From the NCBI RefSeq assembly GCF_014842995.1, contig NZ_JACYXL010000002.1:1-64000 (forward strand): DNA of 64,000 nucleotides, written 5' to 3'. Origin of the DNA: Rhodanobacter sp. 7MK24 (GTDB taxonomy: Bacteria; Pseudomonadota; Gammaproteobacteria; Xanthomonadales; Rhodanobacteraceae). The notes under the pieces are model-generated. The model saw only the letters and a program-made list of their open reading frames with translations, had not been told where the DNA came from and did no database searches. This document shows, one piece after another, positions 1 through 64,000 of this stretch (position 1 is its first letter; each line of letters begins with the position of its first letter). The translations under genes and the position numbers were made by a program.

Positions 1-117
1 CGCATGACCGAGGACTGGCGCCACCGCTACAACCATCAACGTCCCCATCGCTCACTCGGCGGACTCTCGCCCGTCGCGTTTGCCATGGCATCATCAACTA
101 CCTCTATTTCCGGGTGA
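1..117 (+). pseudogene. IS3-family transposase (OrfB) C-terminal fragment
   Basis: The open frame entering from the window edge encodes about 38 residues containing RYNHQRPHRSLGGLSP, the C-terminal signature of IS3-family OrfB (DDE) transposases just after the catalytic Glu region. It ends at a TGA at 117. The rest of the transposase lies outside the window, so an intact upstream copy is possible. Its end lies about 20 bases from the point where the neighbouring tniQ frame stops, so this IS copy probably caused the tniQ truncation. Confidence 0.75.
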
Positions 118-137
118 CTCGGGAAAACGAGGACGCT

Positions 138-371
138 TCACGGGGAGCGCCATCCCTCGACACTCCCCGCCAATACTTGTTCAAGCTGCGCAGATGGATT
201 CAGATCCAGATCGGATATTCCCTTCCCGAAAGCCCTCTCGCGACCAAGCAATTGGCCAATAAGTACCTTGGGCGGCATTGCGTAGAACTGCGAGGCACGC
301 CCAAGAAATGAAGACATGCTCTCCCCCGGGAAGGGAGGCGCCACACGTAAACGCATCACAGAATGCCCCAT
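138..371 (-). pseudogene. tniQ: Truncated TniQ/TnsD-family targeting protein
   Basis: After tnsC (4-base gap) a frame starts at ATG 371 (or 356) and carries RVAPPFPGESMSSFLGRAS, the opening of the TniQ domain, which recruits the transposition machinery to a target. Only about 78 residues remain, against 300 or more in functional TniQ/TnsD proteins. No CxxC/CxxH zinc-finger part is present. The frame ends beside the IS3 fragment, consistent with insertional truncation. The last few residues may be IS-derived. The element has therefore probably lost its own target selector. Confidence 0.65.
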
Positions 372-375
372 AGCT

Positions 376-1338
376 TCACTCCCCCTGGGCAGCTTCTCTC
401 TTGAGGAGACGCGCCGATGGGCGCCCGGCCGACGCCACAATCAATTCGGTCGTGATGCACTCGGTTCCATTCGCAATCGCCGCAAGCGCCGCATTCTTGA
501 TGCGGGCGACGATATTCCCCAGTACACCCTTGCCTACCTTGGCCAGGGCGGAGACTTTGTCTGGCGAACCCAAATTTGAGGGTCTCCGCAAGGGCAGCAA
601 CTGCTCATAGGTCACCAAGAAATTCGCCAGGCTAGCATCCGGTTTCCAGGATGGCATCGCGAACTCTGTAAAGCGTGCAGCAAGGTGGGGATCGCTCCGG
701 AAGCCCTGTCCGGCACGATCCGTGCCGAACGCGAGTATGTGGATACTCAATTCGTTCATCAGCAGCTTGATGCCTTCGAGAGCCCTCAGCTGCTCGCGTT
801 CGCTACCTTGCAAAATGTCCTGAACCTCGTCCAGCACGAGCAATCGACAATCGGCGTCCCGAAGCAAACGCTGCACCAAGAGTTCTCGATCGCTGAGGCG
901 ATGTGAGATGCGTGCCGGACTGCCGAGCTCCTCCATGATGCGACCGTAAACCGAACGTGCATCCCGGGTCCCGGACATGGAAATTTTCAGCACACAAGGT
1001 GCGTCACTTCGGTCGTTGTCGCCGTATCTTTGATGGACCAGCTTAGCGAGGCTTGTCTTTCCGTTTCCCCTGTCGGCACACACGATCAGCCCACGCGCCC
1101 TCGTTTGCCTGGGCTCGTACACCATCCATTCTGCTTCGTTCATCACCTCCAGCAAGGCCGGATACAGAATCTGGCGGTCTTCAATGATTGCTTTCGCACG
1201 GACGTCATTCGGAGCATCGAGCAAGCTTGCTGTCGACGGATGCAGATGACGCCTATCGTTCACCTCGGCTCCCCTTGCATCGTAGAAATCTCCGCCTTGT
1301 TTGTCGCGGCTGGGCATACCTTCAGCGGTAGCGTTCAT
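376..1338 (-). CDS. tnsC: TnsC/TniB-like AAA+ transposition ATPase
   Basis: This 320-residue AAA+ ATPase has a Walker A-like loop ADRGNGKT (residues 88-95) and Walker B LLVLDEVQD (166-174), as in TniB/TnsC proteins that link target recognition to the transposase. The ATG at 1338 lies inside the last codons of the preceding tnsB part (17-base overlap), and tniQ follows 4 bases after the stop. The gene order tnsA-tnsB-tnsC-tniQ is that of Tn7-like elements. The length is intermediate between TniB (about 300) and Tn7 TnsC (555). The protein appears intact. Confidence 0.85.
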   Translation of the reverse strand: MNATAEGMPSRDKQGGDFYDARGAEVNDRRHLHPSTASLLDAPNDVRAKAIIEDRQILYPALLEVMNEAEWMVYEPRQTRARGLIVCADRGNGKTSLAKLVHQRYGDNDRSDAPCVLKISMSGTRDARSVYGRIMEELGSPARISHRLSDRELLVQRLLRDADCRLLVLDEVQDILQGSEREQLRALEGIKLLMNELSIHILAFGTDRAGQGFRSDPHLAARFTEFAMPSWKPDASLANFLVTYEQLLPLRRPSNLGSPDKVSALAKVGKGVLGNIVARIKNAALAAIANGTECITTELIVASAGRPSARLLKREAAQGE

Positions 1339-1873
1339 TTTCGAATTCCTCTATGTCATAGGCTTGCGGGCGGTAGTCGCGCAGCTGCTGCTCGACGTCG
1401 CGAAGATTCACAGTGGCGGGCTCAGGCTTGGCAGACGGCGTAGGTTCGCTGCGGTACCGATCACCCGCCGCCTCCGTGGCCTTTCGTCTACGGATTCGCC
1501 TTGATGCTTTTGCCTGCTCGACAAGGGCGTCTGCTCGTTTCTGACTGGCGTCAGCCAACGCCACAAGCTCGGGCGACCTCGACAACGATCTCTCGTGGAA
1601 GCGCCTGACCTGCCATTCCGCAAGCGAGATCGGTTGAATGTCTGGCGTCGTCACAAGAGCCTTCACGAGCAAGCCGCCGGGCGTACGCACGAAGACATGA
1701 GTGATGTCTCGTGGGTCGTAATGGACGTGCACGTTCAGGTGTTGACCTACCCACGGCACCAACTCATCGCTCCAGTACTGAAGTGAGTGAATCTGCACAC
1801 CAGTACGGGTCAGACGACGCGCGTCGCCTGGCAGAAATGTGGCAAGGAACTCAAGTTCATTGAGCGGCTGCAT
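1322..1873 (-). CDS. tnsB: TnsB C-terminal part (Mu-transposase C-terminal barrel) as a separate frame
   Basis: This 183-residue frame resembles the beta-barrel and C-terminal tail of Mu/TnsB transposases (for example LPGDARRLTRTGVQI and VHVHYDPRDITHVFV) that normally follow the catalytic domain in one polypeptide. Its ATG at 1873 sits inside the last codons of the catalytic frame, which stops at 1857, in the +1 frame relative to it. The basic segment near residue 125 and the tail could contact TnsC, as the TnsB C-terminus does in Tn7. It may be a naturally split subunit, a +1 frameshift product, or a broken gene. Confidence 0.7.
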   Translation of the reverse strand: MQPLNELEFLATFLPGDARRLTRTGVQIHSLQYWSDELVPWVGQHLNVHVHYDPRDITHVFVRTPGGLLVKALVTTPDIQPISLAEWQVRRFHERSLSRSPELVALADASQKRADALVEQAKASRRIRRRKATEAAGDRYRSEPTPSAKPEPATVNLRDVEQQLRDYRPQAYDIEEFENERYR

Positions 1874-3146
1874 CGTCGCCCTCCGCAGCCCTCTTCCACA
1901 TTTCGATAGGTGGAATACGGATCATCCGGTGCTCGTTCACGTGATACCGTCCGAGCAACTGCTCGACGAACCACGTCCTCGCTTGACGCAGCGTCAACAC
2001 GGCATGCTTCGCACTGTCGTATTCGCCTTTCGCCTTGACGGAGTTCTTTGTCGTGCCTGGAAGAAGGTGGCACTGCCCTACCATGGTTCCGATCAGACGT
2101 TCGATGGATCCGCCGTAGTGTGGTGAACCCACAGGCCGGTAACAGAGGACGATTCCATGCTCCATGCACCCGCGCTTGAATGCGGCGGAGACGAAATCCT
2201 TCCCGTTGTCCACCACGATTTCACGTGGAAGACCCTGCATCGGCCAGTCAAGCGGCACACCAAACTCTGCAGCAGGCACCTTGGGCAGAACCGCATGAGT
2301 CAGGCACAAAGCAACTGACAAGATTGAAGGTGGCTCGAACCCAATATGGATGCCAAGGATGCATCGCGTGTAGACGTCGATAGCAACTGTCAACCAAGGG
2401 CGACCGATGTAATCGCAGTACGGATCATCGGATCGAACCATCACATCCATCGGCGTGTGATCGATTTCGACACGCTCAAGGCGTGCGGACACTTTCACAT
2501 GCCCGGGCATCGCTTCGTAAAGGTACTTTGCCTTTTTTGATCCTATCCGACGCCGCTGTGCGGCCCGTGTCTCATAATTGCGCACACGCTTTGCCACCGT
2601 AGCTCTTGTCGGCGGCTGAAGGCTCTGTTCCCGACAAGCCACCGCTATGCGCTCATGCAGTGCCGTCACCGTCGGCCGCTCAGGTTGCAAGTAGTAGCTA
2701 TCGATCTTCTCCGCGATAACGCGCTCGACGCCTGGATCCAAGACCGTCGTTCCTGCCTTGCGCCCTGGCGCCTGCCTGATCAGGCCGCTCACCGTTTCAT
2801 GCAGCTTGTAGTCGCTGACAAGCCGCCAGAACTGGCGCTCACTGATACCCAGTGCAGAAGCCTGCTTCTGTGCCTCTGCAGTGCGCCCTGATTTCTTGCT
2901 CAGCAACAGGCGGATCGCTCCTGCGCGAGTGTCAGCCGGATCCCACTGGCCTGATGGAACGGCAGCAACATCCGTCTTTCCAAGCACATCTTCCGGATCT
3001 GCCATGGGGAGCAATTCCCGGCGCTTGACCGTGAGCTTGGTTCCCTCCATGTCGATGACGGCGGCGTCGTGGAATATCAGCTCAATCACTTTGACGACCG
3101 CACCACGGTAAAACGCCATCCTCTGTGGTCGAAGCTCAGGTGCCAT
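1857..3146 (-). CDS. tnsB: TnsB DDE transposase, catalytic part
   Basis: This 429-residue protein has an N-terminal helix-turn-helix region followed by an RNase H-fold integrase core. The candidate triad is D229 (VEIDHTP), D313 (VVDNGKD) and E349 (PHYGGSIER). The D313-E349 spacing matches a DD(35)E arrangement. It would join transposon ends to target DNA. The start at ATG 3146 overlaps the end of tnsA by 11 bases. The frame ends after the region GRYHVNEHRMIRIPPIEMW, exactly where related TnsB proteins continue into the C-terminal barrel; that part is encoded in the next frame. Together the two parts make about 612 residues. Confidence 0.85.
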   Translation of the reverse strand: MAPELRPQRMAFYRGAVVKVIELIFHDAAVIDMEGTKLTVKRRELLPMADPEDVLGKTDVAAVPSGQWDPADTRAGAIRLLLSKKSGRTAEAQKQASALGISERQFWRLVSDYKLHETVSGLIRQAPGRKAGTTVLDPGVERVIAEKIDSYYLQPERPTVTALHERIAVACREQSLQPPTRATVAKRVRNYETRAAQRRRIGSKKAKYLYEAMPGHVKVSARLERVEIDHTPMDVMVRSDDPYCDYIGRPWLTVAIDVYTRCILGIHIGFEPPSILSVALCLTHAVLPKVPAAEFGVPLDWPMQGLPREIVVDNGKDFVSAAFKRGCMEHGIVLCYRPVGSPHYGGSIERLIGTMVGQCHLLPGTTKNSVKAKGEYDSAKHAVLTLRQARTWFVEQLLGRYHVNEHRMIRIPPIEMWKRAAEGDDAAAQ

Positions 3147-3654
3147 GACGCACCTGCCGGTCAAGCACGAGGGAATCCAGATCGGTAATCAGGACGACAG
3201 GGTGTCCCGTAGCTTCCGACAGCGCGGCGAAACGTCGCGACAGTCGGTCACGGATCTTCAGGGCCTCAAAGTAGGGCTTAACCTCGACGTAGGTTCGACT
3301 GCCAAACCCAAGCTCAGCCAGAGCGAATGGGACGCTATGCAAGCGAACCATAAAGTCGGGTGTGTATGACCGCGCTTTCCCATCCTCGCGGTATGTCACC
3401 GTCACAGGCTGACTAGCAACGCGGATCAACTCGCTATAGCCAGTCAGCGCATCAATCACGCGCCGCTCCAGTTGTGATTCGAACCCAACCGCATCATGCC
3501 CAAGTCGAACAGGGTGCCAACCACGGACATGCCGGCTACGGGATAGAGGAATCACACGGTGATCGTGCTTGACCTCCAGGATGCTGTAAGGCGATGCAAC
3601 ACGGTCTTCCGCTAGATAGGATCGGAGCGCGTGTACTCGACGTATATGAAACAT
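3136..3654 (-). CDS. tnsA: TnsA-like transposon endonuclease
   Basis: This 172-residue protein has the TnsA restriction-endonuclease-like core: E59 in GFESQLE, D100 in YTPDF and E124-V-K126 in YVEVKP. In Tn7, TnsA makes the 5' cuts that allow cut-and-paste transposition. ATG 3654 is preceded by GAGGA eight bases upstream. The stop overlaps the start of tnsB, so this is the first gene of the tnsABC operon. It is shorter than E. coli Tn7 TnsA (273 residues) and lacks the winged-helix C-terminal domain, as do many TnsA homologues of other Tn7-like families. Confidence 0.85.
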   Translation of the reverse strand: MFHIRRVHALRSYLAEDRVASPYSILEVKHDHRVIPLSRSRHVRGWHPVRLGHDAVGFESQLERRVIDALTGYSELIRVASQPVTVTYREDGKARSYTPDFMVRLHSVPFALAELGFGSRTYVEVKPYFEALKIRDRLSRRFAALSEATGHPVVLITDLDSLVLDRQVRHGT

Positions 3655-3821
3655 GCTGTTTTCCTCAGTTTTAGAGCCGCTATGCGGCAAGAACTGAGGC
3701 CCACGCCTTGCGAGATTTCCGGCAAACCTCACCCGCAACACGGCCGCTTGACGACTGCGCAGGGGTATGAAATGCTGGGGATGTCAGGACGCCAATCCGA
3801 CACCAGTCCGCTAGGACAACC

Positions 3822-3855
3822 GAGGCTCGCAGATGTTTGCCCATCTGCGGGCCTC
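3822..3855. repeat. Imperfect inverted repeat upstream of tnsA
   Basis: GAGGCTCGCAGATG and CATCTGCGGGCCTC can pair over 14 positions with one G-T, around the loop TTTGCC. It lies about 170 bases upstream of the tnsA start. It could be a terminator for rightward transcription, an operator, or part of the transposon end. No T-run follows on either strand, which argues against a classical intrinsic terminator. Confidence 0.5.
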
Positions 3856-3956
3856 TGTCGTTCAGGGCCTCTCGAATTTAAAGCTGACAGCTAATCGTTC
3901 TTTCTCCTCCTCTGTGTTCGACGTGATCGTCTGATTACGGTGGCATAGCGGCGCGC

Positions 3957-4232
3957 TTACCCTTCCGGATGACCTTGAGCCACTTCGGCACGAGCCTCCG
4001 TGCGAGCTATCCACGCTGCCACATCCTTCGTACTCGCGAACCGCGGCTGGCGCCCCTCCTGCAAGAATGTGGTCACCGGCACGCGCTTGTGCATCACCGC
4101 CTGTCGGAAAGCCGCCCCCGTGCTGTAGCCCAGCAAAAGGCGCAGAGCGCTTCCGCCCACGAAAGGACCGTATTTGGCGAACAACTTCTCTTCGAGTTCG
4201 GCTTGCCGCTGGGCTAGATGGTGCGTGCTCAT
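3957..4232 (-). CDS. Small putative DNA-binding protein
   Basis: This 91-residue protein begins at ATG 4232, preceded by GAGGGA at good spacing. An N-terminal charged helix is followed by a segment around ALRLLLGYSTGAAFRQAV and a basic wing-like stretch ending FASTKDVAAWIA. This layout recalls small winged-helix or excisionase-like proteins of integrative elements. No specific function can be assigned. It lies between tnsA and a 19-bp tandem repeat just upstream of its own start, so it may regulate itself or the tns operon. Confidence 0.6.
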   Translation of the reverse strand: MSTHHLAQRQAELEEKLFAKYGPFVGGSALRLLLGYSTGAAFRQAVMHKRVPVTTFLQEGRQPRFASTKDVAAWIARTEARAEVAQGHPEG

Positions 4233-4240
4233 GGAGTTCC

Positions 4241-4278
4241 CTCGCTCTGTAGGCGTGATCTCGTTCTGTAGGCGTAAT
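4241..4278. repeat. 19-bp tandem direct repeat next to the small DNA-binding gene
   Basis: CTCGCTCTGTAGGCGTGAT is followed directly by CTCGTTCTGTAGGCGTAAT (two differences). A partial third copy, CTAGGCGTGATC, lies at 4338-4349. The first copy begins 9 bases upstream of the minus-strand start at 4232. Such spacing suits an operator for the adjacent gene, or transposase-binding repeats. Confidence 0.65.
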
Positions 4279-4306
4279 CCTCCCTCAGGTATGCCCCACA
4301 TCGGTA

Positions 4307-4332
4307 GGTAAGGTTTTATGCAAAACCTTACC
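4307..4332. repeat. Perfect 11-bp inverted repeat
   Basis: GGTAAGGTTTT (4307-4317) and AAAACCTTACC (4322-4332) are perfect complements around ATGC. The element sits between the divergent genes at 4232 and 4385, beside the 19-bp direct repeats. It could be an operator. There is no T-run outside the stem, so intrinsic termination is unlikely. Confidence 0.7.
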
Positions 4333-4384
4333 CGTGACTAGGCGTGATCAGTAAGATCAGCAAGTCCCGCCCAGCACCCACTTC

Positions 4385-5305
4385 ATGCCACCTACTGCAC
4401 GACGATGGACCAAGGAAGTCAGGCTGCTTCGGGCACGCGCCGCTTTCGCCGACATTGCCGTCGCAGCGAACGGAATCTGGCAGCCAAAGCGGCTAGAAGA
4501 GGTGGTACTCAGCAAGCACCCGAGCCGATCTTTCGTTGAAGCCTCAAACAAGTTCGGCAAGATGGCCAGAGATGGATTTGTTCCTGACAGCGCAACCATT
4601 CAAGCCGTAACGGCAGCCTTCCCGAACTGCAACATCCGGTACTGGCTGGATCATCCGCTGTTCTATCTTCTGGACGCCAACCAGGACAGGCAAGCGGCCC
4701 TGAACTACGCCCTCGATAGCATTCCGGGTGCTCTACGTACGGAGCTGTGGCGTGAACCGATCGACTTTGAACCCTGGACAGGAAAGACACTTCGCCCGTT
4801 GGACGGCGTGCCCCTGTTTGCCTTGCTACGCGGCACCCTTACCCAACACTTGGCTTGCCTCGATGAGAGAGACCACATCCAGTTCGTTGAGACGGGCATC
4901 GAACGCACCCCGGAGGCTGCCGATAAGCTCGACAGGAAGAAGCAGCAACTCACTCGAGACATGCTGCGACTGGAGCAGCCCGGCCAACTCGATCACCTGG
5001 ATGCGCTGACCCTGATCACCGCCTTAGCCAAGTACGCTCAGGACATCCAAGAAGCACGCGCCTTTGAGTTGGCCTCCCTGATGCTGCGGTCACTATTTCC
5101 CAAAGCAATCGCCTACCACCCGCAGCTACTTTTCAGCGTAAAGTTGATCTCGAAACTGTTCTACGAACAGATCTGGGCGCCTGCAAACCATGCGTTCTCC
5201 GTTGCCACGCGATACGGCGCTGATCCAGACAGACTTGCGGAAGACGCCATAGAGTCTGCTGCGCTTCTTGGACAGATCTGTCCGCCCGATCAATACATCC
5301 GCTAG
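4385..5305 (+). CDS. Hypothetical protein, element cargo
   Basis: This 306-residue soluble protein has no family I recognise. The N-terminus is basic (PPTARRWTKEVRLLRARAAF) and the middle contains the conserved-looking phrase NIRYWLDHPLFYLLD. The C-terminal half is predicted helical with several long amphipathic segments. There is no signal peptide or membrane segment. ATG 4385 has no good ribosome-binding site, so the start is uncertain. It is transcribed away from the tns genes and followed within 50 bases by a small zinc-ribbon gene, with which it may form an operon. Confidence 0.65.
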   Translation: MPPTARRWTKEVRLLRARAAFADIAVAANGIWQPKRLEEVVLSKHPSRSFVEASNKFGKMARDGFVPDSATIQAVTAAFPNCNIRYWLDHPLFYLLDANQDRQAALNYALDSIPGALRTELWREPIDFEPWTGKTLRPLDGVPLFALLRGTLTQHLACLDERDHIQFVETGIERTPEAADKLDRKKQQLTRDMLRLEQPGQLDHLDALTLITALAKYAQDIQEARAFELASLMLRSLFPKAIAYHPQLLFSVKLISKLFYEQIWAPANHAFSVATRYGADPDRLAEDAIESAALLGQICPPDQYIR

Positions 5306-5355
5306 GCACAATGGACTGCTGCCGAAGACAATCACTACGGTCTAGGAGGTTCGCC

Positions 5356-5574
5356 ATGTCACATCACCTTGGAACGTATTCCGACTGGCGAACCATTGCA
5401 CCGGTGGATCATTGCCCTCGGTGCGGAGGGACACATCTGCGATCACGGGATTGCCCAACGGGTCTGGAAGTCGAGTGTGCAAGCGGCTGCGGCTATCGTG
5501 AAGTGCTCGCCGATTTCACCCGTGAGGACTTCGACCGGTGGATGCAACGCGTGCGCTCGCAGCGCACTTCGTGA
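5356..5574 (+). CDS. Small zinc-ribbon protein
   Basis: This 72-residue protein starts at ATG 5356 behind a perfect AGGAGG (5344-5349). It contains CPRCGG and, further on, C-x(5)-C-x(3)-C (DCPTGLEVECASGCGY), a treble-cysteine ribbon like those of the restriction-alleviation (Lar-like) family. The C-terminal tail is basic and aromatic. That family is found on phages and mobile elements. An anti-restriction role is only a suggestion from the fold. Confidence 0.65.
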   Translation: MSHHLGTYSDWRTIAPVDHCPRCGGTHLRSRDCPTGLEVECASGCGYREVLADFTREDFDRWMQRVRSQRTS

Positions 5575-5716
5575 TGCCCAGTCCCTGTCCACGCTCACCC
5601 CATAGACGTACACCCATGTGGCTATGTGATCATGATAGGCTCATGACGTGATCCGCCCTCCTTTCCACCACGAGCGAATACCGACGAGCAGCTGAAGCAT
5701 GCTCGTTCGTTGATTC

Positions 5717-5815
5717 GCCCCCGTGGCCGAGAGGTTAGGCGTCCGGCTTATATCCGGATAAAGGCAGTGGCCAGATAAGCCACCCATGCAGGTTCGAGTC
5801 CTGCCGGGGGCACCA
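5717..5815 (+). tRNA. Class II tRNA with anticodon UAU and a 29-nt variable region
   Basis: The cloverleaf is complete. The 7-bp acceptor is GCCCCCG/CGGGGGC, position 73 is A and CCA is encoded (5813-5815). The D arm is GCC/GGC with GG in the loop. The anticodon stem is TCCGG/CCGGA with the 7-base loop CTTATAT, and the T arm is GCAGG/CCTGC with loop TTCGAGT. U33 at 5748 fixes the anticodon as TAT (5749-5751), which reads the isoleucine codon AUA. The variable region (5759-5787) forms a GTGGC/GCCAC stem and is longer than in usual Leu or Ser tRNAs. The D arm is Ser-like, but A73 is the Leu/Tyr/Ile discriminator, so amino-acid identity is unclear. Confidence 0.85.
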
Positions 5816-5830
5816 ATCCCAGGTGCCCGT

Positions 5831-6220
5831 ATGAATCCTGAAAATTCACGACGACTGCAGTCGGACTTCCCGCAGCTGTACCGATCGCAGAGGCTCGATC
5901 CTCTTCGCCAGGATCAGCCCACCGTGCTCGCGCTCTGGGGCTTCGAGTGCGGTGATGGCTGGATGGACTTGATCTATCGCCTTAGCCAAGCCATCTCCAA
6001 GCGCATCGAATCCACCGGGCTGGACATCGTCGCGACGCAGGTGAAGGAGAAGTTCGGCACGCTGCGGTTCTATGTCGATGGCGGGGATGAAGAAGTTTTC
6101 CGGCTCATCGATTCTGCCGAACAAGAGTCGGCAACGATTTGCGAGGCATGTGGTGCACCTGGCACCCTTGTCACGAAGGGGTGGCATTCGACGCTCTGCG
6201 AATGCTGCAGGCGTGCCTGA
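5831..6220 (+). CDS. Conserved hypothetical protein with C-terminal zinc ribbon
   Basis: This 129-residue protein starts at ATG 5831, only 15 bases after the tRNA CCA end. The core phrase VKEKFGTLRFYVDGG is followed by CEACG and, about 20 residues on, CECC, giving a four-cysteine zinc site. I recall this layout from uncharacterised proteins of phages and genomic islands, with no assigned function. No ribosome-binding site stands out. Co-transcription with the tRNA is possible from the spacing. Confidence 0.7.
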   Translation: MNPENSRRLQSDFPQLYRSQRLDPLRQDQPTVLALWGFECGDGWMDLIYRLSQAISKRIESTGLDIVATQVKEKFGTLRFYVDGGDEEVFRLIDSAEQESATICEACGAPGTLVTKGWHSTLCECCRRA

Positions 6221-6460
6221 TAATTCTTTGGTTTTGTTGCGCGCGAGCGTGACATGCCGTCTCCGTAGGAAGGCCGGGCGTAGACACAGGAGCGCAGCTA
6301 TTTCCTTAGGCAGCCAAGAGCTTCATGCCTGCGGCCAGAGCTATTGGGACAAGGCCTTGAACGACTTGTCGTGCCGTCGACGTGGTGGAGCAGCCCTCAA
6401 ATCGCAAGCAGGGACTGGTTCGTGCGAGACTGCACATTCTCGATCAAAAGATGCCCGACC

Positions 6461-7303
6461 ATGGCGCTTCCGTATGCAACGACGAGTCAGGCCGCAGCCT
6501 ACGCCGACTATGACTGGGTAGCCGTTTTGCTTTTTAGACGGTTGACGGCCAATTATACGGTGGCGACCTTGCCTCCCCGCATCCCCTTCTCCCTAGATGA
6601 TGTTCGAGATGCAGCGGAAGAAGCGTTACGAGACGGGCTTTTGAAGAAAGGCAAAATTCGAAACATCGCCGACATCAAGTATTCCTACGATGCACGGCGC
6701 GATTTCCCTGCAGAGATGATGCAGGCGTTTCCGATCACTTGGCTGTCATCTGGCAAGGGTCAATACTTCTTTAGAAAGACCATTCGAAAGAACATCATCG
6801 ATCTGCAATCGATTTGTTCTCCTCTGCCCCAGCTTGAGTACGTTGTCGACCAGACGCCGATATTTAACTCGAAGCTCATGGGGAAAGACGAACAAGCCGT
6901 TTTTGCTCGGGCCCGATATGCTGGAATATTCAATCAGATACTTGGCTTCCAAGCCAACCCAGTTCAGGGACATCACCGAACGAGTGTCGGGTACGGGCAG
7001 GTGGAGGTGGACGAGGTTCAAGCCGGGCTTGAGGGACAGCTCGGCGTAATTGTCCCGATTTCCGGAAAGGGTGGACAGGACAGGCTCTCGTGGTCGCAAG
7101 TACTGAACCTCAACACCTATGGGGCAGCGTGCTTAGCACGATACGGCAAGATCCAACCCCCTCTTACTGGTGCCAAGGTGCGAAGCCTGTGCCTATGGAT
7201 GGACAAGGTGACCGCTGAGATTTGGGTCGTCGAGTTCTCTGACCAGCACAGCGACATCGATTTGATCGATATCGTTCAGGTGCGCCGATTCAAGTTCGTT
7301 TGA
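6461..7303 (+). CDS. Probable type II restriction endonuclease
   Basis: This 280-residue protein lies convergent with a cytosine-5 methyltransferase and overlaps its end by 14 bases. The segment QVEVDEVQAGLEGQLGVIVP followed by ISGKGGQD has acidic residues 15-20 residues before a Lys, as in PD-(D/E)xK nucleases. I recall this pattern from uncharacterised proteins paired with Dcm-type methyltransferases. The frame is open upstream to ATG 6344. ATG 6461 (MALPYATT) is preferred because the upstream residues look non-coding. Cleavage specificity cannot be read from sequence. Confidence 0.6.
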   Translation: MALPYATTSQAAAYADYDWVAVLLFRRLTANYTVATLPPRIPFSLDDVRDAAEEALRDGLLKKGKIRNIADIKYSYDARRDFPAEMMQAFPITWLSSGKGQYFFRKTIRKNIIDLQSICSPLPQLEYVVDQTPIFNSKLMGKDEQAVFARARYAGIFNQILGFQANPVQGHHRTSVGYGQVEVDEVQAGLEGQLGVIVPISGKGGQDRLSWSQVLNLNTYGAACLARYGKIQPPLTGAKVRSLCLWMDKVTAEIWVVEFSDQHSDIDLIDIVQVRRFKFV

Positions 7304-8603
7304 CACGAGTTGCTTCAATCTCTTGCTGGGTCCGCTTCTTAGCTCCACTCTTTCTGTTCCTTCGGCCAATTGGCGTCGTGATTCCCCAATACGCCGAAGC
7401 GTCGCTCATGGTCATCCGAAGCAATACCTGGTTGCTAAGTTCCAATACCTTTTCTGGCTTGGTTGGGACTGCGCCCATCGCTTTGAGGACCGCCCCGGCT
7501 ACTGCCCGCCCTAGCGGCGGCGGCACTGCGTTCCCAATTTGTCGAGCACCATGCCATTTCGTTTCATGAAATCGGAACCAGTCGGGAAAACCATGTAGCC
7601 TTGCCATTTCCCGTACGGTGACGCAACGATCATGTTTGTAGTGGATCGGTCGGGGACTTGTGAAAGCACCTCTCGCAGAGTCAGTGCCCGCCCGTAGGGT
7701 GTTAGATACGCCCTTGATCGGTAGCTTGAAGAACCTGGAAATGGGTTCGACGCTTCCAGGTTTTGTCTCCGAGAATCGGCGGCGGGAAACTTCCGTATGA
7801 TCCGTTCTGAGACTTGCGGTCAGTAGTTCAGGATTCCATTCGCGCCTATAGCCGAATACCCATCCTGAATTGTCGACGCAGCGCATGAGGCGTGCATATG
7901 CACTCGGCTTGCCCCATTTTTTGGTTTCAACCTCGTCGCTGTCTAGAAGTCGCTTAAACCCCTCGGCGTCTGGCAAATCACTGAGTGCATCGTGACAGGT
8001 CGGTGCGCTCGGTAGACCGTTAACTTTACCTGGCTTTCCCGTGATGGCGTCGGGATATTCGGGGACTTTGCGCCCTTTCTTTGCACCCATGAGGAAGAGG
8101 CGTTGACGATCTTGGGGTACTCCGTAGTTGTACGCGTTGAGTACCCGCCACTCATTTCGAACCTGATAGCCGTTGCGGGTGAACTCGGCGATCAGCTCTT
8201 CGAGAAACTTGCGATGCTTGCCAAGCGTCAATCCCTTGACGTTCTCGAAAACGAAATAGTCCGCATCCAACTCGTGCACGATACGCACAAAGTCCTTCAC
8301 CAAGGAGTTGCGCGGATCGTCCAGTATCCGCTGCCCTATCAACGAAAACCCCTGGCATGGCGCTCCGCCAAACACCACGTCGACCTTCTTCTTGCCGATA
8401 CCGGCCAACTTCCTGATTTGAGCACCTGTGAGATCTTTGACCGACTTGGGGATCACACGGCAATGAGGGAAGTTGAATTTGTGGATCGCCGCGTGAACGG
8501 GATCAATTTCGACTGCTGCCGCAACGTCGAAGCCCGCCTGTTCGAAGCCAAGACTCAGGCCGCCAGCTCCTGCGAAGAGGTCGATTCCGATAGGTCTTGC
8601 CAT
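7290..8603 (-). CDS. DNA cytosine-5 methyltransferase
   Basis: This 437-residue C5 methyltransferase shows motif I DLFAGAGGLSLGFE (8-21), the catalytic GGAPCQGF loop with C83, ENV (120-122), the QDRQR motif and a C-terminal GNAVPPPLGRAV (motif X). It methylates C5 of cytosine within an unknown site. The frame extends to an upstream TTG at 8633, so a slightly longer protein is possible. It belongs to a module with vsr upstream and a probable restriction enzyme converging on its 3' end. Vsr proteins usually accompany methyltransferases whose product is prone to T:G mismatches. Confidence 0.93.
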   Translation of the reverse strand: MARPIGIDLFAGAGGLSLGFEQAGFDVAAAVEIDPVHAAIHKFNFPHCRVIPKSVKDLTGAQIRKLAGIGKKKVDVVFGGAPCQGFSLIGQRILDDPRNSLVKDFVRIVHELDADYFVFENVKGLTLGKHRKFLEELIAEFTRNGYQVRNEWRVLNAYNYGVPQDRQRLFLMGAKKGRKVPEYPDAITGKPGKVNGLPSAPTCHDALSDLPDAEGFKRLLDSDEVETKKWGKPSAYARLMRCVDNSGWVFGYRREWNPELLTASLRTDHTEVSRRRFSETKPGSVEPISRFFKLPIKGVSNTLRAGTDSARGAFTSPRPIHYKHDRCVTVREMARLHGFPDWFRFHETKWHGARQIGNAVPPPLGRAVAGAVLKAMGAVPTKPEKVLELSNQVLLRMTMSDASAYWGITTPIGRRNRKSGAKKRTQQEIEATRVKRT

Positions 8604-8736
8604 GTTCCGTGCACGTTCGGTGGTTTCGGTCAAAGGTTAACGCAGGTTCGCCAAAAAGTCGATCGGAATCAATCCGGCGTCCCTGAGTGATTTGTAGCCG
8701 AATCCAGTCGCACTTCGTGAGATAAAAGAGCTGGCA

Positions 8737-9144
8737 TTAGTCGTTCGCAACGACAGCCCTGTAGAGCCTCTCCAGTCGGGACGGGCCAATCTTGCACTGC
8801 CACACCACAAGCACGCGCCAGCCCATTCTCCGAAGCCGTGTCTCGACTCGTCGATCCCTCGTCTTGTTCGCAGCGATTTTGGTGCGCCAGTAGACACTTC
8901 GCGTCTTTGGGATCCGTGCTTTGGCGCACCCAACGTGTCCATGCCAGAAGCACCCATGGACGAACACCGCAACTTTGCGGCTCTTGAATGCCAAGTCGGG
9001 CTTGCCAGGAAGGCTGGAATCGTTGAGTACGTATCGAAGCCCGCGCACATGCAAGTACCTGCGAACCGCAAGTTCGGGCTTGGTGTCGCGTCCCCGTATA
9101 CGCGACATCAAGGCACTACGCGCTTTCGCATCTAAAAAGTCCAT
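8737..9144 (-). CDS. vsr: Very short patch repair endonuclease
   Basis: This 135-residue Vsr protein nicks beside T:G mismatches left by deamination of 5-methylcytosine. It shows MSRIRGRDTKPELAVRRYL, then LPGKPDLAF with the catalytic Asp and VFVHGCFWHGH with the zinc and active-site His/Cys residues, all at the usual spacing. It sits about 130 bases upstream of the methyltransferase on the same strand, so the two are probably co-transcribed. Length and motifs are normal. Confidence 0.93.
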   Translation of the reverse strand: MDFLDAKARSALMSRIRGRDTKPELAVRRYLHVRGLRYVLNDSSLPGKPDLAFKSRKVAVFVHGCFWHGHVGCAKARIPKTRSVYWRTKIAANKTRDRRVETRLRRMGWRVLVVWQCKIGPSRLERLYRAVVAND

Positions 9145-9306
9145 GCAAGCAAAGTACCTATCAACCGAGTCGAAAGACCCAACGGACTTAGCATCCTCCT
9201 GCTACAGACTGACCTACCTCTACCCCAGAGATCAAGGCACCTAGCGCCCCTGCCAAGAGCTGCCATTGTCTCTTGGCTATTGCCATCAGCGTCAGAATCA
9301 GCTTGA

Positions 9307-9597
9307 TCAGCCCGAGGGCAAGATCGACAGGAACGTCGCGACACCAAAAAGGAAGGCCGCACATGCAGACCATCGTGCTGCTCGGCCGTTCAAGTCGGCG
9401 GATTTTTGATATGCAACCATGAGCGCGCAGATCTGCGCGTCTTGCTGAACTGCATGCAGCCCTGACTGCGCTCCGGGCCCAAAGTCAACCGACACCTCGC
9501 TTGCCTTTCTCCACAAGATGGCTGCAACCGAGGAGACGAGCACCGCCGTCATACCCACGAGGAACACGCTCATTTTCAATAACGGAAGTGCCGTCAT
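9307..9597 (-). CDS. Small two-helix membrane protein
   Basis: This 96-residue protein starts at ATG 9597 with AGAGGA five bases upstream, 25 bases after the stop of the large HTH-nuclease-NTPase gene, so it is probably translated from the same transcript. There is one hydrophobic segment near residues 7-30 and a second near 76-93. Between them is a hydrophilic loop of about 45 residues. It resembles no family I know. A membrane partner for the large defence-like protein is a reasonable guess. Confidence 0.6.
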   Translation of the reverse strand: MTALPLLKMSVFLVGMTAVLVSSVAAILWRKASEVSVDFGPGAQSGLHAVQQDAQICALMVAYQKSADLNGRAARWSACAAFLFGVATFLSILPSG

Positions 9598-9621
9598 AAA
9601 TCCTCTAGCGATCTGTAGTTT

Positions 9622-12600
9622 TCAATCTCTTGGCGTGAATTCCGAATCGTCCTGCTCATCCATGATCCTCCCCTCTTCAACTTGCCTCTCGATGTCGCAC
9701 ATGGCGCTCTCTCGTACGCGCTGATACAGCTTGTAGGCAGGGTCGAAGCGACCCATGCTTTCCATGAGCTTAGTGGCTTCGTCACGCACCATGAGATCAC
9801 GCGGGAATGGCTTGCCCGGAAGTCCATGTCTCACACCCGAGACTGATGATGCGTAGAGAGCACTTGACACTTGTTCCAAAGCATCATCACTCACGAACTT
9901 GGCTGTACGCAGCAGGTCGCGTACGAAGTTGCTGTTCGTAAAAATGAAGTCGTATGGCACTTCGCGTAGCACACATGTCAGCACATCTATTTCAATCTGC
10001 GTGGCGCTCGACGCCAGGCCCAGCACGAGCCCGCGCAATGACTCGCTCAGTGTGCCGAACAGGAACTTGATGAAGTCGCCAAACCACGGAAGGACACTGC
10101 TGCCAGCCTCTTCCAGCTCCACGGCCCACTGAAACAATTCACGAAGAAGGCGATCTGTGTGGGGAGTGACGGCAAGATCAGAGCTAACTTCGTTCGTCGC
10201 ACCCCACGGTATCGGGCGGTAAGTCCAATCTTCTCGCCTGGTGGCGTGAAACATGCGCGCCTTTAAGAACTGGATGCCCATGTCTCGACGACTGTTCAAC
10301 ACCTTCTTCAAAAACGCGAGAATCCAGTAATCACCGATGTCTCTGCGGCCCTCCAATTTTTCGAGCAAAACCCTGATGTGCTCTTCAGTCAATCGATGGA
10401 ATGGAACCTGATCATTGCCACTGAGCCACATCAGGTAGTCATGCGTCGCTTCCGGTGAGGCGTCGAACTCTGCAGCGACTACCAACTCCACCGCCAAGTC
10501 GTAGTCTTTCCTGGCAATGGTAAAGAGCGCAGAAGCCACAGTCCTGTGAACCATGGGGTCCACGGACAACGCCAGCCTCTTGAGGATCTGACGATCTTCG
10601 TCGGTGTAGTCATCCGTCGGCTGATGGCGACAGTAGGCTTCCGCCACAGCCCGTATGTATCGCTGATCGTCAGATGCCAAAAGTGTCTGGATCATTGCAT
10701 AGGCATCTTCCGGCGCAGCGCGCATCAATGCTGCCAAAGCGATACCTACGTGCGGAAGGATCAGCGGATCCGGAGTGTTACAAGGCCTCGCGTGATCAAG
10801 CAACAGACGAGCAAATGATGTGGAAATCTCAACAAGTTGCTGTAGCAGCAGTTGGGAGGATGCATCGCTCGTCTTCGATGCTTGGATTTCCCCTAAACAT
10901 TCGCGCAAGAACGCATAAAGCGCTTCGGGGTCAGTGAACTGTTGCAGTAGATCTTGTGCGAATGCCTGGAGACTTTGGAGGTTTTCTTGCCAGCTGTCCC
11001 CGCCAAGGGGCGCAGTCAGGTGCCCCCAACCATCCAACAGCTTGAGAATCGTACGCGACCTTAGATCTTTGCCGGGAAAGGCCATGATCTTTTCAGCCAA
11101 TGCCCTTTGCTCGTCGGTTCCATGCTGCGCATGCCAGCGTACGTTGGAGGCCAGCTTGATAGCCACAGTGGCGGGAACAGCTCCTGTCTCAACCTTTTCT
11201 AGAAGGTCGTGCAGGGTTTGCAAGAAATCGCCATCCCAGCTCTTCTGGGTTGCCTGATCGACTTTCGCCCCGAACAGCCCCACCGGAAACCGCAAGGCGC
11301 CGCCCAGCACCTGAGCCGCTTTGATAGCGTGTGAAACATCCGAATCTGACAGAAGGCGGATGCACGCATCAATCACTTGACGCCGTAGGCGAGCCATTCC
11401 TTCTGGAGAAACGAAGAACGTCCGCATGCGGATCTCACGATTGTTTCCCTCGGTTGTATGTCCCTCTGTCGCCAATACTCCAGTCAAAAACTCCAACGGC
11501 GTGTGCGCACCTGTCCAGGCTTTCGGGTAACGCAGGAGCTCCAGTCCATATGCCACGACTTGCTCTATGTATCCGATCGGTTTTCCCGGCATAGGAGATG
11601 CCATTTCGGAGAGCACGCGGATGCCATGGGACGGCTGTTGATTGGTTGACTGCGTGTCGTTCTGCCCAAGCTGCCAGAGAAGCTCGCATGCCTCGGCCAT
11701 GTGATCGAATTCCTTGCCCATGGAAGCATTGCGCGCGATCTGAGCCAACAACTCGTCTCGCTGCCCTTTCTCGATCACCCGGTGAGCGAATGCCAACGCC
11801 TGCTTGGGTTGGTAGAAAGCAACAGCCGCCGCGGCTCGCAGGTAGCTCTGCCCGACAGGGAAGTCCTTGAGGAGACGCGACCACAGCGGATCCAGAAATT
11901 GACTTCGATCCGTGTCGCCATTCGATCGACGCCAATCCAGTCGTCCCTGGTTGAGAAGAATCTGCTCGGCGTAGCGGTCAGGGACATGATCGAACACATC
12001 TTCGGCGGAGACACCCTGCTCCTCGATGAGGAAATCACCCATCAGATCCGGTATCAGACGACTTTCGTAACCTCGCTTGTAGAGCACACTGGCATCGTGC
12101 AAACGCTTCAAGATTTGCGCTACTTCGTGGCGTGAGATATGCGCGAGACGTGCCAAGCCCTCGATGAGATCAGGATCGCTGTCCCGAATTGGCTGAAGCA
12201 TGGCGATCGCCGCCAGCACCGTCTTGAGCGATGGCTCGTTAAGACCAGAACTGACGCCCGATACGGTCTGGCTAACGATGTGACGAAGGAACTCTCCTCG
12301 GAACTGCGATTCATCACCGAGGAATTGCGCATCCATCACCCCAGATGCAAGAACCTTGGCACCAATGACGGTCGCCAATGGGCAATCACGCGTGTAGGCA
12401 GCGAGGCGTTCGACATGGCGCCGATCACCACCGAACTGACGCAGAGCTCGCTGAGCCAGTCGCTCGCTTTCGTCTTTGTTGAGTGGCGGCAGGGTGATTG
12501 GGATCGAATCTTCGGAGCGCAGCGCGCGGATCTGTTTGTCTACGCGCTGCCGACCATAAGGCCGAAGCGACAAGATCAACCGAGCCTGATGAGATGGGTC

Positions 12601-13692
12601 AGCCACATACTCAGCAAGCCGCCCCAAATCGTCTCTGTCATGAGCATCATCGCTTATCAGAACCTTGGGATCATTGCCAAACGCCTCGAAGTCTTTCGGG
12701 TGTGCTGTGGCATCGCGCGGCAGGAAGAAAACTCGCCTGTCCTTGGATATCGCATCGCACACAGCCTTGAGCAATCGCGTCTTGCCACTACCTCCATTGC
12801 CTATCAGCAACAAGGCGCGACCACCGGGCTCCTCGACAAAGCGCCTGATCACCTCCAGCTCTTTGGATCGACCAACTAGTTCCCACGCATAAGTCCATGG
12901 CTGGACGTTTCCACTTGAGGCTGCCGTCATGCCGGCGAAGAACTCCTCGGGGCGACGCCAAGGTGACGGCTCCAGCTCGCCCAGCAACTGTCGTCGCTGC
13001 CCTGGAAAGTAAACGTCCACCAGTCGCAGTTGGTCGATTCTGTCCAGGTCAAGCCGTGCGCGGCGCGTGATGTCTTCGCGATCCCATAGCTCCCAGCCTT
13101 GGTCGCGATAACTCTTTATTTTCTCGCGAGCCTGCGGGCTGGCAATGCCGCTGAACAGGATGACCTTTTTATCGGCGGGCTCCTTATGGTCCTTAACAAT
13201 CTTGGCTATATGGGTCGGCCCCAAGCTCTTTTGGCGTTTGCATTGATACGTCGTACGCGAGCCATCACCGAAGACGGCGTCAATGTCGAGTCCGTTCTGC
13301 TTGTGACCTTGTGAGCCGTAGCGCGTCACCGTTGCAGCATCGCCATGCAAGCAATCAAGTAGATCCGCACAGAAGCGTTCAAAGGTTTCGTAAGGGAGGG
13401 CATCCACCGGCCACGGCAGATCAAGTCCATAGCGTGACGATGACGGGAGTTCGCCCCCGGAACTACCTTCGGCGTAACCGGCGGCCGAGAGGAGCCGCGC
13501 AGCATCGGTATTGAGAGCAGCGGCCAAGGCGGGAATTTGTGCCGCACGCGGCCGAGACTTTCCTTGCTCCCATCGACTGACGGTCTGCTGGCTGACTCCC
13601 AAGGCTGCCGCCAGTTCGACCTGGCCCGCCATGCCGACGTCGAGACGAGCCTGGATCAGGATCTTTCCGAATTCCACTAGGTGCATACGCAT
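9622..13692 (-). CDS. Giant HTH / Mrr-like nuclease / P-loop NTPase protein (candidate defence protein)
   Basis: This 1,356-residue protein has an N-terminal XRE helix-turn-helix (about 15-60, LGVSQQTVSRWEQGKSRPR). A restriction-endonuclease-like domain follows (about 95-215) with GLDID (D136) and YQCKR (Q150-C-K152), an Mrr-type D...QxK site. Next comes a P-loop NTPase with GNGGSGKT (298-305) and Walker B VLISDDAHD (344-352). A roughly 850-residue helical, repeat-like C-terminus completes it. Nuclease-NTPase-repeat architecture is that of Avs/STAND antiphage proteins, but an added XRE domain at the N-terminus is unusual. Start is ATG 13692 (or 13686), overlapping a 50-bp palindrome. Confidence 0.8.
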   Translation of the reverse strand: MRMHLVEFGKILIQARLDVGMAGQVELAAALGVSQQTVSRWEQGKSRPRAAQIPALAAALNTDAARLLSAAGYAEGSSGGELPSSSRYGLDLPWPVDALPYETFERFCADLLDCLHGDAATVTRYGSQGHKQNGLDIDAVFGDGSRTTYQCKRQKSLGPTHIAKIVKDHKEPADKKVILFSGIASPQAREKIKSYRDQGWELWDREDITRRARLDLDRIDQLRLVDVYFPGQRRQLLGELEPSPWRRPEEFFAGMTAASSGNVQPWTYAWELVGRSKELEVIRRFVEEPGGRALLLIGNGGSGKTRLLKAVCDAISKDRRVFFLPRDATAHPKDFEAFGNDPKVLISDDAHDRDDLGRLAEYVADPSHQARLILSLRPYGRQRVDKQIRALRSEDSIPITLPPLNKDESERLAQRALRQFGGDRRHVERLAAYTRDCPLATVIGAKVLASGVMDAQFLGDESQFRGEFLRHIVSQTVSGVSSGLNEPSLKTVLAAIAMLQPIRDSDPDLIEGLARLAHISRHEVAQILKRLHDASVLYKRGYESRLIPDLMGDFLIEEQGVSAEDVFDHVPDRYAEQILLNQGRLDWRRSNGDTDRSQFLDPLWSRLLKDFPVGQSYLRAAAAVAFYQPKQALAFAHRVIEKGQRDELLAQIARNASMGKEFDHMAEACELLWQLGQNDTQSTNQQPSHGIRVLSEMASPMPGKPIGYIEQVVAYGLELLRYPKAWTGAHTPLEFLTGVLATEGHTTEGNNREIRMRTFFVSPEGMARLRRQVIDACIRLLSDSDVSHAIKAAQVLGGALRFPVGLFGAKVDQATQKSWDGDFLQTLHDLLEKVETGAVPATVAIKLASNVRWHAQHGTDEQRALAEKIMAFPGKDLRSRTILKLLDGWGHLTAPLGGDSWQENLQSLQAFAQDLLQQFTDPEALYAFLRECLGEIQASKTSDASSQLLLQQLVEISTSFARLLLDHARPCNTPDPLILPHVGIALAALMRAAPEDAYAMIQTLLASDDQRYIRAVAEAYCRHQPTDDYTDEDRQILKRLALSVDPMVHRTVASALFTIARKDYDLAVELVVAAEFDASPEATHDYLMWLSGNDQVPFHRLTEEHIRVLLEKLEGRRDIGDYWILAFLKKVLNSRRDMGIQFLKARMFHATRREDWTYRPIPWGATNEVSSDLAVTPHTDRLLRELFQWAVELEEAGSSVLPWFGDFIKFLFGTLSESLRGLVLGLASSATQIEIDVLTCVLREVPYDFIFTNSNFVRDLLRTAKFVSDDALEQVSSALYASSVSGVRHGLPGKPFPRDLMVRDEATKLMESMGRFDPAYKLYQRVRESAMCDIERQVEEGRIMDEQDDSEFTPRD

Positions 13693-13740
13693 AACTCAAA
13701 AAAAGTGTTATGCTTTATCGTAACACGTTTCATGAGTTAT
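13691..13740. promoter_or_regulatory. Nested palindrome between divergent genes, likely XRE operator
   Basis: Outer arms ATAACTCA (13691-13698) and TGAGTTAT (13733-13740) and inner arms GTGTTA (13705-13710) and TAACAC (13721-13726) are perfect inverted repeats sharing one centre (13715.5). The left arm covers the start codon of the large XRE-domain gene and the right arm covers the start of the divergent operon. Such symmetry suggests cooperative binding by a dimeric XRE regulator that controls both genes. The large protein's own HTH is the obvious candidate. Confidence 0.7.
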
Positions 13741-14074
13741 GAAATTGTCCCAACCAACGATGGAAGCTACGAACATGAGGTGGGCCTCCACCGCGTCGTC
13801 ACCTCCGCGCGGCGTTTCGACCGCCTGCGTGAAGCGGGCTAAGAGGGCGAGCAAAGCCGCGCCGATCAGCCCAGCTAATTTCCCAGAGCACATGGCTCTC
13901 CCTGTGATGCGACCCAGCACCTCGTACATTCTCGCGGCCTGGACTGGGCAGACCAACGCCGAGTGCGCCAGCATCGAAGCTGAGGCCGAAGCCTTGGCGC
14001 GCCAAGACCGCGGCCTGATACAGAGGGTGCTGGCGGCCGATTGGCTCGTGAATTCAGAGAAGGAATGGATATGA
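13739..14074 (+). CDS. Hypothetical protein, first gene of kinase operon
   Basis: A 111-residue frame whose stop overlaps the next gene's ATG (ATGA, 14071-14074), which supports translation to this stop. The C-terminal half (from about residue 50) is acidic and helical (ECASIEAEAEALARQD) and looks coding. The first 45 residues are basic and low in complexity. A competing 36-codon frame starts at ATG 13732 (MSYEIVPTNDG) and stops at 13842, so either there are two tiny genes or the true start is internal (for example near 13892). No family recognised. Confidence 0.45.
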   Translation: MKLSQPTMEATNMRWASTASSPPRGVSTACVKRAKRASKAAPISPANFPEHMALPVMRPSTSYILAAWTGQTNAECASIEAEAEALARQDRGLIQRVLAADWLVNSEKEWI

Positions 14075-14538
14075 AGGTTCTCGGATTTCGCGGCGACCCA
14101 AAGGCTCCTCGCTACGCTGTCGTTTCCGAGACCGGCGGCGCGTATAAGCTGGAGAATGCGGCTAACGACAACAAGCTGCCCGTCCCCGCATCGATCGGGG
14201 AAGACGCGAATGCAGAGCGGCTGGACTGGCTGTACCGCGAAGTCCTTGCGATCTTCGATGCCCATCCTGGCATCACGATGGTGATGATCAAGCAGAACGA
14301 ATACACGCCGAACGATACCAAGGCGAAGCGCAAGTCTGCCCATGCAGATGCCGTCGTGGTGCTCGCGTGTGCGCATCACGGAATTCCGGTCGAGTTGAAA
14401 ACCTACGCCTCCATACCAACGACGAGCAAGGACACTAGGCGGCACGCCGAAACTCGGGTTGGAAAGACCGACAGGCACTGGGACGACAAGATGGCCGATG
14501 CCGTGAATGCCGCATGGTGTGGGCTGCGCAACTCATGA
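14071..14538 (+). CDS. RNase H-fold (DUF3010/RuvC-like) protein
   Basis: This 155-residue protein has the alternation expected of an RNase H fold: a first strand MKVLGFRGD, a helix near 50-63, the strand ITMVMIKQNEY, a helix at 89-103, a strand GIPVELKTY and a final helix with WDDKMADAVNAA. The spacing is reminiscent of DUF3010/RuvC-like proteins. Candidate acidic residues are D9, E77, D139 and D143, but their alignment to catalytic positions is unproven. It overlaps both neighbours by four bases, so the three proteins are probably made together. Confidence 0.6.
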   Translation: MKVLGFRGDPKAPRYAVVSETGGAYKLENAANDNKLPVPASIGEDANAERLDWLYREVLAIFDAHPGITMVMIKQNEYTPNDTKAKRKSAHADAVVVLACAHHGIPVELKTYASIPTTSKDTRRHAETRVGKTDRHWDDKMADAVNAAWCGLRNS

Positions 14539-15611
14539 GCCAGCTCACCCCAGTCGCCCTCATGCCCGGCACGGATCTCTACAAGTACCGGCTGGTCAAC
14601 AAGATCGGGGCAGGTAGCTTCGGCGAGGTCTGGCTAGCTCAGGATCTGGCGGTGCAACGGGAGTACGCTGTCAAGATCCTTCAGCCGGGGGTGTCAGTGG
14701 ATGAGCGTTTGCGCGAAGCCCAAATTGGCAACCGGCTTGAGCACAACAACCTCGTGTACGTCCACCAGGCGGATGTCGTTGCCGTGGCCGGAGGCGATGT
14801 CGTCATCCTCGCCATGGACTACCAGTCGAACGGCTCAGTCGAGACCCTGGCAAATTCGGCGGGTTATCTTCCACTTCCTGCGATCCTGCGAATCGCGAGA
14901 GATATTCTGCAGGGACTGGAATATCTGCACGCGCGCAGCTTCTATCACAACGACATCAAGCCGGGGAACATCCTACTTGGACCGCAGCAGCAGGCCATGC
15001 TGTCCGATTATGGGATTACCGGCGTTTCATCGAACGGCGCGCCAGTGGCCGCCCCGAGAGCTTACGTCCTCCACCGTGCGCCGGAAGTCTTGTCGACGGG
15101 CAATATCGGCGTCAGTTCGGACATCTTCCAGGTCGGGATGACTCTTGCAAGACTGGCGATTCATTTGGATCACCTGCGAGCAGTTCGCGCCAGCGTCGGC
15201 TCGGAGCAGTACGAACAGAACATCGCATCTGGGAGGCTGCTTCAGGCAAAGGATTTCGGGCACCACATACCGGCAGCAGTTCGACGCATCATCCTGAAGG
15301 CCGTCGATCCTGATCCAGCTCAGAGGTACACCAGCGCCCTTGAGATGCGGCGAGCACTCGAAAGACTGGACTACCCCGGACACTGGACGGTCGACGATGC
15401 CGGCAATGAGGTTGGTAAATGCGGAAGCTATGAGTTCTTGCACTCAGTCCTGCCGGTCGCAGGCGGGAAGTTCGATGCGACCTGCAGCAAGCGCAATGTA
15501 ATCTCAGGCAAGACTCAGCGTGTTACCCAGTTCTGCAAGCGCGGCCTCCCCCAGAGGCAAGCTGAGAAGGTCATCGCGGACTTCAAGCAATTCGTGGTGA
15601 CCGGAAAATGA
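14535..15611 (+). CDS. Hanks-type serine/threonine protein kinase
   Basis: This 358-residue cytoplasmic kinase has the glycine loop GAGSFGEV (25-32), AVK with K47, catalytic YHNDIKPGN (D140, K142, N145), a SDYG in place of DFG (D158) and an APE motif at 182-184. A unique tail of about 60 residues follows the kinase fold (KCGSYEFLHSVLP onward). There is no membrane segment or PASTA domain. ATG 14535 overlaps the preceding stop (ATGA). Kinases inside islands with adjacent nuclease-like genes are known in several antiphage systems. Here the substrate is unknown. Confidence 0.85.
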   Translation: MSQLTPVALMPGTDLYKYRLVNKIGAGSFGEVWLAQDLAVQREYAVKILQPGVSVDERLREAQIGNRLEHNNLVYVHQADVVAVAGGDVVILAMDYQSNGSVETLANSAGYLPLPAILRIARDILQGLEYLHARSFYHNDIKPGNILLGPQQQAMLSDYGITGVSSNGAPVAAPRAYVLHRAPEVLSTGNIGVSSDIFQVGMTLARLAIHLDHLRAVRASVGSEQYEQNIASGRLLQAKDFGHHIPAAVRRIILKAVDPDPAQRYTSALEMRRALERLDYPGHWTVDDAGNEVGKCGSYEFLHSVLPVAGGKFDATCSKRNVISGKTQRVTQFCKRGLPQRQAEKVIADFKQFVVTGK

Positions 15612-15760
15612 CGTTTGAGGCCACCGAGAACTATCAGTCCCGGTTGCCGGCGCTGGATTGCGCGTGACGGATTGCCGACGAAGCAGTCCGGATACGAACA
15701 TCACCTAAAGCTAGCGCTGACGCCATCGCAGAACGCTTTGCTTGACACCGCGAGGCGGTT

Positions 15761-16117
15761 TTAGGCCTGCGCCAAACGAGCATCTCTCTGCCGCACCGCA
15801 CGCTGAGCCGCACATATTGCATCGTTTTGCCCGGACGTCAGACGATGCACAAGGCGGTATCTGATCGCCGCTGTGATCGTGCCCAGGATCGTCGGACTCG
15901 CATTCTTCACGTTTAGGTTGCTGAAAACAGCCTCCAATGAGTACTTCTCCACAAGAACACCAAACAGCTCATCCGCATAGGACTCAGACACGCTTAAGAC
16001 GTCGCCAAAGTCCAAAACCACGCCAGACTGAAGAGCGCTCTCAATCCTCAGGCGCAAGGCAACAGCTGTCTGCCTCGACGCGAGATCCGTTCCTGGAATT
16101 TTGAAGATTGCGTTCAT
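15761..16117 (-). CDS. STAS-like (DUF4325) protein
   Basis: This 118-residue protein has the layout of STAS-like DUF4325 proteins: a short beta strand, a helix SRQTAVALRLRIESALQ, the strand VVLDFGDV, then SVSESYADELFGVLV. These proteins are usually encoded with a HATPase, as here, where its ATG overlaps the stop of the upstream ATPase gene (TCAT at 16114-16117). By analogy with SpoIIAA/SpoIIAB it may be a binding partner or substrate of that kinase-like ATPase. The conserved Ser-Glu-Ser at the usual phosphosite region is suggestive only. Confidence 0.75.
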   Translation of the reverse strand: MNAIFKIPGTDLASRQTAVALRLRIESALQSGVVLDFGDVLSVSESYADELFGVLVEKYSLEAVFSNLNVKNASPTILGTITAAIRYRLVHRLTSGQNDAICAAQRAVRQRDARLAQA

Positions 16118-17103
16118 GACCTGTCCTCCAGCAATGTGGAGAGAAGACGATCCAAGTCGTCCATTTCTTTCTGCTGCCCAGCTGCCACGGCTTGGGCAAC
16201 CTTGTCAGTCTCGAACCGACACGCCAAAAGTACACCACTCCACCCGAGCACAGACTGATGCATCTCTCTGTTTCCGGCGGCATCCACCGTGAGATAAGAG
16301 TCTCCACTTGCAAGCCACAACTGACCGTGAAATCGCTGTACAAGTTCCACAAGTTTGGCCAAGCCAAGACCTAGATGATTGTTTTCCTTGACTTTTACAT
16401 AGGCCATATCGCCTATGGGATTTCCTACAGCGTCTGGCGGGAGAGCTTGAGCCCAAAAATCTAAGTCTTTCTTTTTACTTGAATTTCCTTCAACGATACA
16501 CCAGTTGATGGCCTCCGCATGAGTGCTGAGTCCCTCCCGGCGATCTATCCCTGCGCGCCTTAACTCCGCAAGGAAGCCGGCCCCGGCATCAGCTAACGCA
16601 AACTCTAAAACATGCTCCTGGCCGCTGCTGTAGGGTTTCTTCCACTTCGAGGCCATGGATATCCCGGTGCTTTCGGCATGCGACCATACATTGTCGTGCA
16701 GGTCACCGACCACGTCACAGAGATTGGCCACGAACGGCCCCATCTTGGGGTCTGTGAACCAATTTCGCACACATGACGCAATATCCTGCGTTGCTCGGTC
16801 GATCTCCTCCACGCCGCGCAATAAAACCAAAGGACTGTAGTTCTTACCTTGATTTGTCCTTTGATATGCGTAGGTATCGTCGCAATCCAAGGCGGCTTCG
16901 ATCCCAATCGCTCGCGCATACTGCTGCGTATTAATGTTCAAATCGCAGAAGATTTCTTCCACGTCCAACCCCTTAGCTCTTGCCAGCACCGCAAGTGCCG
17001 CCCAACAGCCTGGAGACGCATAGTCGCACCGAACCGCCTCAATAACAGCGTCAAGCGGGTCGGCATCCTTGCGACGCCCAAGAAAGCAATCCGGAGCTTT
17101 CAC
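16114..17103 (-). CDS. GHKL/HATPase-domain protein
   Basis: This 329-residue protein has an N-terminal unknown region (1-120) and a C-terminal Bergerat ATP-binding fold: N box GDLHDNVWSHA (133-143), ADAGAGF (171-177) and NNHLGLGLAKL (241-251). A roughly 60-residue insertion separates the last two boxes. There is no H-box or membrane segment, so it is not a normal sensor kinase. The start is GTG 17103. The frame stays open about 90 bases upstream without ATG, GTG or TTG, so the N-terminus is uncertain. It is translationally coupled to the STAS-like gene. Confidence 0.78.
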   Translation of the reverse strand: MKAPDCFLGRRKDADPLDAVIEAVRCDYASPGCWAALAVLARAKGLDVEEIFCDLNINTQQYARAIGIEAALDCDDTYAYQRTNQGKNYSPLVLLRGVEEIDRATQDIASCVRNWFTDPKMGPFVANLCDVVGDLHDNVWSHAESTGISMASKWKKPYSSGQEHVLEFALADAGAGFLAELRRAGIDRREGLSTHAEAINWCIVEGNSSKKKDLDFWAQALPPDAVGNPIGDMAYVKVKENNHLGLGLAKLVELVQRFHGQLWLASGDSYLTVDAAGNREMHQSVLGWSGVLLACRFETDKVAQAVAAGQQKEMDDLDRLLSTLLEDRS

Positions 17104-17219
17104 TTCGACAAATCCATCAAGAAAAGAGATTTTGTAGGTTGCCAGAGTTGTACGCTGCGCAATCCTGGCAGAGTCGGATGGAATTCACCCGAATCCCAAA
17201 CATCATCGTCCAAATCGTC

Positions 17220-18875
17220 TTATTCGCCGATCTTAGGCGCCCGTTTTGTCTGGCCATTTTGATGTAGCACCAACGCCACGACCCTCCCTGAGGCATCACG
17301 CTCAAAGTCGATCTTCGCGTCGACCACCCGGTAGAAGAAATGGTCTTTGGCGCTGGCGTACAGGGGAAGCGAGGGCTGGCTGGCGAGCTTGGCCATCAGT
17401 TGCCCATGGTCGATGGTGACTACAAACGCCGCGCCTGGGGCGAGATCATAGCGCCCCAAATATCCCTGAAGGGTTGCAGTATCCAAGGTGACCTGGCTGA
17501 TCCCTTCAACTTTGTCGGCGGTCGCTTCACTTATCTTGGGCGCGGGGTGGTCGCCATGTTGGTGCACGACGAGGCTGTCGACAGTGCCGTCTGCCTTGCG
17601 CTTGAAGCTGATCGTGATGTTGTCGAACTGGGCGAAGAACTCATCCCGCGCCGTAGGGTAGATCGGAATAGGCTGCTGGCCCGTCGCCTGCGTTAACAGT
17701 TGATCACCCGCCAGGCTGATTCGAAGCACCATGCGGGGGGAGAGCTGGTAGATGCCCTGATAGACCTTCAGCTCGGCGGCCGACATCGCGAGTTTTTTGT
17801 GTGCCTGTGCCAGCGGCCAGCCAGCGCGCAGTGTGGCAAGGCCCAGATCATCCACACCGATTTGTGCATTGGTGAGGATCACGACACCGTGCTTCCGGTC
17901 GGCAGTAAAGCCGATAAAGCTGGCATATCCACCGGTCATACCGTTGTGCCAGATGACGTCTTGTCCGCCCTCTTTGTGCAGGGTCATCCAGATCAAACCG
18001 ATCTGGTTATCCGGTACTCCAGAGGAGGCTCTGGGCGATTGCGCCAGCTGCATCGCGGGAAGAAGTGGCGAACGCAGCAAGCCCATGTTGGCTTCCAGAT
18101 AGCGCAGCATGTCTGCCCCGGTGCTACGGATGCCGCCTGCTGCAGCCAGGGCGTCGAAGTGCCAGTTGGGTACCGCTTTCCCCGAGGCATCGTGGCCGAT
18201 CGCCATCCCGGCAGGGTTGCCCTTGCCCATCGCCACAGAGGTGTCCTTCATTCCCAGCGGTTCGAAGATCGCGGTCTTCAGCAAGGCGGGGTAGCTCGAT
18301 CTGGCGTGCTGACCCAGTGCATAGCCCAACAGGCCCACGGCCAGATTGGAGTATTCGTAGGTGGTTCCGGGATCTCTGGGCAGGGTGTAGTTGGCCAGGA
18401 ACTGTTTGAGTTTCGCCGCGTCGTAATCCGCGTAAGGATCGGTGGGGTCGGCCGGGGCCAGATTTGCAGGGAGGCGTGGAAGGCCGGAGTTTTGCTCCGC
18501 TATGGCGGCCAAGGTGATGGTCTTGCCATCCTTGGAAGGGATGCTGAAGCCGGGGAGCAACTTGGACAACGGTTGATCCAGGCGAAGTTGCCCGTTGTCG
18601 ACGGCATTCGCCAAGAGCGTGGCCGTGAATGTCTTGGTCACTGACCCTATCTCGTAGATGGTCGCGCTCGTGGGCGCAGCTCCGGTATCGAGCTTGCCAA
18701 ACGCGTGGACCTCGCCTTTGTCACCGTCTACGACAGCGATCACGAATGTGGGGTTTTCTCCGGCGGCCACGCGATCGTGAATGGCTTGCTCAACCCGGGC
18801 CGGAATGAGGGATGGCGCCGCCATGACGTTCATGGCAACCAGGCAGGCTCCAGCAACAACGGCGACTCGCTTCAC
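17220..18875 (-). CDS. Secreted serine hydrolase, beta-lactamase (class C/AmpC-like) family
   Basis: This 551-residue protein has a signal peptide (cleavage probably after MAA near residue 20). It carries the serine penicillin-binding fold motifs SVTK (78-81), YSN (175-177) and HNG (310-312, the KTG equivalent). These proteins act in the periplasm as esterases, peptidases or beta-lactamases; the substrate is not predictable. A C-terminal region of about 190 residues contains two similar repeats (around QLLTQATGQQPIPIY and QLMAKLASQPSLPLY), typical of DUF3471-like tails. The start is GTG 18875, with AAAGGAG six bases upstream. Confidence 0.88.
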   Translation of the reverse strand: MKRVAVVAGACLVAMNVMAAPSLIPARVEQAIHDRVAAGENPTFVIAVVDGDKGEVHAFGKLDTGAAPTSATIYEIGSVTKTFTATLLANAVDNGQLRLDQPLSKLLPGFSIPSKDGKTITLAAIAEQNSGLPRLPANLAPADPTDPYADYDAAKLKQFLANYTLPRDPGTTYEYSNLAVGLLGYALGQHARSSYPALLKTAIFEPLGMKDTSVAMGKGNPAGMAIGHDASGKAVPNWHFDALAAAGGIRSTGADMLRYLEANMGLLRSPLLPAMQLAQSPRASSGVPDNQIGLIWMTLHKEGGQDVIWHNGMTGGYASFIGFTADRKHGVVILTNAQIGVDDLGLATLRAGWPLAQAHKKLAMSAAELKVYQGIYQLSPRMVLRISLAGDQLLTQATGQQPIPIYPTARDEFFAQFDNITISFKRKADGTVDSLVVHQHGDHPAPKISEATADKVEGISQVTLDTATLQGYLGRYDLAPGAAFVVTIDHGQLMAKLASQPSLPLYASAKDHFFYRVVDAKIDFERDASGRVVALVLHQNGQTKRAPKIGE

Positions 18876-19065
18876 GTTGGCTCCTTTCCGTCCTTGATGA
18901 CGGAGACGTTGGGTTTTCAGCATTCAAAGTGCATCTGGACGATCATCCCGACGCCCACTCCGGAACCGCAAAACCTTTGGCGTCGCATGAATCCATGCGT
19001 ATCGGAGCTGCCTCCGATACGTTACTTCGAAGGTCTTCGGTGGTTGGGAGTCGGTGTGGTTGGGA

Positions 19066-19320
19066 TCAGATGCGTGGCATGGACAGCCGCTTCGTAATCG
19101 CAGACAGATCGAAGTCATCCAGACTGAAAATGTCCTCGACGGTGGTGCCAAGCGCATGCGCCAGTCGAAGCGCCAAGATCGTAGACGGCACCATCCTCCC
19201 TTGCTCAATCGCGTTGATGGACTTCCTCGTCACGCCGATCAGTTCGGCAAGATCCGCCTGTGTCAGTTCCTTGGCTGCTCGATAGACCCGCAAGGAATTC
19301 TTTAGCGCGGCCTCGTCCAT
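19066..19320 (-). CDS. XRE-family transcriptional regulator
   Basis: This 84-residue protein is essentially one helix-turn-helix domain (LTQADLAELIGVTRKSINAIE) with a short tail. It belongs to the small XRE type encoded beside membrane proteins. It starts one base after the stop of the membrane gene at 19322, so the two form an operon. It likely represses its own promoter near 19,800, where GTAAC and GTTAC half-sites occur six bases apart. Confidence 0.88.
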   Translation of the reverse strand: MDEAALKNSLRVYRAAKELTQADLAELIGVTRKSINAIEQGRMVPSTILALRLAHALGTTVEDIFSLDDFDLSAITKRLSMPRI

Positions 19321-19321
19321 G

Positions 19322-19762
19322 CTAGCGATCCATGTATAGGAACGAGGCCAGTAGAAAGATCGGCCCGATGGCTGCCGTCATGTAGGCCATGAAAAATGCG
19401 GGGCCACCCGGAAATGCGACCAGCGCGCAGATGCAAAGCGGCGCCTGCATGGCCAGAACGCCGATAAAGGCTATGCGGAAAGAACGATCGAGGCTGCGCT
19501 TGCGGAGCTCATCGGAAAACATTGCGCGAAGAAGTTCGGATGCCTCGGGGCCAAGCTGCCTGCGCTTCGTGTGAAGGACAGAAACAAGAGCCACGATCGC
19601 AACAGCGATCAGTGCGCCGACGATCGAAGGACTCGCGGCCGGGACTCCCAATAGTTTGACGGCTGGTAACGCCGCCGCGATCAAGATGAACATGCAAAGC
19701 AGTACCCACAGGGTTTGCCGCCCATACTTGACGCAGTCATCGAGCGAGGTCTGTGAGTTCAT
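19322..19762 (-). CDS. Four-helix membrane protein paired with XRE regulator
   Basis: This 146-residue protein starts at ATG 19762 and has hydrophobic segments near 18-38, 44-63, 90-112 and 118-142, separated by a basic loop (HTKRRQLGPEASELLRAM). No enzymatic motif is present. The tight coupling to the XRE gene is a common arrangement of unknown function in proteobacteria. Confidence 0.75.
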   Translation of the reverse strand: MNSQTSLDDCVKYGRQTLWVLLCMFILIAAALPAVKLLGVPAASPSIVGALIAVAIVALVSVLHTKRRQLGPEASELLRAMFSDELRKRSLDRSFRIAFIGVLAMQAPLCICALVAFPGGPAFFMAYMTAAIGPIFLLASFLYMDR

Positions 19763-19801
19763 AGTCGAGCCCCTGTCTGGTGAAGCTAAAATGTAACACA
19801 T

Positions 19802-20599
19802 AGGTTACTTTATGCAACCTTTGCATCACCTCTCTCCATGAGCGCTGGAGGCAGCGGATGCTCATCACCAGTGAATTTGAGCCAAGCGACGTAAGCGGCA
19901 AGCGCGCCAATCACTCCTAAGTAATTGTTTTTATGTAATTAGCTCACCCGAGCTAAAAAGCAAGATCAGAAAATTCCTGCTAATTCCAGCTGTGCGCAGA
20001 GTCGGCCTTGCCTGAGCCCGTTCGGTGGTAAGCGGCTGAAGTTGCACAAGCCGCAACAGTAAGCGGAAGGCACCCTTAAAGCGGTCAATACGACGGCCTT
20101 GTGGGCTTGAATTTGTCAGCAGCGTCGTTATCCCGCAGCGGCCGCGCAAGAGAAAATCTCTAGACATCAGAACCTTAGATCCAGCTGACACCGTTAAGGG
20201 ATCTCGACACCTGCTATCGGGTTTGGTTAACGATGTCAGTGCCCCGTAACTGCGCCACTAGACACGGCAGCAAGGCACACCGAAACGACAATAAGTCATT
20301 GATGCTAAAATATTTTCTATCAAAACGAGCGCATTGCGCCGCCAGCCAAATAACCGGGAAAGCGTCCATCGATCACTTAGGGCTGGGTTGGGATGAAGGA
20401 CAACCGCGGCTATGGCTTTGGTTGCTATCCGACAACGCCCTGCAACCGAAAGGGTTCGGCAAAACGGAGGAGATCCATTTCGCGTTGGCTGCGCGCCCGC
20501 GGCCAGGGTTTCCAAATGCGGGGCTTAGAGTTCCCAAATCCCGAACATCTGCCCGCTCGCGCCATATGTCGCCGAATCGGGGCATTGCCACACGGCGCT
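19802..20599. other. About 800 bases without a convincing gene
   Basis: The sequence right of the XRE/membrane operon holds a GTAAC-6-GTTAC motif near 19,795 that could be an operator. It also holds a hairpin TTAGCTC/GAGCTAA (19939-19956) followed by four A. A minus-strand frame of 78-86 codons (19931-20191) has no homologue I recognise and no ribosome-binding site. The rest appears non-coding and is lower in GC than the flanking core. Confidence 0.4.
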
Positions 20600-20884
20600 T
20601 CAGTATTCGGCGCGAATGGCCTTGCAATAGGGGCCATTCATCACAAATCGGCGGCACACGGAGGGCCGGGTTTCATAGATGCCGCAGTTCATGCGCGCAC
20701 CGTTCAAGGCTACACACCAACCGTCCTCGCCACGCTTCATGACATGCAAGCCTGAAGGCAAGTAGGTGGTGAGATGCTCGGGAATATGGTCCTCCGGCTG
20801 CAGGACAACCATGAGGCGGCAGCAGACGGCCTCGCACGCGGAACAGCGTGCGGCACCCGGGGCACGGCCGGTTGGTGAAGTCAT
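20600..20884 (-). CDS. YkgJ-family cysteine-cluster protein
   Basis: This 94-residue protein is rich in cysteine: C14, C17, C21 and C22 near the start, then MNCGIYETRPSVC and GPYC near the end. This is the pattern of the YkgJ/UPF0153 family, predicted to bind zinc or an iron-sulfur cluster. ATG 20884 overlaps the stop of the upstream methyltransferase gene (TCAT), so the two are coupled. The biological role is unknown. Confidence 0.85.
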   Translation of the reverse strand: MTSPTGRAPGAARCSACEAVCCRLMVVLQPEDHIPEHLTTYLPSGLHVMKRGEDGWCVALNGARMNCGIYETRPSVCRRFVMNGPYCKAIRAEY

Positions 20885-21552
20885 GCGCGAGAGGGCTCCT
20901 GGCCCCGGATGTAATGCAGAAGGTGGCCGCGGTACGGCGGCACGTCGCGATCGTCCATGGGACATTGCTCTTCGGTGAGTGTGAAGCCCTGCTCTGCCAA
21001 TAGCTGGCTGAAGTGCTGACTGTGGCTGCGACCGGGGTCGGTAATCACAACCTCCGCTGCTGGGTAGGCATGCCCCCTGACCATCTCGGCGAGCAGCGGC
21101 GCCTGCAGGGGTTCGTACAGCACGTCACTCGCAATAATCACATCGAAGTGACCCAGTGACGGCCGCAGGGCGTCCCATGGCAGGCGGCGGTAATCAATGG
21201 CAGGCAATGCATTGAGCGTCGCGTTGTACGCGAGAAAGGATTCGGCGAGGGGGTGTGAATCTGATGCGACGATGTCGGCACCGCGACGCTTGAGGACAAG
21301 GCAGGCCAATCCGATACCGCACCCCAGTTCGAGGATGCGCTTCCCATCGATGGCGAAGCGATGCATGGCCTGAGCGAGAAGACGCTCCGATGGCCAAAGT
21401 TGACCAAACAGGCCCCATTGAGCGACCGAAAGGCCCATGCGTGCGCGGTGACCGGCGGCATCCGAAAACTGCTGTTTGTCGCTCAGAACTCGCAAGCGAT
21501 ACTTGTGGCCACCGATCAAAAGCTGCTCGCTGCGGGTTGCGTAAGCTTGCAC
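20881..21552 (-). CDS. SAM-dependent methyltransferase (METTL21/Methyltransf_16 type)
   Basis: This roughly 223-residue class I methyltransferase has motif I ILELGCGIGLACLVLKRRGA, an acidic end of strand 2 (IVASDSH), and VIIASDVLYEP at the active-site strand. The family includes protein-lysine and nicotinamide methyltransferases; bacterial substrates are unknown. No ATG suits the conserved N-terminus. GTG 21552 is taken as start because the frame further upstream looks non-coding. It is coupled to the YkgJ-type gene. Confidence 0.82.
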   Translation of the reverse strand: MQAYATRSEQLLIGGHKYRLRVLSDKQQFSDAAGHRARMGLSVAQWGLFGQLWPSERLLAQAMHRFAIDGKRILELGCGIGLACLVLKRRGADIVASDSHPLAESFLAYNATLNALPAIDYRRLPWDALRPSLGHFDVIIASDVLYEPLQAPLLAEMVRGHAYPAAEVVITDPGRSHSQHFSQLLAEQGFTLTEEQCPMDDRDVPPYRGHLLHYIRGQEPSRA

Positions 21553-22035
21553 GGATGCTTCCGGAAGAACCCTGCAAACAGGGCGGAATATTGGGGGCGA
21601 CGCGCTTGGCCGACTGGCCCCACCATGGCGTGCACGGCAAACATGCCGCAACGTGAGCGCGGCACACCCGCCGCATGCACTTGGCCCACATCGCAAACCA
21701 GCACTGATGACTTGGCGGCGGCCTGATTCGGATGAGTGACTGCGTTGCCCAGGTTCTACCTTTGCGAACCGCTAGCGCCCGTTGCGCGACGGCGGCCGAT
21801 TGGGCGCCGAACCGGGATGTCCTGCGACGCGCGCAAAACGATCGATTTTCCGATAGCGCTGTTCCGCTCCGTCCGTATCTCGCCTCTTCGCAGATCCGCA
21901 GTAAACATCGTGGATGTCCGATAACGTGATCGGCTTGGCCGGTGGCGGCATGACAAGTTCCTTGCAATCGGGGACGCAAAGGCCGCACCCGCCTCCCGGA
22001 ATTGAGAGACCGATGCAGAAGAGGATGCCTTTCGA
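21553..22035. other. About 480 bases with no recognisable gene
   Basis: Six-frame reading gives only short, compositionally poor frames here. No RNA gene, IS terminus or terminator stands out. It probably contains the promoter of the methyltransferase-YkgJ operon and decayed DNA. Confidence 0.4.
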
Positions 22036-22245
22036 TCAATGAAGGCTGTGGTACCAGAGCGCTTCCATGCCAAGGCGCGTCGCACACACCCTGGTCTGCT
22101 CCACACTTACCAAGCCCGCCTTGCAGAGCCAGCGCAGATCGGCAAGACGTTCTATCGCGCACAGTGACAATGGACAACGCTTTACAACCTCGCCCAGCAA
22201 GGCCCATTGCTTACAACTCAAACCACAGGGTCGACGGGTACTCAT
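22036..22245 (-). CDS. Small hypothetical protein, possible winged helix
   Basis: This 69-residue frame starts at ATG 22245. The phrase QWALLGEVVKRCPLS, then LADLRWLCKAGLVSVE and a short basic end, resembles a minimal winged-helix domain (helix, recognition helix, wing). The GAG-rich sequence upstream is a weak ribosome-binding site. No family is assigned, and the gene may be a remnant of a larger regulator. Confidence 0.4.
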   Translation of the reverse strand: MSTRRPCGLSCKQWALLGEVVKRCPLSLCAIERLADLRWLCKAGLVSVEQTRVCATRLGMEALWYHSLH

Positions 22246-22474
22246 GCGCTCTTGGTCGCGAGCATCCCTGCACGCGTCGTTGGAGTAACCGCTAGAAGGC
22301 GAATCCAGCTTCGCCACCATACGCCCTTGTGCTGCTTCAAGTGTTAGTTTCTTCGCGTGAGCCGCAACGCGGGTGTTTAGCCAGGCAACGGTTCTCGTCC
22401 CGCTCCGTGTATTCGCGCAACACCCTCGTCAAAGGAGTAGTGTCAGCTCACGACTTCACGCGGAGCACGCCGCT

Positions 22475-22696
22475 ATGGATGACCTCGTTGGCACCACCAG
22501 CAATGGCTTCAACTACACCGCACAGTACGACACGGCGGCGCTGGACAGCGTCGCATGGGCGGCGACCTTTCGAAAGGATGGAATCTACCGGGGGATGCGG
22601 CACGGGCGTGTTTTCGACGTTTCTAATCTGTCGAATCCCGATATCAAACTCGCCGTCATGGACGACATCGAAGAAATATGGGTCAAGGAGCATTGA
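22475..22696 (+). CDS. Small hypothetical protein
   Basis: This 73-residue soluble protein starts at ATG 22475, with GGAG ten bases upstream. It is acidic toward the C-terminus (VMDDIEEIWVKEH). The middle, with WAATFRKDGIYRGMRHGRVFDVSN, looks like a real folded domain rather than random translation. There is no family assignment. It stands alone between gene-poor DNA and the ABC-F gene. Confidence 0.4.
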   Translation: MDDLVGTTSNGFNYTAQYDTAALDSVAWAATFRKDGIYRGMRHGRVFDVSNLSNPDIKLAVMDDIEEIWVKEH

Positions 22697-22927
22697 GACC
22701 CATTGGCTCGCATCGCTGACGGACGTCTATCCAGGCCCTGTGCGTATCCGGCGCGATCGAGTTTGCCGTGACTGAGCCAATGAGACATCGTCCGCAGCCT
22801 TACCCGAAGCACGTGCGGTTCAACGGGTTGCAGCCCAACTCCCACGACTGGCACAAGACGGAAGAGGTCTACCTGACACCGGCGCCAGGCATGGGCCGTT
22901 CGGAGGATTCGAAAGCCGCCTCGTGCC

Positions 22928-24571
22928 CTACCCTTCCGGCTGCTGCCTGCGACTCTTGATGACATCGGTCACCAGGCATCCTTTCGCCGACAGGTCGATC
23001 CGGGAATCGAGCCGGAGGTTGCCGAGGAATACCTCGTCATGCGAAACGAGAACCAAGGCCGCTCGATACTGGAGAAGCATCTGTTCCAGCGCCTGCACGG
23101 AACAGAGGTCGAGATGGTTGGTGGGCTCGTCGAGCAACAACAGACCTGCCGGATTCTCCGCATACAGGACGCAAGCCAATGCGGCCTTCAAGCGTTCACC
23201 GCCGCTCAAGCGTGCGCAGGGTTCCAGTGCGGCAGCGCCGGAAAGCCCAAGTAGGGCGAGCCGGGTCCGCATGTCGGCCTGTCCGATCGAAGGATTGGCT
23301 GCGAGCAATTGATCCAAGGCGGATGCATCCGGGTCGAGGATGCCCAACTGCTGATCCAGCCAGGCGACCGGAACGTGTACGCCGCATCGCCCTGCTGCTG
23401 GCGTAATCGCACCGGCAAGCATCTTCAACAGGGTGGATTTGCCGCTGCCGTTCGCTCCCGTCACTGCTATGCGCTGGCGTCCCCAGATCGTCAGATCGAT
23501 GACGCCGCCCGCCGCACTGCCGAACGGTAGCCGAACACCTTCCAGCGTAGCCGCCTTGCGCCGTGGCGCCGCTCCCGCAAGGGGTGCCAGCAAGCTTACG
23601 TCCGCCTCCTCCCGCACCCGCGACGCCGCTTCACGGACGCGCTCCGCCAATTCATCCCTGGCGAATTCCAGGTCGCACTGCCTCTTGCCGGCACTCACCT
23701 GGCTGTTTTGCTTGCGCCCTCCCAGCAGGATGGCAGCCTGATTGGCGCCGCGCGCGTCACGCGAAGCGCGTGCCTGACGGCGATCCAGCCTTTCTTGGCT
23801 GGCACGCCGCCCTTCTTCGCCACGGCGCTGTTCCGCCTTGCGATGTTCCAGCTCCTGCAGGACGCGTTCCTGCTCCTTCGCGCGGGCTTGTTCGTAGAAG
23901 GCAAATCCGCCGCCGTAGTCGCGCAGGCCCGAGGGCGACAATTCGATGATGCGTTGCATGCCCTTCAGCAGTTCGCGGTCGTGGCTCGCGACCAGCAGAC
24001 CTTTCGGCCACGCACCCAGCTTTTGCATCAGCAGATCACGTTGCGTGCAATCCAGATGGTTGGTCGGCTCGTCGAGTATCAGCACATCAGCGCCGCCCAT
24101 CCATGCGCCCAGCAACGCAACGCGGGTCAGCTCGCCGCCGCTCAAGCTGGCGGCATGTCGCTCCGGCGCAAGATGAGGTAAGCCATGCTCTTCCAGCAGG
24201 TTGCTCAGATGCTGCCGGATATCCCAGCGGTCTCCGACGATCTCGAAATCGACCGGATCCACTCCCCCGGCTTCAATGCGGACCAGTGCATCCAGCACCG
24301 CTTGCACGCCCGCAATGCCGGCAACCGTGGCACCTGGCGGACAATCCACCTGTTGCGGCACGTAGTAGATCGTGCCCATGCGTAAGACGCGCCCCTGGGC
24401 GGGCTCCAACTGCCCGGCCATCAGGCGTGCCAATGCGCTTTTGCCGACGCCATTGCGCCCCACCAGGCCGGTATGGCGCTGGTCGAGTTGCATGTCGATG
24501 TCCGAAAAGAGGCGATGGCCGTCCGGCCATGCAAACGCCGCACTCTGCAGCGTCAAAAAAGATTCCGTCAT
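22928..24571 (-). CDS. ABC-F family ATPase
   Basis: This 547-residue protein has two ABC ATPase domains and no membrane segment. Domain 1 has GRNGVGKS (38-45), signature LSGGE and LILDEPTNHLD. Domain 2 has GANGSGKS, LSGGE and LLLDEPTNHLD. A charged, Arg/Glu-rich linker lies between them. ABC-F proteins act on the ribosome as translation or antibiotic-resistance factors. The subfamily resembles the short Uup/YheS-like group, but antibiotic protection cannot be judged. It is divergent from the dioxygenase gene. Confidence 0.9.
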   Translation of the reverse strand: MTESFLTLQSAAFAWPDGHRLFSDIDMQLDQRHTGLVGRNGVGKSALARLMAGQLEPAQGRVLRMGTIYYVPQQVDCPPGATVAGIAGVQAVLDALVRIEAGGVDPVDFEIVGDRWDIRQHLSNLLEEHGLPHLAPERHAASLSGGELTRVALLGAWMGGADVLILDEPTNHLDCTQRDLLMQKLGAWPKGLLVASHDRELLKGMQRIIELSPSGLRDYGGGFAFYEQARAKEQERVLQELEHRKAEQRRGEEGRRASQERLDRRQARASRDARGANQAAILLGGRKQNSQVSAGKRQCDLEFARDELAERVREAASRVREEADVSLLAPLAGAAPRRKAATLEGVRLPFGSAAGGVIDLTIWGRQRIAVTGANGSGKSTLLKMLAGAITPAAGRCGVHVPVAWLDQQLGILDPDASALDQLLAANPSIGQADMRTRLALLGLSGAAALEPCARLSGGERLKAALACVLYAENPAGLLLLDEPTNHLDLCSVQALEQMLLQYRAALVLVSHDEVFLGNLRLDSRIDLSAKGCLVTDVIKSRRQQPEG

Positions 24572-24693
24572 GGAGGCTCCCGCGATGTCAGGTATCGCTC
24601 TATCGCAATCGATGGAGGCGAAAGGCCGTCAGGAAGACGGCGACATCACTGGCGCATCGGACGATTCCCCGGTTGTGCGGAAAGAGGGCGGCG

Positions 24694-25455
24694 ATGATAG
24701 CAAATGATCGCCGCGCGGCTTCCCTGCTCACTACAATGCCCGGACACGCCACGCTGCCAGAGGGAATCCACTTGATCGTCTGTGTACCCGATGTGCTGAC
24801 CGCACAGGAATTGGCCGCATTGCGCGCCGAACTGCAAACCGCCCCTTTCGTCGACGGCTCCGCCACGGCCGGCTGGTCGGCGCGCACCGTGAAGAAGAAC
24901 CAGCAGATCGACATCGGCAGCGCCAGCTACGCACGCATGGCCGATGTCGTGCGCACGGCCTTCCATCGCCATAGCCTGCTGCAGGCCGCGCTGTTGCCCG
25001 CGGCAACGACCCAGGCGCTGTTCAACCGCTATGCCGGCGGCATGGAGTACGGCGCGCACGTCGATGCCCCCGTGATGGGCGGTGTGGGCAACGCGGTGCG
25101 CACCGACATCGCGATCACCGTGTTCCTTTCCGATCCGAGCGGTTACGACGGTGGCGAACTGGTGACGCACGCCAGCGGCGGTATGGAATACAAGTTCAAG
25201 CTGGAGGCCGGTGCCGCCATCGCCTATCCGGCCAACACCCTGCACCACGTCAGCCCGGTGACCCGTGGCGTGCGCGACGCGGCCATCATCTGGGTGCAGA
25301 GCATGGTGCGCGACCCGGCCCGGCGTGAACTGCTGTGGGATCTGGAAAACGCCAAGCGCGACATCTTCGGCCGCGAAGGCAAGAGCCAGGCCTTCGACGC
25401 CGTCAGCCGTTCGCACGCGAATCTGCTGCGGATGTGGGCCGAGGTAACGGGCTGA
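24694..25455 (+). CDS. Fe(II)/2-oxoglutarate dioxygenase, PiuC/YbiX family
   Basis: This 253-residue protein (from ATG 24694; a shorter start at 24736 is possible) has the iron ligands H122 and D124 (YGAHVDAP), H185 (TLHHVSPV) and R194 for 2-oxoglutarate (TRGVRDAAIIW). The phrase VKKNQQIDIGS near residue 67 is typical of PKHD-type hydroxylases. PiuC proteins are often linked to siderophore receptors; none is seen here. The C-terminal DUF4243-like helical region is also present. Confidence 0.88.
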   Translation: MIANDRRAASLLTTMPGHATLPEGIHLIVCVPDVLTAQELAALRAELQTAPFVDGSATAGWSARTVKKNQQIDIGSASYARMADVVRTAFHRHSLLQAALLPAATTQALFNRYAGGMEYGAHVDAPVMGGVGNAVRTDIAITVFLSDPSGYDGGELVTHASGGMEYKFKLEAGAAIAYPANTLHHVSPVTRGVRDAAIIWVQSMVRDPARRELLWDLENAKRDIFGREGKSQAFDAVSRSHANLLRMWAEVTG

Positions 25456-25459
25456 CCGA

Positions 25460-26158
25460 TCAGCCGGACAGGACGGCGCGCGACGGCAGCGACCAGTCGA
25501 CAGGCGCCTGCCCTTGCGTCTCGAGGTAACGGTTGGCGGCGGAGAAATGCCCGCAGCCGAGGAAGCCGCGATGCGCCGACAGCGGTGAGGGATGCACGCT
25601 TTTCAGCACGCAGTGCTTGCGCGTGTCGACGAGCTGGCCCTTGCGCTGGGCGTAGCTGCCCCAGAGCATGAACACGATGCCTTCGCGCTCGCGGTTGAGC
25701 GCGTCGATGGCTGCATCGGTGAACCCTTCCCAGCCCTTGCCCTGGTGCGAAGCGGCCAGACCGCGCTCCACCGTGAGCACTGCGTTGAGCAGCAGCACGC
25801 CACGGTCCGCCCAGGGTATGAGGCAGCCGTGATCAGGAGAACCGATGCCGAGGTCGCGGTCGATTTCCTTGAAGATGTTCACCAGCGACGGCGGCGTCTG
25901 CACGCCCGGGCGCACCGAGAAGCACAGGCCGTGCGCCTGCCCGGGGCCGTGGTACGGATCCTGCCCGAGGATCACCACACGCACCGCGTCGAACGGCGTG
26001 TGGTCGAACGCGGCGAAGATCTCCGCGCCCGGCGGATAGATCGCCTTGCCTGCATGCTTCTCGGCACGCAGGAATTCAGCCAGCGCCTGCATGTCGGGCC
26101 GCTGCAGGTACGCACCGATGCGCGCCTTCCACGAAGGTTCCAGCCGCACCTCGCTCAT
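25460..26158 (-). CDS. ung: Uracil-DNA glycosylase
   Basis: This 232-residue family 1 UNG removes uracil from DNA. It shows the water-activating loop GQDPYHG (65-71, D67), the uracil-binding region AHGLCFSV and the DNA-intercalating loop [10 protein letters not shown] (189-198). Its ATG overlaps the stop of the upstream response-regulator gene by four bases (TCAT at 26155-26158). Length and motifs are standard. Confidence 0.96.
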
Positions 26159-26997
26159 GCAGAGGCACCACGCTGGCGCAGGTGTCGCGCCACGCGCAGT
26201 TGGAACAGCAGCTTGGTGACCAGCAGCTTTTCGTCCACCGGCTTCTCTACCAGGTCGTTGGCGCCGGCCTTGATGAGCGCAGCCTGGTTGGCCGGGTTCT
26301 CGTCACCCGTCATCACCAGCACCGGCAGCTTGCCCTTGCCGTAGCCGAAATGGTTGCGGATGCGCTCCAGCAGGTCGCCGCCGGTGAGTTCCCCCTTCAG
26401 GCTCACGTCGGTCAGCACCACGTCGGCACCTACCTCGCCGCGCACCCTGGCGGTTTCCAGCATGGCCAGCGCGTCTTCCACGCTGACCACGTGGCGCACG
26501 GTAAGGCCGTACTTCTCCAGCATGCGGCGGGTGGCCAGCGCCACCACGCGGCTGTCCTCCACGTACAGCACTTCACCTTCCGCGCTGCCTTCGGGGCATA
26601 CGTAGCCACGGATGAATTCGGCCAGCGCCTGGAAGCCCAGCGACTTGTCGAAATAGTCGGTGACGTCCTCGCCCAGCGTGCGGCGATGCAGACGGTCGTC
26701 CACGTCGCCGGAAACCACCATGATGGGAACGTAGGTCTGCGGCGCGGATTCGCGCACGAAGCGCGCCAGTTCCAGGCCATCCATGTCGGGCATGCGCAGC
26801 GCGATGGTGATGAAGTCGAACACGCCTTCGCTGAGCAGCTGCTGCGCCTCGCCGCCGCTGGCGCAACCCACCACTTCTACGCCGGGCAGCTCGGCCGTCA
26901 GCACGCGGGCGATCATCTGCCGCACCATGCGGGAACCGTCGACTACCAGCACGCGTGGCGCCGTGCCTACCGAACGGTTGCTGATGTTCGTTTTCAT
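26155..26997 (-). CDS. Response regulator with two receiver domains, the first degenerate
   Basis: This 280-residue protein consists of two tandem REC domains and no output domain. In the first (about 15-130) the phosphorylation site is lost: [12 protein letters not shown] has Ala66 where Asp is expected, and the acidic pair is reduced to VVDGS. The second (141-270) keeps YVEDS, the phosphoacceptor D197 (VVLTDVSL) and K252. It may act by protein contacts, with the first domain as a pseudo-receiver. ATG 26997 lies behind an AG-rich stretch. The gene is coupled to ung, with no kinase nearby. Confidence 0.85.
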
Positions 26998-27013
26998 GCC
27001 TGCCCCTTTCCCC

Positions 27014-27973
27014 TCAGGCCGCCCTGCGCAACTGCCACGCGCTGACCAGTCGCGCACCCAACCAGCCCAGCGCCGCGGCCGCCGGCGGCACCGCCAGCAG
27101 CAGCCACAACGGCAGGCCGCTGATATGCAGCTTGCCATCATAGGCCTGACTCAGCCGTGCGACAGGACCGTCCAGCGCGAATTCGATCGCCAACGCAAGC
27201 AATCCGGCCAGGATGCCGCTGAACAGGCCGTACCAGATGCCGGCATAAAGATACGGCCGGCGCACGAAAGCGCCGCTGGCGCCCACCAGCAGCAGTACAC
27301 CGATCTCCTCGCTGCGGCTGGCGATGTCCACCCGTACCGTGTTGCCCACCACCAGCAGGGCGGCCAGCGCCAGCATCAAGGCAAGCGCGAGCACCACACG
27401 ATTGCCGACGCCGAGCAGCGCGTCCAGCCGCTGCCGCCAGGCACCACTGTCCTGCACCTGGGCCACGCTGCGCAGATCGCGCAGGTCGCCGGCCAACCGT
27501 TCCACAGCAAGCGCATCGAGGCCAGGCTTGGGCTGCACCATCAACACAAAGGGCAGCGGATTCTGGTCCAGCGCATCGAGCGCACCGGAAAAGCCCTGCA
27601 GCTTCGCCAGTTCATCCAGGCCCTGCTGCGGCGTCTTGACCGTCACCGCCGCCACGTCGGAACGGTCGCCAACCTGCTTCGCCAACAGTCGCGCCTGCGA
27701 CTCGCCCTGATCCGGCTGCAGGAACACGTTGATCGCCTGGTCCTGGCCCAGTGCCTGGCCCATCTGTTGCACATTGCCCAGCAGCAGGTAGAACGCCAAC
27801 GGCAAAGCCAATGCCAGGCCCATCACCGCGATGGTGAGCAGGCTGCCGAGCGGGCGCGCGGCGAGCCGGCGCAAGCTGTCGGCGGCGCTCCAGCCGTGGT
27901 GTTCGCGCCAGCTGGACACGCTGCGGGTGCGGCTCGGTTCGTTGCGCGGGTGTGCGGCGGCATCCGTGTTCAC
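27014..27973 (-). CDS. ftsX: Cell-division ABC transporter permease FtsX
   Basis: This 319-residue inner-membrane protein has the FtsX layout: a cytoplasmic N-terminus, TM1 near 42-65 (GSLLTIAVMGLALALPLAF), a periplasmic domain of about 130 residues, and three C-terminal TM helices. SRSEEIGVLLLVGAS is the conserved cytoplasmic segment between TM2 and TM3. With FtsE it controls septal peptidoglycan hydrolases in division. Its start overlaps ftsE by four bases (27970-27973). Confidence 0.92.
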   Translation of the reverse strand: MNTDAAAHPRNEPSRTRSVSSWREHHGWSAADSLRRLAARPLGSLLTIAVMGLALALPLAFYLLLGNVQQMGQALGQDQAINVFLQPDQGESQARLLAKQVGDRSDVAAVTVKTPQQGLDELAKLQGFSGALDALDQNPLPFVLMVQPKPGLDALAVERLAGDLRDLRSVAQVQDSGAWRQRLDALLGVGNRVVLALALMLALAALLVVGNTVRVDIASRSEEIGVLLLVGASGAFVRRPYLYAGIWYGLFSGILAGLLALAIEFALDGPVARLSQAYDGKLHISGLPLWLLLAVPPAAAALGWLGARLVSAWQLRRAA

Positions 27974-28647
27974 AGCACCTCCTCGGCGGCCAGGTCGGCC
28001 ACCAGCCGGCCGTGGTCGAGCACCACCACGCGCTTGCGCATGCGCTTGATCAGCGGCAGGTCGTGACTGGCGATCAGCACCGTAGTGCCCACCTGCTGAA
28101 ATTCGGCAAACAGGCCCATGATTTCCAGCGCCAGCTGCGGATCGAGGTTGCCGGTGGGCTCATCGGCGATCAGCAGGGAGGGACGGCCCACGATGGCGCG
28201 CGCGATGCCCACCCGCTGCTGCTCGCCGGTGGACAACGTGGCGGGCAACTGGCGCTCGTAGGAAAGCAGGCCCACTTTCTCCAGCGCAGCGCGCACGCGG
28301 CGGCCGCGCTCCTGCCGCGCGAGGCCGGCGATGGTCAGCGGCAGCTCGACGTTGGCGAATACCGTGCGATCCATCAGCAGGCGATGGTTCTGGAACACCA
28401 TGCCGATGCGTTGGCGCAGCCTGGGAATGCCGCGGCCGCGCACCTTGGCAAGGTTCTGTCCGTCCACCGAGATCGTGCCGTGGCTGGGACGCTCGATCAC
28501 GCCCAGCAGCTTGAGCAGGGTGCTCTTGCCCGCACCGGAGTGGCCGGTGACGAAGGCCATTTCGCCCGTAGGCACGGTGAAGGAAAGCTGCGAGAGCGCC
28601 TCGTGGCCGCCCGCGTAATGCTTGCTCACCTGGTCGAACTGGATCAC
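27970..28647 (-). CDS. ftsE: Cell-division ATP-binding protein FtsE
   Basis: This 225-residue ABC ATPase has Walker A GHSGAGKS (35-42), signature LSTGEQQR (139-146) and Walker B LLIADEP (159-165). It is the ATPase partner of FtsX, encoded immediately downstream with overlap. The signature is LSTGE rather than LSGGE, a small departure seen in some FtsE proteins. Start is ATG 28647. Confidence 0.94.
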
Positions 28648-28761
28648 CGCGCATCCCCGCCGCCTGTCGTAACAGCAACAAGGATAAGGGATGCGGCACG
28701 CCAGGTCGCCTCACGCGCACAAATGCAGCCGTCGCCGGTTCAGCCCCGGCGACGTGCGCGA

Positions 28762-30468
28762 TCAGCGGCCGGTGAACAACCGGGTCAACCGGCGGAACAA
28801 GCTGGGTTTGTTCGGGTGTGCGGGCTCGGCGGTGGTCGCGGCCACCTGGCGCGAGGGGCGGCCGCCATCTGCTGCATTCTGTTCGCGCGGCGGGCGGCGT
28901 TCCCCGCGTGCCGGCCGGCTGCCTTCGCCCGGCGCCGACTGCTGATTGCCGGACATGGCGCTGGCCCCCACCTCCCCGCCCTCACGACGCCGGTTGCGGC
29001 CACCCCGACGACGGCGACGCTTGTGCTCGCCCTCCCCGGCCACGGCAGCCTCGTTCGCCACCGGCGCGGCAGGCACGGCAGCTTCGGGGGTCGTGGTTTC
29101 GGCGCGTGGCGCACGCGGCGGTCGCGAATCGTGCGGGCGGCCTTCGCGCGGCCCGCGCTCGCCGCCGCGTCCGCCGCTGCGGCGCGAGCGGCCATCCTTC
29201 TTGTCGTCATGCCGTGGCTCGACGCGATCGCCGAACGCGGCGCTGTCGGCGGCGGCATTCGCGGCGAAATCGGCATCGATCTCGCGCGGCTTCGGCATCA
29301 CCAGCAGCTCGGGTTCGATGGCTGCCACCGGAATGGTCTGGCCGATGTAGGTCTCGATGTCCGGCAAGCTCATCGCGTAGAGGTCGCAGGCGAAGCTGAT
29401 CGCGTCACCCTCCGCACCCAGCCGCGCGGTACGGCCGATGCGGTGCACATAATCTTCGGCATCCTGCGGCAGGTCGTAGTTGAAGACATGGCTGACCGCC
29501 GGGATGTGCAGGCCGCGTGCGGCTACGTCGGTGGCGACCAGGATGTCGAGCTGGCCGTCCTGGAAACGCTGCAGCAGCTTCTGGCGCTTGAGCTGCGGCA
29601 CGTCGCCGGAGATCGCGCCGACGCGGCAGCCGTGCCGCTTCACGCGGTCGGTGACGCGCTCGGCGGCGGCCTTGGTGTTGACGAAGATGATGCTGCGCTT
29701 GGGCTGGTGCCTGTCGATCAGGTTGAGCAGCAATGGCAGCTTCTCTTCCTTGGCCGGGAAGTACACGACCTGGCGCACCTTGTCGGCGGTGACGTTGTCG
29801 CTCTCCACCACCAGCTTCTCGGCGTTGTGCATGTGCTCGTAGGCCAACTCCAGCACGCGGTGGCTGAGCGTGGCGGAGAACAGCAGCACCTGGCGCTGCT
29901 CGCGCGCCGGCAGGCGGCGGAAAATGAACCGTACGTCCTTGATGAAGCCGAGGTCGAACATGCGGTCGGCCTCGTCGATCACCATCACTTCGACGCCGTT
30001 GAAGCCGAATACCTGCTGCTTGTAGTAATCGAGCAGGCGACCCGGCGTCGCGATAATGATGTCGCAGCCCTCATGCAGCTGCTGGCGCTGCTTGTCGTAG
30101 TCGACGCCACCGTAGATCAGTGCGGTGCGCAGGCCGGTGTGACGGCCGATCGCTTTGGCATCCTTCTCGATCTGGATGGCCAGCTCGCGGGTGGGCGCGA
30201 TCACCAGCGCACGCGGATCGCTGTCCTTGCGCTCTGCCACGGCAGGCGTGGTGAGCAGGCGGTTCATCAGCGCGACCAGGAAAGCGCAGGTCTTGCCGGT
30301 GCCGGTCTGCGCCTGGCCGGCGACGTCGCGACCGGTCAGCGCCACCGGCAGGGTCAGCTCCTGGATCGGCGTGCAGCGGGTGAAGCCGGCGTCGGCCAGG
30401 CCTTGCTGCAACAGGGGATGGAGTTCGAAATTGGCGAAAAAGGTATCAGTGAGTACGGTTTGCGACAT
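28762..30468 (-). CDS. rhlB: DEAD-box RNA helicase RhlB-like
   Basis: This 568-residue helicase has a Q motif (TRCTPIQ, 31-37), AQTGTGKT (53-60), PTRELA, a DEAD box in [16 protein letters not shown], and HRIGRTAR in the second RecA domain. The last 170 residues are Arg/Gly/Pro-rich and disordered, suited to RNA or RNase E contacts. This architecture matches Xanthomonas RhlB, which lies divergent from trxA-rho in that group as here. The start at ATG 30468 ([11 protein letters not shown]) is conserved, although no clear ribosome-binding site precedes it. Confidence 0.9.
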
Positions 30469-30871
30469 GGAATGGAAAGCCGATAGGGTGCGGGCACAGG
30501 CATGGGCCGGCCCGGCTCCGGTCGCAGGAGGCGCGTGCGGAGCGGTGGGATGTGCGGCGCGTGGCAATGCGCGGCGCCGGGTCATTGGGCGCAACCGGCA
30601 GTCCCGCTGGCATAGGCGAAAGGACTCGGCAAACCCTGAGCCCGCATTTGTTCCGGAAGCGGTTGAGTCGCCTCGCCTATGTCAACGGAACCGTCCGTTG
30701 CCGCCCTTGAATCGCTTGAATCGCGCCCCGAGTTACGTTGCAATGAGGCACCGGGCCGCTATGGCCAAGCCCCTTTTCCCGGTTCGACCCGCGCTTCTTG
30801 GGCGCCCCAGTGTAGCCGATGCAGGCCGCGCGGTCGCCGAACCTCCCTCCCTCCCTCTTTCGGAGATCCCG
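30469..30871. other. Divergent intergenic region rhlB-trxA
   Basis: This 400-base gap separates the divergent rhlB and trxA genes and must hold both promoters. No gene is credible here. Long frames across it are only the upstream extension of trxA and antisense frames. No riboswitch-like structure could be recognised by eye. Confidence 0.5.
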
Positions 30872-31198
30872 GTGAGCGACCTGATTACCCATGTGAGCGA
30901 CGACGCCTTCGAACAGGAAGTGCTGCAGTCCGATACCCCTGTGCTGCTGGACTTCTGGGCCGAGTGGTGCGGTCCGTGCAAGGCCATCGCACCCATCCTC
31001 GACGAGCTGGCCGGCCAGTACCAGGGCAAGCTGCGCGTCGTGAAACTCAATATCGACCACAACCAGAAGACGCCCCGCACCTATGGCGTTCGCGGCATTC
31101 CCACCCTGATGGTATTCAAGAACGGCAAGGTCGAGGCCACCCAGATCGGCGCCGTGAGCAAGGGCCAGCTGGCCCAGATGATCGACAAGGCGATCTGA
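30872..31198 (+). CDS. trxA: Thioredoxin 1
   Basis: This 108-residue thioredoxin has the redox site CGPC (33-36) in [17 protein letters not shown], the buried cis-Pro (GIPTLMVFK) and the normal fold length. It reduces cytoplasmic disulfides and feeds ribonucleotide reductase and peroxidases. The start is GTG 30872, with GGAG six bases upstream. The trxA-rho order is conserved in gammaproteobacteria. Confidence 0.96.
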
Positions 31199-31375
31199 TC
31201 GCCACTTTAGCCATTCGCCGCAGCCATTCGCCGCGCGCAGCGCTTTACGGCCACGCGCGGCGGGTGCTAGATTGCTTCTGCGTCCGTCGGGATCTCCCTG
31301 ATCCCCCTGCGCCCTACTTGGCGCGACGCACATCCTTCCCTCCTGTTTCTCAACGGCGCCCCGTGAGGTTTGCCC

Positions 31376-33088
31376 GTGTCCGATACCGATAGCACCATCC
31401 CGAACGACGCCGGCGGCGCCGAGAATCCGCCCGAGTCGCGTCCGCGCGCACCACGCCGCCAGCCCCGCGGCGCCAAGCCTGCCGGCGAAGCGCCAGCTGC
31501 GAGCACCGGCGCGCCGCCGTCCGAGCCTCCCGCTCCGGCGCCTGCTCCAGCGCCTGCCCCGGCCCCTGTCGCCACACCCAGCGAGTCCACCGGGACCGAG
31601 GCGCGTGAGCAGGGCCAGCCGCAGAACCCGCAGCAGCAGGGCCAGAACAACGGCAACAACCGCAATGACCGCGAGGGTCGCGGCCGCCGGCGCCGCCACG
31701 AACGCAACCAGCAGCGCCCGCAGCAGGGCGGCAGTGGTGGCGGCGGCAACAACAATCCGCGCTACAACAACCCGCATGGCCTGCCGGTGGACGACGACAA
31801 CGCCGACCCGGGCGCCGACGACCGCCTGATCAACCTCACCGAGCTGAAGCGCATGAAGGCGCCGCAGCTCATTGCCTACGCCGAGTCGCTGGGCATCCGT
31901 GAGGGCGTGGCGCGCGCGCGCCGCCAGGACGTGATCTTCTCCATCCTCAAGGCGCACGCCCGCTCCGGCGGCGGCATCTGGGCGGAAGGCGTGCTGGAGA
32001 TCCTGCAGGACGGCTTCGGCTTCCTGCGCTCGGCCGACGAGAGCTACCTGGCCGGCCCCGACGACATCTACGTCAGCCCCAGCCAGATCCGCCGCTTCAA
32101 CCTGCGCAACGGCGACTACATCACCGGACGCGTGCGCCATCCCAAGGAAGGCGAGCGCTACTTCGCGATGCTGCGCGTGGACGACATCAACGGCGACCCG
32201 CCGGAAGCGTCCAAGAACAAGATGCTGTTCGAGAACCTCACCCCGCTGTTCCCGCGCAAGGCGTTCAAGCTGGAGCGCGGCAACGGTTCGAGCGAGGACA
32301 TCACCGGCCGCATCCTCGACCTGGTCGCACCGATCGGGCGCGGCCAGCGCGGCCTGATCGTCTCGCAGCCGAAGTCCGGCAAGACGATGATGCTGCAGAA
32401 CATCGCGCAGGCGATCCAGTACAACCATCCCGACGCCCACCTCATCATCCTGCTGGTGGACGAGCGCCCGGAGGAAGTGACCGAAATCGCCCGCACCGTG
32501 CGCGCCGAAGTCATCAGCTCCACCTTCGACGAGCCGGCCGTGCGCCACGTGCAGGTCGCCGAGATGGTGATCGAGCGCGCCAAGCGCCTGGTCGAGCACA
32601 AGCGCGATGTGGTGATCCTGCTCGACTCGATCACCCGCCTTGCCCGCGCCTACAACACCGTGGTGCCCAGCTCCGGCAAGGTGCTCACCGGCGGCGTGGA
32701 CGCCAACGCGCTGCAGCGCCCCAAGCGCTTCTTCGGCGCCGCGCGCAACGTGGAGGAAGGCGGCAGCCTCACCATCATCGCCACCGCGCTGATCGACACC
32801 GGCAGCAAGATGGACGAGGTGATCTACGAGGAGTTCAAGGGCACCGGCAACATGGAAGTGCACCTGTCCCGCCGCATCTCCGAGAAGCGCGTGTATCCGG
32901 CCATCGACATCAACCGCTCCGGCACCCGCCGCGAGGACCTGCTGATCGAGCCGGACATGCTGGCCAAGATCTGGATCCTGCGCAAACTGCTGCATCCGAT
33001 GGACGAGCTGGCCGCGATGGAGTTCATGCTCGACAAGATGAAGAACACCAAGTCCAACGACGAGTTCTTCAATTCGATGAAGCGCTGA
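31376..33088 (+). CDS. rho: Transcription termination factor Rho, with long N-terminal extension
   Basis: This 570-residue hexameric RNA helicase/ATPase is about 150 residues longer than E. coli Rho. The first 150 residues are low-complexity: Pro/Ala-rich, then Gly/Asn/Arg/Gln-rich. The normal Rho N-domain follows ([15 protein letters not shown]), then the RNA-binding OSB domain ([12 protein letters not shown]), the P-loop QPKSGKT (331-337), [15 protein letters not shown] and the C-terminal [16 protein letters not shown] 31376 is preceded by GAGG at seven bases. Disordered N-extensions in other bacterial Rho proteins modify RNA binding or phase separation. Confidence 0.95.
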
Positions 33089-33114
33089 TCGGCTTCGGTT
33101 GACCCGCTTCGATG

Positions 33115-33150
33115 GAACAGGCCGGCACACATGCCGGCCTGTTCGTTTCT
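33115..33150 (+). terminator. Rho-gene intrinsic terminator
   Basis: GAACAGGCCGGCA (33115-33127) pairs perfectly with TGCCGGCCTGTTC (33132-33144) around CACA. GTTTC follows, lying 27 bases after the rho stop. The T-tract is weak, but the 13-bp GC stem is strong. Confidence 0.75.
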
Positions 33151-33226
33151 GCGGCCGCCCACGCGTCGCAGTGAGGCATTTGTCGTGTGCTAACGTGGCC
33201 CGACCCAACCCTCCCAAGGCGACGGC

Positions 33227-34312
33227 ATGCGACAGTTTCAGCGGTTCCTGCTGCGTGTTGTGTTGCTTACGTGTGCCGGTACGGTTGTTCCAGCTGCATC
33301 TGCCACCGACACCCCGCCGTACACCCATACCGGCACGCTCCAAGGCGCCCCTTATCGCATTGACGTCCCTGCGGACTGGAACGGCAACCTGGTCATGCTG
33401 ATGCACGGCTACGTGCCGGCAGGGGCGCCACGGGCGACGCCGATGAAGCCGGCCGACGAAACGGCCATCTTCCTCAAGCAAGGCTATGCGGTCGCGCAAA
33501 GCGCCTACGCGTCGCAGGGATGGGCGGTGGGCGATGCCATCGCCGACAACGAGCGGCTTCGCCAATTCGTCGAGCACAGCATTGGACGCCCGCACCACAC
33601 GTACCTGGTAGGTTTTTCGCTGGGCGCCCTCGAAGGGGCCGCCAGCCTCGAACGCCATCCGCACACCTATGCGGGCGCACTGTTCATGTGCGGCGCGACG
33701 GTCTCTACCCCCGAACTGATTTCGCGCGGCTCGCTGACGCCGCTGGTTGCCTTTGATGCGCTGATTCCCGGTGTGCTGCCGGACCTGGCCGCCCCGGGCT
33801 CACCCGCGTTCGTACCGCCCACGGTATTCGCGCAGGCGCTGAAAGCGCATCCGGAACAGGCCGCCATCCTGGAGCAGCGCCTGCAAGAGACTCCCGAGTC
33901 GCTGCCCACGCTATCGCTCTACTACATGGTGTTGCGCGAACTGGAACGGCGTGCCGGCGGCATGCCCGTGGACAACCGCAAGACCGTCTATCAGGTTTTT
34001 GGCGACGACATTGCTTTCAACCGGCGCGTACACCGCTACGCCGCGTCGCCCGCGGCGCTGGCCTATGCCCGCCGCAATGTCACCCTCACCGGCCGGATCG
34101 ATACACCGGTGGTGATGGAGTGGAACGCCTTCGATCAAACGATTCCCGCGCGGCTCCATGCCGTCTACCCGGATCAGGTGCGCGCAGCGGGCAACGGCAG
34201 ATTGTTGACCGTACTCGCACCTGTCGGGCAAGGGCACTGTGCCTTCAGCGATGCGCAGATCGGCACCGCGTTTGACGCCTTGCTGTCCAAGGTGGCGACC
34301 TCGGCGCACTGA
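33227..34312 (+). CDS. Secreted alpha/beta hydrolase
   Basis: This 361-residue protein has a signal peptide (cleavage near ASA at 26-28). It has an alpha/beta-hydrolase core with oxyanion region VMLMHGYVP and nucleophile elbow VGFSLGAL (GxSxG). A late acid and the His in VGQGHCAF complete the likely triad. It is probably periplasmic or extracellular. The substrate is unknown; the fold suits esterases and peptidases. It stands alone behind the rho terminator. Confidence 0.85.
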   Translation: MRQFQRFLLRVVLLTCAGTVVPAASATDTPPYTHTGTLQGAPYRIDVPADWNGNLVMLMHGYVPAGAPRATPMKPADETAIFLKQGYAVAQSAYASQGWAVGDAIADNERLRQFVEHSIGRPHHTYLVGFSLGALEGAASLERHPHTYAGALFMCGATVSTPELISRGSLTPLVAFDALIPGVLPDLAAPGSPAFVPPTVFAQALKAHPEQAAILEQRLQETPESLPTLSLYYMVLRELERRAGGMPVDNRKTVYQVFGDDIAFNRRVHRYAASPAALAYARRNVTLTGRIDTPVVMEWNAFDQTIPARLHAVYPDQVRAAGNGRLLTVLAPVGQGHCAFSDAQIGTAFDALLSKVATSAH

Positions 34313-34497
34313 CTGCCGCGGTCGTCGAAGGCCGTGCCGAGGCCGTGCGGTATCTGCTCGACCACGGCGCCGACGCCTGTGCAGACAATCGACTCATTCG
34401 CAAACCCGGCGCCACGCTTGCCAGTATCGGCCGCCGCCGGCACCTGCCCAACGCGCTGGTGCAACGCCTGACTTTCCCTGCTTCTGACGCCCACTGA
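34309..34497 (+). pseudogene. Ankyrin-repeat fragment
   Basis: A 62-codon frame overlapping the hydrolase stop reads AVVEGRAEAVRYLLDHGADA, a canonical ankyrin repeat, followed by a degenerate tail that ends at TGA 34497. It has no start codon and only one full repeat, so it is the tail of a lost ankyrin gene. Deletion probably joined it to the hydrolase. It lies directly before a repeat copy that may be an insertion-sequence end. Confidence 0.6.
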
Positions 34498-34501
34498 CGC
34501 C

Positions 34502-34587
34502 GTGTATTTGGAGCCATAAATCGGCCGCACGCTGAAAGCATAATTTGACCGCGACCGTTCTTTTAGTTGCGACTCAACATCAGCACG
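34502..34587. repeat. 86-bp repeat, copy A
   Basis: This copy aligns without gaps to 36048-36133 with about 14 differences by eye. Both contain GAAAGCATAATTTGACCGC and a CATAAATyGGCC block. Within each copy CATAAATTGGCCG-like and CATAATTTGACCG-like units recur about 25 bases apart. Such multi-repeat ends are typical of IS21-like or Tn7/Mu-like insertion sequences, but no transposase remains. The two copies are 1,546 bases apart and flank a pseudouridine synthase gene. Confidence 0.65.
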
Positions 34588-34896
34588 GTTCGATCTTGCC
34601 GCGCCGATTCAGCGGAGACGATCCCGACCTCCATGCCGAGCAGGGAAGTGTTTATGGCAGCGCGAACGCAGGTCACCCGCGCGGACGCAGCGGAATCGAT
34701 CGCGGCCGCGTTGCAGCGATAGACGGGCAATGCCGGACCGAACCTGCGAAGGATGCGCAACCCATGACCGGGCTCGGGGCAAGGACGCCTCTCCCGTTGC
34801 CGAAATTCCCTCGGGTTGTAGTTGCCTGCGATCTTCGCCCTGCGCATCGACGACTTTCCGGCCGTTACACTGCGTGCCCGCTCCTTGGCCATTCCC

Positions 34897-35634
34897 ATGT
34901 CCGCTCCGGTCCGACTCAACCATCGTGTCTCCGAGCTGTTCGGCTTCTCGCGCGCCGAAGCCGAGCAATTCATCCAGAACGGCTGGGTGTCGGTGGACGG
35001 GCAGGTGATCGAAGCGCCGCAGCACAAGGTAACCGTCGAACGTGTCGAACTTGATCCCGACGCCCGCCTGGAAGCGATAGAGCCGGCCACGATCCTGCTG
35101 CACAAGCCATCGGGCATCGACGCCATCTACGGCGACAAGTCCGCCAGCACACTGGTGACACCGGCGACACGCTGGGCCGACGACCCCAGCGGTGAACGTC
35201 TGCTGCGGCGCCATTTTCACCGTTTGACATCGCCGGTGCCGATCGACGCCGAAGCCAGTGGCCTGATGGTGCTGACCCAGGACGGCCGGGTATGGCGCCG
35301 CCTGACCGAGGACGCCGCCTTGATCGAGCACGAGTACGTCGTCGAAATCAGCGGCGAGATCGCGCCCGACGGTTTGCGCCGACTCAGCCACGGCCTCAGT
35401 TTCAACGGTCGCGCGCTGCCGCCGTGCAAGGTCAGTTGGCAGAACGAGACCCGGCTGCGCTTCGCGATCAAGGGCGTGCAAGGCGGTCAACTGCGCGACA
35501 TGTGCAGGCAGGTCGGGCTGGGCGTCGTGTCGATCCGCCGATTGCGCATCGGCAGGATCGCGTTGGGCAAAGGTCCGAACGGCGCGATGCCGCCGGGGAT
35601 CTGGCGCTATTTGCCGGCGGGTGAGAAATTCTGA
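34897..35634 (+). CDS. 16S/23S rRNA pseudouridine synthase (RsuA/RluB/RluF family)
   Basis: This 245-residue protein has an N-terminal S4 RNA-binding domain (NHRVSELFGFSRAEAEQFI, 5-60). The catalytic domain contains PIDAEASGLMVLTQDG, the equivalent of GRLDxxSxGL, with the catalytic Asp kept. It converts a uridine in rRNA to pseudouridine; RluF-like is most likely from the order of motifs. ATG 34897 is chosen because the protein then starts just before the S4 domain. It is flanked by copies of an 86-bp repeat. Confidence 0.85.
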   Translation: MSAPVRLNHRVSELFGFSRAEAEQFIQNGWVSVDGQVIEAPQHKVTVERVELDPDARLEAIEPATILLHKPSGIDAIYGDKSASTLVTPATRWADDPSGERLLRRHFHRLTSPVPIDAEASGLMVLTQDGRVWRRLTEDAALIEHEYVVEISGEIAPDGLRRLSHGLSFNGRALPPCKVSWQNETRLRFAIKGVQGGQLRDMCRQVGLGVVSIRRLRIGRIALGKGPNGAMPPGIWRYLPAGEKF

Positions 35635-36018
35635 AGCCGGGACGCATCGGCGCTTCTCATCGGGTTCCAGTCTTGCCCTGTCGCCTCGCGGCCCTGCTGC
35701 CGATCACGGCGGGCTGCCCCAAAGGTGACGACACCTTCAATCGGCAGCACGGCCGCCGACGGTGACCAGCCTTACTGGCAATGCCGGTCAGTCGTGGTAC
35801 CGAACGCGACAGTTGGCTGGTTTTCGCAACTCCGGTCATTGCCAGCATCCGCACCATTTCTCGCCTGAGCGCACATAGCGAGGCAACGGATGGTCGAGCT
35901 GCACCTGAAGCAGCGGGGGCCAAGCTAGCTGACTCAAGCCCATGAATGAAAGAAGACCAGGTCAGCAAGGTTCTGCGGCCACTTCATGATCAATGCTTCG
36001 TCACAAATTCGCCGTCTT

Positions 36019-36072
36019 GGCCAATTTATGGTCAAGCCCACAACCCTGTGTGCTTGGAACCATAAATTGGCC
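36019..36072. repeat. Perfect 13-bp inverted repeat
   Basis: GGCCAATTTATGG (36019-36031) and CCATAAATTGGCC (36060-36072) are exact complements, 28 bases apart. The right arm is the first unit of repeat copy B. Together they resemble two inward-facing ends of an insertion sequence left after internal deletion. Confidence 0.8.
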
Positions 36073-36133
36073 GGTCATTGAAAGCATAATTTGACCGCTA
36101 CCTTTCCTTTAGTTGCGTCTCAACATCGACACG
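36048..36133. repeat. 86-bp repeat, copy B
   Basis: Same orientation as copy A at 34502-34587 and about 84% identical by eye. It overlaps the 13-bp inverted repeat on its left side. The direct orientation of the two copies means the DNA between them could be lost or duplicated by recombination. Confidence 0.65.
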
Positions 36134-36501
36134 TGTTCCACGTCGCCGTGGCGATCGAGCAGGCCTCCATTCGAGCTAGCCCGCAGTGGAGCGCGCACTC
36201 ATGGGTTTGCTCCAGGGGACGCACTTCACTTCGGGGGTGCGATGCTGTCAGAGCGCTCTCGGACACCTGCAGGAGCCCCATGGCTCAATCGATCGAGGAA
36301 TTCGAGCGGCTGATCGGTATGGGCGCAGCGCAAGCGGACATCTTACGCATGAGTGGCGAAGCTGGCGGGCTGTTCTGCGGAGGCACCCCGCACGATACGA
36401 GGCAGGTGGTTTGCCGACTCCTGATAGCAATCACGCCAATGAGATAGTGTATCAACGCCATTACATGTAATGATTACTTGTAATGAAGCTGGAGCCGTAC
36501 G

Positions 36502-37122
36502 ATGCCACGAAAGAAAAGCAGCCCATCGCCCGGCGCGATCGCCCAGCGACGCTTCCGGGAACGCATGCGGGACATGGGACTGTCTCCCTATCAAGTCTTC
36601 ATCCGGGAGGAGCACAAGGAAGCCCTTTCGCGCATTGAGCAGACCCTGCGTTTACCCACCCTTCCTTCCTACGTCTACCTCATGGACAACCAAGCAATGG
36701 CACATCAGTGGACAACCCGTTCCTTGTTCGAGGCCTTGCAGGCCTCCGATTACGTCAAAGAAGGCCGCGCACGGATCAGCTTGGAGCATGCTCCTGAAGC
36801 GGTGATCCATATCGAGGCCCACGATCACGGCGATCTGCCTATGCAGATGCTGGCCTCCGGTACCGAGGTGCACGTATCGACCGTGCTCTGCCTGGCGTCG
36901 AGCGTGAAGGATCGCGGCACCTTCAACGACGCGTGCCTGCGCCTGAATCCGATCTACCCGCTATCGAACATCGGCCTGAGCACCGTGCACGGCAACGATG
37001 CCTACATCGTGTTCGGCCAGCTTTCGGCGCTGTCGCCGTTGGCCAACGTGATCGAGGAGATCCATACCCTTGGCCACTGCGCCACGCAGGCCGCCCACGA
37101 ACTCCACTCCCACCTGCACTGA
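36502..37122 (+). CDS. yjfI: YjfI-like DUF2170 protein
   Basis: This 206-residue protein has a basic N-terminal segment of about 60 residues (IAQRRFRERMRDMGLSPYQV), as in ribbon-helix-type DNA-binding starts. It is followed by a DUF2170/YjfI domain (TLPSYVYLMDNQAMAHQW to the C-terminus). It opens a six-gene operon whose order follows the E. coli yjfI-J-K-M-C genes. The N-terminal part may make it a regulator; this is an inference. Its TGA stop lies inside the ribosome-binding site GAGGC of the next gene. Confidence 0.8.
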   Translation: MPRKKSSPSPGAIAQRRFRERMRDMGLSPYQVFIREEHKEALSRIEQTLRLPTLPSYVYLMDNQAMAHQWTTRSLFEALQASDYVKEGRARISLEHAPEAVIHIEAHDHGDLPMQMLASGTEVHVSTVLCLASSVKDRGTFNDACLRLNPIYPLSNIGLSTVHGNDAYIVFGQLSALSPLANVIEEIHTLGHCATQAAHELHSHLH

Positions 37123-37129
37123 GGCAACC

Positions 37130-37822
37130 ATGGCCATCATCGAGAAACTCATTACGCTGGTGCGCGGCACCGCTACCGAAGCCGGCCAGGCCATCGTCGA
37201 CCGCAACGCGATCACGATATTGGAACAGGAGATCCGTGATTCGAATACCGCCCTCGACCAGTCGAAGGTCGACCTGACCAAGCTCATGGCCGAGCGGAAG
37301 ATCGCCAGCGACAAACTGGACGCCAAGAAAGCGAAGGTCGCGGACTTCAATGCCACCATCCAGAAGCTCGTGGACAAGGGTGACCAGCAGGCGCTGGCGC
37401 TTGAGGTCGCCGGCAAGGTCGCTGCGCTCGAAAACGAAATCACCTCGGACAGCGCGACGATCAAGGGCATGGACGACAACATCGAGCGGCTGCGCGGTTC
37501 GATCCGCCAGGCCGAATCGACCGTCGAGCACCTCACGCGCCAGATCGACACCGTGAAGGCCACCGCTTCCGTGCAGCGCGCCCAGGAAGCAATCGCGTCG
37601 CGCACGTCGGGATCGAACGCCAAGCTGCGCACCGCCATGGATTCGCTGGACCGCATCCAGGAGCAGCAACGCCTGAAGGACGCCCAATTGGATGCCGCGA
37701 AGCAGCTGGAAGAGAGCAGTGGCGACGGCGACCTCCAGAAACGTCTGCAGGCCGCGGGTGTCGCGCCTGCCGATACGGCCGCGGCAGACGTACTCGCACG
37801 CTTCACCAAGCCGGCCGGCTGA
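37130..37822 (+). CDS. yjfJ: PspA/IM30-family protein (YjfJ-like)
   Basis: This 230-residue protein is almost entirely coiled coil from residue 25 to 190. It starts MAIIEKLITLVRGTATEAGQ, an amphipathic helix like the membrane anchor of PspA/Vipp1/IM30. Such proteins assemble into rods or rings that stabilise the inner membrane. In E. coli the equivalent YjfJ is encoded with the same partners. No PspF-type regulator is present. Confidence 0.85.
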   Translation: MAIIEKLITLVRGTATEAGQAIVDRNAITILEQEIRDSNTALDQSKVDLTKLMAERKIASDKLDAKKAKVADFNATIQKLVDKGDQQALALEVAGKVAALENEITSDSATIKGMDDNIERLRGSIRQAESTVEHLTRQIDTVKATASVQRAQEAIASRTSGSNAKLRTAMDSLDRIQEQQRLKDAQLDAAKQLEESSGDGDLQKRLQAAGVAPADTAAADVLARFTKPAG

Positions 37823-37890
37823 GACGGCATCACACCGGCGGCGCGAATCGCACGCTGCCAGCCTTACTCACAGAGGCGAAAGGACACACC

Positions 37891-38544
37891 ATGTTCGGAA
37901 ATTTGTTCGGCAAGAAGGCCGAAGCCTCGACTGCGGCCGGTGCGTCGCGCGGCTTGGGCGGCTTCCGACTCGGGGGCGCTGTCGTCGTCGATGCCCTGCT
38001 CTTCAAGGCCAACGCCGGCGCGTTCGGCTTCGAGCCACCCGCGGGCGATCAACCCATCGAGGCATTGGGCACGGTCGATCTGGGCGGGGGCACTTTTCTG
38101 TACCGCTGGTACGTCGAGGACGACGCCTGGTATCAGGTCAAGGCGACGGCGGGTCAGGTCGACGAGATCAAGCTGTTCGTGTTCGCCGACACCATCAATC
38201 CACCGACCGTCGACGCCTTCCGCCAGTGGGTCGAACCGGCGTCCGATCTCGGCAAGCCTGCGTTGACATTCAACGGCCGCACCTACAGCCGCGTCTGGGG
38301 AGACGGTGCAGCCAATGCATGGGCGCCCCCGATCGTCTACGACGAATCGGTCACCCATCCGGCCGGTGGGCCGGCCGACTTCACCATGACGCACTACTCG
38401 ATGCTGTACGAGCGCGAGGTCGAGGGCCTGCCCGGTCGCTTCGAATACTTGTTCGTCACGGCAGAAGACTACGGCCCGAACAACTTCGACATCGTCTATT
38501 CGCTGGGCACCGACGTCAGCGACGCCGACCTGTCGCTGACCTGA
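37891..38544 (+). CDS. yjfK: DUF2491 protein (YjfK-like)
   Basis: This 217-residue soluble protein matches YjfK/DUF2491 in order and features: GALVVDALLF-like strand (GAVVVDALLFKANAGAFG), an aromatic centre GTFLYRWYVEDDAWYQV-like, and the C-terminal VTAEDYGPNNFDIVYSLG. The molecular function is unknown. ATG 37891 has AAAGGA nine bases upstream. It is co-transcribed with the PspA-like gene. Confidence 0.82.
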   Translation: MFGNLFGKKAEASTAAGASRGLGGFRLGGAVVVDALLFKANAGAFGFEPPAGDQPIEALGTVDLGGGTFLYRWYVEDDAWYQVKATAGQVDEIKLFVFADTINPPTVDAFRQWVEPASDLGKPALTFNGRTYSRVWGDGAANAWAPPIVYDESVTHPAGGPADFTMTHYSMLYEREVEGLPGRFEYLFVTAEDYGPNNFDIVYSLGTDVSDADLSLT

Positions 38545-38563
38545 GCCAAGGAAGGAGAAAACC

Positions 38564-39118
38564 GTGAAACGATCCACTACCGCTTCGCTGGTGCTGATGG
38601 GGTTGGCCCCGTTGCTGCTCACCGCTTGCGACGATCCGCCGGCACCGACACAGCAAAGCTTTACCACGGTCGACGGCTGCGTCACCGCCGGCGTGCCGCG
38701 CGACACATGCCAGACAGCGCACGACCAGGCAGTCGCCAACGCCGAAAAGGACAGCCCGCACTTCGGCACATTGGAGCAATGCATTGCCCAGTTCGGCGCA
38801 GACATGTGCCAGCAGTCCGGCGGCGATCATGGCTCCTTCTGGATGCCGATGCTCGGCGGCTTCATGATCGCCCGCCTGTTCGACAACTCCAACAACACGT
38901 CGTATGTACCGGTGGGGCCGATCTACCGTTCTGCCAGCGGTGGCTATTACTCGCCGCCCAGCAACGGTGTCTACGGTGGCAGTTACCGTTCGAGCTCAAG
39001 CGGTTGGAGCTCGGCAGCCAGCAGCGACGGCAGCAGCGGATCCGGTTCCCGCGCGATCACGGACAGCCGTGGCGGCTTTGGTTCGGCGCACGCCGCGGCG
39101 GGTGGCTGGGGCAGCTGA
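38564..39118 (+). CDS. yjfM: DUF1190 lipoprotein (YjfM-like)
   Basis: This 184-residue protein has a lipoprotein signal ending LLLTAC (Cys22). It then contains four conserved Cys in DGCVTAGVPRDTC and QCIAQFGADMC, and a Ser/Gly/Tyr-rich C-terminal tail. It belongs to DUF1190 with YjfM and YgiB. It is probably anchored in the outer membrane; an Asp at +2 would instead keep it in the inner membrane, and here residues +2/+3 are Asp-Asp (CDD), which favours inner-membrane retention. Confidence 0.85.
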   Translation: MKRSTTASLVLMGLAPLLLTACDDPPAPTQQSFTTVDGCVTAGVPRDTCQTAHDQAVANAEKDSPHFGTLEQCIAQFGADMCQQSGGDHGSFWMPMLGGFMIARLFDNSNNTSYVPVGPIYRSASGGYYSPPSNGVYGGSYRSSSSGWSSAASSDGSSGSGSRAITDSRGGFGSAHAAAGGWGS

Positions 39119-39120
39119 CC

Positions 39121-40284
39121 ATGCGTCGCATCGCAATCACCCCACGTACGGATTGGCAACGGACGGCGGAGGCCTACGGCTTTCGCTTCCACACGATCAG
39201 TGGAGAGATGTACTGGGACGAGTCGGCGTATTACGCCTTCTCCCTGCAGGAAATCGAACGGGACATCGAAGACCCGACCGGCGAACTCCACCAGATGGCG
39301 ATGTCCCTGGTCGGCGATGTATTGCGCAGCGAAGCGCTTCTCACGAAGCTCGCGATTCCATCGTCTCATTGGGACTGGATCGCGGACAGCTGGCACCGGG
39401 GCCAGCCGCATCTCTATGGCCGCATGGATCTCGCTTACGACGGCAGCGGTCCAGCCAAGCTCTACGAACTGAACTACGACACGCCGACGTCCCTGTATGA
39501 AGCAGCCTTCTTCCAGTGGATCTGGCTGGAACAGCAGATCGAGCGTAACGCGCTGCCGAAGGGTGCCGATCAATACAACAGCATCCAGGACAAACTGGTG
39601 TTGGCGTTCGCCGAGCTGGCGAAGGGGCTGCCACGACCGTTCTACTTCAGTGCGGTGCGCGGGAGCGTCGAGGATCAGGGAACAGTCGACTACCTGCGTG
39701 ACTGCGCCCAGCAAGCGGGACTTGCCGCCAGCACCATCGCCATCGAGGACATTGGCCTGTCCACCACGGGTACGTTCACCGATCTCGACGACATCGTCAT
39801 CGGCACCTTGTTCAAGCTGTACCCGCTCGAAAACCTGTTCGCCGATCGGTACGGCTCCGCATTGCCGACGTCCGGCCTGCAACTCATCGAGCCGCCGTGG
39901 AAATCGGTGCTCAGCAACAAAGGCATCCTGCCCTTGCTGTGGGAGCGCTACGAGGGTCACCCCAGCCTGCTTCCAGCCTATTTCGAGGCGGAGAATCCAA
40001 CGCCGCTTCCGGACGGATGGGTGCGCAAGCCGCTCTTTTCACGCGAGGGCGCGAACATCCGCATCCGAACATCCGAGGGCGACACCCTGGAGTCGGACGG
40101 CCCGTATGTCGGCGCACCCTACATCCGACAGGCCTTTCACCCGTTGACGGAGTTCCCGGGCGGATATCCGCTCATCGGAAGCTGGGTCGTCGGCGACGCG
40201 CCGGCCGGCATGGGCGTGCGCGAAGACGCCGGACTCATCACGCGCGATACCTCGCGGTTCGTACCTCACGTGATTCTGAACTGA
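39121..40284 (+). CDS. yjfC: Glutathionylspermidine synthase-like ligase (YjfC family)
   Basis: This 387-residue ATP-grasp protein resembles the synthetase half of glutathionylspermidine synthase: YELNYDTPTSLYEAAFFQW near residue 120, then ADRYGSALPTSGLQLIEPPW and the C-terminal PLFSREGANIRI. YjfC and YgiC share this fold; their substrates are not settled. No amidase domain is present. The ATG follows the preceding stop by two bases. Confidence 0.87.
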   Translation: MRRIAITPRTDWQRTAEAYGFRFHTISGEMYWDESAYYAFSLQEIERDIEDPTGELHQMAMSLVGDVLRSEALLTKLAIPSSHWDWIADSWHRGQPHLYGRMDLAYDGSGPAKLYELNYDTPTSLYEAAFFQWIWLEQQIERNALPKGADQYNSIQDKLVLAFAELAKGLPRPFYFSAVRGSVEDQGTVDYLRDCAQQAGLAASTIAIEDIGLSTTGTFTDLDDIVIGTLFKLYPLENLFADRYGSALPTSGLQLIEPPWKSVLSNKGILPLLWERYEGHPSLLPAYFEAENPTPLPDGWVRKPLFSREGANIRIRTSEGDTLESDGPYVGAPYIRQAFHPLTEFPGGYPLIGSWVVGDAPAGMGVREDAGLITRDTSRFVPHVILN

Positions 40285-40369
40285 CCGCTCGAGCTTCACC
40301 GCTCGAAGTCCGCTTCGGGCATTGCATCGAGTGTCTGAATCCGCAACACCAAACAAAGGGTGGAATCGT

Positions 40370-41278
40370 ATGTTGAAGGACTTGACTGTCAAATCAGAAA
40401 GCCATTCCGGGCTCATCAAGCTTGCGGCGATCGCGATCGTGGCAATCGTCGCGCTATCGGGCTCGTTCTTCGTCGTGCAGCCCAGCGAGATGGCGGGAAT
40501 CCGCTGGATGGGCGGCAAGGTCGTCACCGCCGAACCCTTGGGGCCTGGCGTGCATTTCAAGGTGCCGCTGATAGAAACCGTGGACCGCCTCCAGACCAGC
40601 CGCTCGATCTACACGCTGGCTGGGCTCGACGTCTACACGAACGACAACCAGAAGGTCACGATCGACATCAGCGTCATCTATCAGATCCCCGGGCGGTCTG
40701 TGTTCAACCTGCTCTACAAGATCGGCCGGGCCGGTGCCGTGGATATCGATTCCACACTGCTGCCTGTCGTTCGCGATCGCGCTTTGGAGGCCTTCGCCAA
40801 ATACAACACCCTGTCGATCAGCGATCAGCGCGCCCAGATCACAGCCCAGATGCGGAACGCGATCAGCCAAGGGCTCGGCAGCCTTTTCGGCGTCGACGTG
40901 ATCGACGTCCAGCTCACGGGGATTCACTACTCACCCGTCTTCGAAGCGTCGATCGAGCAGGCCGTGAAGGCCAAGGCCGATGCGGTGCAAGCCGAGAACA
41001 CGGTCGCGCGCGCAAAGTACGAAGGTGAGCAAGCCACGGTGCTTGCCGCGGCTCATGCGAAGGCGGCCGTCGAAGCCGCTCAGGGCCGCGCCGACTCTCA
41101 AGTGATCGAGGCGAACGCCCAGGCGAAGGCCGCCGAAACGATCGGTGCTGCGTTACGTGCAAATCCGGAATACACGAAGTTCTACGGCCTGCAACACTGG
41201 AATGGCGTTCTGCCGTCCGTCACCAGCGGAGGCATCCCGCTGATCGACCTCGGCAAATCGGCACCCAAGGAAAACTGA
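40370..41278 (+). CDS. SPFH/band 7 membrane protein (prohibitin-like)
   Basis: This 302-residue protein has one N-terminal membrane segment (21-43, KLAAIAIVAIVALSGSFFVV), an SPFH domain (about 45-205, VQPSEMAGIRWMGGKVV) and an Ala/Glu-rich coiled coil (205-265). Such proteins form large ring assemblies on the membrane and often scaffold proteases or PspA-like proteins. It occupies the end of the yjf-like operon, where E. coli has the DUF350 protein YjfL. AAAGGG lies upstream of ATG 40370. Confidence 0.85.
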   Translation: MLKDLTVKSESHSGLIKLAAIAIVAIVALSGSFFVVQPSEMAGIRWMGGKVVTAEPLGPGVHFKVPLIETVDRLQTSRSIYTLAGLDVYTNDNQKVTIDISVIYQIPGRSVFNLLYKIGRAGAVDIDSTLLPVVRDRALEAFAKYNTLSISDQRAQITAQMRNAISQGLGSLFGVDVIDVQLTGIHYSPVFEASIEQAVKAKADAVQAENTVARAKYEGEQATVLAAAHAKAAVEAAQGRADSQVIEANAQAKAAETIGAALRANPEYTKFYGLQHWNGVLPSVTSGGIPLIDLGKSAPKEN

Positions 41279-41350
41279 TCCTCAAGTGCCCGAGAACGTA
41301 GCGCGCCGGGCGCTGTCGGCCCGGCATGCGGGTAATGATTCGAATCCCAC

Positions 41351-41386
41351 CGACGTCCCCCCGCTACTGAAAGCGGGGGGACGTCG
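41351..41386. repeat. Perfect 15-bp stem after the yjf-like operon
   Basis: CGACGTCCCCCCGCT (41351-41365) pairs exactly with AGCGGGGGGACGTCG (41372-41386) around ACTGAA, 70 bases after the SPFH gene. No T-run follows, so it may act as an RNA 3' stabilising hairpin or a bidirectional barrier rather than a full terminator. The next 340 bases to 41,725 hold no gene I recognise. Confidence 0.65.
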
Positions 41387-41725
41387 ACGTAGCCCGTGGA
41401 ACCGTACGGAGAAGTGGCCACGGCGTCGAATGCCAAGAGGCCGTCATCGATGACCTTCAGTCAACCTGTCCGGATAGCGGGGTCCACCCAACTCGCGCGG
41501 CCTGCTCAGTCGCATACGATTAGCGCGGGGCTGTGATCATCTGCATCCTGACACGCGCCCCAATGTGGTTGATCACCTAAGCCAATCGATGACGGCCGTC
41601 GCACCACATTTTGGTCTGTGCGGACTCATAAGCGGAAGTCAGCCATGAGCGGACGTTCAACGCGCAGCGATGAAGCATCGGGTTGCGACGCCTGGCGGCC
41701 ATCAACCGCGAATCGGTGCGATTGG

Positions 41726-42208
41726 TTAAAAGTCCTGACCAAGCTTGGGCCAATTTTGAGTGAAATAGGTTTCTATTCCTTTGCCAGGCTGATATCGAGG
41801 GTAGAGAGTTTTAAACTCGTTCCGAGCGGAGCTGTAGGAACTATCGTCGATTGCAGAGATTGACCGAGCAAGAAACAGCAAGGCTAGGGAGGGCGCTCGT
41901 GACTCTCCTTGATTGCAGTGAATGATGAGCTTTTTTCCACCGTTCCAATGCATAACTGAAAAATCCAGGAAGCTCTTAAAGAGCAACGGCATGAACATTG
42001 GAACCGGTGGATCAATGATGTTGAGATAAAGATCTGAACCTTGCTCAAAAACTAGGTAGTTTGGATGCGAGCTCGGGAGCTTGCCTGTGTATCCAACAGC
42101 TCGCTGATGACAAGGGCTTTTGCACGCATGCACGACCGCAGTGTCATGGGAGCCTGTGCGACAGAAGGTCGCATCGGTTACAAACACCCTTTCATGAACC
42201 TCTTGCAT
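41726..42208 (-). CDS. Dual-specificity phosphatase-like protein
   Basis: This 160-residue protein carries the HCxxGxSR loop of cysteine-based phosphatases: HCNQGESR (97-104) with nucleophile C98 and R104. A possible general acid is D66 (NIIDPPVPMF), and a helix ends at ARS. The N-terminus (VHERVFVTDATF, then CKSPCHQRAVGY) is unusual. ATG 42208 is preceded by GGAG at nine bases. It lies 58 bases downstream of the RloC-like gene on the same strand, so it probably belongs to that system. Whether it acts on protein, nucleotide or RNA ends is unknown. Confidence 0.8.
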   Translation of the reverse strand: MQEVHERVFVTDATFCRTGSHDTAVVHACKSPCHQRAVGYTGKLPSSHPNYLVFEQGSDLYLNIIDPPVPMFMPLLFKSFLDFSVMHWNGGKKLIIHCNQGESRAPSLALLFLARSISAIDDSSYSSARNEFKTLYPRYQPGKGIETYFTQNWPKLGQDF

Positions 42209-42266
42209 CGTAGACTCCGCGGGGTTCTACCCCGGCAGCATGGACCCATCCAAGAAACAGATGAAC

Positions 42267-44576
42267 TTACTCGACTCGCGCGTCCTCTTTGGGCGTCGCT
42301 AGCGAAACTGTAGCCATCAACGCATTGAAGTGCAGCTCATCAGCACGCAGCAAGTCCATCAACTCTTCAACAACCGGGTTTATTGCAGAGATTAGTTGGG
42401 TATGGCTCGACATACGGTCAACGGTCTCCAGGTGACTGAAGTGGTGCAGCAACTGGGTCACGCGTACTGACGCCTCTGAACCGACCAAAAGACCCAGACG
42501 TGCTTCCACATTGGTATCGGCCAACGGCAATCGCATGTATGTGTATAGCTCGACGAAGCGGCGCAGCGCGTTGGGAAGCGCGAGCAACTGCGCCACGTCG
42601 TCTTTCGTGGGATGCTCAGAAAACGCGTGAATGACGCTGAAGAGGTAATGGTACTCCGAGGTGTACCGACGAAGCGATGCAGGCAGGTCAACGAGCGTGG
42701 ATGCAGTCTCACTGATACGTTTGACCAAGTAATAGCGCGCGCCATCCAATTGCGTAGGCTTTTGCCGGTCGATAGGTAACTTCTTCAGCATTTCGAAAAA
42801 TTCGAAGTTGTGCGTAGAAACAAATATCTGCTGGCACGCGGTAACCCACTTTGGCTTGCCTTGCGCGTCTATCATTTTTTCGAAAAAAAGATTCTTGATA
42901 ATGGCAAACACTTGGAATACGTGATTACTGTCCAAGCTTGAAATAGGATCATCGATGTATACGATGATATCTTTTAGATTTTTATGCTCTTTCAGTTTCG
43001 TCAAGAAATATGCAAACGCGATGGCGGTGCGCTCCCCGTCACTCAGGTTTCGAGCGGGATGCCCACGGCGTCGAAGCACGAATCGGTCCACGCCAGCGAC
43101 AGCGACCACTTCAATCTGGATAGCATCTGATCCGAGCAGCAGTGCAATGCGTTCGTTGAGCTTTTCCCGACCTTTTTGTGCGCGGTCGATGCTCGACTGA
43201 AGCGCCTGGACAACACCTTTGATGCGCTGGCCCGCTGCTGTGATATAGGCTGCTAGCTCGGTAAGCACCTTGAGCCTTTGCTTGGCATTGGCCAAATGTT
43301 CGTCTCGCGCGAAGGTTGCCACTAGGTGCGACTTTGCACGTCGCGTAGCTTCGCCGCGCGTATCCTTGAAATTGGCGACAGCTTTATTGTTGTCGGCAAT
43401 CAGCGTGATAGCTTCATCAAACGTACGTTCCAGAAGGGTCGACACATTCGGCTCCAGTGCTGGGGCCGATTGAATCTCGAAAGGGCTTTCGGCCTTGGCC
43501 TGCACAGCGTCCAGCAAACAGCGCAGGTCATCGTTATAGGCCCGACAAAGCGCTTGCAGTCGCCTTTCGATGCGTCCGGCAGCTGCCTGGTTCGCCGGTA
43601 AAAAGCGAGCGGGCTCAAGCCAAGCATTTGCTGGTAGCGATGCCGCCTGAGTGGCTCGCGAAAGAGCTTCCAATCGTTGCTTTTGCCCGGTCAACGCTGT
43701 CGAGAAGTGACCTTGAAGTAATCGAAGTCGGCTCTCCGTCAACGGACCACCACAAAATTCACAAGCGGATAGGCCGGCATGCAATGGCAAGCCCTCTCCA
43801 ACCCAGTTCGCTATGACTGGGTGGTCGCGCAGGTGCTCAATAATGGCAGAGACAGCTGGAATCTCATTGAGCAGCGATTCGGCATCTTTCTGCCGCTGGC
43901 TGAACTGGAGAGTTGGCGCAGTGAGTGAAGGGGCATTGCTTGGCTTCTGGGCATCGCTGGTCAGCGCAACGTTCAGTTCGAACGCAAATTCCTCAGGGGT
44001 CAGAATGACCGAGGCGATGTCAGCAGGAAGTTGCGCCATGGCGCTGGTCAGTTGAGTCGCGCCAAATGCCTCCACAATTTGAAGGGTGGTTTTGATTTGT
44101 TTAGCAGCAGCCGTCTTGGCATCGCTGATTGTTTGCTCAGCTTCCTTGGCAGAAGACCGTGTCGACGTGAGCTGCCGTCGTCGCTTACCAAGCAACCCGT
44201 TGAGGCGCTCAATGCGCTGCTGCGCCTCAATAGACTCATCGCCAAGCAGGAGGATGGATTCGAAGTCCTCGCCTGACCAGCTCAGGTTGGAAGCGACAAA
44301 ATCGGAATTGAATACCTCAACGGCCACACGAGGCGGGTTCAGCGTCGTCTCAGTGATGGACGCGCCGCCGTCTAATTTGACCTCAAAAGATGCTTGCGGG
44401 CACTCGGCGTATGGAATTCCTGCCCCTAACGCGCCGAAAAAACGGGATAGCGTGGTCTTGCCAGAATAGTTCCAGCCATAAATGATGTTCTTTGCACCGA
44501 ACTCGGGGAGATCGTTCGTCTTTCGCAGATCCTCAAAGACCCCGAACCCTCGCAGCCGCTGGATGGACCGAATCAC
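42267..44576 (-). CDS. RloC-like zinc-hook ATPase, candidate anticodon nuclease
   Basis: This 769-residue AAA_13-type ATPase has a P-loop GWNYSGKT (34-41), VFNSDFVASNL (88-98), a long coiled coil interrupted by CEFC (C272, C275; zinc hook), signature RNLSDGERTAIAFAYF (509-524) and Walker B IIVYIDDPISSLDSNH (537-552). This is the layout of RloC and PrrC anticodon nucleases. Toward the C-terminus R672 and E676 (RRFVE) and histidines 711, 712 and 715 give an RxxxE...H spacing close to the PrrC triad. It may cut a tRNA anticodon on phage attack. No type I restriction genes are adjacent. Confidence 0.82.
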   Translation of the reverse strand: MIRSIQRLRGFGVFEDLRKTNDLPEFGAKNIIYGWNYSGKTTLSRFFGALGAGIPYAECPQASFEVKLDGGASITETTLNPPRVAVEVFNSDFVASNLSWSGEDFESILLLGDESIEAQQRIERLNGLLGKRRRQLTSTRSSAKEAEQTISDAKTAAAKQIKTTLQIVEAFGATQLTSAMAQLPADIASVILTPEEFAFELNVALTSDAQKPSNAPSLTAPTLQFSQRQKDAESLLNEIPAVSAIIEHLRDHPVIANWVGEGLPLHAGLSACEFCGGPLTESRLRLLQGHFSTALTGQKQRLEALSRATQAASLPANAWLEPARFLPANQAAAGRIERRLQALCRAYNDDLRCLLDAVQAKAESPFEIQSAPALEPNVSTLLERTFDEAITLIADNNKAVANFKDTRGEATRRAKSHLVATFARDEHLANAKQRLKVLTELAAYITAAGQRIKGVVQALQSSIDRAQKGREKLNERIALLLGSDAIQIEVVAVAGVDRFVLRRRGHPARNLSDGERTAIAFAYFLTKLKEHKNLKDIIVYIDDPISSLDSNHVFQVFAIIKNLFFEKMIDAQGKPKWVTACQQIFVSTHNFEFFEMLKKLPIDRQKPTQLDGARYYLVKRISETASTLVDLPASLRRYTSEYHYLFSVIHAFSEHPTKDDVAQLLALPNALRRFVELYTYMRLPLADTNVEARLGLLVGSEASVRVTQLLHHFSHLETVDRMSSHTQLISAINPVVEELMDLLRADELHFNALMATVSLATPKEDARVE

Positions 44577-45084
44577 CTTTCCCCCTCAGGTGGCGCGGAC
44601 ATGGTGCCTCCCGTCCTTAGGTGTGCCTAGGGAATGGTGCGCCGGCTACGCTCCGGTTGCAACGGACCCACTGCCGACACACGCTGCAATGCAAGCCTAT
44701 GACAGCTATGGGCGAATTTTTATCGGTCCAGCGTAGTCGACTAGTAATCAGCTCCACCGGCGAGATGATCCTGATCAATCTGCCCGCACCTGCAACGTTG
44801 CTCGGTTTGGTGATCGCGATTCATCGTCGCACACATCCTGATACTCGGATGAGCCGGCCTCAGCCTGCGGCAGAAACATCCTTGAATACTTGGATCCGCG
44901 TCGGTCGTCAGCCGGCTGTCCTGCCGGACGCCCGCAGGTGCCCTAAGGCCAATCTATGGTTTCCCGCACACTGACGTGCCACGCGGCCCCTCCTGTACCG
45001 CCTCGTACAAAAATTTTCCGTCAACCCCTTTTCGTGGCCGCGCGGCGCCTCCATAGTCGGTGCTCCCCCCGCGAGGTCGCGCCA
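44577..45084. other. About 500 bases between the RloC-like gene and gshA
   Basis: No gene is convincing here. The divergent promoters of the RloC-like gene and gshA must lie in this stretch. The GC content and a run around 44,700-44,760 (GCGAATTTTTATCGGTCC) look more like the accessory side, so the island boundary probably falls inside it. Confidence 0.45.
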
Positions 45085-46452
45085 GTGTCCATCCCCAGCG
45101 CCGTCAAGAGCACGCCCATCGAAGGGCGCCAGCAACTGATCGATTACCTCGCCGCCGGCGAAAAGCCGCGCGAGGCGTGGCGTATCGGCACCGAGCACGA
45201 GAAGTTCGGCTTCCGCACCGACGACCTGCGGCCACCCACCTACGAGGGCGAGCGCGGCATCCGTGCGCTGCTGGAAGGCATCGCCGCACGCTACGGCTGG
45301 GAAATTGCCCGCGAGGGCGAGTTCCCAGTGGCTCTGGTCCGCGACAAGGCCAACATCACGCTGGAACCCGCCGGCCAGCTGGAACTCTCCGGCGCACCGC
45401 TGGAAACCATCCACCAGACCTGTTGCGAAGTGAACCAGCATCTGGAGGAGGTCCGTTCCATCGCCGATCCGATGGGCGTCGGTTTCCTCGGCATGGGCTT
45501 CCAGCCGAAGTGGCGGCGCGACGAAATGCCGTGGATGCCCAAGGGCCGCTACAAGATCATGCGCGAGTACATGCCCAAGGTGGGCAAGCTCGGCCTGGAC
45601 ATGATGACGCGCACCTGCACCGTGCAGGTTAACCTGGATTTTTCCAGCGAAGCGGACATGGTGAAGAAGTTCCGTGCCAGCCTCGCCCTGCAGCCGATCG
45701 CCACCGCGCTGTTCGCCGATTCGCCGTTCACGGACGGACGTCCAAACGGCTACCAGTCCTTCCGCTCGCACGTGTGGGAAGACACCGATGCCGACCGCAC
45801 CGGCATGCTGGACTTCGTGTTCGAGGATGGCTTCGGCTACGAGCGTTACGTCGATTATGCCCTCGGCGTGCCGATGTACTTTAGCTACCAGGACGGCCGC
45901 TACATCGACCTCGCCGGGCAGGACTTCAAGCGCTTCATGGCCGGCGAGCTCTCTGCAGCGCCGGGCGTAAAGGCCACCATGAAGGACTGGGCCGACCACC
46001 TCACCACCGCTTTCCCCGAAGTGCGACTCAAGCAGTACCTGGAAATGCGCGGTGCCGACGGTGGTCCGTGGAACCGCCTGTGCGCACTGCCCGCGCTGTG
46101 GGTGGGCCTGCTCTACGACGACGAGGCGCTGGAGGCGGCCTGGGACCTGGTCAAGGATTTCTCCATGGCCGAGCGCCACGCGCTGCGCAACGGCGTGCCG
46201 AAGGAAGCTCTGAAACTCTCCTTCCGCCACGGCACCGTGCGCGACCTTGCGCGCGAGACGCTGAAGATCGCCGCCCACGGCCTGGCGCGCCGCGCCAGGC
46301 TCAACCGTAACAATGCCGACGAACGCATCTACCTCGAACCGCTGCTCGAAATCGTCGAAGCCGGCCAGACGCCCGCCGAACGCAAGCTGGAGCTGTTCCG
46401 TGGTGCATGGGGCGGCAGCGTGGACCCGGTGTTCCGCGAGTTCGCCTACTGA
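45085..46452 (+). CDS. gshA: Glutamate-cysteine ligase (GCS2/plant-Xanthomonas type)
   Basis: This 455-residue enzyme makes gamma-glutamylcysteine, the first step of glutathione synthesis. It has RIGTEHEKFGF at the active-site start, the nucleotide/metal region ITLEPAGQLELSGAP, and KGRYKIMREYMPKVG, all typical of the plant/alphaproteobacterial/Xanthomonas class rather than E. coli GshA. The start GTG 45085 has GAGG eight bases upstream. No gshB is in the window. The YjfC-like ligase nearby may use glutathione. Confidence 0.93.
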   Translation: MSIPSAVKSTPIEGRQQLIDYLAAGEKPREAWRIGTEHEKFGFRTDDLRPPTYEGERGIRALLEGIAARYGWEIAREGEFPVALVRDKANITLEPAGQLELSGAPLETIHQTCCEVNQHLEEVRSIADPMGVGFLGMGFQPKWRRDEMPWMPKGRYKIMREYMPKVGKLGLDMMTRTCTVQVNLDFSSEADMVKKFRASLALQPIATALFADSPFTDGRPNGYQSFRSHVWEDTDADRTGMLDFVFEDGFGYERYVDYALGVPMYFSYQDGRYIDLAGQDFKRFMAGELSAAPGVKATMKDWADHLTTAFPEVRLKQYLEMRGADGGPWNRLCALPALWVGLLYDDEALEAAWDLVKDFSMAERHALRNGVPKEALKLSFRHGTVRDLARETLKIAAHGLARRARLNRNNADERIYLEPLLEIVEAGQTPAERKLELFRGAWGGSVDPVFREFAY

Positions 46453-46466
46453 GCCACGGGCTGCGG

Positions 46467-47342
46467 TCAGGCATCCGCAAGCTGGTGCAGCCACTTCCGG
46501 AACGCCGCGGCCAATTCCGAATCGGGCCGGTCCGCTGGCGACACCAGGTAGTAGCTCTCGCGTGAGACGATGCTGAGCCCACCAATGCGCACCAGCGAAC
46601 CGGCTGCCATGGCGTCCACGACCAGCCGGCTGCGCGCCAGTGCCACGCCCTGCCCGGCCTCGGCGGCCTGCAGCAGCAGGGCGGAATCGTTGAAGACCGG
46701 GCCGTATCGGCACCCCGCCACGACAACCTCGGCCTGCGCGAACCAGTCCGCCCAGGACTGGAAATCATCCTGCAACAACAGGCCGCGCGACAGGTCGCTT
46801 GCATCTCGCAGCTTCTTTTGCCGGGCGTAGGCGCTCGTGGCAACGGGGAATATTTCCTCGCCGAACAGCTGCTCGCTACTCATGCCGGGCCAGCGCCCAC
46901 CCCCGTAGCGGATGCCGAGATCGACCTCCTCGGTGCCGAGTTCGACCAGTTCCAGCGTGCTACGCAACTGGAAGTCGGCCATCGGGTATCCACGCAGAAA
47001 ATCGCCCAGCCGCGGCACCAGCCAGCGGCTGGCGAGCGACGGCGGCGCGGTGACTCTCAACCGTTGTCCAGGCCGCGTGCGGATCGCTTCGCCCGCCGTC
47101 GACAACTGCCGCAGCACGTCCTTCACCACAGCCAGCAATGCCTCCCCTGCAGCCGTGAGGCTCACGCCGCGGCGACCGCGATGAAAGAGCTTCGTGCCAT
47201 AGAAGGATTCCAGCGCCCGGATCTGGTGGCTGACCGCGCTGGTGGTCAGATGCAGCTCGTCGGCGGCATGTGCGAAATGCAACAGCCGCCCCAGCGCCTC
47301 GAACGTGCGCAGGGTGTGCATCGGCGGGAGCAGGTATTTCAT
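46467..47342 (-). CDS. LysR-family transcriptional regulator, GcvA-like
   Basis: This 291-residue regulator has an N-terminal winged helix (LRTFEALGRLLHFAHAADEL; SAVSHQIRALESFYGTKLF) and a LysR substrate-binding domain (about 90-290). The order of conserved residues (SLASRWLVPRLGDF; DLGIRYGGGRWPG) matches the GcvA subgroup. It is divergent from the alpha/beta hydrolase at 47457 and so is a candidate regulator of it. Confidence 0.9.
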   Translation of the reverse strand: MKYLLPPMHTLRTFEALGRLLHFAHAADELHLTTSAVSHQIRALESFYGTKLFHRGRRGVSLTAAGEALLAVVKDVLRQLSTAGEAIRTRPGQRLRVTAPPSLASRWLVPRLGDFLRGYPMADFQLRSTLELVELGTEEVDLGIRYGGGRWPGMSSEQLFGEEIFPVATSAYARQKKLRDASDLSRGLLLQDDFQSWADWFAQAEVVVAGCRYGPVFNDSALLLQAAEAGQGVALARSRLVVDAMAAGSLVRIGGLSIVSRESYYLVSPADRPDSELAAAFRKWLHQLADA

Positions 47343-47456
47343 CGTTGAACGACATTCATCGCAGGGTGAGGAATTATCACTTCACCGCCCTCGACCGCTC
47401 CACCAAGCTTTCGCGGCCGCTGCTGCGGATCCTCGACGTCGTCACCGGGTAGATCG

Positions 47457-48425
47457 ATGAAAACAATGATGCGAATCCTGCTGACCATCATGCTCGCCGC
47501 CGCTGCAGCCGCTGCGCCGGCGCACGCCGCGACGCTGAGGCACGGCTGGCAGAGCGTGGACGGCGTTCACATCTTTTACCGGGAGGGCGGGCCGCCAGAG
47601 GCGCCGACCGTGGTGTTCCTGCCGGGCAATCCGCTGTCCTCGATCCAGTACGAAAAGGTGATGGAGGATCTGGCCGCCGTGCAGTCTCTGCACGTGATCT
47701 CGCTGGACTATCCGTCGTTCGGCTATTCCGACGCGCCGAGTCCCGGCACCTACGCCTACACTTTCGACCATCTGGCCGAAACCGTGCGCGACTTCCTGAA
47801 GGCACGCGGCATCGCTCGCTATGCGCTGTACATGCAGGACTATGGCGTGCCGGTGGGCTTCCGCCTGATCTGCGCCAATCCCACGGCCATCACCGCGATC
47901 GTGGTGCAGAACGGGGTCATCCATCTGGACGGCTTCCCTGCGGCACAGGATCCGCACGGCGAGCTGCGCAGCCATTGGGTGCAGCGCAATGCCGGACTGG
48001 ACAGCCGCCGCGCCGCCTACGCGCGTTCGCTCGGCTATCCGCAAGCCGGCTGGAACGACGAGGAACAAGTCGGCCCGGACGTGATGTGGCTGGCGGCGTC
48101 GGCGGAACAACGCCCGGGCGTCATCGAGGCACGCAACGACCTGTGGTTCGACTACGGCAGCAACGTGGCCCGCTATCCGGCCTGGCAGGCGCAGCTGCGA
48201 CGGATCAAGGCGCCGCTGCTGGTGCTGTGGGGCAAACGCGACAGTTACTTCACCACGCCCGGCGCCTATGCCTATCGTCGCGACGTGCCGAGCGCGGAGG
48301 TACACATCCTCGATGCCGACCACTTCGCAACGCTGCAGATCCCGGATCGGATCGCCGCCCTGCTGGGCGATTTCCTCCAGCGCCACCACATTGTCCCTAC
48401 GAAAGCACCGGCCACCGGCGGCTGA
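47457..48425 (+). CDS. Secreted alpha/beta hydrolase with Asp nucleophile
   Basis: This 322-residue protein has a signal peptide (cleavage near AHA at 24). The fold matches haloalkane dehalogenase/epoxide hydrolase: VVFLPGNPLSS oxyanion region, the nucleophile elbow YMQDYGVP with Asp in place of Ser, an acid near LLVLWGKRD and the catalytic His in DADHFATLQ. Secreted relatives are mostly uncharacterised. It lies divergent from the GcvA-like gene, with ATG 47457 in between. Confidence 0.85.
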   Translation: MKTMMRILLTIMLAAAAAAAPAHAATLRHGWQSVDGVHIFYREGGPPEAPTVVFLPGNPLSSIQYEKVMEDLAAVQSLHVISLDYPSFGYSDAPSPGTYAYTFDHLAETVRDFLKARGIARYALYMQDYGVPVGFRLICANPTAITAIVVQNGVIHLDGFPAAQDPHGELRSHWVQRNAGLDSRRAAYARSLGYPQAGWNDEEQVGPDVMWLAASAEQRPGVIEARNDLWFDYGSNVARYPAWQAQLRRIKAPLLVLWGKRDSYFTTPGAYAYRRDVPSAEVHILDADHFATLQIPDRIAALLGDFLQRHHIVPTKAPATGG

Positions 48426-48471
48426 GAAGCGGACGCCATCGTCCGAGCGTGCCTTCCATGACGGGAAACGA

Positions 48472-48495
48472 AAGGGCCGGCTTGCGCCGGCCCTT
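48472..48495. terminator. Bidirectional terminator between hydrolase and peptidase
   Basis: AAGGGCCGGC (48472-48481) pairs perfectly with GCCGGCCCTT (48486-48495) around TTGC. It sits between two converging genes. Read leftward, the stem is followed by TCGTTTCCC, a weak U-tract for the peptidase transcript. Read rightward it is followed by GCCACTTATTT. Confidence 0.75.
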
Positions 48496-48500
48496 GCCAC

Positions 48501-50720
48501 TTATTTCGTGCCGCCTTTCGGCGCGTCCTTCAGGCCGCGGTTTTCCAGCATCGGCTCGATGCTGGGATCCTGGCCGCGCCAGTCCTTGTAGAGCTTGGAC
48601 AATTCCACGGTGTTGCCGCGCGAGAGGATCATGTCGCGGAAGCGCTGGCCGTTTTCGGCGGTAAGGCCGCCGTGTTCGCTGAAGCCCTGGAAGGCATCGT
48701 CGGCCAGCATCTGCGTCCACAGGTAGGCGTAGTAGCCGGCGGAGTAGCCGTTGCTCCAGATGTGCAGGAAGTAGCTGGAGCGGTAGCGCGGCGGCACGTA
48801 GCTGAGGTCCACGCCGTCCTTCTTCAGCGATTCGGCCTCGAACTTGTCCGCGTCCTGCTTGGGCGCATCGGCGCCGAGCATGTGCCAGTTCATGTCGAGC
48901 ATGGCGGCGGCCACCAGTTCGGTCATGGCATAGCCGCTGTTGAACTTGCCGGCCTTCTGCATCTTGTCCACCAGCGGCTGCGGCATCGGCGCACCGGTCT
49001 GGTAGTTCTTGGCGAAGTTCGCGAACACCTTGGGATTGCTGGCCCAGTGCTCGTTGAACTGCGACGGGAACTCCACGAAGTCGCGCGCGGTGGCGGTGCC
49101 GGACAGGCTGGGGTACTGCTCGTCGGCGAACATGCCGTGCAGGCCGTGGCCGAACTCATGGAACATGGTGATCACGTCGTCCCATGACAGCAGCGCGGGC
49201 TGGCCAGCCGCAGGCTTGGTGAAGTTGGCGACGTTGTAGATCACCGGCTTGGTGCCGAGCAGCTTGGACTGGCCGACGAAGTTGTCCATCCAGGCGCCGC
49301 CGTTCTTGTTGTCGCGCTTGAAGTAGTCGCAGTACCACAGCGCCAGCGACTTGCCGTCCTTGTCGAACACTTCGAACACGCGCACGTCCGGGTTGTATAC
49401 CGGGATGTCGTGGCGCTCCTTGAAGGTGAGGCCGTAGAGCTGGTTGGCGGCGTAGAACACGCCGTTCTGCAGCACGTTGTCCAGCTCGAAATACGGCTTG
49501 ATCTGCGACTCGTCGAGGTCGTACTTGGCCTTGCGCACCTGCTCGGCGTAGTACTGCCAGTCCCACGGCTCCAGCTTGAAGGTGGGCTGGTGCAGGGCAG
49601 CCTGGTCCTTGTCGATCTGCGCCTGGATATCGGCGGCCTCCTGCCTGGCGCGGGCCACGGCGGCCGGCGCCAGTTTCTCCATGAAGCCCATCGCGGCTTC
49701 CGGCGTCTTCGCCATCTGGTCCTGCAGCGTCCACGCGGCGTAGTTCGGAGAGCCCAGCAACTTGGCCTCCTGCGCACGCAGCTGCGCGAGCTGCTCGATG
49801 ATGTCGCGGGTATCGTCGGCGTTGCCCTTCTCGGCACGGTTCCACGAAGCCTCGAACAGCGCCTTGCGGGTGTCGCGGTCCGTCAAGTACTGCAGCGCCG
49901 GCTGCTGCGTGGTGTTCTGCAGCACGACCACCCACTTGCCGGCCAGCCCGCGATCCTTGGCGGCTTGCGCGGCGGCGGCGATGTCCTCGTCCGGCAGCCC
50001 GGCCAGCTTGGCCTTGTCGTCCACCACCAGCGCGCCGTCCTTCGCGGCGGCGAGCAGCTTGTTGTTGAACTGCGCCTCCAGCGTGGATTCCTGCTGGTTG
50101 AGCGCCTTCAGCTTGGCCTTGTCGGCATCGGACAGCTTGGCGCCGTTGTGCACGAACTGGCGGTAGGTCACTTCGACCAGGCGCAAGGATTCGGGATCGA
50201 GCTTGAGCGTGTCGCGCTGGTCGTACACCTTCTGCACGCGGTCGAACAGCTTGCTGTCGAGGTACAGCTCATCCTGGTGCGCGGCGAGCTTGGGCGCCTC
50301 CTCTTCCTGCACCTTCTGCAGCGCGTCGTCGGTATTGGCCGAGGTGACGCCATTGAACGTCATCTCCACGCGGGTCAGCAGCGCGCCGCTCTTTTCCAGC
50401 GCCACATAGGTGTTGTCGAAGGTGGGGGCATCGGGGTTGTCTGCGATCTTCTGCCATTCGGCGAGCTGATCGGCCATGCCTTTCTCGATCGCCGGCTGGT
50501 AGTCGCCGTCCTTGATCTTGTCGAACTCCGGCGCCTGGAACGGCAGCGTGCTGGCGGCGAAGAACGGATTGGTGGCGTTCGTATCGGTCACGGCTGTGGC
50601 GCTCGCGGACTTGGCCGGCGCAGTGGAGGCCGGCGCCGGCTGGCTGGCCTCGTTCGAACCCTGCGAACAGGCGGCAAGGGCGATGCTGGTGGCGATGGCG
50701 AGGGTGCGTAGGCGGAGCAT
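48501..50720 (-). CDS. dcp: M3-family metallopeptidase lipoprotein (peptidyl-dipeptidase Dcp-like)
   Basis: This 739-residue protein has a lipoprotein signal ending ALAAC (Cys18) and a Ser/Ala/Thr-rich linker. The M3 thimet/Dcp fold follows, with HEFGH (521-525) in MFHEFGHGLHGMF and the downstream acidic ligand region. It removes C-terminal dipeptides or cleaves oligopeptides. Lipid anchoring places it in the periplasm. The acidic +2 rule does not apply here (Ser at +2), which favours the outer membrane. Closest to Dcp by order of motifs. Confidence 0.9.
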   Translation of the reverse strand: MLRLRTLAIATSIALAACSQGSNEASQPAPASTAPAKSASATAVTDTNATNPFFAASTLPFQAPEFDKIKDGDYQPAIEKGMADQLAEWQKIADNPDAPTFDNTYVALEKSGALLTRVEMTFNGVTSANTDDALQKVQEEEAPKLAAHQDELYLDSKLFDRVQKVYDQRDTLKLDPESLRLVEVTYRQFVHNGAKLSDADKAKLKALNQQESTLEAQFNNKLLAAAKDGALVVDDKAKLAGLPDEDIAAAAQAAKDRGLAGKWVVVLQNTTQQPALQYLTDRDTRKALFEASWNRAEKGNADDTRDIIEQLAQLRAQEAKLLGSPNYAAWTLQDQMAKTPEAAMGFMEKLAPAAVARARQEAADIQAQIDKDQAALHQPTFKLEPWDWQYYAEQVRKAKYDLDESQIKPYFELDNVLQNGVFYAANQLYGLTFKERHDIPVYNPDVRVFEVFDKDGKSLALWYCDYFKRDNKNGGAWMDNFVGQSKLLGTKPVIYNVANFTKPAAGQPALLSWDDVITMFHEFGHGLHGMFADEQYPSLSGTATARDFVEFPSQFNEHWASNPKVFANFAKNYQTGAPMPQPLVDKMQKAGKFNSGYAMTELVAAAMLDMNWHMLGADAPKQDADKFEAESLKKDGVDLSYVPPRYRSSYFLHIWSNGYSAGYYAYLWTQMLADDAFQGFSEHGGLTAENGQRFRDMILSRGNTVELSKLYKDWRGQDPSIEPMLENRGLKDAPKGGTK

Positions 50721-50829
50721 ACGATTTTCCAGGTCGGTGCGCGCGAGGCGCAGGCAAAAGAGTCGTTAGCCGCCGAATGTAACGACAACACCGCTGTTTT
50801 TGCCAGCCGCAGCGCAGCGAACCGCCGTG

Positions 50830-51180
50830 TCAGCCGGGGCGCACATCGCGCAGTTGCCATGCCGCGCCGATCAGCCAGTTCAGGCGCTGGCGCAGCAGGC
50901 TCATCGGCAAAACGGTAAGCACGTCCACCTCGACGTGCAGGTCCGCCACGCGCGCCTGCACTTGCGCCTGACCATCCGTGGCGCCCAGCGAGGGATCGAC
51001 CGCATCCGGATCCGGCTGTTTTGCGCACCAGTGCTCGAACAGCGTGCGGCTGCGCAGCGCCTCCTGCAGGGCCGCGGCGAAATCGCCGGGGCCGGCACCG
51101 CTCCAACTCAGCGCGGGATCGCTGCCCCGTGCCCGGGCGAGATCGGCGATGGAAAGGTAGTAATGGTTGCGGCTGGTCAT
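50830..51180 (-). CDS. Hypothetical protein
   Basis: This 116-residue soluble protein starts at ATG 51180, with GGGAG eight bases upstream. The sequence begins MTSRNHYYLSIADLARARG and has a repeating acidic/hydrophobic pattern (VQARVADLHVEVDVLTVLP) suggesting a small alpha/beta domain. No family recognised. It lies on the same strand just downstream of bioD (57 bases) and may be co-transcribed with it. Confidence 0.65.
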   Translation of the reverse strand: MTSRNHYYLSIADLARARGSDPALSWSGAGPGDFAAALQEALRSRTLFEHWCAKQPDPDAVDPSLGATDGQAQVQARVADLHVEVDVLTVLPMSLLRQRLNWLIGAAWQLRDVRPG

Positions 51181-51237
51181 GGTTTCTCCCTGCAGGTGTT
51201 CACCAGCATGCGCACGGCCCGGCATGCCGGATGTGAA

Positions 51238-51915
51238 TCAATCAGCCAGTCCGGCCAGGTCGAGCCCGGTTGCTGCCCGCGCCGGCGCCACGCCATGCGG
51301 CAACACGCCGAGGCAGGGCGCGGGCAGCAGTTCACGCAGGGTGGCAAGGTTTTCCTCCACCGCCTCCATCGCAGGATCAACGCGATTGGCGATCCAGCCG
51401 ACGAGGCGGCAGCCATCGGCACGAATCGCCTCCGCGCTGAGCAGCGCGTGATTGAGGCAACCCAGGCGCATGCCCACCACCAGAATCACCGGCAAATCCC
51501 ACTGCTTCGGAATGTCGGAAGCGAACAGGCCAGGCGCCAGCGGAACGCGCCAACCGCCCACCCCTTCCACTACGACGGCGTCGTGTCCAGCGCACAACGC
51601 ATCGAATGCGGCGCGCAAGGGCGGCAACGCGATCGTCGTGCCTGCGTGCGCCGCAGCCAGATGCGGTGACAAGGCATCGCGCAGCGCCACCGGGTTGCTC
51701 TGCGCATACGCCGGCAGCGGCGTGCTGCTGGCCGCGCGCAACGCCAGTGCGTCCTCGTTCTGCAAACCCTGTGGCGTCTCGACGCAACCGCTGGCCACCG
51801 GCTTCATGCCGGTGGCGCGCAGGCCCGAAGCGCGCAGCGCATGCAGCACGGCGCACGAGGCATGTGTCTTGCCGATGCCGGTATCGGTGCCGGCGACGAA
51901 CAGTGCCGCGCTCAT
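51238..51915 (-). CDS. bioD: Dethiobiotin synthetase
   Basis: This 225-residue P-loop enzyme closes the ureido ring of dethiobiotin in biotin synthesis. It has GTDTGIGKT (9-17) at the N-terminus, GMKPVASG, the ALRDALSPHLAA region and EGVGGWRVPL (GAGG-like loop). The ATG overlaps the stop of the upstream TMEM175-like gene (TCAT at 51912-51915). The remaining bio genes are not in the window. Confidence 0.92.
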   Translation of the reverse strand: MSAALFVAGTDTGIGKTHASCAVLHALRASGLRATGMKPVASGCVETPQGLQNEDALALRAASSTPLPAYAQSNPVALRDALSPHLAAAHAGTTIALPPLRAAFDALCAGHDAVVVEGVGGWRVPLAPGLFASDIPKQWDLPVILVVGMRLGCLNHALLSAEAIRADGCRLVGWIANRVDPAMEAVEENLATLRELLPAPCLGVLPHGVAPARAATGLDLAGLAD

Positions 51916-52583
51916 CCGGCAGGATGCCGGCGCTTGTACCACGTGGTCACCGGACCGATCAGGCCAAGCAGGACATATTCGAAGCCCGCCAGCGACAGCA
52001 ACCCTTCGGGAACCAACAGTGCAGTGAGCGCCGAGAGCACCCCGATCGCAGTCGGAACGGCCCACGACACCATTCTGATGCCGGCCCGTCGGCGCTCCTC
52101 GCTGCCTGCAGGCCACAGGCGTGCGGCGTGCCGGAAGAGCAGAGTCAAGGTGCCGGCCATGGAGGTATAGGCAAGGCCGTAGCAGACGAACATCGTCCGT
52201 GCCTCGCTGGACAGCTGCACCGCGACATCGCTGGAGAGCACGCCGCCGCTGAAGCCATAGCACGCCGAGCCGTACACCATGTGCAACGGATAGACGAAGA
52301 TCAGCGCGAAGAAAACCAGCAGCAGCGACAACAACAGGCCGGTCCGCGTGGCTCGCGTGCACAGGTGGCGCCACTGCACATGGCCGTGCCACATCCAGGC
52401 GATCTGCGCGAAGCACAACGCCGCCGCCGGTACACCGGCCAGGATATGCAGCAACTTCTCCGCCGTGTTCGGGATGGTTTCGCCACCGATTGCCAGCAAG
52501 GTCAACGTGAACGCGAACGCGCCGTCCACGAACATGTCCAGCCGCCCTGCCTCGATGCCTTCGCGATGTTCAACCAAGCTCAT
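51912..52583 (-). CDS. TMEM175-like (DUF1211) membrane protein
   Basis: This 223-residue protein has six hydrophobic segments. After a short cytoplasmic start the first helix begins RLDMFVDGAFAFTLTLLAIG, the RxxxFSD-type signature of TMEM175/DUF1211 potassium channels, with Ser replaced by Val. The signature residues are therefore partly changed, and channel activity is not certain. It is translationally coupled to bioD, probably by chance of gene order. Confidence 0.78.
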   Translation of the reverse strand: MSLVEHREGIEAGRLDMFVDGAFAFTLTLLAIGGETIPNTAEKLLHILAGVPAAALCFAQIAWMWHGHVQWRHLCTRATRTGLLLSLLLVFFALIFVYPLHMVYGSACYGFSGGVLSSDVAVQLSSEARTMFVCYGLAYTSMAGTLTLLFRHAARLWPAGSEERRRAGIRMVSWAVPTAIGVLSALTALLVPEGLLSLAGFEYVLLGLIGPVTTWYKRRHPAG

Positions 52584-52642
52584 GCGCAGTCCTGTCCGTA
52601 ACGACACGCGCATAATACGGACTTTGCCAGCGGATCCATGCC

Positions 52643-53134
52643 ATGTTCGAAGTGAAAGCACAGGCCCATGCGGACAAGCGGGAGCATTACGCCGACCTCG
52701 TGCAGCAGGCGCGCGGCCTGATGGCCGGCGAGCGCGACCTGATCGCGAACGCAGCGAATTTCTCTGCGCTGCTGTTCCACACCCTGCCCGACCTCAACTG
52801 GGCCGGCTTCTACCTGTACGACGGCAACGAACTGGTGGTCGGCCCGTTCCAGGGCAAGCCGGCCTGCATCCGCATCGCATTGGGCCGTGGCGTGTGCGGT
52901 ACCGCCGCGCAGACGCGGCAGACGCAGGTGGTGCGCGACGTCAACGCGTTCGACGGCCACATCGCCTGCGACGCCGCCTCGCAGTCGGAGATCGTGGTAC
53001 CGCTGGTGAAGTCCGACGGCAGCCTGCTCGGCGTATGGGATGTGGACAGTCCGCACGTGGCGCGCTTCGACGAGGACGACCGCGCCGGCATGGAGGCTCT
53101 GTGCGCGGTGTTCATGGAGCTCGCCGCGGCATAA
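52643..53134 (+). CDS. msrC: Free methionine-(R)-sulfoxide reductase
   Basis: This 163-residue GAF-domain enzyme reduces free methionine-R-sulfoxide using thioredoxin. The three family cysteines are present: C75 (GKPACIRI), C85 (GRGVCGTA) and C109 (HIACDAAS). Length and fold are normal. It faces away from the TMEM175-like gene across a 60-base gap that holds both promoters. Confidence 0.93.
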   Translation: MFEVKAQAHADKREHYADLVQQARGLMAGERDLIANAANFSALLFHTLPDLNWAGFYLYDGNELVVGPFQGKPACIRIALGRGVCGTAAQTRQTQVVRDVNAFDGHIACDAASQSEIVVPLVKSDGSLLGVWDVDSPHVARFDEDDRAGMEALCAVFMELAAA

Positions 53135-53157
53135 CGCCGCGCCTCATGCCGTCGGCA

Positions 53158-53814
53158 TCAGCCGCGCGGCGTGCGCAACAACTCCACCACCCGTGCACGC
53201 GCCTCGTCCACGCCGGTGTTCGCGGGCGAGGAAAACACCTGCGCGGTGGCGTGCAGGCCGTCGGGAAAGCTCTTGCGCATCGCCGCCAGCGCCTGCGCAG
53301 CCTGATTGCGCGAAAGCTTGTCGGCCTTGGTCAGCAAGAGATGGCAGGGCAGGCCGGTGGCGAAGCAGAAGTCCAGCATCATCCGGTCGAATTCCTTGAG
53401 CGGATGACGGATATCGGCGATCAGCACCACGCCGCGCAGGCTCTCCCGACGATGCAGATAGGCATCGATCTCCTGCTTCCAGTGCGCGCGCAGTTCCTCC
53501 GGCACCTTGGCGTAGCCGTAGCCGGGCAGGTCGATCAGGCGCGCGACCAGCGGCGCCTCCCCGTCGCCCTGCGCCAGCGGTGGCAACGCGAACGCCACCA
53601 TCTGCTGGGTGCGGCCGGGCGTCTTGGAGGTGCGCGCCAGCCCCTTGTGGCCGGTGAGCGTGTTGAGCGCGCTGGACTTGCCGGCGTTGGAGCGCCCGGC
53701 AAACGCCACCTCGGCGCCCTGGTCGGCAGGCAGCTGGTTGACGCGGTGGGCGGCGAGCACGAATTGCGCGCCTTGCAGGAGGTTGGGCATGGTTTGACCG
53801 GAGCGCGAAGGCAT
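53158..53814 (-). CDS. engB: Ribosome-biogenesis GTPase EngB/YihA
   Basis: This 218-residue GTPase has G1 GRSNAGKS (40-47), G2 TPGRTQ (65-70), G3 DLPGYGYA and G4 TKAD, the standard EngB set, acting in 50S assembly. Two starts are possible, ATG 53814 and 53790 ([10 protein letters not shown]); neither has a clear ribosome-binding site. EngB is commonly divergent from cytochrome c4/dsbA genes in gammaproteobacteria, as here. Confidence 0.93.
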
Positions 53815-53897
53815 GGGGATAATCCGACGGTTTCTGCCCGTGGCGCCGATACCGACCGGCGATGGCAGCCTTCGACAGTTTCTGAGAGGGGAAGTGT

Positions 53898-54683
53898 ATG
53901 GGTTTTCGGTTCGCAGGTTTTCGACCCGCTGCGCTGGGCTACGCCGCAGTCCTGATCTTCGCCTTGAGCGCGAGCGGGGTGGCGGCGCAGTCCGCGCCGG
54001 CCAAAGCCACCACGGCCGCCAACCCTGCCGCCGCCACACCGGCCGCCCCGACCACCACGGCTGCTGCTGCGCCCGCCGCCGCTGAAGCCGCGGCCAAGCC
54101 TGGCGATGCCACTGCGGGCCAGGCCAAGGCCGCCGCCTGCGGCGCCTGCCACGGCATGGACGGCAACTCCACCGATCCGCAGTACCCCAAGCTGGCCGGC
54201 CAGAGCGAGCAGTACATCGTTCGCCAGCTCGAGAACTTCAAGAGCGGCAAGCGCCAGAACCCGATCATGCTCGGCATGGCCACGCCGCTGTCCGAGCAGG
54301 ACATGCACGACGTCGGCGCCTACTTCGCCAGCAAGACCGCCCTGCCCGGTGTGGCCGACCAGGCGCTGGTCGAGCGTGGCCAGCAGTTGTTCCGCGAAGG
54401 CGACGTCACGCGCGGCATTCCCGCCTGCATGGCCTGCCATAGCGCCGACGGCCGCGGCAATCCTGGCGCGGAGTATCCGCAACTGGAAAGCCAGCACGCG
54501 CAATACATCGAAGCCCAGCTCAAGGCCTGGCACGACGGCAATGCCTGGGGCACGGACGCGCACTCGCAGATCATGCCCAGCATTGCCCAGAAACTGAATG
54601 CGAACGACATCGCCGCCGTGGCCAGCTATATCGAGGGCCTGCACCCGGCCGCCGTCGATCCGCAACAGGCCGCCTCGCCCTGA
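53898..54683 (+). CDS. Cytochrome c4 (di-heme)
   Basis: This 261-residue periplasmic protein has a signal peptide (cleavage near VAA at 30). A low-complexity Ala/Pro/Thr linker (32-66) precedes two cytochrome c domains with heme sites CGACH (81-85) and CMACH (177-181). Axial Met residues are seen in IMLGMATPL and SQIMPSIAQ. It carries electrons to terminal oxidases. The Ala/Pro linker is longer than in most c4 proteins. Confidence 0.93.
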
Positions 54684-54692
54684 CCGACTCCC

Positions 54693-54720
54693 GGGCGCAC
54701 CGGCCCATGCCGGCGTGCCC
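54693..54720 (+). terminator. Possible terminator after cytochrome c4
   Basis: GGGCGCACCGGC and GCCGGCGTGCCC form an imperfect 12-bp stem around CCAT, 9 bases after the stop of the cytochrome gene. TTCCTGCTTC follows. The stem has two non-Watson-Crick positions and the T-tract is poor, so it may only attenuate. Confidence 0.45.
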
Positions 54721-54751
54721 TTCCTGCTTCGCCCATCCCCGAGGTAATCCC

Positions 54752-55633
54752 ATGTTGAAGCGTCTGCCGTTCCTGTGCGCCGCCCTGCTGGCGCTGGCCG
54801 CCTGCGGCCAATCCACCGACAACGGCACCGCCGCGCCAGCCACCACCAGCACCGCTGCTACCACGCCTGCGGCACCCACCACCGCTCCGGCTCCCGCCAG
54901 CACGGCTCCGACCAGTGCCGCCCCGGCAGCGAACACCAGCACCGCCGCTCCGGCAGCAGCCGCCACCGCCGCCGCCACGCCCGCCGCGCCGCCGGCCCAA
55001 CCGTTCGTGGACAACGGCCAGTGGGTCGAGGGCAAGGATTACTTCCGCATCGATCCGGCCCAACCGAAGTACATCCCCACCGACAAGATCGAAGTGGTGG
55101 AAGTGTTCTCCTACGCTTGCCCGGCCTGCAACGCCTTCCACGACGCGATGGATCAGATCGAGAAGAGCCTGCCGTCGAACGCTGTGGTGCATTACCTGCC
55201 CGCCGCATTCCGCCCCGACGAAAACTGGCCGGTGTATCAGCGCGCCTACTTCGCTGCCGAGGCGCTTGGCGTGCGCGCCAAGGCCCACGATGCGTTCTTC
55301 GACGCCACCTGGAAGACTGGTGAGACGGCCACCTACGACCTGTCCACCGGCCAGCCCAAGCCCAAGGCTGCATGGCCGACGATCGATGACATTGCAAAGT
55401 TCTATGCCAAGTTTGGCGCAGACCCCAAGGAGTTCGTGGCGGTGGCCAACTCTTTCACCGTGAACACCAAGATGAAGCAGGCTGATGATGTTATGAAAGC
55501 CTATGGCGTGGGTGGCACTCCCACTATCGTGGTGGATGGCAAATACCGTTTCTCGCCTTCGGATGTGCATTCCGTGCAGCGCGCAATCGAGCTGACCCAG
55601 TGGTTGGTAGCCAAGGAAGCCGCCGGCAAGTAA
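54752..55633 (+). CDS. DsbA-like thiol:disulfide interchange lipoprotein (CPAC)
   Basis: This 293-residue protein has a lipobox ending LAAC (Cys18) and an Ala/Thr/Pro-rich linker (about 25-83). A DsbA-type thioredoxin domain follows with active site CPAC (123-126) in FSYACPACNAFH and cis-Pro near GVGGTPTIVVDG. It would oxidise or isomerise disulfides in the periplasm while anchored. The redox dipeptide Pro-Ala differs from the CPHC of DsbA. It is followed by a second DsbA-like gene after 50 bases. Confidence 0.9.
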   Translation: MLKRLPFLCAALLALAACGQSTDNGTAAPATTSTAATTPAAPTTAPAPASTAPTSAAPAANTSTAAPAAAATAAATPAAPPAQPFVDNGQWVEGKDYFRIDPAQPKYIPTDKIEVVEVFSYACPACNAFHDAMDQIEKSLPSNAVVHYLPAAFRPDENWPVYQRAYFAAEALGVRAKAHDAFFDATWKTGETATYDLSTGQPKPKAAWPTIDDIAKFYAKFGADPKEFVAVANSFTVNTKMKQADDVMKAYGVGGTPTIVVDGKYRFSPSDVHSVQRAIELTQWLVAKEAAGK

Positions 55634-55683
55634 GCCTGCGGCCATCCGACCTCTCCCTAATTGCCTTGCCGAGTATTTCCGTG

Positions 55684-56352
55684 ATGAAACATCTCGCCCG
55701 ACTGCGCACCCTGAGCCTGTTCGCCGGCCTGTTGCTGGCCACCGCCTGCACCGCGCAATCCAGCACCGACGGGTCTGCGCCCTACACCGAAGGCGACCAG
55801 TACGTCACCTTGCCTGGCCCGCACCAGCGTTACAGCAACCTGGGCAAGGTGGAGGTGGCCGAGGTTTTTTCGTACGGCTGCATTCATTGCGCCGAGTTTT
55901 CGCCCATCGCCGACAAGCTGAAGAAATCGCTGCCCGCAGGCGTGAAGTTCGAACTCGTGCCGGCCCCCTTCAGCGACGAGTGGTTGCCGTACGCACGCGC
56001 CTACTACGCGGCAGACAAGCTGGGTGTGGTGGACAGCACCCACCTGCAGCTGTTCCAGGAAAAATTCGTCCAGCACTACCCGATGAACTCGCTGGACGAG
56101 CTTGCCGATTTCTACGCGCGCCATGGAGTGAACCGCGATACCTTCATGAGCCTCGCCACCTCCGATGCGGCCACCACCAAGCTGAAAGCCGACCTGGCAC
56201 TGATTCGCACCTGGGGCGTCGACGGCACGCCGAGCATCGTGATCGACGGCAAGTACCGCGTCACCAACGTGAAGACCCTGGACGAACTTTCCGCCATCAC
56301 CCAATGGCTGGCCAAGCGCGAACTGGACGAAGTGAACAAGGGCGGCAAGTGA
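55684..56352 (+). CDS. DsbA-like lipoprotein (CIHC)
   Basis: This 222-residue protein has a lipobox ending ATAC (Cys22), a short linker and a DsbA-type domain with active site CIHC (66-69) in FSYGCIHCAEF, and cis-Pro GVDGTPSIVIDG. CIHC lacks the Pro of the usual CPHC, which should alter redox potential. GTG 55681 just before ATG 55684 is a possible start. It is co-directional with the CPAC paralogue, so the pair probably divides oxidation and isomerisation work. Confidence 0.9.
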   Translation: MKHLARLRTLSLFAGLLLATACTAQSSTDGSAPYTEGDQYVTLPGPHQRYSNLGKVEVAEVFSYGCIHCAEFSPIADKLKKSLPAGVKFELVPAPFSDEWLPYARAYYAADKLGVVDSTHLQLFQEKFVQHYPMNSLDELADFYARHGVNRDTFMSLATSDAATTKLKADLALIRTWGVDGTPSIVIDGKYRVTNVKTLDELSAITQWLAKRELDEVNKGGK

Positions 56353-56367
56353 CGCCCTGATCGAAGC

Positions 56368-56393
56368 CGCCGCGGAGATTCACGTCCGCGGCG
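56368..56393 (+). terminator. Possible weak terminator after the second DsbA-like gene
   Basis: CGCCGCGGA (56368-56376) and TCCGCGGCG (56385-56393) pair around GATTCACG, 15 bases after the stop. ACCTTGTGCG follows without a T-run. Confidence 0.4.
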
Positions 56394-56421
56394 ACCTTGT
56401 GCGTGTACCGTACACAGCCCC

Positions 56422-57201
56422 ATGGAACGTGCCACGCCAGCCCCCAAAGAACGCCGCCTGCGCCTGCTGAGCTGCAACATCCTCGCCGGCGCCAGCGTGC
56501 AGCGTTATAGCGAATACGTCACCCGCAGCCTCAACGCCGTGCTGCCGGGACGCGCCAAGATCGCCAACCTCGACAGCCTCGCCGCCCTGCTGCCGCAGTT
56601 CGACGTGGTCGGCTTGCAGGAAGCGGACGCCGGCAGCCTGCGTTCCGGCTTCCTCAATCAGACGCGCTACCTCGCCGAAGCCGCTGGCATGCCGTACTGG
56701 AGCCACCAGCCGAACCGCCCCGTGGCCGGGTTGTCGCACACCGCGAACGGCCTGATCAGTCGCATCGAACCCAGCATGGTGCTGGACTATCCATTGCCCG
56801 GCCGCGGCCGTGGCGCCTTGCTGGCGCGCTTCGGCACCGGCAAGCACACGCTGGCCGTGGTCATCGCCCACCTCTCGCTGGGTGCCGCTTCGCGCGCGCG
56901 GCAACTGGGCTTCATCACCGAGATACTGGAAGACCAGCCGCACGCCGTGCTGATGGGCGACCTCAACACCGATGTCGAAAGCCCCGAAATGCGCCGGTTG
57001 TTCGCACGCTCGCGGCTGCAGCCACCCGCACAGGCCACGCCCACCTTCCCGAGCTGGAGGCCGAAGCGGGCGCTGGATCACATCCTTGCCTCGCCCACGG
57101 TGGTGCTGGAGAAGGTATGGACGCTGCCGCAGGCGTTTTCGGATCATCTCGCGCTGGCGGCGGAAATCCACCTGCCCGCGCATACCGGAGAACACGGATG
57201 A
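56422..57201 (+). CDS. Endonuclease/exonuclease/phosphatase (EEP) family protein
   Basis: This 259-residue protein has the EEP fold: LRLLSCNILAG at the start, VVGLQEADAGSLRSG with the metal-binding Glu, VVIAHLSLG, VLMGDLNTD and FSDHLALAAE at the end. Such proteins cleave phosphodiester or phospholipid bonds. Bacterial members of this type are mostly unassigned. The gene overlaps the next ATG by four bases (57198-57201). Confidence 0.85.
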   Translation: MERATPAPKERRLRLLSCNILAGASVQRYSEYVTRSLNAVLPGRAKIANLDSLAALLPQFDVVGLQEADAGSLRSGFLNQTRYLAEAAGMPYWSHQPNRPVAGLSHTANGLISRIEPSMVLDYPLPGRGRGALLARFGTGKHTLAVVIAHLSLGAASRARQLGFITEILEDQPHAVLMGDLNTDVESPEMRRLFARSRLQPPAQATPTFPSWRPKRALDHILASPTVVLEKVWTLPQAFSDHLALAAEIHLPAHTGEHG

Positions 57202-57581
57202 AGATACGCAAACTGCTTCCCTGGCTGCTGATCGCGCTGGCCGGCTTGGGTGCGGCATGGCTGCGCTATGGCCTGATCGAACAGCCGGCATTCGCGGAGC
57301 TCTGCACGGCGGCGCAGGCGCCCGCGTGGTGCGCGCTGCGACAGGGACTGGTGGTTGGTTTCCTGCACGACGTGTACGGCATCGCGGCCGTCGTCCTCGC
57401 CGCCCTGGCACTGCTGCGCCGCTCGTCCGGATGGGCATGCCTGGCCGCGATGCTGGGCGCATTCGCGCTGCAGCTCTACAACTACGAGCCAGGCGCACTG
57501 GCGCTGCTGGTCGGCTGCCTGCGCCTCGTGCACCTGCAGGGCGCAAGCAACAGGCAAGCGACGGCTATACCCGCCCGGTGA
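57198..57581 (+). CDS. Small four-helix membrane protein
   Basis: This 127-residue protein starts with a signal-like helix (PWLLIALAGLGAAW) and has three further hydrophobic segments (about 48-66, 74-90, 94-110). It carries two Cys pairs (LCTAAQAPAWC; WACLAAML). It is translationally coupled to the EEP gene. The overlap with the opposite-strand SDR end at 57565-57581 is only 17 bases. No family recognised. Confidence 0.7.
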   Translation: MKIRKLLPWLLIALAGLGAAWLRYGLIEQPAFAELCTAAQAPAWCALRQGLVVGFLHDVYGIAAVVLAALALLRRSSGWACLAAMLGAFALQLYNYEPGALALLVGCLRLVHLQGASNRQATAIPAR

Positions 57582-58248
57582 CCGGAATCAGCGCGCCGGT
57601 AATCGCGCTGGCCGCGCCGGACAGCAGGAACACGATCACGCCCGCGAGCTGCTCGGGCTTCACCCAGCGCTCGAAATCCGCGTCGGGCATGTCGGCACGG
57701 TTCGGCGGGGTGTCGATGATGCTGGGCAACAGCGCGTTGACCGTGATGCCGCGCGGCTTGAGTTCCTCGGCCAGCGATTCGGTGAGGCGCATCACGCCGG
57801 CCTTGGACGCGGTATAGGCACCCACGCCGGCACCGGCCTTCAGCGCGGAATTCGCGCCGATGTTGACGATGCGTCCATGCCCGTCGGGCAGGTGCGCCAG
57901 TGCGGCCTTGCTCGCCGCCACCGCAGTGCGCAGGTTGACCCGGTAGAGCAGGTCCCAGGTGTCGGGGTCGCCGTCGGCCAGCGTCTCCCAGCGGAAGGTG
58001 CCGGCGATGTTCACCAGCGCGTCGATACCACCCAGCGCCTCGGCGGCGGCATCGATGGCACGTTTCGCCTCGGTGGTGCCGGAAAGATCCACTCCGCCGA
58101 AACCATGCGCCGCACCCAGGTTCGCCGGCACCGGCGCGCGGTCGATCGCCGCTACCTGCGCGCCCGCGTCCAGCGCGGCGCGCACCATCGCCGCCCCCAG
58201 CGTGCCGAAGGCACCGGTCACCACGATGCGTTGCTTGTCGAGGCGCAT
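57565..58248 (-). CDS. Short-chain dehydrogenase/reductase
   Basis: This 227-residue SDR has a modified cofactor loop TGAFGTLGAAM (TGxxxGxG type) near residue 12, the NIAGTF region and the active-site YTASK with upstream Ser in ANSALKAGAGVGA. It reduces or oxidises an unknown substrate with NAD(P)H. The ATG at 58248 has GGAAGGA at good spacing and is preferred over 58254. Confidence 0.9.
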   Translation of the reverse strand: MRLDKQRIVVTGAFGTLGAAMVRAALDAGAQVAAIDRAPVPANLGAAHGFGGVDLSGTTEAKRAIDAAAEALGGIDALVNIAGTFRWETLADGDPDTWDLLYRVNLRTAVAASKAALAHLPDGHGRIVNIGANSALKAGAGVGAYTASKAGVMRLTESLAEELKPRGITVNALLPSIIDTPPNRADMPDADFERWVKPEQLAGVIVFLLSGAASAITGALIPVTGRV

Positions 58249-58262
58249 GTCCATCCTTCCAT

Positions 58263-59879
58263 TCAAGGGGAGTCGCCGAGCATAACCGGCACGGCCCGCG
58301 CGCGTCGCCATGCGGCGAACACCGACGCGGCGATCGAGACATTGAACAACAACCAGAGCCAGGTCACCGGGTTTTCGCCCAACTCCAGCGCTACCACCGC
58401 GCCACCCAGCACGGGCAGCCACGCGGCGAGAAACAGCGCTTCGCGCGAGGGCATGCGCCTGCGCTCGTCCAGCCATGCGGTCAGCGCATAACCCGCGCAG
58501 GGCAGGGCGAACACGCCCAACGGAAAATCGCGGTAGCGGCCATCGAACACCAGCAGCAGACCGTACAGCGCCAGCACGAACAACCAGGCGTTGCGCAACC
58601 GGCCTGCCGGCGCCGGCTTGAACGGCGCGCCCGCCAGCCGTCCCGCCAGCCAGCTCGCCAGCCGCAACGCGGTGAACAACGCGACCAGGCATGCGGCAAC
58701 GGAGACCGACCACTCCCACGCACCGTGGCATGCGTAAATCATCTGGCGGATCTGCCACGCCATCGCGGTGCCGCTGGCAAAACCGGCCACTCCGAGCGCG
58801 AGCCAGCCACGCCGCCGCTGCCAGTGCCGGCGGCGCAAACCCGCCAGCACGAACAACAGCGCACACACCGCGCCGCCCAGCCACCCAAGCCACCACTGTT
58901 GGACTTCGACCACCGGCCCCTGCATCGCGAACTTGGGCCGCGCATGCGTATCGAAGATGCCCCAGTAGCCACCTACCGTGCCTTCCTGCGCGCGCTTCCA
59001 CGGCAGATCGAAAGCTTCGATCACGTTGTACGGCAGATCGACCTTGCCGGCGTAAGCAAGGAATTCACGCAGGTAGCGCGCCTCGTTCACCACGCTGGCG
59101 GCTGCGCCACGGCGCTGCCGGCCTTCGCTCGGCCAGCCGGTTTCGCCGATCATCACGCGCTTGCCGGGAAACGCTTGCCGTACTTTCGCGTACACGTCCG
59201 CCACATGCTGGATCGCACGCTCGGGCGGCACCGGCTGGTCTTCCCAATAAGGCAGGATGTGGATGGTGATGTAGTCCACCGTGCTGGCGAGCTGCGGGTG
59301 GCGCAACCAGAACTCCCATACATCGGCGTAGCTCACCGGGATCGACGCAGGCAGCGCCGCGCGCACTTCACGGATGTAGCCAGCCAACACCGCTTCGGAC
59401 AGGTCGCCGCGCAACAGCACCTCGTTGCCCACGATCACCGCGCGCAACACCTGCGGATACTTGCGTGCGGTGGCGACGCCCAACTCGATCTGCCTGGCGT
59501 TCGCCCTGGCATCGCTTCCCAGCCAGATGCCCATCAGCACCTGCATGTGATGGCGCGCGGCGATCTCCGGCACGGCGGAAAGGCCCTGCCCCTGCGAATA
59601 CGTGCGCACGCAGTCGAAGCGCTGCGACAACGCACTCAGGTCGGCATCGATGCGCTCGGGAGGGATGAAGGCATTCACGTCGTAGGGCGTCTCGCCTTCG
59701 AGCCGGAACGGCTGATAGGACACGCAGGCGATGCGCGCGGACGGCGCATCCGGCAAAGCGACCGGGCGGCCGAGCAGCCACCACCGGGCCGCGCCTGCGA
59801 GCGCGAGCAGTGCCAGCACCGACCAGGCAACAAGGCGACGGCCGCGGGACAAGGGTGGGAACGACATGCGAGCCTGCAA
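58263..59879 (-). CDS. Membrane-anchored GH17-like beta-glucanase
   Basis: This 538-residue protein has one N-terminal TM segment (15-37) and a periplasmic GH17-like TIM barrel (about 45-320) with the acid/base AVIVGNEVLLRGD and the nucleophile MIGETGWPSEG. It ends with seven or so C-terminal TM helices (330-530). GH17 enzymes act on beta-1,3-glucans; membrane-fused forms are linked to cyclic or surface glucan making. No glycosyltransferase partner is adjacent. Confidence 0.85.
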   Translation of the reverse strand: MQARMSFPPLSRGRRLVAWSVLALLALAGAARWWLLGRPVALPDAPSARIACVSYQPFRLEGETPYDVNAFIPPERIDADLSALSQRFDCVRTYSQGQGLSAVPEIAARHHMQVLMGIWLGSDARANARQIELGVATARKYPQVLRAVIVGNEVLLRGDLSEAVLAGYIREVRAALPASIPVSYADVWEFWLRHPQLASTVDYITIHILPYWEDQPVPPERAIQHVADVYAKVRQAFPGKRVMIGETGWPSEGRQRRGAAASVVNEARYLREFLAYAGKVDLPYNVIEAFDLPWKRAQEGTVGGYWGIFDTHARPKFAMQGPVVEVQQWWLGWLGGAVCALLFVLAGLRRRHWQRRRGWLALGVAGFASGTAMAWQIRQMIYACHGAWEWSVSVAACLVALFTALRLASWLAGRLAGAPFKPAPAGRLRNAWLFVLALYGLLLVFDGRYRDFPLGVFALPCAGYALTAWLDERRRMPSREALFLAAWLPVLGGAVVALELGENPVTWLWLLFNVSIAASVFAAWRRARAVPVMLGDSP

Positions 59880-59995
59880 AGGGCGGAAGCGGATGCGTCA
59901 GCTTATCAGGCATGCGCGGAACCTCGGCCCATGCGCGAGGCGGTGTTTCCGGCTGCATCCACTACAATCCGCACAGGGATCACCGAGGAGTTTTC

Positions 59996-62068
59996 ATGTT
60001 CGCGAAGGCCGCGCCCCGGCGCCACTCCCTCACCGTACTGATTGCGTGCTGCAGCCTGCTCGTCAGCTTGGGTGCACGCGCCGCCGCTTCCATCGATACC
60101 CAGCGCGCCGCCTTCAAGCAAGCCTGGGCAGCGGCCCAGCAAGGCGGCGACGGCTGGCACATATGGGACGCACAACTGCGCAGCTACCCGCTCTACCCCT
60201 ACCTGCCCGCTGCCGCGCTGGAGCACGACATCCAGCAGATCGACCTGCCCACGGTGCAGGCCTATCTGGCCCAGTACCCCGACCTGATTCCCGCGCAGGA
60301 CCTGCGCCGCGACTTCCTGCTGGAACTCGCGCGCCGCCAGGACTGGAACGGCTTCCTCGCGTTGTATCAGCCCGGCACGAACGACACGCTCGCCTGCGAT
60401 GCCCTGCAGGCGCGCATGGCCAACGGCGCCGCGCTGGATTTCGACCGCGATCTCGCCGTGCTGTGGGCCAAGCCCGAGCTGCCCGGTGCCTGCACTCCCG
60501 TGCTGCAGGCCGCGCAGGAACAAGGCCTGCTGACCACGCCGCGCCTGTGGTCGCGCATCGAGCGCGCCGCCGATGCCGGCAAGGGTGGCACCATTTCCGT
60601 ACTGGCCGCCTGGCTGCCCGCGCCGCAGAACCAGGAAGCGCAATGGCTGGCGCAGGCGCTGCGCGATCCGCAGTCTGCCGTGGCCGCCGCGGCGAACTGG
60701 CCCGACACCGCGCATGCGCGCCTGGCGGCATCGCTGGCGCTGCAAAGCATGGCGCGGCGCGATACCGATAACGCCGACGCTGCGTGGCAGCAACTGCAGA
60801 CGCACCTCAGCTTCAGCGCCAGCCAGCGCGATGCGATCCGGCGCACGCTGGCGATCTTCCACGCCAGCGACTACGACCCCGACGCGCTGCAACAGTTGCT
60901 CGCCCTGCCCGCCTCCGCGCAAACCGCCACCACCCGCGAATGGCGCGTGCGCGTGGCGCTGGCCGCCCAGGACTGGCCCGGCGTGCTGGCAGGCATCGCG
61001 GCCATGCCGACGGATCAACAGCAGGGCGACGAATGGCGCTGGTTCCGCGCACGCGCCCTGGCCGCCACCGGCCATGCCGAGCAGGCGCAGGCCATCTACG
61101 CCGACCTTGCGAAACAGACCACGTTCTTCGGATACCTCGCCGCCGACCAGGCCAACCAGCCCTACGCGATCTGCCCGCGGGCGCCGATCGACGATCCGCA
61201 ACAGGAACAGGCGCTGCTGGAGCAGCCTGGCCTGCAGCGTGCCTTCGAATTGTTCGCGGTGGGCTTGCAGAAGCTGGCGCGGCGCGAGTGGGCGCGCGCA
61301 CTCGACGGCAGCGACGAACGCACGCAGGTGCTGGCCGTGGAACTCGCCGATGCCCGCGGCTGGTACGACCGCGCCGCGTTCACGCTCAATCATGGCGAGG
61401 CGATGCATTACTACACGCTGCGCCTGCCGCTGGACAGCCAGATCGGCGTGGTGGAACAGGCCAAGCAATCCGGCATCGATCCCGCCTGGGCTTACGGCAT
61501 CCTGCGCTCCGAAAGCGCGTGGATGAGCGACGCACGCTCGGGGGCCGATGCGCGTGGCCTGATGCAGCTGGTCCCCAGCTCGGCAGCGGCAGTCGCCCGC
61601 AGCAACGGCATGGCGTGGACCGGCGGCGACAGCCTGTACGACCCGGCGACCAATGTCGCCCTGGGCACGCGCTACCTTTCGCAACTTGCGGAGCGCTACA
61701 ACGGCGCGCCCTGGCTCGCCAGCGCCGCCTACAATGCCGGCCCCAGCCGGCTGAACCAATGGCTTGCAGCGCGAGGTTCGCTGGCGCCCGATCTGTTCAT
61801 CGCCACCATGCCGTTCAAGGAAACCCGCGAATACGTGGCCCGCGTGATGGACTACAGCCTGATGTACGACTGGCGCCTGCATGGCAACGCCCTGTCGATC
61901 GCCACCCGACTCACCCCGATCGGCCAGCTCTATGCGCTGCCGAACAGCATGACGCCGCGCAAAGCGGTGGATTGCCCGGTAGTGGCGGCGGCTCCGGCGC
62001 AGGCAGGCTCGGTGCAGGCACCGGCATCGCCAGCTGCAGACAGGACCGGCCAACCAGCAGGAAATTAG
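59996..62068 (+). CDS. slt: Soluble lytic murein transglycosylase
   Basis: This 690-residue protein has a signal peptide (cleavage near ARA at 28). A long helical superhelix (30-480) precedes a C-terminal goose-lysozyme-like domain with catalytic E506 (RSESAWMSDARSGADARGL), GLMQLVPSSA and AAYNAGP. It cleaves peptidoglycan glycan strands into anhydro-muropeptides. ATG 59996 lies behind GAGGAG, a good site. The C-terminal 30 residues are Ala/Pro-rich and extra. Confidence 0.93.
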   Translation: MFAKAAPRRHSLTVLIACCSLLVSLGARAAASIDTQRAAFKQAWAAAQQGGDGWHIWDAQLRSYPLYPYLPAAALEHDIQQIDLPTVQAYLAQYPDLIPAQDLRRDFLLELARRQDWNGFLALYQPGTNDTLACDALQARMANGAALDFDRDLAVLWAKPELPGACTPVLQAAQEQGLLTTPRLWSRIERAADAGKGGTISVLAAWLPAPQNQEAQWLAQALRDPQSAVAAAANWPDTAHARLAASLALQSMARRDTDNADAAWQQLQTHLSFSASQRDAIRRTLAIFHASDYDPDALQQLLALPASAQTATTREWRVRVALAAQDWPGVLAGIAAMPTDQQQGDEWRWFRARALAATGHAEQAQAIYADLAKQTTFFGYLAADQANQPYAICPRAPIDDPQQEQALLEQPGLQRAFELFAVGLQKLARREWARALDGSDERTQVLAVELADARGWYDRAAFTLNHGEAMHYYTLRLPLDSQIGVVEQAKQSGIDPAWAYGILRSESAWMSDARSGADARGLMQLVPSSAAAVARSNGMAWTGGDSLYDPATNVALGTRYLSQLAERYNGAPWLASAAYNAGPSRLNQWLAARGSLAPDLFIATMPFKETREYVARVMDYSLMYDWRLHGNALSIATRLTPIGQLYALPNSMTPRKAVDCPVVAAAPAQAGSVQAPASPAADRTGQPAGN

Positions 62069-62103
62069 GGCCCGTTCGTTCCTTCGAACTTCGAGACGAT
62101 CGC

Positions 62104-62679
62104 ATGACCAAACTTGAGTCGATGAAAGCATCAGCCGCCGCGAGCGTGGTCTTAGGAACGGTCCTGCTGCTGGCATGCCATACGGTCGTCGCCTCGTCCG
62201 ACGGACAGGACATGGCGAAGATCGCGGCCGCCGATCAGGCGGACCGCACATCGGGGCCGAACAAGATCGACTGGGATGTCGTCGGGAAGCGCGACGCCGC
62301 CCGCTGTGCCGAGGTGATGCAACTGCTGGGCTCCGGACAAATGCGCACCGCTGAAGATTTCTCCAATGCGGCGCTGGTCTTCCAGCACGGCGATTCCGTG
62401 CAGGACACGCAACTGGCACTGGCATTGGCCACCGTGGCGTCCCGCATGGATCCGTCCAACCAGGCCGCCAGGCAGCTCGTGGCCGATGCCTGGGACCGCA
62501 TCATGGTCCGGTCCGGCAAGCCGCAATGGTACGGAACCCAGTTCGTACGCTCAAAAACGACAGGGAAGTGGGAACTCTACCCAACCGATCCGAATGTGGT
62601 GTCCGATGCACAAAGGTCGGCGATGGGCATTCCCACGCTGGAAGAGGACAAGGCGCACCTGGCCGAAATCAACAAGTGA
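62104..62679 (+). CDS. Secreted hypothetical protein
   Basis: This 191-residue protein starts at ATG 62104 with a signal peptide (VVLGTVLLLACHTVVASS). A Cys in a lipobox-like position (LLAC at about 25) is possible. The rest is helical, with the pattern LALALATVASRMDPSNQAARQL resembling a TPR-like pair, and GKPQWYGTQFVRSKTTGKW at the end, as in DUF6624-like proteins. The role is unknown. Confidence 0.7.
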   Translation: MTKLESMKASAAASVVLGTVLLLACHTVVASSDGQDMAKIAAADQADRTSGPNKIDWDVVGKRDAARCAEVMQLLGSGQMRTAEDFSNAALVFQHGDSVQDTQLALALATVASRMDPSNQAARQLVADAWDRIMVRSGKPQWYGTQFVRSKTTGKWELYPTDPNVVSDAQRSAMGIPTLEEDKAHLAEINK

Positions 62680-62738
62680 CCCGATAGCGGCTCCGGACCG
62701 CGCATCGGGTGCCGGCGCGCCATGCCACAATCCCTTCC

Positions 62739-63968
62739 ATGCGCATCTATCTCGTCGGCGGCGCGGTCCGCGACAAGTTGCTGGGAAGGCCGGAGGGCGA
62801 CCGCGATTACGTGGTGACGGATGCGCACCCGGACGATCTGCTGGCTCTGGGTTATCGACCGGTGGGCAAAGACTTTCCCGTATTCCTGCACCCGCAGACC
62901 GGCGAGGAATACGCGCTGGCGCGCACCGAGCGCAAGAGCGGGCACGGCTACCACGGCTTCCTGTTCCAGGCCGATCCGTCGGTGACGCTGGAACAGGATC
63001 TGGCGCGGCGCGACCTCACCATCAATGCCATCGCGCAGGACGAAGACGGCACGCTGATCGACCCTTACGGCGGCACGCGCGACATCGAGGCGCGCGTGCT
63101 GCGCCATGTCTCGCCGGCCTTCGCGGAAGACCCCGTACGCCTGCTGCGTGTGGCGCGCTTTGCCGCACGCTTCGCGCCGCTGGGTTTCCGCGTGGCTGAC
63201 GAGACGATGGCGTTGCTGCGGCATATGGTGGCCGAGGGCGAGGTGGATCACCTGGTACCCGAACGGGTGTGGGCGGAGACGCGCAAGGCGCTGAACGAGC
63301 TGCAGCCTTCCGCCTTCCTGCGCGTGCTGCGCGAAGCGGGAGCGCTGCGCATACTGTTTCCCGAAGTCGATGCTTTGTACGGCGTACCGCAACGCGCCGA
63401 GTTCCATCCCGAGATCGACACCGGCGTTCATGTGGAAATGGTGCTGGATGCGGCGGCGGCGATTGCGCCGGGCGACGACCTGGTGGGTTTTTGCGCACTC
63501 ACCCACGATCTCGGCAAGGCGCTGACGCCGGCCGACGAACTGCCGCGCCACGTGATGCACGAGCAGCGCGGCGTCGCGCCGCTACGCACGCTGGCAGCGC
63601 GACTGAAGGTGCCCGCCGAACATGCCACCCTGGCCGAACTGGTGTGCCGCGAACACCTCAATGCGCATCGCGCGCTGGAATTGAAGCCGGCCACGGTGCT
63701 GAAGCTGCTCGCCGTGCTGGATGCGCTGCGCCGGCCCGAGCGACTGGAAACCTTCCTCGCCGCCTGCCTCGCCGACAAGCGTGGCCGCCTGGGTCACGAG
63801 CATGACGATTACCCGCAGGCCACGTATCTGCGGCAAGCCCGCGAGGCCGCAGCAGCGGTGACCGCGGCGCCGTTCGTGGCGCAAGGACTGGCTGGCCCGG
63901 CGATAGGTGTGGCGATGGAACAGGCGCGCGTCGCGGCGATCGCCAAAATGAAACTATGTAACATCTAA
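62739..63968 (+). CDS. cca: CCA-adding tRNA nucleotidyltransferase with HD domain
   Basis: This 409-residue enzyme adds or repairs the 3' CCA of tRNA. It has [10 protein letters not shown], the metal-binding Asp pair D21/D23 (GDRDYVV), [16 protein letters not shown], and an HD hydrolase domain ([10 protein letters not shown]; metal phosphohydrolase) as in E. coli Cca. Length is standard. It lies downstream of the lytic transglycosylase. The tRNA at 5.7 kb encodes its own CCA, so it does not need this enzyme for CCA addition. Confidence 0.95.
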
Positions 63969-64000
63969 GCCGATGCGGGTATAACGCCTTCGGGACGCCA

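What the first reader, a model, noticed from the sequence alone, without database searches (positions are those of the whole stretch)
5717..5815. Mobile-element class II tRNA with anticodon UAU and a 29-nt variable region
The anticodon reads AUA (Ile), yet the tRNA has a long variable arm like Ser/Leu/Tyr, a Ser-like D arm and A73. A normal tRNA-Ile is class I, and AUA is usually read by a lysidine-modified CAU tRNA. This one may misread AUA as Ser or Leu, supply a rare codon, act as a nuclease decoy, or serve as an integration site.
Basis: partly seen in the sequence, partly recalled or inferred. Interest (0 to 1): 0.8.

Follow-up and report, generated by a model that had tools for sequence, protein, structure and literature searches.

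The report
Mobile class II tRNA reading AUA
A bacterial mobile island carries a well-kept but unusual transfer RNA, with the body of a serine/leucine-type tRNA and the anticodon for the rare isoleucine codon AUA, tied to a small protein gene of unknown function; what it is charged with and does is unknown.

Summary
Window 5717-5815 is a real tRNA gene (Rfam 58 bits): 7/5 acceptor branch, encoded CCA, A73, anticodon loop CUUAUAU (UAU), 29-nt variable region. ARAGORN misreads its anticodon. It is no recent anticodon mutation: the genome holds a second copy (95%), and two other genera of the family hold one intact copy each. All four keep the loop CUUAUAY and the cloverleaf; the most distant one (G465) has two-sided changes in three stems. 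Between copies the tRNA is 86-95% identical, the next gene 75-83%, the 120 nt upstream 54-76%. It is rare (6 of 233 family genomes, three with only broken copies) and was found nowhere else in what was searched. The window copy, G445 and G465 lie 1.7-2.0 kb from Tn7-type operons; the second copy lies in a recombinase island.

In all four, a 129-aa protein gene starts 15-16 nt downstream. The tRNA 3' end can pair 7 bp with its ribosome-binding site; the two folds differ by at most 1.3 kcal/mol. Charging is unsettled: host Ser and Leu models score it like a foreign isotype. TilS and a CAU tRNA are present, so it is not needed for AUA. Closest in print: 8/4 allo-tRNA-UAU near transposon genes. 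I favour an element-borne AUA tRNA, unproven.

The parts
5717..5815 (+). class II tRNA gene, anticodon UAU, 29-nt variable region, encoded CCA
   Evidence: Rfam 58 bits; fold; 4 intact copies with all canonical stem pairs kept
5747..5753 (+). anticodon loop CTTATAT (CTTATAC in the other three intact copies)
5759..5787 (+). 29-nt variable region with 5-bp stem GTGGC/GCCAC and loop CAGATAA; one stem pair changes on both sides in G465 (GCGGC/GCCGC)
5685..5705 (+). inverted repeat (arms 5685-5690 and 5700-5705) just upstream; possible hairpins at the same place in the other copies, sequence not conserved
   Evidence: read by eye on the alignment; fold
5808..5828 (+). 7-bp inverted repeat GGGCACC/GGTGCCC linking the tRNA 3' end to the ribosome-binding site of the next gene
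   Evidence: present in 4 of 4 intact copies; 5 bp left in the broken ZG21-1 copy (read)
5831..6220 (+). 129-aa protein (P129), alpha-beta plus C-terminal CxxC...C zinc-ribbon-like end, function unknown
   Evidence: no Pfam, PHROGs, NCBIfam or PADLOC match at E 0.01; AlphaFold2 pLDDT 89.6; 253 viral stretches encode relatives
5356..5574 (+). 72-aa zinc-ribbon protein, faintly like restriction-alleviation protein Lar; travels with the cassette in 3 of 4 intact loci
   Evidence: PF14354 E 0.0019, below its cut-off
3136..3741 (-). TnsA-like endonuclease
   Evidence: PF08722 E 9.7e-5, below cut-off; NF033179 E 6e-10, below cut-off
1322..3164 (-). TnsB-like transposase in two overlapping reading frames (1857-3164 and 1322-1873)
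   Evidence: PF00665 E 1.6e-7 just below cut-off and PF09299 E 6.4e-15 above it; best NCBIfam match IS481 transposase, below cut-off
376..1338 (-). TnsC/TniB AAA ATPase
   Evidence: PF05621 128 bits
138..440 (-). truncated TniQ, next to an IS3-like end at the window's start
   Evidence: PF06527 E 4e-4, below cut-off; the IS3 naming of bases 1-110 is mine from reading the frame

Best explanation
It is a selected, horizontally moving accessory tRNA gene carried in a small cassette (zinc-ribbon gene, tRNA-UAU, P129) in genomic islands of one bacterial family (Rhodanobacteraceae, named from two titled relatives). Shown from sequence: the cassette, its recurrence in mobile settings, the conserved cloverleaf and UAU loop, the encoded CCA, and the 15-16 nt gap to the P129 start codon. 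Inferred: one transcript covers tRNA and P129; RNase P and 3' trimming free the tRNA, and this also releases the P129 ribosome-binding site from the acceptor-strand hairpin. The mature tRNA then reads AUA in element genes. Isoleucine is my first guess for the amino acid (A73, A35-U36-A37, C4-G69, C29-G41 fit Ile identity), leucine the second.
For: Four intact copies in 3 genomes keep every canonical stem pair, with two-sided changes at one pair each in the anticodon, variable and T stems, all three in G465. tRNA 86-95% identical against 75-83% for P129 and 54-76% for the 120 nt upstream. Loop CUUAUAY in all 4. P129 follows in all 4. Sporadic distribution: 1 of 15 genus, 6 of 233 family, 3 of 398 order genomes. 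AUA is 29 of 4725 codons in 14 chosen island frames, 10 of 7903 in 19 chosen core frames. Identity elements compared with PMC9976931.
Against: The host has TilS and a CAU tRNA that I read as tRNA-Ile2, so an extra AUA reader is not needed, and the higher AUA count may only follow the lower G+C (56.8% against 64.1%). The related published 8/4 allo-tRNA-UAU was reported not usable for translation in E. coli (PMC7609411 section 7). The U12 pair and G16 of Ile identity and the A38 of the host's Ile loops are absent. With flanking RNA the free MFE is not the cloverleaf in any of the four copies. The pair-count shuffle control reaches the observed value in 41 of 500. Three of the six genomes hold only broken copies. 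No sigma-70-type promoter in 5300-6350. No expression data.
Confidence: 0.4

Rival explanations
1. Non-translational: the tRNA-like fold is a 5' leader that controls P129. Acceptor stem and the hairpin that covers the P129 ribosome-binding site exclude each other; folding and processing of the tRNA decide whether P129 is made.
For: Perfect 7-bp repeat in 4 of 4 intact copies; forced folds differ by 0 to 1.3 kcal/mol in all four, the hairpin never the worse; P129 starts 15-16 nt after the CCA. GGTGCCC within 20 nt arose in 122 of 200000 base shuffles of the window sequence. [quoted passage not shown]
Against: The repeat does not vary, so there is no covariation; the copies are related, so 4 of 4 is not four events. 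A conserved anticodon loop is not needed for such a leader. P129 relatives elsewhere (80 viral loci, 5 family loci) have no relative of this tRNA nearby and no ARAGORN tRNA directly before the gene.
Confidence: 0.25
2. Missense tRNA: charged by SerRS or LeuRS through its long arm, it puts Ser or Leu at AUA codons.
For: Class II body; C72, C11-G24, G30-C40 and the long arm fit Ser; A73, U8-A14, G18G19 and the long arm fit Leu. Two allo-tRNAs of Silvibacterium inserted Ser in E. coli despite non-Ser anticodons (PMC7609411 section 7).
Against: Ser model 43.6-52.3 bits against 105.4-108.8 for the 4 host Ser; Leu model 47.1-52.2 against 86-103 for the 4 host Leu given. A73 and C2-G71 are against Ser; A15-U48 and A20a of Leu are absent.
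Confidence: 0.12
3. Landing site: the tRNA gene is an attachment site for Tn7-like elements or integrases.
For: Tn7-type operons start 1.7-2.0 kb away in window, G445 and G465; in Dyella a transposon-end-like repeat array begins about 130 bp from the broken copy; fragments in G445 (nt 3-34) and G103 (nt 31-99) break at the anticodon loop. tRNA genes are common att sites of Tn7-like elements (PMC11406308, PMC10293859, passages).
Against: A published insertion lies 30-33 nt downstream of the tRNA end (PMC10293859); here the operons are upstream and the 3' side runs into P129 in all 4 intact copies. No duplicated 3' end in the own genome at E 0.001.
Confidence: 0.13
4. Decaying passenger of islands with no present function.
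For: Broken copies in ZG21-1, Dyella monticola and G103, and a 5' fragment in G445.
Against: The intact copies are more conserved than their neighbours and change in a structure-keeping way.
Confidence: 0.1

Closest known systems
8/4 allo-tRNA-UAU of soil metagenomes and Edaphobacter strain C40 (Mukai et al. 2017, read through the review PMC7609411 section 7)
   Same: long-armed tRNA, UAU anticodon, link to a transposon-related gene, broken copies
   Different: this one is 7/5, not 8/4 or 9/3; a complete cloverleaf in 4 copies; A73; a fixed P129 partner gene. Their sequences could not be compared here
tRNA-Ile3(UAU) of Mycoplasma, Bifidobacterium and others (PMC8450103, passages)
   Same: UAU anticodon reading AUA
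   Different: those stand in place of tRNA-Ile2(CAU); here a CAU tRNA read as Ile2 and TilS are present and the body is class II. That Ile3 is class I is recalled
Phage accessory tRNAs (PMC10264068, passages) and tRNA array units (PMC12803027, search listing)
   Same: tRNA gene on a mobile element
   Different: single gene, not an array; class II body with an Ile anticodon; bound to a protein gene
tRNA-Ser and tRNA-Leu of the host
   Same: class II; Ser-like D arm; Leu-like A73 and C2-G71
   Different: anticodon, 29-nt variable region, low isotype scores

Membership tests
allo-tRNA | 12-bp acceptor branch as 8/4 or 9/3 | tested here: not met
   7/5 in all 4 intact copies; U8 faces C65, and C-1 faces A73
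allo-tRNA | long variable arm | tested here: met
   28-29 nt
allo-tRNA | Ser identity elements (G73, G2-C71, R4-Y69, C72, C11-G24, G30-C40, long arm) | tested here: not met
   4 of 7 present (C72, C11-G24, G30-C40, long arm); list from the table in PMC9976931
allo-tRNA-UAU | UAU anticodon near transposon genes | tested here: met
   for G445 and G465 the transposon naming rests on gene order and weak matches
allo-tRNA-UAU | sequence homology with published members | not testable with these tools
   the 2017 paper is not held under the DOI that I tried from recall and I found no way to an Acidobacteria genome
tRNA-Ile3(UAU) | stands in place of tRNA-Ile2(CAU) and TilS | tested here: not met
   TilS above cut-off; CAU tRNA with Ile2-like body (assignment by recall)
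tRNA-Ser / tRNA-Leu | scores like host isoacceptors on isotype models | tested here: not met
   models from 4 and 5 sequences
tRNA in general | conserved cloverleaf, T loop and CCA end | tested here: met
tRNA in general | expressed, matured and charged | not testable with these tools
   no RNA data
Tn7-like attachment site | insertion just downstream of the tRNA 3' end | tested here: not met
   3' side continues into P129 in all 4 intact copies; published spacing
Tn7-like transposon (window operon) | tnsA, tnsB, tnsC and tniQ in order | tested here: met
   TnsA and TniQ are below cut-off, TniQ is truncated
Tn7-like transposon (window operon) | paired ends with TnsB sites | tested here: inconclusive
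   no repeat array found in 3400-5900 or, by exact 9-mers, in the first 18 kb; the contig begins inside the element

The most novel reading that the evidence does not exclude
A tRNA whose own maturation is the switch for a neighbouring gene: the acceptor strand either closes the cloverleaf or covers the P129 ribosome-binding site, so P129 reports on tRNA folding, 3' processing or cleavage (for instance by an anticodon nuclease), in a mobile cassette that also supplies an AUA-reading tRNA of unusual amino acid identity.
Probability: 0.13. Interest if true: 0.85.

Novelty: new variant of a known kind. Interest (0 to 1): 0.55.

Why it matters
tRNA identity is usually told from body and anticodon together; here they disagree and the disagreement is conserved. 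A compact example with a 7/5 body and a fixed partner gene makes the open question about transposon-linked UAU allo-tRNAs (translation, mistranslation or control RNA) testable. It also shows that a common tRNA finder misses or mislabels such genes.

Tried and rejected
Recent anticodon mutation: rejected, since UAU is shared by all intact copies. Plasmid and phage relatives of the tRNA: none at E 1e-5. A variable-arm pattern in viral contigs gave 3 places, of which 2 lie in ordinary phage tRNA-Leu and 1 in no called tRNA; an acceptor/D-arm pattern gave 1 place in no called tRNA. UAU D-arm pattern: 0 viral contigs, and 1 of 378 order genomes, the own (that sample did not list G445 or G465). Wider covariance search over 349 phylum genomes: 27 with hits at E 1e-6; only the own hits exceed 56 bits, the next is 55.2; of the 29 other places 14 were fetched and all 14 are ordinary Leu or Ser tRNAs, 15 were not looked at. 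That search used stricter filters, so weak relatives may be lost. The single scan of the 84,980-species collection with one exact pattern found 2 places, Dyella monticola and Rhodanobacteraceae ZG21-1, both broken; diverged copies would be missed.

P129 function: no family, no significant PDB sequence relative (best E 0.13), no Foldseek match at E 0.001 (best 0.71). Empty-site search next to G465's island: 3 of 12 genus genomes had a match; I compared only G158's surroundings, which share one 616-bp stretch, so island ends stay undetermined. A palindromic motif near the G445 and G465 operons was not found repeated at a far end (exact search). The alternative pairing GGCUUAU/AUAAGCC between anticodon arm and variable arm exists in all 4 copies, but such a match is not rare by chance and I give it no weight. 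One search forced a mis-registered hairpin; its hairpin energies are discarded and replaced.

Full report
What is there. Rfam's tRNA model matches 5717-5812 with 58 bits, the only RNA family match in the window at gathering thresholds. Folded alone the RNA gives -44.1 kcal/mol; 2 of 200 shuffles fold as well. Parsed by hand: acceptor GCCCCCG/CGGGGGC, D stem GCC/GGC, anticodon stem UCCGG/CCGGA, loop CUUAUAU, a variable region of 29 nt with stem GUGGC/GCCAC, T arm GCAGG-UUCGAGU-CCUGC, A73, encoded CCA.

Relatives. The own genome holds a second copy at 95% identity on another contig, and a third, partial match that is the ordinary tRNA-Arg(UCU). None of the other 14 genomes of the genus has it. 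In the family, 6 of 233 genomes have a match: the own (two intact copies), G445 (intact, 92% to the second copy), G465 (intact, 86%), G505, taken as Rhodanobacteraceae ZG21-1 from the identical stretch in L013 (broken acceptor), G306, taken as Dyella monticola from the identical stretch in L012 (shortened D arm), and G103 (3' 68 nt only). In the order sample it was 3 of 398, in the class sample 1 of 369. These samples overlap, and the order and class searches scored at most two candidates per genome, the family search three.

Selection. The four intact copies keep all canonical pairs of the five stems. One pair each in the anticodon stem (U-A to A-U), variable stem (U-A to C-G) and T stem (C-G to U-A) is changed on both sides, all three in G465. 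The counter sees two of them, because MAFFT puts a gap at the anticodon-stem pair; its shuffle control reaches the observed values in 41 of 500, so with four sequences this is support, not proof. The two extra pairs at the base of the variable arm are not both kept in G445. tRNA identity between copies is 86.0-94.9%, P129 coding DNA 75.4-83.1%, the 120 nt upstream 53.5-75.6%. Of the broken copies, ZG21-1 keeps the CTTATAT loop; Dyella and G103 do not.

Setting. Window and second copy share a block of about 860 bp at 79.6% that holds a zinc-ribbon gene, the tRNA and P129. G465 has the same genes with the zinc-ribbon gene after P129; in G445 it was not found. The window copy lies beyond a tnsA-B-C operon with truncated tniQ, followed by a type II restriction-modification set with Vsr and a large HTH/Mrr/STAND protein. 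The G445 and G465 operons resemble each other (29-37%) but showed no similarity to the window's. Their Tn7 nature rests on gene order, an AAA_22 ATPase match in each (G465's below cut-off), a faint TniQ match in G445 (E 0.0073, below cut-off) and similarity of G465's fourth gene to Dyella's TniQ (26% over 106 residues, E 4e-5). Against it: G465's fourth gene matches no Pfam family, and their TnsA- and TnsB-like proteins match nothing significant. So I call them Tn7-type with caution. The second copy lies 4.4 kb from three recombinase-like genes; only one has a faint integrase match (E 0.0035, below cut-off). Tn7-like elements carry defence genes and nested elements as cargo (PMC8649781, passages).

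P129. It has no known family at E 0.01. A scan found 253 viral stretches with relatives, of which the best 80 were kept. Of these 80, 7 have an ARAGORN tRNA within the fetched flanks, none directly before the gene. Because ARAGORN misses this tRNA type, I also searched the 80 loci and the 5 more distant family loci with the covariance model of the four copies: 7 matches of 29.9-44 bits, against 115.6-127.7 for the family itself; 6 are at ARAGORN tRNAs and 1 (L109, 29.9 bits, 268 nt before the gene) is not. So P129 is a common mobile-element protein, and the tRNA is an addition found with one tight group of it (72-83% protein identity). A confident model (pLDDT 89.6) finds no PDB fold at E 0.001.

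Link between tRNA and P129. The tRNA ends 15-16 nt before the start codon. GGGCACC at its 3' end and GGTGCCC downstream are perfect complements in the 4 intact copies. GGTG lies where a Shine-Dalgarno sequence should be. With the acceptor stem forced, MFEs are -50.7, -47.4, -48.1 and -49.7 kcal/mol; with the hairpin forced, -51.8, -48.5, -49.4 and -49.7 (window, second copy, G445, G465). Without constraint the precursor's MFE is not the full cloverleaf in any of the four, and in G445 the acceptor-forced fold also rearranges the anticodon arm. This speaks for the leader idea or against easy tRNA folding, and ignores tertiary contacts and modification. Because the arms do not vary, it is suggestive only.

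Amino acid. Against PMC9976931 (section 11 in full, other passages): Ser has 4 of 7 listed elements; Leu has A73, U8-A14 (from a table row that I saw cut), G18G19 and the long arm but not A15-U48 or A20a; Ile has A73, A35-U36, an A37 that could carry t6A, C4-G69 and C29-G41 but not the U12 pair or G16. Position numbers are my hand assignment. Covariance models from 4 host Ser and 5 host Leu tRNAs score the four copies 43.6-52.3 and 47.1-52.2 bits; the same models give 37.3-65.1 (Ser model) and 11.5-51.7 (Leu model) to other host isotypes. These models rest on few sequences.

Need for it. The genome has TilS above the family cut-off (177.7 bits, cut-off 93.6) and a CAU tRNA with an Ile2-like body (my reading). 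AUA makes up 29 of 4725 codons in 14 chosen island frames and 10 of 7903 in 19 chosen core frames; I chose the frames by hand, and base composition may explain the difference.

What is known. A review (PMC7609411, section 7 read in full) says that UAU is among the commonest anticodons of 8/4 allo-tRNAs, that a UAU group was the most abundant in soil and sediment metagenomes, that a broken copy in Edaphobacter strain C40 overlaps a transposon-related frame, that these could not be used for translation in E. [quoted passage not shown] The original 2017 paper was not held under the DOI that I tried from recall. Five full-text searches for related descriptions showed no 7/5 class II UAU tRNA in the titles and abstract starts that I saw (one of them found no paper); I read passages or sections of three of the listed papers, so this is not proof of absence from print.

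Verdict. A real, selected, mobile and unusual tRNA. New variant of a known kind rather than a new kind; function open between accessory AUA tRNA, control leader and missense tRNA.

Noticed in passing
L062:12614-12645 (G445) and L064:9653-9720 (G103): Two tRNA fragments break at the anticodon loop from opposite sides (5' nt 3-34 and 3' nt 31-99), the second fused into an SseB-like frame (name mine); this looks like recombination in the anticodon loop.
   Followed up: partly
window 42267-44576 (-): 769-aa AAA_13 ATPase matching the PADLOC candidate defence family PDC-S06 (453 bits), with a weaker match to anticodon nuclease PrrC over residues 516-600 only; a possible tRNA-targeting defence gene in the same window.
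   Followed up: no
window 6344-9144: Type II restriction-like protein, cytosine methyltransferase and Vsr nickase next to the cassette.
   Followed up: no
window 9622-13692 (-): 1356-aa protein with HTH, Mrr-like nuclease and STAND-type NTPase domains, possibly an uncharacterised defence protein.
   Followed up: no
L012:1624-1800 (Dyella monticola; L007:1720-1896): Six copies of a 17-nt repeat (spacing 22-55 nt) starting about 130 bp from the broken tRNA, like a Tn7-type transposon end.
   Followed up: partly
L182:834-2321 and L178 (G465): G465's operon ends in a tniQ-like gene and meets what look like core genes zipA and smc after about 260 bp (the two names are mine from reading), so that end of the element may be close to the tniQ-like gene.
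   Followed up: partly
window 5356-5574: The zinc-ribbon protein resembles restriction-alleviation protein Lar only faintly (E 0.0019, below cut-off); an anti-restriction role would fit the neighbourhood.
   Followed up: no
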